Shown: positions 1 through 64,000 of the stretch, one piece after another
Numbering within the stretch: position 1 is the first letter of the stretch
Layout of the letters: every line of letters begins with the position of its first letter
Source: Capitulum mitella
Lineage: Eukaryota; Arthropoda; Thecostraca; Pollicipedomorpha; Pollicipedidae
DNA length: 64,000 bases
NCBI GenBank assembly: GCA_030062745.1
Contig: CP099849.1
Location: forward strand, 22,122,144 to 22,186,143
Reading direction: 5' to 3'
Notes under the pieces: generated by a model
The model's input: the letters and a program-made list of their open reading frames with translations, nothing else
Databases searched by the model: none
What the model was told of the DNA's origin: nothing
Position numbers and translations under genes: made by a program

Positions 1-3000
1 AGCTTTCAGCAAACTTCATTGTCATTTACGTCCTTTCCTTTCGAAATCAGCTATGTACTGTCGTCCTTTGGATACAAAACGGTACCGAAGCCGCCGCAGC
101 CAGTCAAACCTGACACACATTTCGGGGTGCTGTCGCCGATAACATCGTCAGCGGAGGCGAGTCCGTCATTCCATCAAACGCACTGGACGGGAATTAGTCG
201 GGCGTTCAAAGCCACGCCCGTTTGGGTGGGCTGAAGAACTACTGCGAGAACGTGCGAACACAGTTTCTCCGCTTATTTGGGTTGAGTGGCACAGCCGCTT
301 CTCAGACTGCCTTCGGGATGTCTTTTTGCAGAGCAGACGTGAAGCCTAAATCTACATAATTATATGAATGAGAGCAATACATTTCGAAATGATGTAGATC
401 TCCAAATGATGCACTCACGTAAATATGGGCAATATAACTCAAATAGCCAAATGAGGGTCAAAAAGGCGTAGTGAGTCATGGAAAGCTACACACTTCACAT
501 CGCTGGATTTCGCACGCGGCAAAAGCGCCACAAGCTGCCGGTATTTCAGCGGCGCACAGGCCGCGTCAGGACGCGTGGGTCGAGGCCAGAGCCAAGCCAG
601 CTTATCTCCACTAACGGACGCCGCTCACGCCCGTGACGGCAAGCGCCGCCCTCGGAGGATCGGAGGACCGCCAGCCTGTGGGCGTGAGGGCCCTCCGGCG
701 GCCCGCTCGGCCCAGACCGGCGGAGCTGGCGCTGAGAACAGGGCGCGGCCAGCGCCGGCAGCGGCGGGCAGCCACTGGCACGTGGCCACCGCCGGCATAC
801 CGCACGTGCCAGTGCCTCGTTGGGCGCGGCTAGCCATCACCCTCTGTCGGCGCGGGTTAGCCCCCGCGCAGCACGTGTGCACGTGGGGGAGGTGGGAGAG
901 TGGTGGTCCGGGGCCGTTATTAGCCTCGGCGTGCGGGCGAGATTCGGACTTCATTTATTGTGATGCATGCATCGCACGGGGACGGCGGCGGTACTCGAGA
1001 GAACCGCGAGGCGCCCGGCTTTGTTATGCTGCATGCGAACGCAGCTGATGAAGCTAAGGAAAGCGTTTGACATTGAACAATGTAATGACGTGATGCAACG
1101 CGTGACTGGGTCTCTGAGTGGCCGCATATCCTCGAAAATTATAGTCATTTTGATTTTCTGTGAGCGCGTGCAGGGCCGTGCGATCAGAACTGCTGCGGAG
1201 TCCTCGTCGCCCGCAGTCCCGGACGGCTGCGGAACGTCGACCGCGCGATATCATCGAACACGGGCAACCATTATTCATGCGTATTTGGAGCTCTGCGATG
1301 TAGTTACATGGGAAAGAAAAAACACCGTGCACGTCTTCCAGCTATTTTCAGACTATTGGTAAAAGGAAGAATCCAATTTCCCTTCATCGGAAATGTTCAT
1401 TTCGTCTCTTCGTCACTGTCCCGATAGGCATCAGCAACATGAAGGCAATAACTGTTTGGTGCAAACCGTCTGCACAGCACGCTTTGTATACGGGTTCGCA
1501 AACAGCGACAGCCGCGTAGCCAGGGGCGGCGGATTAGGGGGGGCAGGGGGGCAGCTGCCACCATCTCCGGTCAAAATTTAACATAAACCCCACGACGCTG
1601 CATGTAAAGAAACGAGTTAAAAATGGGCTTGCCCCCCCAACTCTGGAGAGGCTCCGCCGCCACTGCGCGTAGCCTTTGCTTTACGTAACCAAAAAAGAGG
1701 CCAAATGTGGAAAAAATCATTTGAGCGTCCGTGCGGCCGGAGTTTCGTGCGGTCGCGAGCGAAAACCAAATAAGGAAGCCCAGAAGACAAAAGACTGAGT
1801 GTAGCACAGCAGGGCTCCTCTCAAAGCTGTCAGGCGGTGAGGCAGAGGCCAGTTCGGACCCTTTTGTAGAGCATCCGGACACCGAGCATCCAACGCACAG
1901 CCGTAAATGCAGATGCCTGAGATCCGGATACCGTAAATCAAAATGTTCCACTGGGCCGAAGCTGATCCTCCTTATTCACAAGAACCGCACATAGCGACGT
2001 GGTGCGGTGAACTGATCAGAGATGGGATATGCAGGTGGCGAGCTTCATGTGATATGGCCAGATCTGATGCGCGAGGAATTCTGCGGTTTGCAGAACACAG
2101 TAGCCGACTCCTACCTTATACGGCGATAATTCTGGGTAAGCAAATGCCCTCGTGATGCACCAGGACATGCGATTTAAACATGGAGAGCAGCAGCCGAGGT
2201 GGAGGCATCTGTGTAGCGCTCAACGTTGTCAAATATCCAAGAAATATTGCTCCATACGATATTACTATTCGAGCACACTCCACACGCAGCCGCCAACCCC
2301 GACGATGACTCACGCGGGTCAAGGTACCATACGGTCCGAACCGTTCAGTCGAGTACTGCCCGACCTCTGCTGACCTCCGGCCCCGCAGTAGAACGGTCTT
2401 CATCCCAGCAAGGCTTCCGCGCAGGATGGTGAGATATGGAAACCACTGCCACTGAGTAGGGGCTCGTGCTACTAGAAGAAAAACGGACCTCGCCCGTGTT
2501 TCACTGATAGTGGGCGCCTTGAACGGCATCCGAAGCCTAACACAGTTTTCGCCACATAGCGTATGTACGTTACACATTACCAAAAGCTGCCTGTGTCACG
2601 TGCCTGTTCGCAGTCGATGACGTAAAAAAACATAAAAGCGTTGTCTGCCAATACTTTTACGTTAACTCTAGTCTGTCCAAACGTCGCCACTTACAGCACA
2701 CTGCCCGCAGAACTGAGAATGTTTTGATGACCCACATTTCGATCGTCGCCGAAGAACTTGGTTAAAATTCTACGACATAACGCTATCGGCGAATGCTGTG
2801 CGCAAATGCTCGATTTAAATCCAACAAAAGCTTCATGCTGCAACGCAGTGCAACCCGGACATGACCGGCAAGCCGCAAGATATTCTATTGTCATATCTGA
2901 TCAGAACCCTATGTGATGACACTCCGAGCGTGAACAACGGATGGAAAAGAAATCATGCTGGCCAACTGGTCTCCTTTGTTTATGACTCGGTGTATTCAGT

Positions 3001-6000
3001 CGCTGAACTACCAAGCACAATATGAAGATCGGAGCAATTATTGCGATAAGCCTGAGTTAGGACTAACACAATAACACATGTGCGTAGCATCTGAATGTAG
3101 GGCCATCACAGGTGCGCATGAATAATGACAATGGGTAGCACTGACGTACCCAGGCCTGGCGGAGCGGGCTTCGTCGAAGTCGACATTCGTAGGCGTCGTA
3201 AACAAGCCTCTGAAGTTAATCATCATCCTGAACTGCTACGCAGGCGTCACCTTTCTATGCCTGTTACACACGAAAAAAAACATCGTGGGGAGAAGTGAGA
3301 CGAAGAGGGAAATGACAATGACGACGAACGGCATTCGAATCAGCTGATCCTGACGGGACATTTGAGCCTTTTCGGCCATCCTGTAGCGAACGACCGATGC
3401 GCCGCCTGCGAAATCGGTTCCCAATTAGCCACAGTCCACCACCAACCGCTCTCTGCTCGACCCTGACCCCGCCTCCACGGCGCTGCCAAACATGGAGTCG
3501 TTTGCCCCGCGAGCCCGGCACAGGGCCGGCGCGGGCACTAACGTGCCGCCAAGGCCGCCACGGAGCCACCGCGACCTGGGAGACGGCAGCGCTCTTCAGG
3601 GGACCAACCCGCCGGGAGCTGCGGCGCCGCTCCTGCATCTCATCACGGGTTAGATGTGCGTCCCGTGCGCTCGCAGAGCCACGACGGCTATCGTTGCATC
3701 CACGGAACCCGCACCGGGGGGCGTAACCAAAAGAGGAGGGGAGGGGGGGGGCGCGGGGCAAGGAGCCATGGACTTCCTTGTGGTTATACATGTAACGCTT
3801 CTTGACGCATCAAAAATTAAGACGCGTTAAATCATCTGGAATTTGGAAATAAACTGATCAAAATTCAAGTTTTTTGTTTCTAGAGAGGTAAGGATGGTCC
3901 TTGCCCCACCTTGGCGAAACCCTAGCTGCGCCCACGCCCGCACGTGCGGTTTTGTGCGCTGCTCTCGCGTCGGCCGTACATCGACGACAGACTCGGACGC
4001 AGCGCTCGGTGCTTGGTAGTCAGCGACGCTCCGCAGCCTTCGTTGGGCACGCCGGTCTCGTCCATCATCGGCGACCGTTTGTGACGGGCCGCGGGGTCCG
4101 CTGCCGGCAGCGTGGGCGACCCGCCTCGGCAGCCGGCTCCGAAAGAAACCGAAACACGACGCGCCGCCGATCGAGGCGCAGATTGCGCCAAAACAGGAAC
4201 GCCATCCGGCCGCCGAATCGGCGCCCGGTCTCCCGCGAGAGGGGTGCCGTCGCCGGACGAGAGGCTCCGGCGGGCCGCCCGAACGCAGACCGCCGCAGGC
4301 TGGCGGGGGTGACGCCGTGACGGGCCGGACGACGGGGCCCGCCGCAGGATGTAGCGAGGATAATGGCGCCTGTTGTCAGATGACTTTTGGCTTTGGCTGC
4401 TAGATGGACGCCGAAAAATGGAGCTCTAAGTCTGATGATGAGCAGGGTATCGACCGCTGTCGTCGGACGTCGCCCCAGCTGGAAACGGCTGGCTTGTGAT
4501 GCTTCAGATAACGGCTTCAGGCTGGCTTCAGATAACGGCGTCCGTTCTCTTATGAAGCGTCAGAAGGCAGCGTATGGCTAGAGACGACCCGTGCCGCGGA
4601 TTTCGAGTGGTCCGCTCCCCACCGAGCCTCATCGGTATGCCCGGAGCGCGGGATCCAGACCTCATCTGAGCCCCATTCACCGGCTGTCCAGTCCAGCGAA
4701 CTCTAAAGTGTTTATTTTTCGATTCGATGCCCGCCCTCTGACGGGGCGGGCCGCAGCGGAGACGCCACCGTAACCTCCGTCTGCCGGCGCGGCCGGCGGT
4801 CGGACCGTGCGTGGGCCGGTCGACCGGTCCGGCCGCACCCCGGTGGCCGCCGAGCCGACGGCGGCGGTCCTGCGGCCGGGAGACGACCGGGTCGACTGAG
4901 GCGGACGGTCGCCCTCTGAACGGCAGGAGCGGTGGAAACTCTGCGGATGGGAAGGGTGGGGGGGGGGGGTAAACGCGATTTTTACCTCGTTTCTTTCCCT
5001 GCAACGCCATCAGGTGAATGTTAAATGTTGCTCAAAGTCGGGGGCAGCTACCCCCCCCCCCCCCCCCACCCCGGTTTCAACGCCCCTGCTGAACGGTGTG
5101 TTCGGACCGTTGAAATATTTGTGGATTGCGGTCCTGCACCTGTTCCTGGACAGTGCAGTCCGTCGATCTGGACGTTTTTTTCGGCGGTGTGGTTAGACGA
5201 TGTGTCTGGACGGCGCTTTTGTCTGCCTATCAAGATAGCAAAACCAGGGCCAAATGCGACAGATTCATGCCAAAACAGGACGAGACAGGCCAGAGCTGCT
5301 GTGTAGATCGCACCGCCAAATACAAAGAACACCTCTGATCCTAGACAAGACTGGACAAAGCTGCATTGTGGACGGCGCCGTCAAAGACAACTGCGAGCCA
5401 AAAACAGGACCCGACAGGCCAGGGCTACACTGAGAGCCTGGCGCGGTGAGCGGTAGAGCAGACTTTGACCTCAATGTTTTCGGTGTTAATTGGACCACGT
5501 TTTTAATGCCGAATAACGGGGCTTCTACCTCTTGCGTCATGCGTTTATCCCGGATTTGATACCCCTCCCCCTGTAACACTTCTTACGTGCAGCGTCCATC
5601 TCTTAATCCTAAGCGCAGCGCCAGTCATGAACACTCCCTTCCCGTCCGTTACGTAAATTACGGAGGCCTCTGTCGGGCCGCCGGTCGGCTGACCGAACAC
5701 TCGTCCGGACGAGACCGCAGCTAGCGGTCCGTTTGGACGGTGAAGCGGAGCACACACAGGTCTTCTTGGGGGAGGGGAAGGGAGGGGGTGAAGCCGAAGT
5801 TTTCGCGGCGTTATTGAAAATGTGGGTTTCTGGACACTGCCGAAGCACCGCGCGCTACCGCTTCGAGTCACCTGTTAGCCAAGGATAGATGGCATGTGAT
5901 TTGAAAGCCGGGGACCGGTTGTTAAAGACTGGAAAGCGGCACATTATCGAAGTCGTCGCCTTACGACGGTCCTACTTTTCAGATCACTTTACGACAAAAT

Positions 6001-7377
6001 GGATCCATAGACCATCGGGCGAGAAATGCCAGTGTTTTTCGGTAATCAACAGATATTTCTGCCCAGGAAAACACTTTCACGTTGCCTTCAAACAGGACAG
6101 ACTGTTGTCAATTTTGCCACCGACACAAACGGGAACAGTAAATTGTCCCGTGACGATGTGAAGACGTCAAGGTAAATCCCAGCCGACACCGGGCCACCGA
6201 AAAGGATGCCAGGGGCTTTTCCGCGCGGGCCCCGGTCGCCGGCCGCCCCGCCGCGTCCGAGGCCCTTCCGGCCGGCGGGTGGTGTCCGTCCGGTCGGCCG
6301 CGGAGCCCGGCCGGAGGCCGGCATACGCGGACGTTTCGCGACGTTTTCATGACGTGCATGTGTGCATGTGTGTATGTCTGTCTGTGGAGGGGACAAACGC
6401 CATTTCATGTCATTTCTTTCCATGCAGCCCCGTAGAGCTAATGCTGATTTCTCCAAATTATTTTAGGGGCGGTTGCGCCCCAAGCCCCCTCCCCCGCTTC
6501 TGCCTTCCCTGGAGGTCGGACGTTGTTCCAGAGTGCCGGTCCGAATAGGATGTGGTCGCACGGACGGACGACAAGGCGATGACGGCCAGGCCGGCCGGGC
6601 CCCGCTCTACCCTCGGGCGTCAGACCTCCGCTCTGCCCTTCAGTGTCAGATGCGCCGAGCCCCGCTTAGCCCACTGCTGTCGGATGGGCCGGCCCCCGCT
6701 CTGCCCTCAGTTGTCAGACCTGCTGAATCCCGCTCCGCCCCAGGCGTCGGAGCGGCCGAGCCGCGACCGCGGCCGCCGCCGGCCGATAAACAGAGCGCCG
6801 CCTCGCCGCCCAGCTCCCCACACACGGCGCTCCGCTATAAATACGGCGTGTATTGAGGCCCCGGCGGCGAGCGCACGGCGCAACAGCCCGCACGATCCCG
6901 TGAAGTGCTCGCCGCGCGCCGGCGCCGGGGTGAAAAATCGCCCGCGAACAGCGGCGGCCGCTCGCCTGGCGATCGCCCGGGCCACGCTGTTCGCGCTTTT
7001 TGTACTAACGTTCGGTTATCACACGGGCACGGCGGCACGGCCCCGAGCGGCCGGGTCAGGTCGCAGCGGCGGCCTGATGCCGTCCAGAACAAGGGCCGAC
7101 ACACTTGGCTCGAAGAAGCAGATGTCCGCGAAACACTTATCGCCGGCAGGAACACGAGTCTGACTCGCGTCGAACAGCTTGACTTAAATCAGCTCACAAA
7201 AGCGGCTAAGAGTTCAGGGACCAGTCGGAACGCGCACTCCACTCCAAGGTACACACGAACGCCTCCGGGAAGCATCAACAGCCCGCCCTGACGTCATCGG
7301 CGCCCCGTCTGACGCCAGCAGGCGGTTCGCGCCGCCGGCGCTGACGTCACCGCCCGGCCCGACGACGTCACGGCCGA
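1..7377. other. Intergenic stretch left of PHF20, no gene recognised
   Basis: No coding exon with a recognisable protein and good splice sites was found on either strand. Open frames here lie mostly in GC-rich sequence, where stops are rare, and look like chance. It holds a poly-C run near 5050-5067, three weak copies of a roughly 60-base repeat at about 5265-5435, and a plus-strand TATA box at 6836. The PHF20 3' UTR must run into this region. The first poly(A)-like signals I see on the minus strand are ATTAAA at 5502-5507 and AATAAA at 4711-4716. Confidence 0.5.
6836..6843 (+). promoter_or_regulatory. TATA-box-like TATAAATA
   Basis: An isolated TATAAATA stands in otherwise very GC-rich DNA (CCGCTATAAATACGGCG). 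It resembles a core promoter TATA box on the plus strand, which would fire antisense towards the 3' end of PHF20. No downstream gene was recognised, so it may be chance. Confidence 0.3.
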
Positions 7378-7502
7378 TCAGCTGAGCTGGCCCATGCGCT
7401 CCACCAGCTGGACGTCGCGCAGCAGCGTCTGCAGGGTGCGGCGGCAGCGGTCCGGGCCGTCTCCGTCGCCGCTGTCGTCCATGTCGGCCACCTTCTCCAG
7501 CG
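7378..7502 (-). CDS. PHF20: PHF20 exon 17, last coding exon
   Basis: Acceptor CGGCCGGCAG, phase 1 in, residues 1106-1146, TGA at 7378-7380. Ends RRTLQTLLRDVQLVERMGQLS, a helical tail matching the end of human PHF20 (KQLLMDLGKVQQIA). Confidence 0.9.
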
Positions 7503-10500
7503 CTGCCGGCCGCAACACGCGTCAGACGGTGGCATCACAGAGCCGGCGGCGGGCGGCGGACGGCGGGCATGACCCCGTCGTCGCCTCCTGACGTGCGGCA
7601 GACGCCAGCCGGGACATCCGCTCCACGGTACGGTTCTTCAGCGCCGCCGCGGGCCCACGCCGCAGCTACGGACCGCACCGGGCTCGGCGGTCAGGACCGG
7701 GGCCGGCGGACCGGCGTCGCGTCTGTTCCGACACCGGGACCGGCAGCCGACCAGCTGCGGCCGCAGGGCAGCAGCAGGAGGGGCGGCGGCCGAGGACCGG
7801 ACGGCCCCACCCCCGGCCGGCCGTCGGCGGTCTCCGGCGCCGCCAGCGGACACCTGACCAGGGTCAGGCAACGGCGGACGGTCCGAACACGGCCACACGC
7901 GAGCCTCGGGTCAGATACCAGCACGGAGCTTCCAGTGGACTTCCGGTGGTACCCGTCAACGTCCGCACTTACGGGAGTCGAGTTAACTAACCATAAAAAG
8001 AATAACATTTCAAGTTGCGTTCTTTCCCGAATGACACTTAGGTAAGAAAAACGCCAGTGGTTTAAAACAAGACCCAGACGAGTCATTATTCAGCATTTTG
8101 ACAACTCCAAAGAGTGTCGGAGAAACACATTACAAATACAAACATTGTACCTATTTGGCAAACGCTTTCTCGTCACGCATCACTAAAGCGCTTGCCTTAC
8201 ATTACCAATCAAGTTTCCCAGACCATGACCAGGATCTAACATTACCCTGCGGACCACGCCCTAGTATCGCTGCACGTGTGGCCCCACGCGACCCTAACAC
8301 CACCTACACACCAACTAGTGCTCAGTGGTGCGACCCTAGCGCCACCTACCTTCCAGATGGTTCTCGATGGTGTCCATGCGAGCCAGCAGGGCCAGCTGCA
8401 TCTCGGTCACGTGATTCAGCAGATTCACCTGGCAGGTGGCCGGATCAATGCGCGCCTCGCTGACCGGCGCCGCTGAGGGCAGGCCAGGTCGGCTCAGGTC
8501 AGGTCGAGCCAGGTCAGCAAGCAGGGAGACACGCCGGTGAAGTGCGACGACTCGGAAGAACACCTACATGCTTCGAACTTCCACCGGGTGTCCAATCTGA
8601 ACTGGGATAATACTAACTGACTCGTCCCGCACACCGCCCAGAAAAGTACAATACAACGGGCCGGGAAAATAATATGGAGTGACGGTATAGGCAATCGGTT
8701 CCTTTTACAGGGTCTCCGCCCACAACCTACGAAGTCCGGTCCCCACCCCATCCCGGGAGCAGCGGCGGCATCCGGACGAGGCGCTCACCAGGCGGCGCCG
8801 GCGCCGGCTCCGCCACCGAGCCATCCATCAGCTGATCGAGCTCGCTCTGCGACGGCAGCAGGCCGGCGATGACGTCCAGCACGCCGGTCAGCGGGTCGTC
8901 GGCCTCCTCGAGCGCGGGCGGCGCCTCCTCGGGCCGTCCGGCGGCCGCCAGCGAGGCCGTCAGCAGCGCCGTCTGGTCGCTGGACAGCGCCGCCAGCGGG
9001 TTCGGCTCGGCCGACTGGCCGGCGTCGGCGGGGGCCGCCGGGCCGTTCGGCGCGGCGGCGGCCGGCTCGGTCGCGGGGCCGCCGCCGTCGCCGGCGGCCG
9101 GCGCCGCGTGGTTGGTCGGGCCGTCAGCGATGAGGCCGGCCGCCGAGGTGACCGCCTCCAAGAGGCTCGGGTTGTCGTCCCAGGCGGCGCCCAGCAGCGC
9201 CGCCGACTGGTCACCGGACGCCGCGGCCGACTGGCCTCCCGGCGCCGATTGATCGACCGCCGCCGCCGCCGGCTCAGATTGGTCGCCCAGCGCCGGCGCC
9301 GACTGCGATTGGTCGCCCGCTCGATCGGGAGGCGGGGACCACGGTCGTGCCCAAAGGTACAGCTTTGGGTGATTCAGGTCGCTGGAACAGTGTGCAAAGC
9401 AAGTCAGCAAAGCAAGTAAAGGTACTGACAGTGGCATAAACGTTCCTTATGGATAGGCAATGACTCTACGAATATCGCGCTCCCAAGAAGACGGAAACAC
9501 CGACGCGATCTAACGCCATCGGACCATCAACAGGGTAACCAGAATAGCTTAAACCGTGTTTTTCATACAATGCTTTTAATATTTTCGTTCAAGCACCTCA
9601 TTTTCCACATAAAACACAGCTTAATTAATCAGATAAAGATAATCGGATAATCAGATAAACTATTTACTTTCATAATTATAAAGAATAGCTATGAGAACAA
9701 ACGGCTTCTGTCCCCGTACTCGCACACCGTTTCCGGCTGGCGGCACTCGGCCGGCGCTCGGCCCCACCTGGCGATGGCCAGCTTGGTACGGAGACTGCGC
9801 ACCACGGTCTGCAGCGCCAGCGTGTTGGCCGCCAGGTCGCAGGCGGCGCGCATCACGGCCCGCGTCCGCTCCAGCGAGCCGTCCTCCGGGCCGAACGGCA
9901 GCCTGCCGGCACACCTGGAGTCAGGCGGCGGAAACGGCCGCCTGCCGGGACGGCAGAGACACTGCAGCCTGCAGGGACAGCGAGACACTGCAGCCTGCCG
10001 GGACCGCGAGACACTGCAGCCTGCTGGGACAGCAAAGACACGGCAGCCTGCCAGGACAGAAGAGACACTACAGGCTGCCGGGTCAGCTGATGTCAGGCGG
10101 CGGGAACGGCAGGCTGCACGGACACCACACCCCGGCGGAGAGAGGTGGCCGCGTGTCCCGCACCACAGAGACACCACAGCCTGCAGGGACATCGCAGCCT
10201 GCAGGGAAACCAGAGTATGGCTTCGACTCCTCGTCTAATTTCCCCAGCTACAGCAGCGTACCACTCGGCCGAACAGCCGTCTTATGACAAGAAAACCTCT
10301 GGCTTGACTGGCGGCCTATGAAATAGCTGGTGACCACTGAAATGCACCAATAGATCGCACCATCACGTCAAAGCGCCAATGATCCAACGCCCACGACAAG
10401 CCATCACGCTGGACAGAGTTGGGCACATACAACGTAGTAAAAACGAGTTCTGCACAAGCTACGGCCACGGACGCTGACTTGGGGGGGGGGGGGCAGGCCC

Positions 10501-13500
10501 GGACCCCCTCACCTCAGGATGGCACCGTCCCGGAACATCTCCTGGTCCCAGACGTAGCGCTGCGTGCGCCGCACGCGCCACGGGTGCCGGCACGTGGCGC
10601 ACACGTAGTGTGGCGGCGCCTCCGTGTCGCTGGCGATGCCCAGGCAGACGGCGTGCTGCCACGACATGCACAGCTCGCACTGTCGGGCGCCAGAGGGGCA
10701 CGGTCAGACGGCCGCTGGCTGGACTGGCGGCGGAGAGCCGACCGGGCAATGACGAGAAAGAGACGCTCGAGGCAGACCGCTCGACTCACAGCCAACACCC
10801 GCGACAGGCACAGAGCAGCGCATACCGAGAGCCGCGATTCGAAACCATACCAGGTCCAACAGTAGATAATGATAAATTGACGTCACGACCCTTATTCGCG
10901 GCACGCTTTTGCACCCATCAATCACCAAGAAAGTACGGAGACGGTATAACATATGTACTATAAACCAATATACCCTACGCAGTAGGGTAAAGGGCCCTAC
11001 TAACGCACGGTGCCCAATGACGCACAAACACAAGGAAAATGACCATGGATGTCGCTAAAACATATACAGGTTCGATGATTGACTTTATCTGGCGCGTCGT
11101 TCTTTTCTGCAACCGTGGTGTGCGCTCCGGTAACGTCGGCAAATTTCAAATGTTATGGCCCAGTATGTAAAACCAATCTCAAGATCGCTTTTCGAAAACA
11201 TGCTTGACGTAATATTGCATTTTTCCAGTTGTGTGTTACTAGGACGTAAAAACACATCTCGCTGGCCAGGAAAGTCGGCCACTACAGGTATCATCCACAT
11301 GGCTATGATCCTGAGTTCTGTTACGGTGTGCGTCATTTGAACTGTGTTGCACATAACGAAGGACCTTTCATTCTCTAATTGCGCATGGTTACTTTCCAAC
11401 GTACTAAAAACAAAAAAGAAAATGTTGTTGTCCTGCACAGATCAGGCATTTTACTTTACAATCTACTCAAAATCTCAAGGACGTTAATTTTTCACTATTT
11501 TGTTTAAGCATTGCAAACCCTCGCCAGTACCCGCGAATCTGCCTTCAACAGCACAAGGTTGGGCAGTGCGACAGCCCCCTCTTCGCGCGACAGAGCACCG
11601 AAACAAATACACGCGTGTAGTTTGGTCCTTCACAGGTCACTGACACCATGAGTGACACACATTTCTAAAACTGAGAAAGAGTTATGACCGTAAAATACTT
11701 AAAACGTCTGTCGTCTGATAAGGATTGCCGCAATGACGTTATTTCTCAATAACATGCCCTCAAGAAAGACGTCACAGGTCAATGACCCGCTTAGGCATTC
11801 ACTTCAAATTTTCGGAGAGTGCATAAAAAGATTCAACAATCATCTACGTAGTTTCACAGTGATCACCGCAGGCGTTCTGAGGGAAAACAACAAAAAGGTA
11901 CGCGGAATTCCACCAACCCACCTCTCTGTTCTGTGTCTCGCGTTCTGTGCTGTACTGTGTTCAGTGTACACGGTTTTTGAAACTAACCTGGACACGAACA
12001 GTTTGCAATATATATAATAATACACCGACTGGATCGTTCGCCTTGCGTGGCACAAAGTGGAACTCAACAAGCACATTAGTTGTTCAAGTTCAATGTTCCC
12101 ATCCCCAATCGGCAGGTGGTCTGTTGCATCAACTTTGTATTGTGTTCGGTGCAAACAGTGTTTGAAAAGAACCTGGTTAACACGAACAGTTCGTACCAGT
12201 ACGCTGACTGGATCCTCTCCTGTGTAAGAGAAACTGAAACTCAAGAAGCACATTATTTGTTCAATGTTCCCATCCCGAATCCACTGGTGGTCCGCAGAAA
12301 CAGTTTTACAGGACATATTCCTGAACATAACTGATTCTGATAGATCCTGAACATAACCCTATTCCTACCCCGTACCTCACTAAACACCGACTGAATACGG
12401 CGTACATCCAAAAGGTGGGGAGAAAGCGGGCGGGGCAGGGGACGAAGGAGAGAGGACGCAGGACGCGTGTCCCATTTTCCATCTTCTGATGGTTTTCGGG
12501 AAACAGTAGTTCCATTTCACGGGGGACAATGAAGTTATGGTAGTCCGTGTTCTTCTCATCCTGTTTCGCACCAGGCCTCACCTTTTTAACGCCTTAGGTC
12601 TGCGGCTGGCCATTACTTTAACAAGAATAAAAGTATTTCCAAAATGTGCGTTTTTGGGAAGCCTGGCTTTGCATCATTAAGAAGCAAGGTTCCTAATTAC
12701 GCAGATTTGAATACTTCCCTTAAAATTAATTTATCACCTTATCTCATTTCATGAAGACCCTTTTTCTATTCACGCTTTGTTGGCAATCAAATCAGCTTGC
12801 TGTTTCCCGAATCAAGAGCGTGAACGTCATACAGTTAAGGCTAAATCATTATTTAATCCTTAGGTGTGCATGAATAGGGTCCGTTCCACCATACCGTATG
12901 CGCAGTATACCATCCAGTGCAGACATATTACGACTGGAGAGCATGCATTTCCAAGGAAAACATAGTGACCATCGACCGCAAGAAACGATCTGCAGGGCTT
13001 TTCCGACCGATGGGTTTTTCCAACCCCGTTCAGCGATTACGCTGTTACGTACCTCCCGACTCGGGAACGCATAACTCTGCGTGCAACGCAGAAGCCTGCT
13101 ATACACGAGAGGTTTCCAAACTGGTGCTTGGGATTCCCTACTGTACGACGTGAGCCAACATGGTCGATCGTGGCATGGCAAGCGGATGAAAAAGGGTTCG
13201 TAAGTATGCAGCATACATGCTGGTTTAAAATCAAGATTCATTGGACTGGCGTGGAGAGCCCGACAACCAATCAGCTCTCCAGTAGGCTGCACGAAGCACA
13301 ATGCAACGACAGACAACCCATTACAAAACGAGCACCATGGCAGACCCATGCGAACAAACCTGGCAAAAAACATCCTCCGACCTGACACAGGTCACCACGT
13401 CGGCCTTTGATTCCGCCCGCCATTCTACATGCACAAGCGACAGACGACACTAAACATCTCATCTCTCCGGGAAACCCGTCGGTCGGGAGAACCTTGCGTG

Positions 13501-16500
13501 GTTTTCCCAGCTGCTGTTCTGAGTGTCTGAATCACCCGACCGACCTCGCTGACAGCGGTAAGGGGGAGGCGGGAGGGTTAAGTGAAGGGAAGGCCTCGCA
13601 GCAGAACACACTGTGAGCCGAACGGTCACGTCAACGCCACGTTCGCTGCAGCGTCAGTGTCAGCTGAACGTTGGACCACGATGCGCATCGCCGCTCTGTT
13701 CCTGCTGGTCGTGTTGGGGCTTGCCGCCTGCCTTCATTCAGGTCAGTAACTGCTGTCAAATGGACGCCTTTGATCACGCCTAATCATGGGAGACCAGGCC
13801 CGTCCACGCCCAGACTCGCGATCCACTGGGTCTCTTACGTCACGTGCAGTCGGTCGTAGGCCCACGCCGTTTTCCGTCCGTCCGACGTTTTCCAGGGACT
13901 GCCGGCGGCACGCTGGGCGAAACGAAACCGAACGACTGCCGTACACGTGGCTGTCCGCGTGGCGAGGAGTGCCAGAGCTGTCAGACACGACCGAACGGGC
14001 CTACCAGGTATCACTGCAACCCGCCCGGCATAATCACCTGCCGACGCTAGATGGGCCGGCACGCTGACTGGCCACAGCCCGGTCTGGGGACCTGAACAGA
14101 CCAATGAATGGTGAACAGAGTCAGATGAAACTGTCACCGGCACGTCACACCGACGACAAGCCTCTGCAGACTTCTGGAGAACTATTAACGCGCGTCTTTC
14201 TGAACTGATTGAACAATGCCGTGGCTAAATACACCAGGTAATGAAACCTGTCTTTGGAGCATGTCAGAACGCCGAATTTTGACCTGAGGCATTCTGTATG
14301 AGTATTGTATAGTCGCGCAGACCACCGTCTATAATCTGGCGACCATCAGAGGGCATTTGCATGTCTCTTTGACCATGCAGAGACGCGGACGAACGGGTCA
14401 TGAAGCGATTGGCAAATACGCCATGTTTAAATTAGATGTCTTTCGGGATCCAAGACCAAGTACCAGATGAATCCAATCGCGAATATCAGCCGCACCAGCC
14501 CTCGTTTCACGTGGGCTTTCCGTGGGTTTTCCCAGTCACTATCCCGACCAACTTATCTCCCTCGCTGCCCGGGGCAGGGGGGAGGGCGAGGGTAAATGAA
14601 GGAACAGGTATGCTGGACACCGCTCTGTCGACCAATCCGGTCTGCCCGCGCGTCCCCTCCTAAAGGCGGCCGGCGGCCGGCGGCAGCGTCAGTCGGAGCT
14701 GAACCGCCGGTCACAATGCGCGCCGCCGCTCTCTTCCTACTGGTCCTGCTGGCGCTGGTCGCCTGCCTCCAACCAGGTCAGTGCCCGCTGCCACGCGGCC
14801 GCATGCGCCGCTGAGTGACCGCCGTTCCGCAAAGAAGCTTCAGTAGAATCGCTTGGCCCGCGTATCCCATCAAAGCTCCAGCCGGCTCGCTGGTATGCCA
14901 CCGCTGTCCCACGCAAACTCCGCCCACGTGTGCCAGTGTGCGCGTCACTGGAGCCGGCATCTGACGCCTCCTCTTCCAGGAGCTGCCCAGGACTGCCGCA
15001 TATTCGGCTGCCCGCCGCGCCAAGCCTGCTTGCCCTGTCAGCCACTTCCGCATCGGCCCCCGGTCGAGTACCGCTGCGGCCGGCCCGGCACAATGCTCTG
15101 CAAAGGCTAGACGACCGGGACAAGGTCTCGCGGTCCGGACCAGACCACTGAAGATGACCAGAACCTGACGACTAGCCGTCACCGGCGCTTCGCGCCGACG
15201 GCGGTCTAGCTGACTAAGGGAACGTTCGGCAGACGTTTGGGCGGCCAATGTCGCACGGGTTTTGCGCTGCTTGAAGCTCCCGTGGCTTAATAAACGCAAT
15301 AATTATTTTTCTGAGTATGAAGAGTCGACGGGTTTAAATTCCAGAGATCCTGTGAGAATACTGCACGGAGGCACGCTGACAACCGCCTACAATCTGGCGA
15401 CCACTGGAATACCTTCGCGCGTCTCTACCGTAACGCAAAAAAGCACAGCTTCTCCGACTGACAACCGGCCATGAACGACCATCACATACAGATTAATTCA
15501 ACTATGTTTCCCTCGCAGTCCGGGACGAAGAATCAAACTAACGCAGTCGCGAGCACAGTTACCAGAGAATACAATGACTACAGTTTTAAGAATAAATCGG
15601 CTGCAAGCTCCACTTGCAAAACATGAACTATGGCGGATTCATATCGATAAGACTGACACAGACCGACCTCCGACCTCTAACGTGAATCACCACGTCGACC
15701 TTTACTCCCCCCTCCGTTATTCTGCGTGTGCTGACAGATGACATTAAAACGTCACGTCCCTCAGTATGGCGAGGTCTCCTGTTTCCCAGCGCTTTCAGAG
15801 TCCCCATTCCGAGCCCTTAATCACTTGATCAATCCCCTCGCTGCCCCGCACAGGTAGGGGGGGGGGGGGGTAACTGACGCGCAGGAGTTCCATTAGCCAA
15901 CGCGGTCCTTCCGCGTCCTAAGCCAAGTCGAGGCCATATGTACCAAGATCGCGCGACGCTGGATCCTCGAATCACGTACGAATCTCGTCCGCTCCAGTGC
16001 CGTGAGCTACTGCGTCTCGTATACCATGAGCCATCGAGCCACCTCCTTTTCCAGGAGCCGCCCGGAAACTGAGCAGGACACAGGACTGCCGTACACTCGG
16101 CTGTCCGTGGGGCGAGGAGTGCCAGCCCTGCCAGCCACTGGCCAACCTACCAGCCTCGTATATCTGCGGACCGCCAGGCACCGTGGCCTGCCTAGGCTAG
16201 GCTGACCGGGACCAGATCTGGCGGTCCGGCACAGACCGTCAACGAACCACAGGCCGGTCTGGCGGTCCGGCACAGACCGTCAACGAACCACAGGCCGGTC
16301 TGGCGACCCGGGACAGACCAATGAAGATGACCAGAGCCGGATGACGAGCTGTCACCCGCACCTCACGCCGACGGCGAGGCTCGGCAGACACCTTTATTTT
16401 TTGCGATTTGTTATATACATTATTTAAATAAACACATTAATAATATACTATTACAATTATATTTACGACTTAATAAATCATGCAAAGAAAACGTCTCTTG

Positions 16501-19500
16501 GAGTGTGCACGGAAAAGTTTTAACTCGAAATATTCCTTGTTAGTATTACCCGGTTTCGGGTAGAGCACCGTCTACAGTCTGGCGAACATCGGAAGATCTT
16601 CGCAACTCAGCGCAACAAAAGTAGTCTACAGTAGCGAGCGGTTCATGAACTGACAACCATACAGATTAATTAAGTTATGTTTTCCTCAGAGTCTGGGACG
16701 AAGTACAAGACTAATTCAATCGTGAACATGATTATTCAGTTCAAGAATACACTGACAACAGCGTTACGCATAAATTGGCTGCAACCTCCAATGACAAAAA
16801 GAAAATCATGGCGAAATCATGTCTTCAAGCCTGACAAAGAACGATCTCTGACCTCTAACAAGAATCACGTCGACGTTTACTCCCCCTTCCCCACCCGCCA
16901 TTCCGGGGTGCAACTGACAGGCCACATTAAAACGTCACGTCCTCCCTGTTTGGCGCACGAGGCCTCCTGTTTTCCTCCGCTTTCAGCGTCCCTATTTCGA
17001 GTCCCACAATCGCTTGATCTATTCACTCGCTGCCCCGGACAGGTGGAAGGGGGGGGGGGGGCGTAACTAAAGCGGAGGCGTCCTGCCAGCCAATGCGGTC
17101 CGTCCGCGGCCTTCACATCGCCGGTCGGCAGCCGGCGGCCGGCGGCAGTGTCAGTCGGAGCTGAACAGTCGGCCATGATGCGCACTACCGCTCTGTTCCT
17201 GCTGGCGCTGCTGGCATTCGCCGCCTGCCTTCAATCAGGTCAGGACCTGTTGTCACACGGCTGAGACCCCGCGAACGCACTTCAATAGGGATGGTCTAGT
17301 CAGTGTGCTGTGTCGAAGTACCAGCCAGGTCGAAAAGATGGCTAGCAGAATCATTGCTCTACGCCAAGTTCAGCCCGTATGTGCCACTACCGCACCACAT
17401 CGGATCCCCCGGGGGCGTACGAATCTCGTCCGCTACAATGCTGTGAGCTACTGCGTCTCACGTGCCGCGAGCTGTCGTCTCCCGCCTCTTTTCCAGGAGC
17501 CGCCCGGAAGCTGAGCAGGACACAGGACTGCCGTACACTCGGCTGTCCATGTGGCGAAGAGTGCCAGCCCTGCCAGCCACGGACCGACCTGCCCGCCTCG
17601 TATATCTGCGGGCCGCCAGGCACCGTGGCCTGCCGAGGCTAGGTGAACAGGGACCAGATCTGGGGTCCGCCACAGACCGCTGAGGGACCGCAAACCGCTC
17701 TGGCGGTCCAGACCAGACCGACGACGATAATCAGAGCTAGGTGGCCAGAAGTCACCCGCACCTCGCGCCGACAATGAGTCTCGGCAGACATCAGGACAGC
17801 TATTACTGCACGTGCTTTGCAATGATTCAAAACAAACATGGCTCAATAAAAGAGACGGACTGTCCCGAAGTCTAAACGGATGCCGAGTTTTAACCCGACG
17901 CATTCTGGGTGAGATGACACCTGGAGTCGCGAGAACCTCCGTCTGCAACCGGACGGCCATCGCAAGACCTTGGCAGGCCCCTGGGGCAGCTTCACTGGAT
18001 TCAAAGCCTCTGCTGGCGGACAGGTCGTGACGTCGGCAGAGAGCCTCTCTGATCACCGAACATTATTCCAACGCCGGGTCGCTCAGGCTTTGTTTGACCA
18101 TACCTCCGCAACCATTAATCCCCCAAAAATGTGTGAGATTTTCCATCACGCCGATCAGGACATTATTTTAATCGACATTTGCTGCATCGGGTCAGCTTAT
18201 GGCCCCGGGGAAACGTGCTAAAAATGAGGGCAATTGAGGTGACAATACGATCAACTTTGGATTATTAAGACGTAAGGCCCATGACCGGGCACGGAAATAA
18301 ATGACTTCAAAATGGCTCTGGTCACAAGAAATGCGGAAATGTCAGTTACCTCTGACGCCAGGATAAACAGAACTGATGTTCTCCTATCCTGGTATGTCAT
18401 GTGCATCCCAGCCAGCCTAACGCCAGTCTCTGAGAATCAACTGCACACCATTTCAATTAAATCGCAACCAGGAAGGCCGTTTCGATTTCGTGATGATCGG
18501 AAATGCTTTTAAACAGAGGAATGTTGTAATTCTTAAAAATTCCGCCGCAGTTTACCTGCCCGATGCGACACATACCGGTACGCATAAGTCCGACCGTAAG
18601 TTCACCCACCACATCTCGGCAGCCGCAATATACCGACGGTAGGAGGCTCGCGTTATTCGGTTTATATCTTCCTGGCGCTTCGTTTCCTACCATCATTCAC
18701 CCGGCAAAATCAAACATAGTACTGATGGGTTTGCAAGATTTCAGCATTGCGAGGCAATATGAGAATTCTCGCGAAGCGCGAATTTGCCTGTTTTACGGTA
18801 ATTTTGGCCAGGACAAAACATAAGACCCTTCCAGCTTGAGGTCCAGAGCGAAACAGCTCTCGCGTGCCCAGAATCGTTCCAGTCTGACCAAGACCGACAC
18901 AATCTACATGTGATGACACTCTGTGACCCCTGTGACCGTTCTAACCGATCCGTGGCCGGTATGGTATGTCCGTGACCACCTAAATCTGCCACTTTTCAAG
19001 CCCGTTCGTGATCGTTCCCGCCTGTCCATGGCCGGCTCAGCCTGTCCGTGACTGGTCCAAACTGTCCGTGACCGGTCCAGCCTGTCCATGACCGGTTCCG
19101 CCTATCCGTAACTGGTCCAGCCTGTCCGTGAACAGACCGAGATGTCCGCGGTCGGCACGGCATGTCCGCGCGGCGCCGCTGACCTGAATCATGAGGCCGT
19201 CCTCCTCCTGGTGGCCGCAGGAGCAGTTGATCACCTCGTTCTGATCCAGCTTGTCGCCGGCGCCCGACTCGCTCAGCAGGTCATCTTCCGGCGCCGCGTC
19301 TGTCGGCCGGCCAGATCAGGTCAGGTGAGATCAGGTCGGCATGTGGGGTATCGTGACGCAGAGTCGCAGCGCCGAATATGCAACAGATGGAGATCCTTCG
19401 CATCGAGCGCCATGGTTTGGCTGATACAATCACATCAGAATCACCACGACAGACCATAGCTCACGCTCTTCGGCGGCGGCCAAAAAGACGACTGAGCATC

Positions 19501-22500
19501 AGCTACCGCCAACATTTCAGCCATTGCTCTCCCAGTGGGCAGAAGACCTTGCGTTCGGGTCATGATGGTACGTAAACCCGACCCCCAGCCAGCACCGCGT
19601 GGGGAGGATCGGCCACTTGGCGTTACCCGGCCATGGCCTGCTCGTGACTGAAGTCCATCCCATCCCTGCCACTTGCTTACTCGGGCGTTCTGAATGCGCG
19701 GCCGAGGGCCTTAAAACTGCCACACGTCAAACCCCAGACGAGACGGGCTTCAGTTTCGGTACCTGTTGGCCCCGCGGTCCCATCACATCCCCTCGGTTCG
19801 TCGTCAGCAGCGCCGCACGGCCGACAAAACGAAACCGAGCCATTTCTACACCTGCACCCTTGCAATATCCTGCTGCAGGCGCAGCTGGGCGGCCTAGCCG
19901 AATGCAGGCCTCGATTTTACTCCCGCAGCACACCCGGTTCCCGGCGCGCCAACGGCCACGGAGCGCGCCACACAGGTGGCCGGCATGCGCTGCACTGTGG
20001 GCGTTCCCGGCTCGGCCGCGGCGTCAGCACGCGCGGACGGCCGCGCCGCTCCACTCGCCTGTGTCGCGGACGGAAACGGAGGACGGCGCCGGCGAGCCGG
20101 GCGAGCCCAGCTCCTCCATCGACGCGTACGACTGCAGCGGCCGCGGCCCATCTGGCGGCGGCGACGGCAAACTCAGTCGGCGGACAGTCACTGCACGTGC
20201 GGCGCGGGGTGTCCGCACATAGGATGACGAGTTCCAACTAAAAGAAAAACGATGTTTAACACTTCATAATTTCCACAACTGGTTAGACAGGCTGGACAAC
20301 TATTTCAGTTTCCACTGTCCTATTGTTTACTGGTGTTTTCAGGCGCGCCGACTACTGAGGTCATTTTGCGCCCATAACAAGTCAGTTTTCACTGTCAAGG
20401 CAATGACAAATAAAACGCCTCTTTAACAGCGCAGCCTTCTCTTCAAGCAAACTTAAAAGACATCAGTGGGCACAGAGTTTCACAAGTCTCAGGGTCCGGT
20501 CTCTTAGCCGTGACACATAATTCATGCTCTTTGTCTCATCCTCTCTGAGCAGCCAATGCTCAATCCAACATCATCAACTCTTCCACACAAACTCCCAACG
20601 GCGAACCCATCCGTCATCCCCACCCAATCGTCTACCAGACCCCGTCACCATCCCTCCTCCCTCCCCCCTCATGACCCCAGGCAGGACGGGGCGGCCGCCG
20701 GCCAGTCCGGGGCCTCACCTGCCCGGTCAGATCCGTCGCCGGAGTCGGTGGGCCGGCGGGCGGGGCGGCCGCTCGGTCGGCGCGCCGCCCTCGGCTGGCC
20801 CTCGTCCACGATCTGGATCAGCTCGGCCGGCTCCGGCTCCTCGGCGGTCGGCTGGCGGCGCCGCGGCCGCCGGAAGCTGCGGCCCGGCGTCGGCCCGGCG
20901 CCGGCCGCCGCCTGCCGCGGCAACGGCGGCCGGTCAGACGGCGGAAGCCGGACGGGGCCCGGCACGACACACGGCGGGACAGGGTTTCAAGTTTGTTCCT
21001 ATCATGTGATGAACGGCCAGACGCGACCGCGTGTTCACAAACGGATCGCTGAAAGTCGCAGGAACTATCGATCCAACCTCCGCAAGAACTATCCATCGAA
21101 CCTCCACTGCCGCCACCAAAAAAAATACAGCAAAGTAACATGTTTATTTGTGGTCAAAACACAGGCAGCAAAACTACAAAACGACGAACGAGAGAGCCTG
21201 CCCGGCAACGGCGGCTGCCCGGTGAGCGGTCGCGGCGCCGGCCGGCGGCAGCCGGTCCTCACCTTGCCGTCGTCGTCGGCGGCGGCGTGCAGCGAGTCGG
21301 CCAGCTCGGCCACGTCGGCGCGCACCGACACCACCGGCTCGGCCAGCAGCTTGGGGTCGTCCGGCACGTCGGCGGGCAGCGGCGGAGAGCCGGCGGCCAG
21401 CGGCGGCCTCGCCGGCTCCGGCGGCGGCGACGGCTCGGCCGCCCACGCCCGGTCGCCGCTGCCGCGCCGGCTGTCGCGGCCTCCCCCGGCCGCCGGCGTG
21501 GACTCGCCGGCGGCGCGCAGCCGGCCCGCCGCCCGGCCGCAGAGCTCGTCCGTGGACTCGTCCGGCGGGGCGAGGTCGTGCTGCATGGTGCGCGTCTGCG
21601 CCTGCCGAACCACGCTGGCGGCGCGCGCGTTCACCAGGTGCCGCAGGCGCGGGTGGTAGTGCTTTATATGCATCTGGAAGCCAACCAAGCCACAACGTAA
21701 ATGTTCGTGTCACATAAATGATACGAACAGCAAACATCCAATTTATCCCCTTAGGACATTTTCTAATAGTTCATTGTTTCAATGACGGCACCTCTGAACG
21801 AACCACCATTCACAACATTCAATGGGACTGATGTCTGAACGTCAATGCAGCGATGATTTTTCCAGATCAGGTGTTTGTTGAATACAGTCTACGGGTATGC
21901 GACCATTTAAGGCACACATGCTCACTACTTCAAGGCATCACGGCCTCAACAATCACCTGGAGCAGGCTCTCCTTTCGGAACTTTTTGTTGCAGCTCGGGT
22001 CCACGCAGGCAAAATCCTGTTGTTCGGCAGTCGGTTTCTCGACAATCGGCTCAACTGCAGAACACAAGATATGGTTGTCACCAAGGCCATCACCTGCCTA
22101 CCAGCAAATACCGAAGCTATCAAGTAGCCAGTGCACTTAAAAGCATTCTCTATGTTTGGAGACAGTTTACGCATGTCGGTACATAAAGAACGCACGAGCA
22201 ACCGCGCAAACCAAAAACATGAAAAACAGCTGAGGCGTGCATCAAGGCGTCTTCATCAAACACCCACCTCTGGGGTTTTACAAGCGACAGTCGTTCGAAC
22301 GGCCGAAACAATCCAACATTCCAAAACAGCTTCCCTCATCTACCATCACCCCCACCCCAACCCCAGCCAATCCGTCCAACCAAACGTCCCACACCACCGT
22401 CGCCCCCTGGTGCGCAGCACTCACAAGCCCAGCCGAGCGGCAGCTTCTTGGAAAGGCCGGCGGTGCCCACGTAGACACCACGATCGGCGCCGGCGCCCGG

Positions 22501-25500
22501 GTAGCTCGGGGTCGACGTGAACGACGGCCGGCCGCCGCCGCCGGCGGAGGAGCAGGGCGTGGCCGGCTGGGAGAGCGAGCCGGACGCCGCCGAGAACGAC
22601 GGCCGCGAGCCGGCCGCCCGCGGCGCCGGCGTCGGCGGCGACGACGGCAGCGACGCCGACGACCGACGCGCCGGCTGCGACGTCTGCCGGCCGGCGGCGC
22701 CTGCGGCGCGGCGCAGCGACGGTCAGGGCCGACACGAGCCACGCCGGGAGCTGCTGATAACGGCGCTGACATACATGGGACCAAGACATTCAGGGTCTCG
22801 CGAGACACTAAAATAGAAATGACCCGACGCTACATACATTCCAAAAAAAAACAATCATAAAAATTATCGGTGTACGAACCGGCTTCGACTACCCCACACC
22901 TCAGGATGGAGCCAGCAGCATAAGCAGTAAAACTATCGTCCTTCAACTGCCCTAACCAGACTACAAAACTCACAACACACCATTTCAACCGCATGTGCGT
23001 CCCCGCCCCCATTTTCTCGCCTCCACGCCCATCTCCCTATTTCCCGTCTCACCGCACTCTCGACCCTTCCCCCTCCCACGCCCCGGCTTACTTCTGTCGG
23101 CCGCGGGCCGGCGGAACATGACGGCCGGGTCCACGGTCAGCCCCGCCTGCAGCACGTATCGCTCCAGCTCGGCGCGCGACCGGAACCGGTGCCCGTCCGG
23201 CGAGAACACGGTGATGTCCATCCGGCTGCCCGCCGGCCGGGCCGACAGCACGCGCCGCCAGCCGGCCGGCAGGTCGTCGTCGCCGACGGCCGGCTCGGCC
23301 GGCTCCGAGGCGTCGGCCGGCACCGGCGGCGTCGGCGCCGCCGGCGAGGCTGACCGATAGCTCGAGCTGGCCGTGTCTGCGGCGGGCGGGAGGCTGCGTC
23401 AACGGCACCGAGCGGGCAGCCGAGAAAAGTGGATGGCAGCGGCGAAAGAAGAAACGTTCTCGCTTCGGACAAACACGTCAGCGTGGGAAAATGGCCCTTC
23501 GCACGAGGCCGGCAGTTTAACAGTTGACAAAGAACCACGATTTTCCCTTTACACCTTTGCTGTAAAGGCGCCCTGGGCACGGAAGATACCTCAGACTCCG
23601 CAACAGACGCAACGCGCAGAAACACGCCGCACCATCAAACATTAAACGAGAATCCGCCGCCGAGCCCGCATCCACGCACCGTCCACGGAGAGGACGGACT
23701 CGCTGTAGACGGAGTCGTCGGCGCTGTCCGCCTCCTCCGGCGAGAAGTCAGACTCCGAGTCGGTCTCGGCCGAGTCGGCGTCCTCCCGCGAGCTGATGGC
23801 CCAGCTCTGCTTGCGGCCGCTGCCGCCAGGGGCGCTGCTGGCGCCGGCGGCGGATGGGCTCCGCTGTCGGCTCACGTTCCCCTCCAGCCTCTGCGCAGGC
23901 AACGGGCGGTCAGTCTGAGTTTCCGACCGATCATAAACTCCAACCACGTATCATAAACCCACTCGTCTTCACGCCGCGTGGCCTAGAAGTGCTTTAAAGC
24001 CGAAAAAGACGACGGAACCACACTATACCCCCTTGCAATACTTTCATTCAAACGTATGCACAAAGATCGCAAACGTGCAAAGTCCATCACGCCAGGAGCT
24101 CGCAGCTCCCCACCAGCGCGTGCACGCACCTGTTTCCGCGCCCGCTTTGAGCCCAAAAGTTTCTCGACGATGGGATTGGTCTTGCGCTTCCGCTTGGTGT
24201 CCAGCACCTCGGCGACGAAGCCGGCCGGGGCGGGAGCGGTGGCGGCGGCGGCGGCGGCCAGGGCGGGGGCGGTGGCCAGCGCCTGGACGGGGCCACCTGG
24301 GCCAGCGGCAAACTCGGCCGTGCCGAACCGTTGCTCGTTCTCGCGCGTCCACTTGCTCAGCTTGCTCGACTTGAGCTTCTTCATGAAGCCGTCGTAGAAC
24401 ATCACCTGGTAGGTGTCTGCAATGGGAACAATGGTGATACGCAGTCAAGGGAGGAAATGCGTTGATAATATCAGGCTTTGGTGAAGTGCATGGTTCACTG
24501 GAGTTGGCCATTTCTTGTTTGCGAGGCGACTGTAAAATTATGGCTACAGATCAAAGTATGATGAGTCACGGGAAGTTTCCAAAATTCCTGTGGCAAGAAA
24601 GTGCCATTTTCGCCAGCCCATCCCAGCAGATCCTTGCACAGCCTCGTAAAAATGGCGCTCCCTGTTTACACATTTCATAATAACAGTGCAGAAAGTATGC
24701 AGACAGGAGTAAACCCAACGAACAACCGTCGATCGTGCACTCGCCTCGGCTCTGTTATCCACGAGTGCAAGCTCCCATTTCCGCGTCCCCAGTATCCGTG
24801 CCAACCGCGTTTCCTTCATCCACACAAAGCTACATAACACAGTTTTGTTAGGTGCAAACATTGACCAGCACGCTCTCACATACACAGACCCCTGCCAGGA
24901 AAGGAAGCAAGGAATGGACTGGGACCAAGAAAGTCGCCAGGACGAAGAAAAGACAAGGATCTGAGAATGAGACCAGTACAGACCTGGACCAGGATCATGA
25001 AAGAGACAGAGATTGGACCAGGCAAGCGACAGAGGGCATGACCGTCCCCATTCACCAAAGGCCAGTCCTCACCATTCGGAAGCACGGCCTGAATGGAGCC
25101 CGGGTATCGTTTGCCGTCCGCCCACTGCGCGAACACGTCCTCACGCACGCGGAAATACTTCTTGCTGTGGTGGCGCCTGTCGACGGCCGTCACTGTCACG
25201 CGGCCACGGCGGAATGAGAGGGACAGCGACGAACGGCCCCACAATAACGGCACTCAACAGAAGGAAATGTAAAGAAGGGAGTTTACAATCTTGTAATGAT
25301 GCCACTGCATCTTACATGATGAACGATTGTTGAGTTAACGACCCTTATTTAACTAAGCTATCACTCCAGGTGCACCCAAACCAGATGCAACATCAGCAAG
25401 TTTATGCACCACAAATTATGTCTTAAGCAACCCTACGCACATGTGCAATGGCCACCAGTCTGCTCCGCAACACAATGCAACACAATTTTTGGAATCCATC

Positions 25501-28164
25501 TCTGCTCAGGTGAAGCCTGCTGCCCATGGCAGCAGTACAGGTCTTTGCTTTACACAATTGCTATTCATCTCATTAGAGTGAGCCTGACAACCTGCCCCAA
25601 AGATAATGTGAATCTAGGGGTCACAAGGGGCAACCAGACAGCACGCCTACAGGCACCCCAGCTGGCTGGTCAAACTCACAGGCGATTCTTATCCCTGCAG
25701 GGCCGAATGTCCGGAGAGGACATTGGAACCCACTCGTCAAACTTGTGAGACCACCGGTCATAGTGGATCAGTATGAGCTCCTTCTCCCAGTCCACCTGCA
25801 GGATCTTGCATGTGTACCTGAAATGCAAATGGAAAAGATGCAAAAGTAAGAATGTTGCCCATATTTCTGGTGTGTCATAGCATGAAGATTTGGAAGGTTT
25901 TGGAAATAGAAAGCACTGTATATGAAAAAGAAACAAGAGAAAACCTGACATGTGCATTGCACATGTGAAGTGCTTTGTCATCTAAATCTGAGCAAATGAT
26001 TTGCTTGATAAAGTGATGCTTGTGATCATAGCATTGATGACAGCAGAGTTTGTAAGCAGTGGCAAAAGATTAATAAGTCACCAAGATGTTTCACAATTGT
26101 TTAGTAGCAAGCAAAGCCCTCTGCTGATCAGTTGAAGGCTGACCTGCAGGCCAAACAAGAATGTGATTTGAGCCTGTCTTGCCATGAATGGGAGGACCAA
26201 GCACTCTTCCATCTAACTTATTGATCATTGTAATATGCTATTTCATGCATGTAATTTCTGCAACAGGATTTCAAGCATGCATTGCTCAAGGAACCAATTT
26301 GGGCACTCATAACACCATGGAAGAATGAACAGTTTTCCAACAGTGCAGTAGATTTGCTAACTAACATGCTGCAACAACCAAAAGTCTGCATTACTTCATG
26401 TTCTTTTCCCTTCCAATCCAAACAGTACATCAAAACCATCTGCAATGTTAGCTTAATGGTGATGATTCATAAACATCCTTCACAACATTCCACTGATGAA
26501 AGACAAACAAGGAAATTTGTGCTGATCTCATGGGCCAAAACTGCTTACCATACTCCTGCTTCATGGACATCTATCCGAAAGCCAGATTCAAATCGAAATC
26601 CAGGCCTGCTGAAGCTTTTCTTTGAAGAGTCATCTGTGTCTTCCATGACCTGAAAAGACAAAAATGTGCTGAAATGGTAGTTGCCAACTGCCAGCCACAT
26701 ATGTACTATACATGAAAAGGCATGTCTGTATGATGTTATGAATCATACTTTTAGGAATGGTGTAGCCATTTAAGTGACCAGACTGGCACCTGGGCTAAAA
26801 TGTTGCTTTGTAACACCTTATTATTCTTTATGCAAACTTCTGTCCTTTTCACATGTTGCAGCATGCATCCATTGACTGAGGTGTTTAAAAAAGGAAAAAA
26901 ATACTTCACCAAAATTATCACCAGGCAGTGTGTAATAGTTCAGTGACTAATGGAAACTGTACCTAGCTCATGCCAACATTTTAAAGAATATTTTATGCTC
27001 TTTTCTCTACCTGGAACAACCTTCCTTTTACAAAGAACCACAATATTGTAAATATGTTGTAGGATGCATAAATGATATTGAGATTAGCTGATGAAAAGCT
27101 GCATTATTCCTTGGTTAATAAAACAGTTGTGCCAAGGACAACTTCACTGATGGTGATTCTGGCCATGGACATGTAAAAAAGGATGGTCTTTAAGTGCTTG
27201 CATTATTGACAAATAACTCGTTATTTATGCATGATTTATAATAAATCATTTGGTTGGGTCCATTACTTATTTTTCATTTTATTTTTTTGTGTTATATTTT
27301 AGGTAACTGCACTTTTGCCTTCAGCTTTTACATTGATTTCCTAAGCATTCCTTTTATACTATTTTTGTCCTGCCATTCAGAATTAGGAGCCAATGTAAGC
27401 AAATACCATATAACTGTGAAAAACACTTTGAAAATGAGGCACACATAGTGACATTGTGACACAGCAGTGGCAAAACAGACACCTTATAAATGGAAAGTCT
27501 TTTGTACTTTTTATCTGCTGGCAAAATTGTGAACATTACACCACTGAATACAATCATGAAAATCACCAGTTAACATAATAACCAATGTAATTTTGGGAGC
27601 ATAAATTTACTATTGTCCTGTTACATGTATTCAACACATCAGTCTCACTGAAAAGCAGTAAGTAGTTATGGGCCAAATTTCCAGATCCAGATTCAGATTC
27701 AGACATTATAAGGGTGGTGAACATTGCCATCCTCAACCACCAAACTTTTACACTGCATATTTTCTATTTACAACAACAAGCTGTAGTTGTGGGTGAATAC
27801 ATCATACCTGAAAATAGACAGCTGCACTTTCCCAGTTACAATGACTCAAAAATTGTTTAGTTTAACATTCGTATCTGCACGGAAGTCTGAGACAATTATA
27901 ACGCATCCTTCCGAACCGCGTCAATGCATATTTCACTCCATTTAACATTAAAAAAAAAACAAGTCGTTTGCCCCAGTTGGAAAAAACCATTATCTTCCAC
28001 AAAAATTCTTATCGGTGACATGAGACCTCCAATAATACTGACCAAACATCGTATCTTTGGTTAAATTGCCCGTTCGCGAAACTCACCTCAATGATAATCT
28101 CGTGGCGAAGTAACGTCATGTCGCAAACGCGCAATTTATGTCCCGTGTATTTTAGCGCTACCAT
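7378..28164 (-). CDS. PHF20: PHF20 / MBD-R2-type chromatin reader, complete 17-exon gene
   Basis: Reader subunit of the NSL histone acetyltransferase complex family (human PHF20/PHF20L1, fly MBD-R2), a nuclear protein that brings MOF-type H4K16 acetylation to chromatin. I joined 17 exons by splice sites and phase; the sum is 3441 bases, 1146 residues plus stop (human PHF20 is about 1010). Domain order: Tudor 1 at about 40-103 (with HYDRWSHKFDEWVP), Tudor 2 at about 112-160, basic nuclear-signal-like KRKRK stretch near 220, acidic Ser region 237-307, MBD-like domain about 342-398 (starts GWRRV), C2H2 finger with Cys510, Cys515, His528, His531/533, PHD finger Cys753 to Cys796, Ala/Pro-rich linker 870-1064, and a C-terminal helical segment (NLLNHVTEMQ) like the end of human PHF20. 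No THAP domain is seen. Intron 12 contains a nested peptide-gene cluster. The MBD argues for the invertebrate MBD-R2 form. Start chosen at the only ATG giving an in-phase first exon in the CpG-rich promoter zone. Confidence 0.92.
8350..8472 (-). CDS. PHF20: PHF20 exon 16, C-terminal helix
   Basis: Acceptor CTGCCCTCAG, donor GTAGGT, phase 1 in and out, residues 1065-1106. VNLLNHVTEMQLALLARMD corresponds to the last conserved helix of human PHF20 (NLLTHVESLQ...RMDSIE), a likely coiled coil for complex assembly. Confidence 0.92.
8493..8788 (-). other. PHF20 intron 15 and nearby linker DNA
   Basis: A short intron with a run of AGGTCAGGTCGAGCC-like direct repeats near 8484-8518 just before the exon 16 acceptor. 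Nothing else is seen. Confidence 0.4.
8789..9381 (-). CDS. PHF20: PHF20 exon 15, Ala/Pro/Asp-rich linker
   Basis: Acceptor CTGTTCCAG, donor GTGAGC, phase 2 in, phase 1 out, residues 867-1065. Begins SDLNHPKLYLWARPW, matching the HPDLPLWCQPW block of human PHF20, then a long low-complexity linker rich in Ala, Pro and DQS motifs. Without splicing at this donor the frame stops after about 20 more residues, a possible short isoform. Confidence 0.9.
9768..9902 (-). CDS. PHF20: PHF20 exon 14
   Basis: Acceptor TGTGCCGGCAG, donor GTGGGG, phase 2 in and out, residues 822-867. A helical segment (LALQTVVRSLRTKLAIA) that aligns with the conserved region just after the PHD finger in human PHF20. The donor is weaker than the others, but the phase and the next exon's match fix it. 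Confidence 0.85.
9955..10215. repeat. 26-base minisatellite in PHF20 intron 13
   Basis: GAGACACTGCAGCCTGC starts near 9956, 9982 and 10008, with degenerate copies near 10034 and 10062 and again at about 10165-10215. The spacing is 26 bases. It fills much of the intron next to the exon 14 acceptor. Confidence 0.8.
10513..10679 (-). CDS. PHF20: PHF20 exon 13, second half of the PHD finger
   Basis: Acceptor CGCCCGACAG, donor GTGAGG, phase 0 in, phase 2 out, residues 767-822. CELCMSWQHAVCLG supplies Cys767, Cys770, His775 and Cys778, then Cys793 and Cys796, completing the PHD finger. It is separated from exon 12 by 8.5 kb containing nested genes. Confidence 0.93.
10680..13650. other. Left part of PHF20 intron 12, no gene
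   Basis: AT-richer intron sequence before the nested peptide cluster. It holds two diverged direct copies of a segment of about 185 bases (11955-12300). No exon or RNA gene is recognised on either strand. Confidence 0.5.
11955..12300. repeat. Diverged direct duplication, two copies
   Basis: Blocks beginning TGTGTTCAGTGTACACGG (about 11957) and TGTGTTCGGTGCAAACAG (about 12140) share an ordered series of motifs: ACACGAACAGTT, GACTGGATC, CAAGAAGCACATT-like and AATGTTCCCATCCC. An old tandem duplication; no coding sense. Confidence 0.65.
13654..13658 (+). promoter_or_regulatory. TCAGT initiator of peptide gene 1
   Basis: TCAGT about 27 bases before the ATG, followed by GTCAGCTGAAC, which is shared with genes 2 and 3. 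It matches the arthropod initiator. Confidence 0.5.
13681..14050 (+). CDS. Small secreted six-cysteine peptide, gene 1 of nested cluster
   Basis: Family not recognised. Two exons: 13681-13741 (hydrophobic signal peptide MRIAALFLLVVLGLAACLHS, donor GTCAGT, phase 1) and 13896-14050 (acceptor GACGTTTTCCAG, stop TAG at 14048). The protein is 71 residues. The mature part has six cysteines in the pattern C-x4-C-x5-C-x2-C-x11-C-x7-C, with GCPRGEEC and NPPG motifs, so three disulfides and export are expected. It lies inside PHF20 intron 12 on the opposite strand. The exon layout (signal exon, phase-1 intron, mature exon) is identical in genes 2 and 3. It could be a defence peptide, protease inhibitor or signalling peptide; sequence alone does not decide. 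No AATAAA was found close downstream. Confidence 0.75.
14689..14693 (+). promoter_or_regulatory. TCAGT initiator of peptide gene 2
   Basis: TCAGT inside GGCGGCAGCGTCAGTCGGAG, shared almost base for base with gene 3, about 27 bases before the ATG. A CCAAT motif lies about 55 bases upstream and a G-rich stretch at 14577-14593. Confidence 0.55.
14716..15110 (+). CDS. Small secreted six-cysteine peptide, gene 2 of nested cluster
   Basis: Paralogue of gene 1, family not recognised. Exons 14716-14776 (signal peptide MRAAALFLLVLLALVACLQP, donor GTCAGT, phase 1) and 14980-15110 (acceptor CCTCTTCCAG, stop TAG at 15108). The protein is 63 residues. Cysteine pattern C-x4-C-x5-C-x2-C-x12-C-x7-C: one residue more than gene 1 in the fourth loop. 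It lacks the GEEC motif (PPRQAC instead) and is the most diverged copy. An AATAAA follows at 15289. Confidence 0.77.
15289..15294 (+). terminator. Poly(A) signal AATAAA of peptide gene 2
   Basis: Canonical AATAAA 179 bases after the gene 2 stop codon, on the same strand. Confidence 0.6.
15660..16200 (+). pseudogene. Peptide unit lacking its signal exon (orphan mature exon 16055-16200)
   Basis: A third tandem unit whose upstream flank and second exon are nearly identical to gene 3. The mature exon 16055-16200 has an acceptor (CCTTTTCCAG), all six family cysteines and a TAG at 16198. Compared with gene 3, about 250 bases matching 17110-17360 are missing at a junction near 15916-15922, which removes the initiator, ATG and signal exon. 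On its own it cannot make a secreted peptide. The frame is still open, so it may be a young pseudogene or an alternative second exon for gene 2, whose phase-1 donor fits. Confidence 0.7.
15857..15870 (+). repeat. Poly-G run (14 G) upstream of the orphan peptide unit
   Basis: A run of 14 G after CCCCGCACAGGTA. The same position in gene 3 has 13 G (17049-17061), and genes 1 and 2 have shorter G-rich stretches, so it is part of the duplicated unit. Confidence 0.7.
16218..16299 (+). repeat. 41-base perfect direct duplication
   Basis: Two adjacent copies of a 41-base segment starting CTGGCGGTCCGGCACAGACC, directly after the orphan mature exon. A very recent tandem duplication or an assembly effect. 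Confidence 0.85.
17049..17061 (+). repeat. Poly-G run (13 G) upstream of peptide gene 3
   Basis: Thirteen G about 115 bases before the ATG, at the position equivalent to the G runs of the other units. It could fold as a quadruplex or simply be slippage-prone. Confidence 0.7.
17151..17155 (+). promoter_or_regulatory. TCAGT initiator of peptide gene 3
   Basis: TCAGT within GTGTCAGTCGGAGCTGAAC, about 25 bases before the ATG. Preceded by CCAATGCGGTC at about 17091, equivalent to CCAATCCGGTC before gene 2. Confidence 0.55.
17175..17642 (+). CDS. Small secreted cysteine-rich peptide, gene 3 of nested cluster
   Basis: Paralogue of genes 1 and 2. Exons 17175-17238 (signal peptide, donor GTCAGG, phase 1) and 17497-17642 (acceptor CTTTTCCAG, stop TAG at 17640). 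Two ATGs stand in a row; the second (17178) matches the start of the paralogues, giving 68 residues, the first 69. It keeps the pattern C-x4-C-x5-C-x2-C-x11-C-x7-C but has a seventh cysteine in GCPCGEEC, where the orphan unit has Trp and gene 1 has Arg. The odd cysteine could allow dimerisation. An AATAAA follows at 17845. Its mature exon is almost identical to the orphan unit, so the two split recently. Confidence 0.77.
17845..17850 (+). terminator. Poly(A) signal AATAAA of peptide gene 3
   Basis: Canonical AATAAA 203 bases after the gene 3 stop codon. Confidence 0.6.
17860..18930. other. Right part of PHF20 intron 12, no gene
   Basis: Intron sequence between the peptide cluster and the 20-base minisatellite. 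No exon, RNA gene or clear repeat is seen. Confidence 0.45.
18965..19175. repeat. 20-base minisatellite next to PHF20 exon 12
   Basis: Units of the type CCTGTCCGTGACCGGTCCAG start at 19021, 19041, 19061, 19081, 19101, 19121, 19141 and 19161, an exact 20-base period, with degraded copies further left. The array ends about 8 bases from the exon 12 donor. Confidence 0.85.
19184..19299 (-). CDS. PHF20: PHF20 exon 12, first half of the PHD finger
   Basis: Acceptor GGCCGACAG, donor GTCAGC, phase 1 in, phase 0 out, residues 728-766. NCSCGHQEEDGLMIQ gives the first Cys pair (753, 755) of a C4HC3 PHD finger. A 20-base minisatellite ends a few bases past the donor. Confidence 0.93.
20719..20911 (-). 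CDS. PHF20: PHF20 exon 11, basic linker
   Basis: Acceptor GCCGCGGCAG, donor GTGAGG, phase 0 in, phase 1 out, residues 664-728. Arg/Pro-rich with an acidic patch (EEPEPAELIQIVDEG). It lies where human PHF20 has its lysine-rich region before the PHD finger. Supported mainly by phase agreement with both neighbours. Confidence 0.78.
21263..21673 (-). CDS. PHF20: PHF20 exon 10, second half of the C2H2 finger
   Basis: Acceptor GGCTTCCAG, donor GTGAGG, phase 0 in and out, residues 527-663. Begins MHIKHYHP, supplying His528 and His531/533, spaced 12 residues from Cys515 as in classic C2H2 fingers and as in human PHF20 (MKYFH). A disordered Pro/Ala/Asp-rich stretch follows. Confidence 0.92.
21957..22054 (-). 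CDS. PHF20: PHF20 exon 9, first half of the C2H2 finger
   Basis: Acceptor GTGTTCTGCAG, donor GTGATT, phase 1 in, phase 0 out, residues 494-526. Carries Cys510 and Cys515 in FACVDPSCNKKFRKESLL; the histidines come from the next exon. Confidence 0.92.
22425..22700 (-). CDS. PHF20: PHF20 exon 8, Ser/Pro-rich linker
   Basis: Acceptor GCGCCGCAG, donor GTGAGT, phase 1 in and out, residues 402-494. Of three open frames on this strand, only this one is in phase with both neighbours, and it gives a Ser/Pro/Ala-rich sequence without the Arg runs of the shadow frames. No domain. Confidence 0.8.
23092..23376 (-). CDS. PHF20: PHF20 exon 7, MBD-like domain
   Basis: Acceptor CCCGCCGCAG, donor GTAAGC, phase 1 in and out, residues 307-402. 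LPAGWRRVLSARPAG, then a strand-rich segment and GHRFRSRAELERYVLQ, fit the methyl-CpG-binding-domain fold. I cannot tell from sequence alone whether it binds methylated DNA. Confidence 0.9.
23680..23890 (-). CDS. PHF20: PHF20 exon 6, acidic serine-rich linker
   Basis: Acceptor CCTGCGCAG, donor GTGCGT, phase 0 in, phase 1 out, residues 237-307. Low-complexity Ser/Asp/Glu stretch such as EDADSAETDSESDFSPEEAD, consistent with a disordered, phosphorylatable linker between Tudor 2 and the MBD. Confidence 0.85.
24130..24416 (-). CDS. PHF20: PHF20 exon 5, end of Tudor 2 and basic region
   Basis: Acceptor CCCATTGCAG, donor GTGCGT, phase 1 in, phase 0 out, residues 141-236. Starts with TYQVMFYDGFMKKLK, which closes Tudor 2, then an Ala-rich linker and a basic stretch (TKRKRKTNP ... 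SKRARKQ) likely to be a nuclear localisation signal. Confidence 0.93.
25073..25176 (-). CDS. PHF20: PHF20 exon 4, start of Tudor 2
   Basis: Acceptor GTCGACAG, donor GTGAGG, phase 2 in, phase 1 out, residues 106-141. VFAQWADGKRYPGSIQAV matches the first half of the second PHF20 Tudor domain. Confidence 0.92.
25680..25817 (-). CDS. PHF20: PHF20 exon 3, rest of Tudor 1
   Basis: Acceptor CATTTCAG, donor GTGAGT, phase 2 in and out, residues 60-106. Carries the strongly conserved Tudor core WEKELILIHYDRWSHKFDEW followed by a SPDIRP turn, which is diagnostic for PHF20/MBD-R2. Confidence 0.95.
25757..27869. other. CpG desert over the 5' part of PHF20
   Basis: I find only three CpG dinucleotides (26576, 26594, 27219) in about 2.1 kb covering part of exon 3, intron 2, exon 2 and most of intron 1, while TG and CA are common. 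CpG becomes frequent again at 27870-28240 around exon 1. Consistent with long-term germline methylation of the 5' gene body. Confidence 0.75.
26549..26649 (-). CDS. PHF20: PHF20 exon 2, start of Tudor 1
   Basis: Acceptor TCTTTTCAG, donor GTAAGC, phase 0 in and phase 2 out, residues 27-60. FRIDVHEAGVW is the first strand of Tudor 1. An ATG at 26644-26646 could serve as an alternative start. The exon sits in a nearly CpG-free block. Confidence 0.9.
28087..28164 (-). CDS. PHF20: PHF20 exon 1
   Basis: Codes for residues 1-26 (MVALKYTGHK...). It opens with an ATG in a CpG-retaining promoter zone and ends in phase 0 at a consensus GTGAGT donor. It has no domain of its own. Alternative: translation could begin at the internal ATG of exon 2. 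Confidence 0.75.
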
Positions 28165-29612
28165 ATCAGTAAAGGATTTTCCTTTCGCGTGCAGTTATCC
28201 GCACAGACCCGACTGAACGTGTACGTAGGTGGGGGGGGGGAATGTTAGAATCTTCGGTCTTGTCATAACGCAGAAATGTAGGCAGGAGGAGCAGATGCTG
28301 GAGACTCTCATTATTTTTCGGTTTATTAGTATTAACTCAGTGCTGTTGGTTGCGCAGAGACATCATCTCTGGAGGGCGACTGTCAACACACTGCAGTATA
28401 AGCACCAGCGCAGCCAAAGATAGGGGAGAGGGGGACCGGGCCCCCTAAGGCCCGAATTTTTTTGTAAAAACCACTGCACATTGTCTTCCCAGCAAGCGGT
28501 TCCCCTATGATTTCAGTTCACAGTGAGCTCCGTCCCCCCCCCTTTAAGAAAACCATGGCTGCGCCCGGGTATAAATGTAGTTCCAAGGGCGGAAAAAGCT
28601 CGTCAGATTCTGAAATTGCAAGCATAGTGTGATGTTCGCCAATAATTTTACACCACGTGTAAGCGCTCGGTCATTTTCACGTACGCAATATTTCAGTACG
28701 CATTTGATAACATGAAATCTATACGATTCGCGCCAATACGTGAATAACAAAGCACAACACCCAAAGCTGCACAAATGTGTAAAAATTCTTGCAGTAGGAA
28801 TAGTTTTCGTGACCTTCAAAAAACAGCTGGAATTTCATTATTCAAGCTGCAATAAATGTCGCCCCCTCCACAGACTTCCTTTCCTTTATAATCAAACGAT
28901 CAAATGGAGAATCAGATCTGCATGATGTACAATCGTGTATTGTCTGTAAAAAGCTGAGCAGAGAAGGACGAAAACCTCTGCTTACCCTGCGGCAGGTAGT
29001 TCACTGGTAACGCCAGATATTACAATCTACGCGACAGTCGCTCCATTTGTCCCGCACATGAGCGCCTGGGAAAACACCACTTGTTTGGAAGCAGCTACCT
29101 GTTCCATTGGGAATCGAAACGAATAACGCTCGCCCGAGTTACGGAAAGAAAGGCTGGCATCTGATGACTGACAGAATAGTACAGATCTTAAGTAAAGCTC
29201 GACATCAAACTTGGCCACACATAAAAACCGTTAACTTGCATGACCGGGTGCCACGCTAGCACGAACAGTTCAAGCGGCACCACCTTCGACCAACTGGCGC
29301 GGAGAGTTACACGAGCCGCAGACGCAGCAGCAACCAGACCTGCACAAAACAACCTCAGAGGTCGCCCAGAAGTCCGACAAGGCAGTGATCACAAGCCGAA
29401 CAGTCCGACTAGAAACGGCCGCACAATCCGCACACACGTACCACCGCACAATCGCACAGCCCGCAGAAGATTACAAGCGTCATCTGCCCTCTGGTCCTAT
29501 CTTCATGCCCAACAGACCACAAAATAACCGGCAGCCCAGCGGCCGCATCAGCCCCAGTTACGGTCCAGCACCCCTGTCCAGAGTGGTGTCTCCCAGGTGC
29601 GTGCGGCGGGAG
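28165..29612 (-). promoter_or_regulatory. PHF20 promoter zone and fukutin 3' UTR
   Basis: Contains the PHF20 5' UTR and promoter and the fukutin 3' UTR, both on the minus strand. CpG is retained near exon 1. A minus-strand AATAAA (TTTATT at 28322-28327 on plus) could end fukutin transcripts just before PHF20. No TATA box is evident, and no gene is seen on the plus strand. Confidence 0.4.
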
Positions 29613-29832
29613 TCACGGCTCCAGCAGCTGCACCACCTCGTGCCGCTCCGCCTCCGGCCAGACGCCGTTCTCGCGCACGTTCGGCGGGCTGCTCTTCCAG
29701 TCCCAGACGGGCTGCGGCTCGCGCCAGCCGGGCCCATAGTTGGCCAGCAGGTAGCGTTCCGTGTCGCATGGCACGCGCACGCGCAGCTCGCGGAACACGG
29801 TCCAGCACAGCTCGAACGGCTCGAACTCGTAC
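29613..29832 (-). CDS. FKTN: FKTN exon 5, C-terminus
   Basis: Acceptor GTCCCACAG, phase 2 in, TGA at 29613-29615. [20 protein letters not shown] and [18 protein letters not shown] are near-identical to the human C-terminus. Confidence 0.95.
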
Positions 29833-32800
29833 CTGTGGGACGAACAGGCGGGGCGTGGTCAACGGACGGAGAAGCAAGAACATTGCGGAGCCATTCGAGT
29901 TTAACGTCGTAGAAGTGGACGGACATCAAAGACGCAGAGTTAAACATTTTCCTCATGTGTCACGCAAACATATGTTTTGTAGTATTTAGTGAGGTAGGCA
30001 AATATTAGCTTTGCCTTGCGCCATCAATGGATGCGTGCGATTACTCAGGCTAACGATGTTTGTCTTTCGTACAACTTGCCGAGTTGCACAGAAATATAGC
30101 TGGGACGTAGCAGAACAAAACAGGCCTAGCATGCCGCGAGGTCCGCGACACACCGTGAACCTAAGAGGGACAGTTTTTTAGGCATTCGATCATCAGGTCT
30201 TATCCCGGCGTTGCGAACGCAAACAACAGCTCCGCCACTCTGCAAGACACGAGCTCTCTCCTGATGCCACGGCAATACCTTTCTACAACGCCTTTGGTCG
30301 GAGACAGGCTATGCTAGGAGTCACAGTTTACTTCGTGTACGATTTCCACTGCAAGACTGCTATACATAAGCACCCGTAAAAATCGTCACTCGTCATCACG
30401 AAAGAGCCGGACGCCGCCAAATGACTCCTCCTATGCTCACCACTCCCTGCTCACCTGAACTTCCTGCCAGTGCGCGCCTGGGTGCCGCCGTTCCACACCA
30501 CGTCGCCGTCGTCGTAGAAGAAGAAGACGTCCAGCTTGATGCCGTCGGGCGAGCGGAAGCTCAGCTCGAGGCTGTCGCTGGGCCGGCCGAACCGGTGCAC
30601 CAGCCGGAGTCGACGCGCCTCCATGGCCCGGAGTCACCTGCTCCACGCTGGGCAGCGCGTGGTCCCCGGCCCAGTCCCGCAGTGAAGTGATGTGCACGCC
30701 GATGTCGACGTCGCCCATGTACGGAACGAAGTCGCACTGCCGGTAGTAGCCTGAAATGGACAGAGAACTTCTCTGGGATGCCGAGCATGAGAAAGGGCGG
30801 CTCCTTTAGGAAAAAATGAGCATGCCAATGAAGAAGAGGCTGAGGCACAATTAATTACAAAAAAATATGAAAATGGAATGAAAAAGATAAAAATATAACA
30901 GAGACAGCAAATCCATCAACAAGCAGAAGACATCCACGATGTAGCATTTTTCCGTAGATGTAGCCCTGATGCCTGACTAGAAACACAACAGTCTGCATTA
31001 AAATCATAGGGTCAGAAAATGAATGACTAGCATGAAAACATGGTGAATGGATGGTGGAGAAATGGGCAATAAAGGGGGAGAAACAAAAGGCAATAACAAG
31101 GTCTGATTACAGAAGCAGAGAATGGCTCAGGGCTCATGCAAATGGTCTTCTGATACAATGCAACACAAGTGGATTGCATATACTGTCAGATCCAAGGGGA
31201 TGTGTCAGCCATGGTCACTCCACAACCAAGATTGGGGGGGGGGGGACAATAGGCATTCAGTCACCCCAAAACAAATGGCTATTACTACACAACCAGTTTG
31301 AAGTCGCTGGACACCCTGAACCCACAGCTCATATCTCCCATCCGCCCCCGGTTGCTAACTAGCTGACCTATACCATCCATACCCCGCAAATTCTGGTCTG
31401 CCTACCCCCTCCAACCGAGCCAATGGACCCGCACCTGACTGCACACAGCCCCAGCTGACCAGTCAGTCCGAGCAAATGGCACCACTGGCAGGGGACGTAC
31501 CCAGACATGTGCCACTGCTGAGCCAGAAGGGCACTTCCAATTCATCCAGGGTGGTGGCTGCTGCGGCCAGAAGGCGCCAAGCGTGGTGCCGGAACCGCTC
31601 TGCTTCCGGCGACACATCCCGGCCCTCCTTCAGGTGAAACTGGTGTGCCTGCTCCTCATCACAAGCCACAAACCGGGACGACCGCAGGTGACGGCAGAAT
31701 GTGGTTCTGTTGGCTGGTGTGTCAAGAACAATGCCTTGCTGAATCACAAACCTAGGGTGAAGGGATACAGCTCTGAACCACAAGGCATATGGACATATGG
31801 GGTGGCATTTTTGCAGGTGGATTGCCATTCAATCTGTGATTGCCACAGTCATTCAATCAATGAAAAGGAACAAGGAGCTTGGGGCAGCCAGGCACAAAAT
31901 CCTTGTTTGGGACAGATGACATCTTTATTGTTTGTATCCTGTGAATGTCTGAAGTTATCCTGTCCTGCACAGGGAAAAAAACAAATTATGTTTACTTTAT
32001 ATATACCTTACTGAAGGCAAACAATGAACACAGAACAACAAAAAGCCACTTTCACAGCACTGAAACAGTTTACAAACAGCTACCAGTAAATGGCAGCACA
32101 GTCCAGAGACATAGGCAGGGTTGCCATAGATGGCCACAGCCCCCTCTTGACACTGAAAATCCAACATTTAAACACAAAAATGCAAAGAAATAAAAAAAAA
32201 TCCAGACCTTGAAAACAATGGAGTCAAAATCCAGGATTTTCAGTTAAGGAGGGGGAGGCTGTTTGACCTGGCCTCCTCTTTGGCAAAATCCTAGTGATGC
32301 CCTTGGTTCAGTTACAGTTTGAGCATATTCAGCCCTTCATGTGCAGCTCACCTTTTCATCCAACCTTCATATTTCCCAATGAAAAACCTATTAGAATCTG
32401 CTGCTGATGCATCAGGCTTTGATGCCAGTTTATCAAACCACCATGAACCATCGTCTTGCTGAAACCAATTTGCAAAGTGCAAAAGGTGCCCATTATGGAC
32501 CATGATGAAGAAATGCGTGATGACATCCTGAGCACGCTGTTTTCGAGATGTAATGAATGAGCTTCTAGGCCATGCTGACAAAACAGCCGCCTGCTGGAAA
32601 AACAAGGTTCTTGTAAAACTTATGTTTTCCACATGATCCAACAATGGCAAAAGTAAAAAAATTGCATAACACAATTAAATCCAAAATTTTATTGAGAACA
32701 CATTTACTCAAATGCACAGCAGCTCAATAGGATACTTACCAGGGCATCTAGGTCTGTGGGTGTTGTCCATAAGATGCAGATTGTTTCACAATTACAACCA

Positions 32801-33042
32801 CCATCTGCCTCATCTAAGCATAAACAGTCACTCACATCGTCACCTTCTGAGCATGGCAGGTGACCGCATTCAATGATAGCATAGAAATGTGGCTGAGCTC
32901 TCAAGATATCCTTTAAAGATTTAAGAGTCTTCCATGTAGTTGCATCTGAGCCCATATTATCAAGGAACATGTAAATGGCAATAGACAAGATACAGCAGAA
33001 ACATGACAAAACCCCCCATGGATACACTAGAATCCGTGGCAT
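29613..33042 (-). CDS. FKTN: Fukutin (ribitol-5-phosphate transferase), five exons, one apparent frame error
   Basis: Golgi type-II membrane enzyme of the LicD-like family that adds ribitol phosphate to the O-mannose core M3 glycan of alpha-dystroglycan. Five exons joined in phase give about 436 residues (human 461). Visible: an N-terminal membrane anchor at about 8-26, a stem region, [29 protein letters not shown] with the metal-binding DVD motif at about 279-281 (30704-30712), [26 protein letters not shown], and the C-terminal [15 protein letters not shown] with a TGA at 29613. Exon 4 as given does not keep frame: a one-base excess near 30624-30640 separates its two halves. Since both halves and all splice sites are conserved, an assembly error is likelier than a pseudogene. 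Same strand and directly upstream of PHF20; head to head with FNDC3. Confidence 0.93.
30455..30750 (-). CDS. FKTN: FKTN exon 4, catalytic core with apparent 1-base frame error
   Basis: Acceptor TCCATTTCAG, donor GTGAGC, phase 1 in, phase 2 out once one surplus base is allowed. First half [17 protein letters not shown] with the DVD motif, second half [19 protein letters not shown]. The reading frame changes between them near 30624-30640, where CGGGCC in coding sense suggests an extra G. Confidence 0.9.
31501..31751 (-). CDS. FKTN: FKTN exon 3
   Basis: Acceptor CTTCACCCTAG, donor GTACGT, phase 2 in, phase 1 out, residues 182-266. [12 protein letters not shown] and [17 protein letters not shown] match human SRFIECRYKEA and [17 protein letters not shown]. 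Confidence 0.95.
31694..32451. other. CpG-free stretch inside FKTN
   Basis: I find no CpG in these roughly 760 bases, which cover the upstream part of exon 3, intron 2 and part of exon 2. Exons 3-5 downstream keep CpG. Confidence 0.75.
32352..32593 (-). CDS. FKTN: FKTN exon 2
   Basis: Acceptor TTTTTCCAG (an alternative CAG lies three bases on), donor GTGAGC, phase 0 in, phase 2 out, residues 102-182. Matches the fukutin segment LVVFHERSGNYLWHGH by position ([15 protein letters not shown]). It belongs to the N-terminal domain that precedes the catalytic domain. Confidence 0.85.
32740..33042 (-). CDS. FKTN: FKTN exon 1, membrane anchor and stem
   Basis: ATG at 33040-33042, donor GTAAGT, phase 0 out, residues 1-101. 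[10 protein letters not shown] is followed by a hydrophobic anchor, then a Cys-rich stem. AT-rich codon usage, unlike exons 4 and 5. Confidence 0.9.
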
Positions 33043-33700
33043 TGTTAACTTTTACATATTACCAGCCACTCAACCTATCCATGATAAGTGGGATGAATAA
33101 GGCAGATGCTCCTGTTGTACCTCCGAATTCCAGATAACGGCTAGTATACCGCCCCGAGTGCTATCGCATGTCCCAGTGGTATTTTCTTGTGTATGCGTGG
33201 TCGTCTCCGTGGCCGCACCGCCATTCGTCAGTGTCTACATGCTTTGGACGCCGTCCGTAGCCTTGGATGCATCTGAGGCCGAAGATCGCAGCCCAGCTTA
33301 TGCAAGTAGATTTTCATTTATTTTGTTACCGGAACTTCTTCCTTTTCATAACATCCAAATGCAAGAATGGTATTTATTCAACCAGCATAACGAGGAAAGC
33401 TATGTAGTTTCTGCTCTATGCAGCTACCTGTCCGGCCCCGACCCATCTCATGACTAATTCATCTCTTTCGCTTCTTTTCTCAGACTTCGGACAAACAAAG
33501 ACTACAGTAACACCCATAAACAAATCGCTATGCTGGGATACGTTGCTAGCAGAACAATCCCAACCAACTACCCGATGGGATTGAGAATACTGACACGTCG
33601 AAGGACAGAATACTTTTTGATACCAATAGAATAGTACTCATTGGTTTGTGATATATTACAATAAAGGATATTATGAGCCAGGTGCGTGTTCCCCAAAAGC
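33043..33700. promoter_or_regulatory. Probable shared promoter of FKTN (minus) and FNDC3 (plus)
   Basis: CpG reappears here between two CpG-poor blocks, as it does at the PHF20 promoter. FKTN starts at 33042 on minus, and FNDC3 lies to the right on plus. A first non-coding FNDC3 exon probably lies within 33100-34070; a possible donor is GTGCGT at 33682. Inference from composition and orientation only. Confidence 0.4.
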
Positions 33701-34182
33701 GCATTTACCTTTTTCGAATGCGGTATTAAATATTTTGGTCTAATGTTTGGCAAGACCATACATGTAACGCAAGTTTCTACTAACTTTGTTGCAAGTACAG
33801 TTGGTCCAGGGATGTATGATATGGACCTGGCCATCTCTAACTCTAGCTTGTTTGGCATTTGCATGGGAATTGAGCGGTACGTCTGGTCGGGTCCGTGAGG
33901 TGCATAGTGCATGTTGACAGATTTCGACCAGCTGGACAGCTCCAAAGAAGGTTCAAGAGGTAGAAATGCATTATTACATTTCAAGACTTCCATGTTACTT
34001 TGCCGGCGCTGTTTTCGTTGCCACGTTTTGGGTCTGAGAGCAATAGAAGATGATTGGCTGTGGCAGGATCGTTTCTTTTTGAAGCAGTCCCAGTGACATT
34101 GTGGGAAGTGGGTGCTTTTATTGTTGCTGTTGTTTTGTATGATAACCAGGTTTAATGTCCATAATATGTAGTGAGCAACCAA
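33568..34182 (-). other. Orphan 204-codon open frame, no recognised product
   Basis: Starts MVAHYILWTLN on the minus strand and runs 615 bases in AT-rich sequence without a stop, which is longer than expected there. No domain, signal peptide or repeat is seen and I recognise no family. It may be a transposon remnant, an upstream exon or chance. Confidence 0.25.
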
Positions 34183-35349
34183 AAAACTGCTTTTTTGTTC
34201 TGGTGAAACTTACCATATTGAGGAAACCCACTGCTTGTGATCCAGACTCCCATTTGAATCTGTTTTCTTGTCAAGGCTCAGGCCCTTGGAGTCAGCCATA
34301 AGGCATTAATTGGTAATGGAAACATTTTGTTTGTTCTGTGTTGTGATGGCATTACCTATGACAGCCATACTGAATGTTAACCTGTAACCAGTGGCCTGAA
34401 AACTATAAAGCAAGTTATAAACATTGAATTGGCCAATGTTCTTTTTTTGTCTAGAGTCTTTGACATCACACTAGCTTTTATAAGACTCATCTGCAGTTGT
34501 ATGCACAGTTGTCTAGAATATGCTGCTATTGTTCCTTTGTCCAGCATTTATATGTGGTTGATTAAGTAAATATGCTATGATCACTCCTTGTACCACAGCC
34601 AAATGAGACATATGGGCTCAGAGGCAAGTATATAGGCCATTAACTTTGCTGTTGTAAGTAAAAAATAAAAATAAAAAATGAAATGGCAAAATGCAGGTTG
34701 GCAGCTGTCTAACAGCAAAGCTCTGTGCAGCATCTGTAACTGACATCTTGAATATGAAAATATATCTTATTATATCCCTGCCATGGTATGCCTCACATTA
34801 ATACTATATTGTCACATGATTTTGCAGCACCCATAAATTCTAAAGCATACTTAGCATCATTGTTGGTGATTGTTGCTTGGTGGTAGATGATGATTCATGT
34901 CATTGTTTGTGTGACCACAGTGGCTGGTACCAAGATATAATGTGGAACATGGACATGCTGACTTTTATATTTTTATCAGGGAGCTTCTGTATTTGTCATA
35001 CCTTATCTGTAACAAAATTTTGTTGAATTGTATTTGTGTTGTCAGGCTAGAACAAACACTTCAGGACAAAGTAGCTTGTCCCATGGCAGGCCTTTATATT
35101 TGGTTGTGCAAAGGGATAGCATTAAATCTGCATTCAGCACATGACACCACCATAAATAATGTAGTCCATGAGAAAAATGTTTTTTATACTAGTCTTGACA
35201 ATGGCATTGGTTGGTCCCCATTTAGGAGTACTTATTCAACCCATTTTTGAAGAGTGAAATGCTGGTTGTCATTGTGCAGCCCCATTCTTATGCATATCTG
35301 TATTTCAGTCAGCCATTGTGGCCCATCCAGTGGATGTCTGATGGTGAGA
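34072..35349. other. CpG-free block before FNDC3 exon A
   Basis: I find no CpG in 1278 bases. It contains no coding exon up to 35308 and looks like the first intron of FNDC3. Same composition as the PHF20 and FKTN deserts. Confidence 0.75.
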
Positions 35350-35693
35350 CCGCAGCAGGCCGCCTCCAGCTCTGATGCTGCCGGCGACTCGGCCGAGCCG
35401 CCGCCGCCGGTGGCGACGCCCGTGAACGGCGACTGCGGGCTGCACGGAGCCTGTGAGCCGCCGCCGCCACCGCCGCCCGCCGCCGCCGCCCCCGCCACCG
35501 CCGCCGCCGCTGCCCGTGTTCACGGCCGCGCCGCCGCCGGCCGACGGCCTGGCGCGGTACACGCCGTCGCCGCACTCGCAGGGCTCGGCGTCGCCGCCGC
35601 AGGGCGCCGCCAGCCCGCACGTGGTGCTGCTGCACATCGTGGACGGCGAGAGCATCCAGTTCCAGCGCGGCGACAACATCGAGCTCATTGAAG
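35309..35693 (+). CDS. FNDC3: FNDC3 exon A with apparent frame error in CCG tract
   Basis: Acceptor CTGTATTTCAG, likely ATG at 35341, donor GTAGGT, phase 1 out. The 5' half reads MVRPQQAASSSDAAGDSAEP in one frame. The 3' half (PVFTAAPPPADGLARYTPSP to GDNIELIEG), which carries the FNDC3 match, reads in another frame. The switch falls within the proline-coding CCG/CCC tract at about 35456-35515, where one surplus C would explain it. Confidence 0.82.
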
Positions 35694-38600
35694 GTAGGTG
35701 GTTCTCGTGGTCAGGCTCCTGGATAAGGTCATAGTGTGGGAGGGGTCTGGTGGCCGTGCAGAGATATTGCTTCTCTGTCTTGTGGCATGACGTGCTCAGC
35801 GTTAAAACCGGAGACAATTTCTACATTAAACAGCTGGTAAGTTTGGCTGCTTGACGCACGTGCTAAATCTTTGTGTACCCTGTACAGGCATTAGTATGAA
35901 GACCACTTAAGTGCCTTTTGAAGATGCGTAATGGAAGCTGGATCCTGTTTTTAGCGACGCCTAAGGTCTGAGAAATTAAATATCGTAAATGCTCCACCGG
36001 TGTCTGCCAGTGCGAATCGCCTCGGTGCGTTTCGGGTTTTCCGGTGTAGCGCAAAAAGCTGGAACAATTTCTTTGCTATGCGCCCAGCTTTGGGCTTAGT
36101 CCGGGGTGAATACGTTTTGTACGGAAGTCTGGTGTGAACATTGTGCTGTGTGATGCATACGGCTTCACGTCCAGATTTCCGATGCGAAGAAGAGCATGGG
36201 TGTTGCGGCAGTCATCTTCACCTTGCTTAGGTATTTTTCGGTGTAGTACAGGATACATGGACGACGTGGTTTTATAGCCGATCCGGTCAAGCACGCGTGC
36301 CATTTCTTGCCGTTACTGTTAGTTTTTATGGGCGTGCCGTTGAAATGCGACTGAGGCAGTGCACATGAGCGGAGATATAGGGATGCTAAAGAGACATGCT
36401 TTTGTTTCGGGAAGCCTGGAATGCTTACCGATGACGGTAAGAGCTGCAGCCCGGAAAGCGATAGACGTCATGGTAGTTCTGAGTGCCATTCCGAAAAGGT
36501 TACTGTATTCTTGGCTGGAGTGCATCTCAGGGATGTGGTTTCTCGCGGCTTTCCTCGTGGCAGCTTTTATATCGCTCAGATGGATAAATGGATAGGTGTC
36601 AGAGCCAACGCTTGAACACCAAGCGTTGGCTCGGTGGATTGCTGTCCTGTCCTGCTCTCACTGGGCCGTGTACTGTGGCCGCCGCCGCAGTCAGCGCCGG
36701 AGACATGGACGCTGGTGGCGGGCGCCGGTGCCGGTCACTGGAACCGGCCTGACCCCGGTAGTGGGCCGCCGTCGACCGCCGCGCCCGCTCGTCTGGCGCC
36801 GGCCTCGGGCGGCGGCCGGCGCGGCGCTCCGGAGCATTGTGACCGGCGGCCGCGAATGTAGGCCGGTCCCCGAGGGCGCCGGACCGCCGCCGCCCGGTAA
36901 ACAGCCGGCGCCGCCGGCCCAAACGCGCCGGCCGGGAGCGCATCGTCCGTACGCGCCGGAGCCCGGCTTCTCGAGGAGTCCAGTGTCCGGCGCCCGGCTT
37001 CCCCGAACATCCAATGCTCGGCGCCCGCCTTCCTCGGACGTCCATTGTCTGGCGCCCGGCTTCCTCGGACGTCCAGTGACCGGCGCCCGGCTTCCTCGGA
37101 CGTCCAGTGGCCGGCGCCCGGACTCCTCGGACGTTCAATGCCTGGCGCCCGGCTGTGGCTCACGAGCCGTGGTCGACTCTCGAGGGACGTGTGCACCCTG
37201 TGACCGGTCACTCGGCGCGCGACGCGTCCGCCGGTACTGGCAGGGACCTGTCGACGTTGTCGGACGTTTGTCTCACCGGCGCAGAGGCTGAATGCCGAGT
37301 GCTGGAGATGTGGTGGGGGTCATTTGCGAGACATGTAAACAGTGCGGATGTCGCTAAACAGCAGACTGGCGAACCAAGGTCTCATGGTGTAGGAACCGTT
37401 ACCGGACATTGGAGCGCAGACTGTCAACGTTTTATCATTCATTTTGTTACATTAGCTAGACTTCGATTTCGTCGAGACTGCTTGTGGTATTCTGGGTTAT
37501 TCGTTGGATGGCTTACGTAACTAGAACCGCGTTGCGTGATTGGTCGACGTTTTGCCTGTATTCAGAAAACGTGTCCGCGAAAATGTTGAATCGCCAACAA
37601 CTTGGACTTAGTCTCCGAGACAGCGGACAGACTTTCTTTTTTTTTGGGGGGGGGGGGCGGCCTGCTGGGACCGTTAGCGTTTGCCATCAGCCAGTGTGTC
37701 AAGCACCGCGGTTTCCTGCTGACTGCGACCGTTCATGTCTGAGGGGCTGTGTTCGGCGGCTGGGATTCGATGATGTAAAGTATGGCACGAACTGAAGACG
37801 TGGACAAAAACAGCTCAGCCTTTATTCCTTTGGAGTATTTACGTCCACGCCGTTTTTTTATGCAGTAGGTTTGTGTGAGTTTACACCCATCACTACTGCT
37901 CGAGACGTTTCCGGCTGGGCTGTGATCGCCGCGTACTCCAGTGTAAACTTTGCGTGGCCGCGCTCCGCGGTCGACGGACAGCTGGTGTGACATCATTTCC
38001 GGCTATCGGCCGCGGCGCAGAAGCCAGACAGCGTCGAACCACCGCGGGCGTGTTTTGGACGAGAGCTGCCGCGGCGGTAGCCAACGCGCCGTTTTGCGGA
38101 CATGTTCCACTGACAATTTCCTGTACGTTAGGGGCTGTGCGTCTCGAGCCATCGTGCTGCGATCATTTACTGTTTTATTTTATTATACGATCATTATTCG
38201 TTCACTTTTCCTGAACGCCAGCACGCTCCTCAGCAGACCGGAAAAAAAAACCGGAAGACATTGTCTCGGAGCAAGGCTCCGTGGTGTTCATCCGCAGCAG
38301 GATCCACCTGCCGCTGGCTCGGGTCACCCTGCCGGTGCCGTCCCGCCGTCCGCGGACGCGGGTCATCCGCGGCCGCCTCACCTCCCCCGACGCCGCGACG
38401 CAGGTCGGCCGTATTGACCGGCGCTCGGCGCGGACTCTTGGGCGGCGCGGGGGCGGGAAGTGGGTGCCGTCGGAACCGCCCGGCTTCCGGACGGCGACGG
38501 ACGCCGATGGCCCGTGGCCGCGCCGCCTACAGGTGCGGCAGATCCTGCGCGAGGTGCGGGTGGCGCGGGCGGCTCGGACGCGGTGCGCTTATCGGGACCG

Positions 38601-41600
38601 ACGCCAGATGGCGGCCGTCTGCCGGTGCCGGCTGGCGTCGGCCATCGGCCCCGACGACCCGGGGCGGCGCGCCGGGTCGACCCGGCCGCGAGAGCGCGGG
38701 CGGAGCGCGCAGAGCGCCTGTCGCGGTGCCGGCCCGGGCGTTATGTAACCTTGGAAGAGGGGCGCCGAGCCGCGGAACGTTTGAGAACGTCGCTGGTCGT
38801 CACGGCCGGATTCGTTTCTGTGGCAAGGACGGCGCTGTTTAGGGACGGCGGTGGGGCAGCGTGCTCGCCGTCCGGTGGTCTGGACCAAATGCTTTCGTCT
38901 GAGGAAGAGAAGCCGCTGGCCTGGTATCCGGCGCCCCCGCGGCGGCGGCTGGGCCGCTTGGCGGCCGGGGACGCGGCGGCGGCGGCGTGGGAGGCGGCTT
39001 CCCCCGTCTCCTACGGCCGCCGCTCCCAGCCGGCCGATCGATTCGTGAGCGGAGGTGTGCGAAACCTGCCGCACCGGGCGTGTGGAGGCGCCGCCAAACC
39101 GCGCGCGGCGCGGCCAAATAAACCGAACTCCGCCAGGCTCGGCGGGTGCGGGACGGTCTGGTGAGGACGCCGTCGCTCTGGCCCAGGTCCGCACCGCGCG
39201 GCTGACCTGACCTGACCTCATCTGACCTCGCCTCACCGGACCCGGCCTCTCTGGCCCCGGCCCGCACCGCGAGAGTGACCTGAACTGACCGCACTGGCCG
39301 GGACCTGTCGCGCCGGCCCCGTTCCGTTTGGCGAAACTGACCTGGCCAGACCACACTGGACAGGACCTGTCGGGCTCGCCTCGGCCCGCCTAGCGAGGCT
39401 GACCTGACCTGACCGCACTGAACAGGACCCGGCCTTAGGCAGCAGCTGTTTTGTGGACTAAAGTCAGTTGACGGGGCCACGGTAGGACGTCGTGTTCTGG
39501 GGGCCTCAGTTTTCCTCCGTCCATGTGAGCTCGTACTAATGGGAGCAGGAGCAGATGTCCGCATTGCATTGTCTAGGGCGGTATTGACGTATCGACGGAT
39601 TGGCGGCAGTGGCCGCACGGCTGTTCCAGCCTGGAAGAGTTCCTGGGATCGCCTTCAAGTCGGCGAACGAGACTGCTGCTGGAAAGCACCGCTGCAAGTT
39701 ATTGGAACGGGGTGAAGTACGGAGAGGGGGCTGGAGGGTTTCTCAGAACGCCATGAAAGGATTAAGCCCGAGGTTCGGATGGCTCGCCCGGCAGGTCGGT
39801 TTCGCAACTGGCGCGATGTTATCGGCGGCGGGAGGTCGCGCGGCGTCCGCAGGACGCCCTGTTTACCCTCGGCGGCGCCGCTAAACGTGCCGCCCGCTCC
39901 GGAACGGCCTGGCGCGACGGCGGCACGCTCTGATCGGCCGGCATCAGAGCGGCCGCCCGGCCGAGCCGTCACAGCCGCGGCCTCGGCGCCACCCCGCCGG
40001 GACCGCCGCGCCAGGAAGGCCGAGTCTGGCCGCAGATGGCAGGCGACGCGCACCCGGTCGCGGGCCGGTCGGCCGCCGGCCCCGGTCGTCTGTGTACGCG
40101 GCGGGGGACGGAATCGGTCGGAATGGCCGCGGCTGTGTTCGCCGCACCTGGGGCCGGGCCGGGCGCTCGCCTGACGCGCCGTGACGCGCGTCGCCGGCGG
40201 TGTTGGCGAACAGCGGGCGCCGTCTGAGACCGCGGCCCGGGAGCGGATCGGACGCGATTTGCCCGGGCCGCGTCGGCGCCGCGGCGGCCGCGAGCCGTCG
40301 GCCGCGGCGTGCAGCGCTGCAGAGCGGCCGGCCGGGCCGCCGACTCCGGGAAAGGCGGGCTAGTTGCTGCAGTTTTCCCGGGGTACCGGCGCCGCCGAGA
40401 ACGCCGCGGGCCCGGCTGCCAGCCGCATGATGCAACGGCCCGTCGTCCTCGACTGTTGTCCGGCTTCCCAGGCGGCGCCGGCCGCTGTCTGGCCGGCGTC
40501 GGCGGCCGCCGCCCGGGCCGGGACCGCGACAGATGGCCAGGTCAGATAGCGTTTCGGGGTTTGGTGGGAGAGCGAAATCTGCGCTCCGGCCGGCTGCTGG
40601 CGCGGCCTGCGAGCTGTCGGAATTTACCGCCTGGCTGACCGGCGTCAATCTGCCGTCAATTTCAGTGGAGGCTCGCAGGAAGCGTTGGCCGTTTTGAAGT
40701 GCGCAGTGAAAGGTAAAGTGCTCCAATTGTCAGGTTTTATTTTGGGACTGAATTCCTAACGGTTTCGGTGGCTTCTAGCAACACCTCAAAACTTCCAACA
40801 AATTTCTTGATAAGAACACTCAGAAAAGCATAGCAGCGTTGCAGGCCTGAGAAAATGCACCATCATACCTTGAGGAGAGACGTTTCATAAATAGATCCAC
40901 TGGGGACTGGTAAACGAAGTGGGCCGGCCGGCTGGATGCCGTTCCACGGATGATCGGCGCCGACGCTAGGCGGCGGTCACGGCGACCCTGCTAGCCGCGC
41001 CGTCCGCCGCCGAGCGCCGCCATCGCACCGTCTCCTCGGCGCTGAAAACCAATTTACGGCCGCTGCTGTCGGCCATTCATGCATGGGAATGATTTCTGGG
41101 AAGCGTTGTGTCAGAACAGTGGGTCTGTTCGCCGGCCTGCAGCTGGGCGGACGCGTCGCTGTGGCCGCCGCTCGTCTTGGGCTTATCTCCGCGCGTGCCT
41201 GCCGTCGGCCCGCATCGGCCGCCCGGCAGACGTCTTGGCCGTTCGGCCGTGCCACCGGCCGGGACAGGGCGGAGTCCGTCGCGCCAGAGCCGGCTCATGG
41301 CCCGGGCTCGGCCCGTGCACGGTGCAGCGGACCTCGTCCCAGCCGGTCCGGCTGTGCCCGGGACCGTGGCGGAGCCCAGCTCACGTCAGCCACCGTTGGC
41401 GCGCCGGCCGGCCGGCCGGTCCCGGTTGGCCCGGCCGCAGCCGGCGGGCGCGGCGCTGACGGCCGCCGTCGGCGCCGACGGCCGGCCCGGCCGCGGGATG
41501 GCGTCCGACGCGCGCCGTCAGAGGGCCATTCATCACGGCCTCCGGCGGCACGCACCTGTTGACGGGTCATCAGCCGTCGGCGCTGGCGGCCGCCGCCGCC

Positions 41601-44600
41601 CGGGGTCCGGCACGTGCAGCGCTCCCGCTGGCCTGGTACGTCTGCAGGGAGCGTCCGGCTCCGGTTCCAGCTCCGGTCCCAGCTCCGACTCTGGAGCCTG
41701 TTGGGCCCGGCCGGCGGCCGCACTGACTGTCGTTGCCCGAGTCTCAGCTGTTGGCGGTGGCGACCTGGGCTGGAGGGAGGGAGGGACGATGACGGGGCTG
41801 ACGGGCACTCCTCACTGTGACGTGCCGCGGCCGGGTTCGGATGAACCGCCCTCCCGGCGCGGCAGCCGGCGCGTCGGCCTGCTGGGGACGCTCGCGGGAA
41901 ATGCCGTCATCTGCTCTGCGTTTGTTGTCTTAACTGCAACGTCTCAAGCGGTGAGAGAACTGCAGCGTCTCCGGCGGTGGAAGCTGCACGCCCGGATCCT
42001 GTTTGGCTCCGGCGGGACAGCTGGCTCGGGTTGCGCTAGAACAAAGCTCTCGCTGAGCGTCGCGGACGCGGCTGGAAATCTTCGCCCGTGTTTGGCCGCC
42101 GCAAGCAATCACTCAGCCTTGATTTTTCTGGCGTCGCCCGCATGGGAGTCGCCGCGGCGCCTGATCGGCTTACGGAGTCGTGCCTGGGACGGCTGGGCTG
42201 CGGCGCCATGCGAACGGCCATGTGAAAGCACGGCTGCGGCCGGTTTCCCAGCGCGCGGCGCGCCGGACGAAGCGGGCGACCTCGAGCCCGTTACCAGCCG
42301 GTCCGCGGCACGACGCAGCTGGGGCCCTGCCGGGCGGGGCTGCCGAGCTGCGGACCGGGGCCGTCGAGCTGGGGACCGGAGTTGCTGAGCTCGGTGCCAA
42401 GGCTGCCGAGCTTGGAATTGAGCCTGCGGAGCTGGGGTTCGGGGCTGAGGAGCTGGGGACTGAGGTTGTGGACCTGAGGACCGGGGCAGTCGAACTGAGG
42501 ACTGGGACTGCGGAGCTGGGGACTGGGACTGTTGAGCTACGGACCGGGACTGCCGAGCTCAGGAGCGGAACTGTCGGCTGTGGGGCTGAGGAGCGGCAGC
42601 GAGAGCGAGCTGCGCGAACTAGCCGTAGGGAGGGTGCTAGGTTTGGGCGAGGTTCGAGGGTGACGGGCGATCTGGGTCTCACCGACAGCAGGGAATATTG
42701 CGCCACCCTTTGCGCAAGAACATCGTGCGTGTTCCGTAAGCCTTTCCGCCAGACAATACGTGTTCTATGATCCTTTCCATGACTGGAGAACTCACGCGTC
42801 ATGAGCGTTTCCGTCGTGGCGCAGTTCTTGCTCCGTGACCCTCTCCATGGCTGGGAAGTTCGAGCTCCGTGACCCTCCGGGTCCGGCGCGGCGCAGTCCG
42901 CGCTCCGTGACCGTTTCCGCCGGAAGGCAGCACCTGTTCCCTGACGCATGACTCTGGCAGGCGGTACGTGCTCCGGCGCTGGCCGGCGGCGGGCCGACCG
43001 GTCCGTGACCGCGGCCGGCCGGCTGGTGACACGGACGCCCGGCCGTGTTGAGGTGTGCCGCTGCCGCCGGCCGTGTCGGCATGCGACTGGCATCCCAGCC
43101 GGCCGGCCGGTCGCGGGGGCGGGGGACTGGGAAGCCTGCGCGGGACTGTGGTGACATTGGGCGCTGGCTCGCCCCGATGCGTTGGTTGGCCAGGCGTGTT
43201 GATGATATCAGACGAAATTTCGCACTGTTAGCGGTCGTCTGCGTGGTGCGCTGGTGCCGGGCCAGACCCGCAGTGTCCCTGGGATTTCCAGCGAGCGGAC
43301 AATTCCGGGACCTGCGATAAAATCCGGGAACATTGCTGTTTTGCACCGGCTCGCGATAACGGCGGGTGAATGTGCGGGGCTAGTGGGCTCGGCTCGACTT
43401 TCCCCTTGGTTCCCTGAGGTTCCCCGCCGGCTCCCCGGCGGCTCCCCGGCGCTGGTCGGCCGACGGCGGTTCGGCCGGGGGCGCCGGCAGCGCTGGGCGG
43501 GGCGGCCGCCTGCGTGGCCGCGCTGTTTATTTACACAGGGCGCCGCCGCCTGCTGTGCCAGGCCGCCGCTCCGGGCTTCCCAGCCGGGCCGGATGACGGA
43601 CGCCACACGTGGCGGGCCCCGGCACGTGCCGCCGCCGCCACGTCGCGCCGTCCGCCGACGAGGCCATCTCCGGCGGCGCCACGTCGGCCACTGCAGGGCG
43701 CGGCCGCGTGGGAACCGCCGCGCCGGCCGCAGGTGTCGCCGGGCCCCCGAGCCGCTGGCCGGGCCGGCGGCTCCGCTCCGGGCCGCCGGGCGGCGGCCTC
43801 GCGTCCGGCCCGGACGGCCGCCGGCCCGGCGCCGGCCGAATTCGGTCCAGGTTCGCCCGGTCCGGTTTGGTCCGGTCCGGTCCGGTCCGTCCGGCCGGCC
43901 GGCGCGGCGGCGGCCTGCGAGGGTCGATTAGGCTTGATCCGGTCCGATCGGCGCCTGCCTGGTCGGGCCCAGCCGGACCTGCGGCTCGCTGCGACTGACA
44001 GCCGGTCGGCCGTGCCCCCCCCCCCCCCGATTTCCCGGCCTCGTCGGGGCATTCGGGCCGCTTCTGAGTGCTGTTTGTACCCTCGAGAGGACCCGCACCC
44101 TCTGTGAGGGTGGACAGAGGGCGGAGGCGCAAGGCCGGCTGGGACGTGATCGGCCATTTGCCTTCAGAAATATTCCGGTCGCTGGTGGCGCCTGTGGGAC
44201 CGTGGAATTCTGAAGCCATTTGTGGCAGCAAAATACGAGTGAATACAGCTTGACAGGGGAAGCGGAATGCAGCAGGTATTGGGATCGGTCCCAAAAGACG
44301 AGACAATGTTCACCGCAAACTGAGAGGGTTTGGTGTCAAGGGGCAACAGTGACGAAGAAATGCACGACTCTCTAAAGCTCCTTCAGCTCCACGTGTGTCA
44401 GTGCCTGGGATGGAAATTCACGCATGAAACAAAAACCATCCGAAGTGCGGTTTGCACAAGTTCCGTGTAGCTAGGGCTCAGTTTTCAGCAGTACCCACCG
44501 GAGAACACTTCGGTTGAATCTGTGGAAAGACTCACCTCAAACGTCGTATCAGAATACTGGGATATTGTGTCCTTGTGTCCTACCAACTGATCTTTGCTGA

Positions 44601-47600
44601 GAGTCGTCCCTGCAGTCTCAGAATTATTAGTTTTTTTTGTCAGATAATGACTGTCGCAGTTTTGCACCGAGAGCGACATGAGATTGCTAGCAGCGGCCCG
44701 CCTAATTTGTGGCCGGAGGTAATTATGACTCATGCTTCGTGCCTTGCAATTATTTCTAGTTGACTTCTGCGGTAACCGAAGCATTGTCTTTTCGGTCGTT
44801 ATCTCTGTTCTAAGCTCAAGGTGACATTTAGCTGGAGGTCATGCGATCGTCTTTAACATACGTTCAGTAAGGCGGGCACTCCGTCGTAAATTGCTTCTTG
44901 CGCTTCTTTGGAGATACATCAGGTGGACGGTAAAAACCCGCTTTCAAGGAACTCGGCGCTTGACGTCATCGACGGACCTGAGCGCCAAAAGGTCGGCTTT
45001 TCTCGACTGAGCTATGATTAGCTGCGGCTGCGTTTTTGCTCGTCGATTGCCTTTCCGCGTAACGAGACTTGACGGGCAAAAATACTTGCCCCGGTGCGTT
45101 CAAGGTCCTGGCCGTGACAGGACGATCCAGAGACGTTTTTTGTTCCGTCTGGCCGCCAGTCGTCGGTCTCCGCCGGGTCGGCACTCAGCGTATAGCGCGT
45201 GCAGCGGACGACGACTATCGTCGCATCTGTGGCGGCCGCCCCGCGCGCGGCGTCCGGAGCGGGTCGTCTTTGTCTGGGCGCGACCCGCGCCCGGGACGGG
45301 CCGGCACGACCTTGTGAAGGCCGCGCGCTGGCGCCGCCGTTCCTGGAGCTGGTCCCCGGGCCGCCTCATCGGCAGGTGCACTCGGGCTCGGTGAGAGCGG
45401 GCCGAGGGAGGGAGAAAGGGCCGACCCGGACGTGGCGGGCGGAGGGAGGGAAAAGGGCCAACCCGGACACGGCAGCGGGCGCCGGGCGGCGGCCAGCGGT
45501 GAGGAGACGGTTAGGCTCGCCGGTGACGCTCGCTGACTCTGGTCGTCTGGTGTTACGCTAGCCTGCTGGAGGTTATTTCAGCGGCCTTTCGAGAACGCCG
45601 TGCGAATGGGACGGAATTCAGTTGCCTTTGAACAAACCAAGGCCGTAGACTCGCCGAGGGACCGTTATGTAACTTTTCTCCACTGTTCCAGAAGCACGGA
45701 ATTCCTCTTAACTCCGCTAAAAAGTAACTGTGCTGCCGCGTTTAACCTGTATGTCTTGAACGGTTTGGTGTACCGGCATAACGTAGCTCTGCTGTTACAA
45801 GCCTTTCCCTGTGCTTGTGTGCTATAGTGGTACCTTGGCTGGGTCACTGACCGGAACTTGGCGGCAAGCACCCGTGTGGGCAGTGTGGCATATTTGCAAG
45901 CATCGCGTCGTGATCGGAAGGTCCTAGGTTCTGGGCGGGGTAATGGCGACGTTTGCTCCCCCCCCCCCCAGTCGCGACAGCTGGCATGAGCGGTCCCAAT
46001 CCTGTCAGTGTAAACTTTCGACGAAAAAACCAATAACGAACCGGCCGGCTGCGGCACTCGTTAGCTCTAGCAGCTGACTCTGGAGCTGACGGCGGGGCGG
46101 CAGGCTCCGCCGGCGGGTGGCTGGCCGCGGCGGGGTCCTGCGACGGCCGGCGGCTCCTGTCGGCGCCGTGACCGACCGGACCGGTCCGGCGGGGTCAGCG
46201 CGACCGGGCCGGCCGTGTCGCCGGCCGGTTTCGGGACCGCACGCCGTTCTCACGGACGGTCGGCCGGCCTTTGCGCCGCGGTAGCTGCGCTGCTTAAGTG
46301 CTCCCGCCACGGACTCTGAAGTCGACCTCTGATTCAGATCAGCGCTCCGCCCGGGCGTTTGCGCCGTGCGGTAGCATCGTTGAGCCGGTGGGGATGTACC
46401 GGACAGGGTGGCCGCGCGACAACTCAGCGGGAAGACCCCGTCCGAGCGGACGCGGCAGCAGTGTCGTCCATTCGGCGCGGCGCCCGCCGAGCCCGCCGCT
46501 GTCCGCCGCCGCCGCCGCGCGGACGGCCGGCCGGCCGGCCAGCGCCGTCCGCTGACCCGCCGGGAAGGCTGGCCGGCGGCCGCCGGCCGCGCAAGGAATC
46601 CGGTCGCGCCGGACCGATAGCATCGGTATGCGCGCGCCGCCGCCGCTCCAGCTGATGGTACAGTGACCCTGTGATTCGTGCACGGTGCCGCCGACAGGCG
46701 GTGGCACGGTGACCCGTTAAGCCGGCCGGCCGCGAGGCGACCGCCGTGCCGCTGGCGTATTGTGTTGTCTTGTTAACGTACCGCCGCGCCGGCTCGGAGC
46801 GACCGCTTTCGGCGGCGTCCGTCTAGCTGGCAGCCATTCTCTCGTGTAGCGCGACATGTGATTGTTGGCCTTCGTCCGTGCGGACCTTTCTCGGGGTGCT
46901 AGGTTCCAGTGACGGTGGGCCTCCGGCTGGCCTCGAAGGCCGCTCCGCTCCGCTGCCGGGCTGCGCGACGGCGGCCGGCCGGCGCCGCGGCAATCGTCTG
47001 GCCGCCTGTCGGCGTGATCAGGCGCCATCGCCGGCGCCGGCCTGTTTGTGTTTGTCTCGCCGGCGGTGGCCCGCGGCCGGCGCGAGCTGCCACCGCCGGC
47101 CGGCGCCGGCGCGGCGTCCGCCGTCGGCCGCGACGCCGCGCGTCGGCGGCCCTGTTGCGGGGCGGCCGTGTCGGCGGCGACGGCGGCCGACGCGTCTGCC
47201 GCGCCGGCGCCGGTCTCCAGGCGCTGTCGCCGGCCGGCGGCCGGGCCGACCCGGCCGAGACGGCCGGCCGGGCGGCGCGCGCCGGCCCACTAGCGCCGCC
47301 CGGCGGCCGGCGGCCTCCGGCGGCCGAGCGCCGGCCGCCGCAGTGGCCTCCCGCAGCGGCTGGCGGCAGTGCGCGCCGGCAGCTCGCGCGAGCTGGTGTG
47401 CCCGTGAAGCGCCGCCCGCGCCGTCGGTCGTGTCATGTGCGCTGGCCGGCCGACATGATCACCACCATGACTCCGTCCAGTGCCGGAGCCAGCGGGCCCG
47501 AGGCGGCCGGAGAACAGTACCCGCCGCCGGCCAACGGCTACGAGTATTACCCCGACTACCGGTACATGGAGTACCAGCCGCACATCTGCGAGGTGTACAC

Positions 47601-50600
47601 CCCCGAGTACGGTGAGTGACGGCCGGGCTCGGGTCGCCGCCGGCGGGTGTTGTTGTGGCGGACGTGCCGGCGGCGCCGCGGGCGGCGCGCCGGCCGGCCC
47701 GGTAATAACGGTACCCCCGCGGAATCCGCCCGTCAAGGACGCGGCGACGTGCCCGTTCCCACCGGGCACCTGAGCGGGCCGGCTGGAAGGGTGCGCCGCG
47801 GCGCCGGGCCGCCGGGCCCGTCTCCGGGCGCGGTGCCCGGTCACGACGCGGCGACCGCAGGCGCAGAACGGCGGACGACGGGCGCTCTGATGTGGCTCCG
47901 CCGCCGGCGGCAGCGGAGGAAGGTCGGGCCGCGCCGCCGGCGCCGTGTCTGGCCCGTCGGGCAGGCGTGCCGAGAGCCGCGACCCTCGCCGGGCCGACGC
48001 CTGCCGGGCCGGATGTCTGGCGCGCGCCGCCGCTGGCCGCGCCGGACAGGTCCCGTTTGCGGCCGGACGCGGCGGTGCGACCGGCCGGCCGGCGCAGATG
48101 GCGCTCCGCGGAGAGCGGCCGTGCCAAGCGGCGCACGACCGGCCGGCGCGGGCCGCCGCCGGCGTTGAGTCACTGGAGGTACATGTTTCGCTTCACCGCC
48201 CGCGGTCGCCTGGAGTCCAGTTAGCGGGCGTCGACACAGAGCTGGCCTCCGACGGCTCGCCCTTGACGGCGTGATGACATGGGCCGGTTAGACGGAGGGA
48301 GGACCATCGAACCACGCTGGCCATTCACCACGGACCGGAACTTCCCACACGCTGCCGTTCAGGACCCGTCGTGCATGGTCGTCACGCCGCCACGAGTCTG
48401 GGATGCTGACGCGGCGCGCGGCGGCGATCGATCGTCCGTGCCTGATGACGGCGGCCGCGCTCCCCGGGGCGGGCGCGGCGGGCGCGGGCGCCCTGTGCCC
48501 GTTCCCAGGCGGCCGGTTTCACCTGTCGGCCGGCCGTCACGGCTGGCGTCACGGCCGGCGGCGGACGGGTCACGCACGCCCTCCGCCTCGGCCGAGACGG
48601 AGGGAGGCCGCCGCGGCTGATGGCGCCGCTGACGGCCACGGAGGCCGACGGGGAGGTGGGGAGGTAGAGGGAGAACGAGAGAATTGGGTTACAGTAGGAG
48701 GTGAGGAGGAATAGAGGAGAACTGTGCGGCCGTTGACGTGGTAGGCCTGGGCCGGCCACTTCGCGTGCTGGAGTAATGAGAGCGAATGCAGGTCACGTGG
48801 CCGGGAGCGTCGCAGAAGGCTCGGCGGTTTTTCGGAATCTGTGGCGCTTGACGCCGGGCCCGAGCGGCAGCTGTTTCAGATTAGTGGTGCTTGAGCCGCC
48901 GAGTCCGGCCGATCATCTTCAGCCGGCCGCAGTCGCCGCTCGGGAGGGCCGTGGCCGCCCATCTCCGGCCAGTCGATCGGGACTCTCCGTCCCCGAGGGA
49001 CCGGCGCAGCCGAGTCTCCGGCGGCAGCGCCGGCGGCGACGATAAGCCGGCGCTGTCTGGCTATTTTTACCGGCCGACTGATCGCCGTCTGGCCTGGCAC
49101 GGGCCGCCGCTGTTTTGGGTCGGCGGCCGCGGTCCGTCTGGGCGGCCGCCGAGAGCTGGCGGCGCATTGGGCGGGACGCACCTGGCCGGCGGCGCGCCTC
49201 GCCGCGTCGGCTTCCGGGTCGGCGCCGGCGCCGGGAGCCGGGAGCCGCGGGACCGGGCCGGCCGTCTGGGGCCATCGATCGGCCGGTGGCCGGTCAGCGG
49301 GTCACCGGCGTCGGCTCCGGCGGCTCCGGCGGCTCCGGCCTGGTCTGGCCCCGGCTCCGGCCTCGGCCGGCGTGGGTCGACGCCGGGGCGCGGGTGTGAC
49401 CTGGGCCCTGGTCAGGCTGGCGGCGCCGCGTCGTTGGCGCCGCCCCCGGACGTCCGAACTCCGGAGCCGGCGTGTTTACCCGGCGCAGCCGCCCGGCGCC
49501 GGCCGGGCCGCTGACCTGGGCCGGAGCTTGGCTGGTGCCGCCAGCGCCGTCTGACGTCAGCGCCGCTCAAGGCCATGCGCGAGACTTCACTCTCCGAGCG
49601 GCGGCCCGGTTTATTCTCGTGGCGCGCCGGCGAATCTGCGCGGCGCCCGGGGGCGTCGCGTCGCTCCGGCCCGCTCTGTCCGGTGCGCGGCCGGCGCGGG
49701 GCCGGCACCGCTCGGCCGGCGCGCGGCCGTCTGGCGCGGCCGGGCCGGCCGACGGCGGCCGGGCCGACGGCCGAGCTCGGCCGCGACCCTGGAGCGGCCT
49801 GGCCGGCCCAGACGTGCAGCGGCCGGCCATCTCGGCCTATCGATCCTGCACTGCTGATGCGACCGCCGGAGGCTGCCGTCGCCTGGGGCGAGAATCGATG
49901 CGCAATCGATGCAGCGGAGTGCGGCGGGCCGCGTGGGCTTCTCACGCGCGCCGGCACGCACGCGGCGCGCGCGCCGGCGGCGCCGGCGCGCTCGTCGTTC
50001 GATGGGAGTCGGTCACGGGTCGTTGGTCAGGTCTGGCGCCGTATGTAACGGCGCGGCGGCGGTTGTGGCGCGCCGCCGGCCGCCGGTGGGCCGCCGGCGC
50101 GCCGGATGCAGCCGTCTGACGGCCGCCTGCGCCGGACGTGAGATAACTTCTCGGCGGCTTCCGACGAAGCGTGCGAACGCACCGTGGGGCGGATCCTGAG
50201 CGAGTGCCGTCGCTGCAGACTCTAGCCATATCTAATACATCAAAGGCCGCGGTCAGAAGCTAAGTGCCGACTCTGACTTCTGACGTCCTTGACGTTTCCG
50301 TGCTTTGGAGTGTCGTGCCATGACCGTCGCGTCGGTAAGGTTCTCCATTCACGAAACTGTCCGACTTGCTTCTTAATTCGCACAACAATCCAAGGTATTT
50401 CAGCCCTCTCCTATTCACTCGATCCCGACAAAACAATGCTGGTGTCAGACAAAGAGCCGCCTGGCGGACGGCAGGTCGCCAGGCGTGACCCGCGCCCGGC
50501 GCCGGCGCCCAGCCGGCCTCCGGCGGCACCTGCCGACCGGCGGCGGCTGCCCGGACGTCGGCCGTCGGCCGTCGGCCGGCGTTTTCAGAGCGTGAACGGC

Positions 50601-50812
50601 CGGCCGACCGGCCGGCCGGTTTCACCAGGCGCCTGCGTGCCGCCGTCACCGGCTGTGCGAGAGAGAATCTCCGGCACGGACAGCGGCCGGCAAAAAGCCT
50701 GGCGGAGAGCGCAGGCGCGGCCCGAGAGCGGTGGACGTGCGGGAGGCGCGGCAGGCGGCTGCTGTTCGGCCCGCCGTCCGGCCGGAGCGGCTGGCGCGGC
50801 TCGGCTGCGGGC

Positions 50813-50855
<43 letters not shown>

Positions 50856-53800
50856 GGACGGCCGCCGCGCCGCCGCGGACGGGTCGCTCCGCGACGCGCG
50901 CCGTCCGGCCGGGCGGTGGTGGCGGCGCGTGGCATTGACCCGGCCGCCGGCCCGGATGACGCGCGGCACGGTGGAACGGAACCGACCTCCAATTGGGGCG
51001 GCCGTCGCCGCCGCGCCGGCCCCGGATGCACGGCGGCCGCATGACGAGGCGGCGCCGCCGCCGCCCGCCGCCTGGCACCGCCGCCGGCGGCCGTTTGAAT
51101 GAGTGATGTCATCGAGCGGCCCGGAGCGCGCGGACGTGACCTGACCCGGCCGGGCGGTGGGAGGGCGCGCGGACGTGCCTCGCCGAGCCCGCGGGGCGTG
51201 CTGGGTGACCCGGCGCCGCCTGCGGGCGGCCGGACGTGACCCAGTGCTCGGCCGTTTTTCCGTCGGCGCCCGGGCGGAAAAAGGCAGCGGCAGCCGGCGC
51301 CGGCGAGGGACGTTATTAGAGATGAGTTTTTACGCCGCCGCAGACGTTGACGTGTCCTAGATACGTGCCGGCCACGATCGCCGGCCGTCGGCGGCGGCGG
51401 CGCGCCCCGGCGCACGGCGGCCCCGCCGGCGCCGCGGGCGGCGGACGGGGTCGGCGGACCTTAGTCCGGTCGCCGACCCCGCCAGCCGGCCGCGCTGCGC
51501 CACGCCGCGCCGCAGCTCCATGATTTTTTAGCGCCGCCATCGGTCGGATGGCTGCGGTTTTGCTGGAGCCGGAAGCGGCCAGATGGATTTCGCCTGTTGT
51601 TGCGGCCTGTTTGTGTGCACTGTCGGTGCCGGGCCGGCTGGCCGGCCGGCCGGCCGCCCGCCTGTTTGTGTTCGCAGGCGTCCGGTGTTTGTTGGATCTG
51701 AAGCTGGCCGCTCAGCTGTTTATGTGATCGCGCCCGGGCCGCCCCCGTGAAAACAGGAGCGCGCCGTCGGCCGCCAAGCCGCGGCCATTTTTTGTGGCCG
51801 TTAGCGGCGGCCTGTTGTGACGGCGGCGTTTTGTTTTGTCCGCCGCCGATGGCCCGCGCCGGCTTTCACCGGGCCCGGCGGCGGCCGCGCCGGCGGCAGT
51901 CACAGGTGGAGGGCCGACGGCCGCCGCCGCCGCCGCCGCTGCCGTCCGAGCCGGTCGGGTCGAACCGCGGCGGCCGCCGCCGCGGGTCGGACCAACGGGA
52001 TATGCGCGGCCGGTTGGCCGGCCGGCAAGGCGGCGCCCCGGCCTTTCCTCGCGCTGGCTGTCCGTGATCTGGGCGGCGATCACGGAATGCGGCCGACTTT
52101 CCGTGCTGCGGGCCGAGGTCGGAAATGCGGCCTGCCGGCGCGCCGGCAGCGGCGACCCTGGCCCGCCCGGCATCCGGCTGCCCCGCCTCGGGCAGGGCTG
52201 CCGGCCGACAGCCGTGTTTGTCGTGCCGGAGTCTGGCCTGCCCGGCGACAGGACTGTCGGGCGGGAACGGGTGACGGCGCGGCCAGGGAAGTGGTTCCGC
52301 GAAAATTACTGGAGAATATTTTGCTGCGGCGCGAGAACGGAGTTAGGTTCCGTTTGCTTGGTTTACGTGTTGAAAATAAAGAAGGGTACATGTTAACACT
52401 CGCTGGCAGTGGCATCCTAGTTATGACAGTGTGGTTTTCCTGGTTCTTATTCTGATGCATTCTGGGAGGTTTTGCTGGGAGGTTTTATTTTGCACATAAA
52501 AAAGCGCAGTCTTGGTCCCGGCTGGTTCAAGACCTTTTGAAGACAGTAGTGTGGTTATGAATAGCATGGGTCCGTCGCAGTTAGTCTGCAAAAAGTCACG
52601 TGACGGGGCTGAATGCAACGAAGCTCCTGACGGGCCCATTAGTTTCAACCACAGCGTTTTGGCCGTTTTTCGTGCTCTTTCCTTACATGAGGTATGGTTG
52701 TAGACGTTGGTATTCATGGAACGTGCTGACGTATTTTCATTTCGCTACTCTTCTCCGCTGTTCCGTGGTATTCTGTTGCACTCATGAAGCACTTACAACT
52801 GTCGTGGCTGGAAATTTCCGAGAATTATTGGGGTGGGGGGGGGGATCAGCACGGATTTCTGACCGTTTCGTTCCAGTCTTTGCCATAGGCCTGATGTTAA
52901 AACCCCCTGAATGTCGGGGCGGGGTCCAAATCAACCTCCTCATCCTCCCGGGATCATCAGCCATGACAGCTGTTGAAGTTATGTTTCTGAAAGTGACCCT
53001 GGTGGCTGGTCCTTGCGCCAGCAAACGACTAATAGCCATGCCGAGGAATTCGCAGTTTTGTACACGTGCGTTAAGTGATTGAGCCATGAGCAGTTTGTGA
53101 CCGCCCCATGACCTACCTCCACCTGCACCCACCACTTTCACGTTGTGCTCGTTTTCGAAGAATCACGTCAGTAACACCATGGGGGAACTGGGTACTCGTC
53201 ACCTGGCGGAGTGAAACCCAACTGACTGTGAACTGCCTGGCGGACCCGGCCGCTATGCGTCGCTGTGGTGCTGCCGTCCTGAGAGGCAGACAGCGACGTC
53301 CCCGGTGCCGTCCACTCCAACGTGGGCAGCGCTGAGCCGGTGCATGTCCCGGCCGGCGGCGTCTGCTGCCCCGGGCTCGTGACGTGCGTGAACGGCGTCC
53401 CGGCGGCAGTCGGCCCGGCCGGCCCGGCCCGGCCCGGCGCCGGCCTCTGTCACGCCGCTGGGCCGCAGCCTCCCGGCGGCGGCGGCGCCGGCGCTCCCGG
53501 ACGAGAGCCGGCCGACACCGTTAGCCGCCGCCGCCGCCGAACGGTTCACGGTCAGCGGAAACTAGGCCGTGCGCCTGCGCGGCGGCGGCGGCCGGCCCGG
53601 CCAGACGCGGCCGACGACCGACGGCAGCTGCGGCTGGCCGCGACCCGCCGCCGAGCTGCGCCGTCTGGAACTTGCCGAGAGGCCGCGACTGGCTTTGAGC
53701 TGCTGAGAGATGCGGCCGGCTGCGCAGGTGGTGCGAGCGTGGCCCCATCCGCCTGATGTTCTGTCGCAGCCAGAGCTGCGTTAGTCGTGCTGGGGGATGT

Positions 53801-56800
53801 GAGTGGTCTTGTTGCCAACCCGTGACTGCTGGTTGCGGGCGCACGGTGGGGGGGGGGGGATAGCGAGCGTGCTGCAATGACATTCATGGAAATTGGTGTG
53901 GAATCATCAGGTGCTGGTTGAAACAAATTGCTTGGCTGTTACAATGAAATTACCGGGAAACTGCATGAAAACTGGAAAACGCTTGCATCAGATATTGCGG
54001 TTTTAGCGTGTTTTCCGCTAGATATCTGCCCTGGCAACAGCAGTCATCAGAAGCAAGCGATTGTGGCGCATGGGTGCACCCAACTATGGGTTGAAGAGAC
54101 GATAGCATCCGTTCAGTGTGCGCTTACCTGGCACCCAGCTGTGGTGTAATGAGGCGAAGATGCCGAGCCGGTCTCCTCGTTACCGAGCCCCGTGACCCTA
54201 ATGTTTGCCGCTCGTGCCGGCGAATGAATGGATCGCGCGGACACGGTTATCAGTTTGCTCTGCAGGGGTCGCTGGCCACCGGACCGTCTCCGTCGGGCCG
54301 GGATGTTTGCATATGTGGCCGGTTGTCAACAGTGGGAGCGGGCGAGCCGGATGGGCGCATGCAGCAGCGCCAGATAAGCAGCTGCACGGAAGAACTGCAG
54401 CTAAATAGTGCGCATTGCAAGACGGAGTTGCTGGTGGGCCTGCCGTGATTTCGGTGGTCGTCCTGCCATGATCTTTGGCCAGTGACCTAAAAGTGTATCG
54501 CCGTGGCGAACGTTGTCCACTCTGTTGCGATTGCGGAGCAATGAACGATGTAGACGACTGAATCTTCGATAGAGCTGGTGGCGTTTATGGTCAGTCCAGT
54601 CCTTTTCGGGGACGAGTTGCCTGATGTGCGTTACTGTCTCGCCGGGTGTCAGAAAATTGGCTACATTTATCTCTGTTGCATCAGCTGGGTCAGCTGGGTC
54701 CGTCCCTCGTCCCCTTCCGGGCTGGGGTTGGTGATTCGTGTTAGAGCTGCGCACCATGCATTATTTCGTCAGCGGCTAGCGGGTCTCTCCCAGTCTGTCG
54801 ATAGCAGACCAGGGCGGGCCACTACACTCTCCGGCTTCGAACTCGTGGCCGGGGTGGTGTTGAATGATTTCCCCCCGCGCCAAGCCATGGGCAGCGGGGC
54901 TCGGTGTGCCCCTGCAGCAGCTCCCCTGCCGGCAGTAGCGGGATGAGGTAGGTGCTCCCCCACCCGCCGTAAGCCTCAGGAGCACACGAGCCTCTGCAGC
55001 TCCCCCGCGGACGCTGCAGGTTGCGATGGGCGCGTCCCCGCCGGCTGCAGGTTGCGATGGAAGCCCCTCCCCCTGACGTCTGTGTCGGGACCATGTGTAC
55101 CTCTGCAGCGCCGCCGCCGGCTGCAGCCAGGAGCGGCGCCGCACCTGTCGGCGGGCGGCCGGTGCAGCGGCGGGCCGGCCGCGGCGGCCTTTTTATCCGG
55201 TGCCCGTTATGTCGCCTCTAATAGCGACCCAAGGTTACGGCGCCATCGATGGCGGCGCGATAAAGGTAACGGTGCGCCGGCGGCCGGCGCCGTCTGTCGG
55301 CTCCGACGGCCGGCCGCCGGCGGCGGAGAGAGCGGCGGGTGATCGACCCCGGCCGCCGCCGCCAATGCCACCGCTTTGATGCCGCCGCCGACTGGGTGTG
55401 TGTGGCTCGCGTACGTGTTTGTGTGTGTGTGTGTAAAAAGCGGCCGTCCGCGCCGCGCCAGAGGTCGCGGCGCCGGCGCCGCCGCCCAAACGCCGGTGGA
55501 AAGCCCTCGCCGCGTGTCGCCGGCCGCCGCTCGCCGTCTGGCCGGCGCGAACGCCGGTGAAAGGATGACGTGGGCCGGGGTGGTCGGCCGCGACGCGGCG
55601 GGAGCGCCGCCCGGCCGGCGGCTGCCGACGGTTTCCCCTAATTAGGGCCGCTGACGGCGCGGCGGCGTGGACGGTCCGGCGGCAGGATCGGGCCGGCTGG
55701 AAGGAGGGACCTGCCCGCGGAGCAGGCGCGCTCCTCGGCGCCTCGGGCGCCGCTCTGGCCGGCGTCCGGCCGGCGTCCGCGCGCGGGGAGGAGAGGGCTT
55801 GGATTTCCCTGCGCGGTGAAAGTGATGCGCCGCTCGGATGCGGAACCGGACCTGGCGGCGGCGCCGGGGGCCGGCGCGAAGCCAATTTGGACGCTGGCGA
55901 GCCGGCGGAACCGCCGGCCCATTTCGAGCGGCGTTTTTGCGCCGGCGCTTACGCGACCAGCGTTTTTCGGCAGGCGGGCGCGCTGTTTTGGTGGCTGCTC
56001 CGCGAAATTGGCTGACATACTTACCAGCGGACTTGTTGAGCCTCACCACAAGGCCGCGCCCGTCAGGTGCCGGTTGCCGGAACGCGTTCGGTCGACTGGC
56101 ACGCGCACGGGGCCGGCGTATTATCAGCACACTCTCGGTCGGCGGTACGAGGAGAGGCGTTTTGTGGCAGCGGTCTGGTGCTGGGCCGGCTTGGTTGCCT
56201 TCTGTCATATTTTAGCGTCGTGGGATCTTACGGGTGCCGGGCTGTAGGACGCATCTGACGGGATTGAAGTCCAGGGTCTGAATTCGATTCACTGTTCGTG
56301 GTATCACGGAGCTAAAATGGTAGGAATACATGTTTTGGCGTCTGCTGGACGCTACGACCTGGCAGTTCCGTGTGGCGTTACAAGAATAAATGTGATGCCC
56401 GACACTCCTACTAGGGGCAAGTAAGATTCAGGTCAGGTCAGGCTTCCCGTAATTACGCGCCAAAATTGCTGTTTGGGGTAACTGATGCCGGGTCGACTTT
56501 TGTTTGTGTGGCTTCGTGTTATGTAACTGTGAGGTGCACTGGTTAGGCCGGCGCACTACTGCCTCCAGATTGTGCACTCAGTTGGAAAGGTCGTGAATCA
56601 AGTGCTGTTGCTTCGTTTTGTTCCAATCCCTGCACATTTTACGGTTTGGTACGGTTGGCGAACTTTGTGGTATTTTTCTGGCGACCACAAACGTTTGCTG
56701 GTATGGTTTTCAGGGTCAGGAATGTGAGGTCATTTTCAGCCTGTTTGGAGCCAAGCAGTCCAGATGTTATCGGATGAACGTCATATCACCGTTTTGCAAT

Positions 56801-58061
56801 CGGATCAAGAGAACAGTCATATAAAATAAAAGTCGCGAGTCGTTCCTGTTGAAGAACGAAGTACGCTCGTATTTGCTTTATTTGCGTTTCTCTTTTCTCG
56901 CACGAATGTCATGAGTTGCACCGACCCAGGATGTTTGCAGTCTGCGCAGCGTGCATGGTACCAACGCCAGCGCCTTTGTCTGTTGCGGCGGTGACGTTCC
57001 GGGTCCCGGGTCGGCTCTGTGTGGGAGGCGGCTGGCGTGGGCAGGTGGAAACGGTCGCTGCGGCCGAGAGGAGGCGACGGGTCGGCCGCCGTGAGAGCGG
57101 CTTCCTCCCACGCCGGTAAACGGGTCGCCTGGGGACCGTCGGCGTCTCGCGCCTCGCGCCTCGCGCCGCCGCCCGCGCGGGTGTCTGGACCGCGATGGCG
57201 GCGGCGGCAGCGGCGAGGATAATGAAGGCGTTTAGGTGCAGCCGGCCCGACCGCTAGGTCATCCTATGGGGCTTGCAGGAGGTTCAGACGGCCCCGCCAG
57301 AGCACCCCGCTGAGAAACGGGGGTTCTGACGGTCCTACCACGGGACTGTGGTGGGATTCTCGGAAGGTTCATACGGTTCCAGCACTGGAACGGTATGAAC
57401 CCTATTCCACCTTAAGCTTCCCACCACGGGACTGTGATGGGAAGCTTAGGGGGACTCGGACGGCACCACCGTGAGGCCTTGGCGGCACAATCGGTGTCTG
57501 AAATGGTCGCGGTCTTCTTTTGGTCGTGTCACACAATCCTCGCTTAATGCCGATGTATTGTGCTGTTGCCGTTTTCTATCGTCCATTTTTATGGTGCGTA
57601 TCACTCGTAAATCTTGCAGCGCATGACCATTGCACTTGTTTGCAAATTTGACAGTGATGGACTGCCTTGCCAGCGAGTAGGTTACTTCCGTGGGACGTTA
57701 TCGTTGACACGTGTTAACGCGTGGCGTTTTATTGCTCCAACCGCCCAGAACCCGTAACACTGTGCCGATACCATCGCCGACCATGTGGCGCGAAACGTCT
57801 GGTCCCAGTGCCCGTGTTCCCGCCTGGTCCGTGGCGAGGCAGCGCCCGGCGGACCGTGTCGGCGTCTCTGACCCGCCGCCCGCCTCTGCCGCAGGTCCGG
57901 CCACCGTGCACATGGTGTCGACCAACTCGTCGCCGCCGTTGGCGTACCCGGTCCAGGTGCCGCCCGGCCACATGATGCAGCAGGTGGTGGACGGCATGGG
58001 CACGCTGCGCCACGTGATCCTGTCGCCGGAGCCGCGCGTCATGCCGCCCATGCCGCCTTAC
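35309..58061 (+). CDS. FNDC3: FNDC3 (fibronectin type III domain protein 3), N-terminal exons only
   Basis: FNDC3A/B, called miles to go in fly, is an ER tail-anchored protein with nine fibronectin III repeats after a disordered N-terminus. The window holds only that N-terminus: exon A 35309-35693, alternative exon B 47455-47611 and exon C 57895-58061, with introns of about 10 to 22 kb. A and C together match the conserved vertebrate segment QQVILVQVNPGE...GPAQVPMMSPNGS...VPPGY: VVLLHIVDGES, GPATVHMVSTNSS, VQVPPGHMMQQVV. A and B both end in phase 1, so either can join C. Exon A has an apparent 1-base frame error in a CCG tract. The fibronectin repeats and the membrane anchor must lie beyond 64000. 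Confidence 0.85.
36961..37177. repeat. 31-base minisatellite, seven units
   Basis: GCCCGGCTT-type unit starts at 36961, 36992, 37023, 37054, 37085, 37116 and 37147, an exact 31-base period. Consensus about GCCCGGCTTCCTCGGACGTC followed by CAGTGNCCGGC. Confidence 0.9.
39200..39435. repeat. Tandem repeat of about 62 bases, three units
   Basis: Units start at about 39268 (GCGAGAGTGACCTGAACTG), 39331 (GCGAAACTGACCTGGCC) and 39393 (GCGAGGCTGACCTGACC), with a partial unit before. Confidence 0.75.
42345..42580. repeat. 21-base minisatellite, about eleven units, open on both strands
   Basis: GAGCT-type starts at 42345, 42366, 42387, 42408, 42429, 42450, 42471, 42492, 42513, 42534 and 42555. As 21 is a multiple of three, it reads as seven-residue repeats: plus ELGTGTV-like, minus SSAVPVL-like. 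The long open frames here are best explained by the repeat. Confidence 0.9.
47455..47611 (+). CDS. FNDC3: FNDC3 exon B, alternative first coding exon
   Basis: Starts ATG at 47455 and codes for MITTMTPSSAGASGPEAAGE... ending YMEYQPHICEVYTPEYG, donor GTGAGT, phase 1 out. It is the same phase as exon A, so it can join exon C directly. The Tyr-rich acidic tail looks like real protein, unlike the Arg/Ala-rich shadow frames around it. It lies in a dense CpG zone, consistent with a second promoter. A cassette exon from an acceptor at 47356 is possible but would add an unlikely Arg-rich stretch. Confidence 0.7.
50814..50856. repeat. GGCTCC hexanucleotide microsatellite
   Basis: About seven perfect copies of GGCTCC. 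Interrupted versions of the same motif occur near 41660 and 49315. Confidence 0.9.
57334..57450. other. Three consecutive stem-loops with six-base loops
   Basis: Stem 1: CCTACCAC / GTGGTGGG around loop GGGACT (57334-57355). Stem 2: GGTTCATACGGTTCC / GGAACGGTATGAACC around AGCACT (57366-57401), one mismatch in 15. Stem 3: CTTAAGCTTCCCACCAC / GTGATGGGAAGCTTAGG around GGGACT (57411-57450), two mismatches in 17. Stems 1 and 3 share CCAC-GGGACT-GTG. The block could be a structured intronic RNA or a MITE-like element. Confidence 0.7.
57895..58061 (+). CDS. FNDC3: FNDC3 exon C
   Basis: Acceptor CTCTGCCGCAG, donor GTGAGT, phase 1 in, phase 0 out, 55 full codons. GPATVHMVSTNSSPP, YPVQVPPGHMMQQVVDG and LRHVILSPEP match the FNDC3 block GPAQVPMMSPNGSVPP...VPPGYAPQVIEDNGVRRVVV. 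It ends VMPPMPPY, within the proline-rich region before the fibronectin repeats. Confidence 0.92.
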
Positions 58062-58159
58062 GTGAGTGCCGCCGCCGGTCGGCCTCACCGTCTCAGCGTG
58101 CTGTCAGTCACCGGGGGTGTTGTGTGCCCTGTGGCGGTCCGTTCCCTGTGACTCGGAGT

Positions 58160-58560
58160 GACTGACTTTGAGTGTTCGTTGCGGACGTTCCATGGACGTG
58201 AGTGCCGCCGCCTGCTGAGTGTCCGTTCTGTACATTCCCTGGACGTGAGTGCCACCGTCTGCTGAGTGTTCGTTCTGGACGTTCCCTGGACGTGAGTGCC
58301 GCCGCCTGCTGAGCGTTCGTTCTGTACATTCCCTGGACGTGAGTGCCGCCGCCTGCTGAGTGTTCGTTCTGGGCGTTCCCTGGACGTGAGTGCCGCCACC
58401 TGCTGAGTGTTCGATGTGGACGTTCCCTGGACGTGAGTGCCGCCGCCTGCTGAGTGTCCGTTCTGTACATTCCCTGGACGTGAGTGCCGCCGCCTGCTGA
58501 GCGTTCGTTCTGGACGTTCACTGGACGTGAGTGCCGCCGCCTGCCGGGCTCGCGGGCGCG
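58160..58560. repeat. 47-base minisatellite, eight units, each carrying a splice-donor-like site
   Basis: GTGAGTGCC occurs at 58198, 58245, 58292, 58339, 58386, 58433, 58480 and 58527, exactly 47 bases apart. Each unit reads ACGTGAGTGCCGCCGCC or nearly so, the same as the true exon C donor at 58062. The array starts about 100 bases into the intron. Confidence 0.92.
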
Positions 58561-61500
58561 GTGGCACGCCTGTCGCCGGCGGCAGTCATGTTCTCTGTGG
58601 TGGTCGTCCTGCCGGCACCTGTTCCGGCCCGCTGTCCTGTCCGGCTGCCGCTGCCGCCGCGCGCTCTGGCACGTGCCGTTCCCGAGGGCGTCGACGGCCG
58701 CGTATTGTCCTCCGTTCCGCCCCTGGTGAGGATGGCCTTGAGCCTGAGCTCGGGAACGCCGCCGAACCGTCAGGTGGCGGCGTTCCTTGTTGCGTCGCAT
58801 TCACGCTACTTTTGTCAGTGTGTTGATCTCCAAACTGCCACTAACATCGATATGGTTTCGTGCCCGTCAGGGCATAAGGCTTCTTTTACAAAGCGTATGT
58901 TTCTGTTATGAAAATCAAGGCATCGTGTCGCAAATCATTTTGACCGTTTGGCGCCAGGTCGACGACAAGATGGAGTGGATATTGCTGTTTTACAGTGATA
59001 TTGTCGTCGTAAAGTAAAAATTGAATGGCATGAGGGAAAACATCGTCCCTGCACTCCAACAGCATTCCGATGAGGCATGTCCCTTCTGGGCTGACTTTCA
59101 CCCACGGAAGAACAGACCCAGGAATGTAACCGCATAGATATACGGAGTCAGCGGCATGTGTGGCATTGCCAGCGCCTTAATGCGGACGGATGTCCTGTTA
59201 CCCCACTGAACAGTGCAACGGCCTTCCTCGTCGACCCCAATGTTTGGAGAGCGCAAGACATGCACCTTGCTCGGGGCAGAACCTGTCTCGGGGTCGGCAC
59301 GGGCCCGCGCTCAGCTGATCTTGGACCGGACTGCCGGGCGTATGGGGTCAGCAGGCCATTACCATACCGGCAGCGGTACCGGGAACCGGCCGCGACGGAA
59401 AGCCCGCCGTGCACGGCGCCGGCAGGCCCGCCGCGGTCCGACCGGCGGTCCGCGGCCGGCGCGGAGCTGGACCGTCCGCCGGCGTCCCGCTGCGGTGGCC
59501 GGGACCGCGCCGCCGACACGGACGCGGCGGGCTGGACGGGCCGACCCGACGGTGGCCGCTGTGACTGGACGCCCCGCGACGGAGGGTGTCGCCCGTCTGC
59601 GGTGTTCGCAAACGGTCGGCGGCGAGAAGCCGGCGGCGGGATGTTGGTGGGAATGTAAAATATCGGAGCTGAACTGTGATGGCGTGCGGTGAGTCACGTT
59701 TGTGTGAGTGAGTCGCGGTCGCGATATTCCCGAGGCTTCTTGTCTCGCGGGTCGGCGTGACGTCCCCTGACCGCATCCGCGTCGGCCTCGTTTCAATGTC
59801 CGCGGGTGCTGTTCATGTTTCCCGCTCATTCGCCGGTGCCTGGCTGTTGAAAGGCTGTGAGAATGGTTACCGATGGTCGAATTGGTCGCGAGAGTGGCAC
59901 ACCAGCCACATGCCCCTGGTCCTACCTGTGTTCCTCCGCCCTTCGTGGCGAACGATTTGTAGAGACTGACGTGTAGTCGGGGGCAAACTGCAAGTGTGCG
60001 ATTTCTCCATGTCATACAAGGCGTCGGTTCCGTTCAAAGTGCCACGTGCTGTTCCCGCACTCCGGGCCTGGTTTGAGCAGGCTCTGCGAAGCTCATTGAG
60101 GGACGGAGTTGCGATCGGCCGTTCTGCCGTGGGCCTACCACGGTGATCTCTGGTGTGGGACGCGTTCTGTCATCGCTGGTCTGCGTTCGCTGTGACCGTT
60201 GACCTGAGGCGGTGTGACTGCCCGCGGGGACCGCCTGATTGTTTGCCCTGACCGCAGACCTGAGACGATCTGACTGCGCGCCGTGACCGCTGACCTGGGA
60301 CTGTCAGACTGCCGTGAGCGCTGACCTGAGACTGTCGGATTCTGCCCGCCGCGACCGCCGACCTGGGACGGCCTGGCTGTCCGCTGTGACCGCTGACCTG
60401 GGACGGCCTGGCTGTCCGCAATGACCGCTGACCTGGTCGTGTCTGCCGTGACCGCCGACCTGGGACAGCCGGGCTGTCCGCTGTGACCGCTGACCTGGTC
60501 CCGTCTGCCGTGACCGCCGACCTGGGACGGCCTGGCCGTCCGCTGTGACCGCTGACCCGGTCCCGTCTGCCGTGACCGCCGACCCCGCACGGCCTGCCTC
60601 CTCGGGCCGTCACCTGTGGCGCCGCTGCCCTGGTGCGCCACAGGTTATTCCCGTCGGCCGGCGGCCGCGGCCGAACGCGTCTATTTCGGAGGCGGAGATG
60701 CGTCGCCGGCCGGCCGGGCGGCCGGCGGCGGCGTGGCGGGCAAGCACGGCGGCGGCGCCCCGGAAATCGGTCCGGACCGTGACACGTGGCGGCACTCGTG
60801 GGAACGACGCCGTCTCGGCGGCGGCGGCGGCGGCGGGCGGCCGCTGACCGCTGACCGCCAGGTGTCGCCGCTGTTGCTCTTCGGCGGCCTGGTTTCGTTG
60901 CAGATGTAGCCGGCGAATCGATGACGTGCGGTAGAATTTCTAGCGGCTGGACGTCAAAACGTAGTACGTTGGCTTATTGGCTGCTGATAGAAAAACGACA
61001 GCGTAATGTTCCAGTTCTTGTCTCCGCTGGAGAGCCAACGAAATAGCGGAATCGTGAAAAGAGAGTTGGAGAGTCGTTCCTGTTTCTGTCTTCTCACGAG
61101 TTCGTGAGGACTCTTTCCCGGAAACAAGCAGGCTTTCGCGGGGCGTGCTGCGGCGTGCAGTTGGTCTCCGGCCCTGTTGTCGCCATTCTTCGCCGCTCTG
61201 TGTGGTTGTGTCGCTATTTTCTCCGGTCTGCCGCCGTGGCCCAGGAAGCTCCGCTGCCCGTGAGCCGACGCTCGAAGTTGACATGAATGATGTCCGGGGT
61301 CGCCCAGCGGTGTGGCGGTGAGGTGTGACACGTGACGCAGCGGTGACTCACCGTCCCGGATGCTGCTGAGCGCGGTGTTATGTCCGTGAAAACCCCCATA
61401 AAACCCGGAATTCAGTTCTGTGGTGCGGCGTGAACGCTTCGTCTGTCCGCTGACTCAGTGACTGACGTCCCCGCCGACCCTGTGGCCGCCGACCCTGTGA

Positions 61501-64000
61501 CCGCCGACGTGTGACCCCGTCTCCGGTGACCTCGGTCGCTGTCATTGTCCGCCAGCCTGCCTACAATGGCGGCCGGGCGGCCGCAGCCAAGGCGAGACGC
61601 GCGACCGTCTTCCCCTTTGCCGCCGCCGCCGCCGCCGCCGCCGTCATCGCTTGTGCCATTCCGAACTGGACGCGGGAGCGGCGGGCGGCCCGGCCGGCCG
61701 CGGCAGCCGCTGCTCTGGAATTTTCCACCCCGCCCGGAGTGCAGTCCGTCCACGCCGCGCTGCTGCCGCGAAACGGATGCCCTGCTGACGGCTCGCAGGC
61801 GGCGGGCGGTCGTCGGGTGGCCGCCTGCGGCCGTCGCCGCCGACTGCCGCCGGCCGTCGCCGCCGCCGGCGCTCGTGGGCGGATCGTGCCGGGCAGCGCG
61901 ACGCGGCGCACTCGTGTGGTCGCGGCTCGCTGGTTCCGCTTTCTAGCGGTATTTGGGACGCACTGGCCGGCCGAGTGGCCCGTGATCGATTCAGCGGCGG
62001 CCGCACGCCGCATAACTGGGCCGGTGGTGGTGAAGGGGTGGGAGCGGCGGCGGCCCGGCCCGACCAGGCCGCACCTTCCGCCCCGGAGCTGGACCGACGC
62101 GACGACGGCGGCGGGTCGGCGCCGCGGACCCGTGCGGGTCCGAGACGACTGGGCGCGGGCCGCGCCGCCGGCCGGTGCCGGCAGGCCGGCGCGGCGCCAG
62201 CTGACGCGCGGCCGTGGCCGGCGCGTGCCCGGTGCGTGTCGGCCGAGCGGGGTCGGGGGCCGCTGACGCCAGGCGGCCGACCGATGCCGGACCTGGCCGG
62301 CGGCCGGCGCCGCCCCGCCAGCCCGCGCTCGCCGGGCTGGCAAACACGGTCCGGCGACAGAGGAAGGGCCGGCCAGGTTGGCTGCGTGCGGGCCGTGCGT
62401 CGTGGTTTCGATGTGTCACGCATTGATGATGGAGCACGGAGCCCTCACAGGTCGGAGTTGACTGGTTGGCTCGCCATTTGACTGGTGGGTTTGCGGACTT
62501 CCGACCATATGACTCACCCTCCGTAATCAGCCTTTTGTGGCCTGCTTTTGCGTTTGAGTAGGGAAGCTTTGCCAGAACTGGGAACGGTAGTTGGCTGGCT
62601 TTCGCACATTCACCGACCCAGCCCGGTTCTGTCTTCCCTTTCCACCGTTACATGATAAATGACTCGCGGAACAACAGCCATTCTCTCGCCTCGCCTCCCG
62701 CTTCCTGTTGTTTTCTTCAGCCGACTCGACGCCTCGCCTTCGCTGATAGCCGCAGTACCCGATTTGCGTCCGGACAACGACGATTTGAGCGGGTTATTTA
62801 CCGCGAGTGGCCGGCGTGCTCCAAATCCCAGGTCCATCCGCAGACGGGCCACCGGGTGCGTTGCTGTCGACGGGTGCGCCCGCGCTCCGCCTCCGTAGCC
62901 AGCTGACGTCTATCAAGTCTGGTTTATGCGACGCTGGATGCCGTTTCGGAGGGTTCCTAGGGAACAGTCGGCCGAGCAAAGTCGGCCGAGGTCCCTGGCG
63001 GGGACGGAGCGAGACGCTGTTCCAGTCGTCGGCACAAACCAGCTGACTTCACGCCGGCGCCTTAACTGGGCCGCCGACACGAGCCCCGACGGGCCGGACG
63101 GCGGCTCTGACCACTGTGGAAAAAGACCAGCCACCAGCAGGGTCGGCTGGCTGCTGGCGCGTCTCATGTGGAGCACCGGACTGCGTGGTACCGCAGGCCG
63201 GCCGGGACGCTCAGCGTGCACACATCATCACCGCCGCCGTCGACCGCTGGTCGCCGCTCGCCGGCGGCCTCGCAGCGGCGTCCCGGCGACCGGAGACCGG
63301 CCGGCCGGGACGGGTCGGCGGCCGGAAACTGGCGCCGCCCGCCATCGGCGGCACGTCCCGGCCGGCGGTCACCGGCGGCCGGCCGCCGGGTCAGCGGCGG
63401 ACTCTGAGCCCGTCCGCCGCCGGGCCGCGCGCCACGGAAGGGCTCCGGCCGCGCCCGCCGCCGGAGCGGCCGCAGGCGGACGACGAGTCATCGCGCTGCG
63501 GTGTCGGCTGTGCGCCGCGCCTCCTGACGTCTCCGGCTGACCGAGGTGTCGGAAGCGGTCGGATGGGAGGGGACAGACTCGGCGACCTCCCGGCGTGGCC
63601 TCTTGCGGACGAGCCGTGATTATATTGCATACAGTACCTTGCCGAAAGGGGTCGGCGGGTATTGTACCCCGCTTTTGAGGCCTTGACATGGAAGCAGATA
63701 CGGCTTTTTTGTCCGTACTCCTTAAGTAGTTCCTTGGGATGCTGTTAACTAAACACTGATATGGTCAGAAAAAGAAACGACTCTGACAATAGGGGAAATC
63801 AACATACTTTTTTTTGAAAGGCCAAGAGCTGCGCAACGTGCCCATCGTTATGGGATCATTGATTTTTCCGTGTCGCTTTTTGACGTGCAGCGTCTTATTT
63901 CATGACGCCACAGGCGATACGTTCGTTGCGCACCTGTTACAGATGACTGATGGTTCGAATTTTCCTGTTTAGACTGCTCGTCGTGCTAAGTGCACCTGAT
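58561..64000 (+). other. FNDC3 intron downstream of exon C, no exon recognised
   Basis: Mixed to high GC. It contains the minisatellite at 60185-60600 and no further FNDC3 exon I can identify; the next exon is presumably to the right of the window. Confidence 0.45.
60185..60600. repeat. Degenerate minisatellite with GTGACCGCTGACCTGG motif
   Basis: At least ten copies of GTGACCGCYGACCTGG, alternating with GACGGCCTGGCTGTCCGC or GTCCCGTCTGCC. The composite period is roughly 60 bases at the right end and is more ragged on the left. Confidence 0.8.

Follow-up and report, generated by a model that had tools for sequence, protein, structure and literature searches.

Do the short open frames on the plus strand of a single long intron, antisense to the chromatin gene that contains it, represent genuine genes and, if so, what kind of peptide might they encode? 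The best explanation overall, which we hold with moderate confidence, is a tandem family of secreted, disulfide-rich peptides in which one unit (unit 3) has had its promoter and signal exon deleted, with a defence-type role favoured for the products. Judging from its sequence, the array is a real nested tandem family of genes, and its general type is a common one. Local tandem duplication would have produced a small set of genes for short secreted disulfide-rich peptides, antisense within the intron of a PHD-finger gene, each complete gene having a core promoter of its own and coding for signal and mature part in two different exons.

The host gene lies on the minus strand and can be assigned to the PHF20/MBD-R2 type from its domain set. 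Genes of this type carry MBT/Tudor, MBD, C2H2 and PHD domains in that order. In unchanged frames of the window, that is, the whole 64-kb stretch of DNA analyzed here, MBT (E 2.1e-6), MBD (6.2e-9) and PHD_5 were above cut-off; Tudor_2 (3.2e-5) and zf-C2H2 (0.0027) were seen only after stretches had been joined at guessed splice sites, and then below cut-off, the four unjoined window frames alone yielding no family for the Tudor and C2H2 regions. The intron that houses the array (10680 to 19183, minus strand, 8,504 nt, with the minus-strand donor after 19184 and the acceptor before 10679) splits the PHD finger. The preceding exon carries positions 7-25 of PHD_5 (E 0.005, below cut-off) and the following exon positions 25-55 (E 3.6e-8), both in unchanged window frames, and the two halves joined give an E value of 5.6e-16. 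With PHD_5 halves flanking these 8,504 nt, the 8.5-kb intron of a minus-strand chromatin gene put forward in the original prediction is well founded. No Rfam family reached its gathering score in the window, and no tRNA was found in it.

Four tandem units of about 1.0-1.4 kb can be read in this window, all on the plus strand and within the host intron (Table 1). Three of them (genes 1, 2 and 4) are complete two-exon genes, and unit 3 retains exon 2 only. Each full gene runs from a TCAGT initiator through a signal exon and a phase-1 intron (154 nt in gene 1, 203 nt in gene 2 and 258 nt in gene 4, bordered by CAG/GTCAG at the donor and TTCCAG/G at the acceptor) to a mature exon. In the unit alignment, initiator block, donor, acceptor and stop are kept in all three, and their exon 1 segments are 77-80% identical. 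An AATAAA signal lies downstream of two of the three full genes (2 and 4), AATACA at 14228 being the only candidate in gene 1. The predicted layout of three intact genes with one broken copy among them, sharing a signal exon, a phase-1 intron and an initiator in the full genes, thus holds at its original positions, and so does the proposed cysteine pattern, C-x4-C-x5-C-x2-C-x(11-12)-C-x7-C, which is found in all four mature exons.

Table 1. Features of the array, in window coordinates (splice junctions marked by a slash).
Feature	Position	Strand	Basis or remark
Initiator-like TCAGTG, gene 1	13654..13659	+	conserved block of unit alignment
Gene 1 exon 1 from ATG, signal peptide	13681..13741	+	open frame; donor CAG/GTCAG; peak 10-residue hydropathy 3.45
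Gene 1 exon 2, mature six-cysteine peptide and stop	13896..14050	+	acceptor TTTTCCAG/G; cysteine pattern; TAG 14048-14050
Initiator-like TCAGTC, gene 2	14689..14694	+	core promoter segment 43/50 identical to gene 4
Gene 2 exon 1 from ATG, signal peptide	14716..14776	+	sequence
Gene 2 exon 2, mature six-cysteine peptide and stop	14980..15110	+	cysteine pattern; AATAAA at 15289
Unit 3 exon 2, intact, with acceptor and stop	16055..16200	+	open frame, six cysteines; AATAAA at 16427
41-nt tandem duplication, 2.5 copies, 3' part of unit 3	16217..16319	+	repeat in sequence
Initiator-like TCAGTC, gene 4	17151..17156	+	sequence
Gene 4 exon 1, signal peptide	17175..17238	+	second ATG at 17178
Gene 4 exon 2, mature peptide and stop	17497..17642	+	six pattern cysteines and a seventh; AATAAA at 17845

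The first alternative to be weighed is that the frames are open by chance, in DNA that is repeated and GC-rich. The window is indeed GC-rich, both of its strands have many long open frames, and exon 2 can often be read through in other frames as well, so that an open frame is by itself weak evidence for a gene. Against this, the cysteine pattern appears in none of 100 Markov-1 resampled windows and nowhere else in the six frames of the window, and the divergence seen in introns and flanks spares splice sites, frame and cysteines. The resampling and conservation tests hence disfavour chance frames, which we regard as extremely improbable.

Coding sequence shows higher identity than non-coding sequence in all six pairs of units (one-sided Fisher p from 0.0057 down to 4.9e-10, with exon 2 standing for the coding sequence in the three pairs that involve unit 3), and exon 2 taken alone also exceeds the non-coding sequence in six of six pairs, the pair of genes 1 and 2 reaching only p 0.065. 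Gaps in the DNA alignment of exon 2 are multiples of three. It had been proposed that genes 1 and 2 have diverged further in their mature parts than in their flanks, hinting at fast evolution. Neither proposal is supported by the comparison: their exon 2 is 65% identical (83/128), as against 57% (355/621) for aligned non-coding sequence, and dN/dS among the units ranges from 0.29 to a maximum of 1.00, with no interval lying above 1. The better conservation of coding sequence thus counts against mature parts outrunning their flanks. The dN/dS of 1.00 belongs to genes 1 and 2 (interval 0.45-2.57) and, together with the truncation of unit 3 and the non-canonical poly(A) signal of gene 1, would suit a cluster of former genes decaying as a whole, with unit 3 as its most visible case. 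All four mature exons, however, remain open with their cysteines intact, and coding identity exceeds non-coding identity in every pair; decay of the entire cluster therefore seems very unlikely.

Missing from unit 3 itself are the promoter, the signal exon and the first part of the intron. In BLAST segments, the stretch at 17113-17358 of unit 4 has no counterpart at about 15918 in unit 3, and a deletion of some 246 nt would have stripped the unit of these parts. A cryptic signal exon was sought among the ATGs between 15300 and 16039 and rejected, since within the first 30 residues of their frames the 10-residue hydropathy never exceeded 1.8. The unit may have been broken only recently, its intact mature exon may reflect gene conversion, or that exon may obtain its signal peptide by splicing from gene 2. 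We give only a slim chance to the last of these, in which unit 3 would live on as an alternative last exon; if it did, two mature peptides would share a single promoter and a single signal peptide.

Genes 1, 2 and 4 probably begin with a signal peptide, and their products are thus probably secreted: a hydrophobic core opens all three, with a peak of 3.00-3.58 on a 10-residue hydropathy measure alone. The mature parts contain six, six, six and seven cysteines (seven in gene 4), and we infer a weakly cationic product of 40-48 residues with six cysteines, or seven in gene 4, which would be transcribed, secreted, cleaved at a predicted site and closed by three putative disulfides. The predicted mature pI is 8.3-9.0 in the three full genes, and the four mature peptides have negative GRAVY and a net charge at pH 7 of +0.7 to +3.8, values that make a weak case for a membrane-active peptide.

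Inability to place the pattern in a known family, as first reported from the sequence, stands after database searches. None of the four sequences matched a Pfam family above cut-off (the best rows below it being TB, E 0.14, and DUF7537, E 0.38), and no significant match emerged from NCBIfam, a prokaryote library, from PDB sequences or from fold searches with VIA-align and Foldseek, the first Foldseek row being a non-significant granulin-like fragment (E 3.6, probability 0.09). The structure models were mediocre (pLDDT 70.5, pTM 0.44) and poor (50.0, 0.19). A text search of the literature for the cysteine pattern returned no paper containing it. In the 477-Mb, 16-contig assembly (477,042,490 bases), a protein search with one mature-exon query found only these four copies, and one DNA and one protein search gave no further convincing copy. 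Weak matches on contigs C4, C7 and C3 (E 1.08, 3.32 and 4.91) lack even a loosened cysteine pattern at all three loci and are hence taken as chance. These results, for which the animal genome searched was the species' own assembly, suggest a lineage-restricted family.

As to function, the peptides are most likely secreted defence or inhibitor peptides, a ranking based on general traits of small secreted cysteine-rich peptides and not on homology. An extracellular defence effector with antimicrobial action is our tentative first choice; inhibition of foreign or own proteases is possible but somewhat improbable, and a hormone or matrix role, ranked below the defence effector, appears rather unlikely; part of the probability is assigned to none of these. 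A more specific proposal makes the mature peptides compact canonical protease inhibitors that guard secreted material, adhesive or moulting fluid for example. Their small size, disulfide richness, probable secretion and tandem arrangement would fit, and many protease inhibitors occur in barnacle adhesive, with 11 described in A. amphitrite and 28 in P. pollicipes (PMC8371367); the lack of any Pfam family above cut-off and of significant PDB sequence or fold matches speaks against it, and we judge it unlikely. A signalling peptide or pheromone, secreted as a ligand and perhaps processed at the KLSR site that precedes the first cysteine of gene 4, is less likely still: KLSR does lie between signal and first cysteine both there and in unit 3, but its absence from genes 1 and 2 means that it is not a feature of the family.

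If expressed, the peptides would constitute a new six-cysteine scaffold from a barnacle. One locus with four copies offers an easy layout for watching the birth of a secreted peptide family and the loss of a member, the host intron is a landmark for finding the same cluster in other genomes, and the array is a clean case in which to ask whether a promoterless copy survives by borrowing its neighbour's signal exon.

Among known systems, TIL, antistasin, defensin, SVWC and granulin-type domains are likewise small and disulfide-rich, yet none of the four sequences matches Pfam above cut-off, in a copy of the database that we take to contain each of these and the other families named. Crustins and WAP-domain peptides, cysteine-rich crustacean defence peptides with an eight-cysteine four-disulfide core, have been reported from barnacles too in the case of crustins; the peptides described here have six or seven cysteines, not eight, and do not show that core, and WAP (PF00095) was not listed at E up to 10 in a Pfam search whose HMMER filters drop most weak matches. 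WAP proteins are described from barnacle adhesive (PMC8371367). TjRcys1 of the copepod Tigriopus japonicus is, similarly, a small cysteine-rich crustacean peptide with a signal peptide, but its description gives 11 cysteines, some of them adjacent, and none are adjacent here (PMC12842719). PpRcys1, a cysteine-rich antimicrobial peptide of the barnacle Pollicipes pollicipes, differs by the published account in its 12 cysteines (at 22, 29, 43, 47, 49, 60, 61, 69, 73, 77, 83 and 96) and 85-residue mature part, a spacing unlike the six-cysteine pattern; set against these published positions, the peptides have neither a 12-cysteine spacing of this type nor a mature part of about 85 residues. The likeness lies in PpRcys1 being, too, a small cysteine-rich product with a signal peptide, encoded in a barnacle genome and previously uncharacterized (PMC12195476).

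The interval 13681-17642 holds a small but real family of nested genes for cysteine-rich peptides, and its reading and translation confirm the original prediction of three intact two-exon genes and one broken unit on the plus strand. In the complete genes (1, 2 and 4) a signal exon (exon 1) is joined to the exon for the mature peptide (exon 2) across a phase 1 intron of 154, 203 and 258 nt, respectively, with donors CAG/GTCAG and acceptors TTCCAG/G, and TCAGT initiators lie close 5' of the ATG in all three; initiators of this form fit an arthropod. AATAAA is found 3' of gene 2 (15289), unit 3 (16427) and gene 4 (17845), and gene 1 has AATACA (14228) in its place. Exon 2 of gene 4 also carries a seventh cysteine, within the C-x5-C loop, so that one cysteine may stay unpaired or the peptide may dimerise.

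Exons of the peptide gene cluster (window positions; exon 2 includes the stop codon)
Unit	Exon 1	Exon 2	Strand	Basis or state
Gene 1	13681-13741	13896-14050	+	reading and translation
Gene 2	14716-14776	14980-15110	+	reading and translation
Unit 3		16055-16200	+	exon 2 only; acceptor, frame, six cysteines and stop all intact
Gene 4	17175-17238	17497-17642	+	reading and translation

The four units are tandem copies of one another. The cysteine pattern C-x4-C-x5-C-x2-C-x(11-12)-C-x7-C, which had been predicted to be shared, is present in every unit; a six-frame scan of the 64 kb gives just these four occurrences, and 100 first-order Markov resamples give none.

The predicted nesting in an intron of about 8.5 kb of a minus-strand chromatin gene also holds: the host intron (10680-19183, 8,504 nt) runs between two halves of a PHD finger. 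In unchanged minus-strand frames, Pfam matches above the cut-off were obtained for MBT (E 2.1e-6), MBD (6.2e-9) and the second PHD half (PHD_5 positions 25-55, E 3.6e-8); the first half, in the exon ending at 19184, fell below it (PHD_5 positions 7-25, E 0.005), and the halves joined at the splice sites reached E 5.6e-16. Tudor_2 (3.2e-5) and C2H2 (0.0027) matched below the cut-off, solely on pieces joined at guessed sites, and the four frames of these regions gave no Pfam match on their own. We take this domain set to be consistent with a PHF20/MBD-R2 architecture. A minisatellite with 20-, 40- and 60-nt periods (18999-19131) lies some 50 nt into the intron from the PHD-finger donor, and a 27-nt tandem array of 5.6 copies (9940-10087) lies 3' of the second PHD exon in the orientation of the host gene. 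Further along, fukutin-like minus-strand exons (30437-31828) match FKTN_N below the cut-off (E 0.00085) and, joined at a guessed site, LicD above it (E 2.4e-5). Near 36 kb GC skew changes sign, from negative to positive, and AT skew becomes clearly negative, and gene orientation seems to switch there from minus to plus. The plus-strand frames at 46903-58151 bear some resemblance to an FNDC3-type protein; the two frames tested gave no Pfam match at E 0.001.

Coding identity exceeds aligned non-coding identity in all six unit pairs (p 0.0057 to 4.9e-10 over all coding sequence, which is exon 2 alone in the three that involve unit 3; adjacent sites are non-independent). With exon 2 alone, genes 1 and 2 show 65% against 57% (p 0.065), and the remaining five pairs give p 0.024 to 4.9e-10. 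The exon 1 segment (64 columns) takes in the first ATG of gene 4, which is 5' leader in genes 1 and 2. Between genes 2 and 4 the core promoter segment is identical at 43 of 50 positions and the 5' flank segment at 119 of 190, the two sharing 17125-17147; core promoter identity is only 24/37 for genes 1 and 2 and 25/37 for genes 1 and 4. For the mature exons, Nei-Gojobori dN/dS (bootstrap 95% interval in brackets) was 0.29 (0.06-1.22) for units 4 and 3, 0.41 (0.16-0.96) for 4 and 2, 0.77 (0.37-1.69) for 4 and 1, 0.39 (0.14-0.98) for 3 and 2, 0.84 (0.42-1.67) for 3 and 1, and 1.00 (0.45-2.57) for 2 and 1; signal exons gave 0.55, 0.53 and 0.30. Since two of the six intervals lie wholly below 1 and none wholly above it, there is no support for the original suggestion that the mature parts change faster than their flanks, although the comparison of genes 1 and 2 would allow for relaxed or slightly accelerated change.

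Unit 3 lacks promoter and signal exon: BLAST segments against unit 4 end at 15919 and restart at 15918, so that nothing in unit 3 corresponds to 17113-17358 of unit 4 (246 nt; core promoter, exon 1 and the start of the intron). Its exon 2 is nonetheless identical to that of gene 4 at 135 of 146 positions, against 504 of 722 in non-coding sequence. Neutral drift since the split at the non-coding rate would predict 15-22 non-synonymous differences, and 5 were counted (P 0.0012 to 3.1e-6). Scaled to the synonymous rate, the expectation is 8-12 (P 0.14 to 0.011) and the case is weak; direct comparison of the two classes gives Fisher p 0.069. A recent deletion is one of three readings. Gene conversion of exon 2 would suit the abrupt rise in identity there (52-58 of 60 per window, against 40-47 around it). 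The third reading is that exon 2 may still be in use; exon 1 of gene 2 joined to it is open in frame, and a search upstream of it for an alternative hydrophobic start found none.

In the assembly itself (477,042,490 bases, 16 contigs, the window lying on C11 at 22122144-22186143), a DNA search with unit 1 gave five matches, all within the cluster (units 1, 3 and 4); unit 2 was missed, so equally diverged relatives would escape such a search. A protein search with exon 2 of gene 4 recovered all four copies (weakest gene 2, E 3.5e-5) and three further weak matches (E 1.08, 3.32 and 4.91), two with an internal stop and none with even a loosened cysteine pattern. The searches covered this one assembly; the family may be restricted to its lineage, and more distant paralogues are possible.

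The cluster genes would be transcribed antisense to the host, and their peptides, probably secreted, are predicted to hold three disulfides. Any function is a guess: we rank defence first, as an antimicrobial, which is plausible but short of probable, or, more doubtfully, as an inhibitor, and a signal or matrix role is somewhat less likely still. Low charge and negative GRAVY speak mildly against a purely membrane-active peptide. Text searches, with most subscription journals outside their scope, found no paper on the cysteine pattern or on nested peptide genes together with PHF20, a weak sign of novelty. As far as these tools reach, the cluster is new as a family and ordinary as a kind. Among the constituents of barnacle adhesive are numerous protease inhibitors and proteins of immune type (PMC8371367), and PpRcys1, a peptide from a barnacle, is inhibitory to bacteria in vitro (PMC12195476); neither shows anything about this family itself. 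PpRcys1 is cysteine-rich like the cluster peptides but built differently, and the build of the cysteine-rich peptide described in PMC12842719 likewise differs from theirs.
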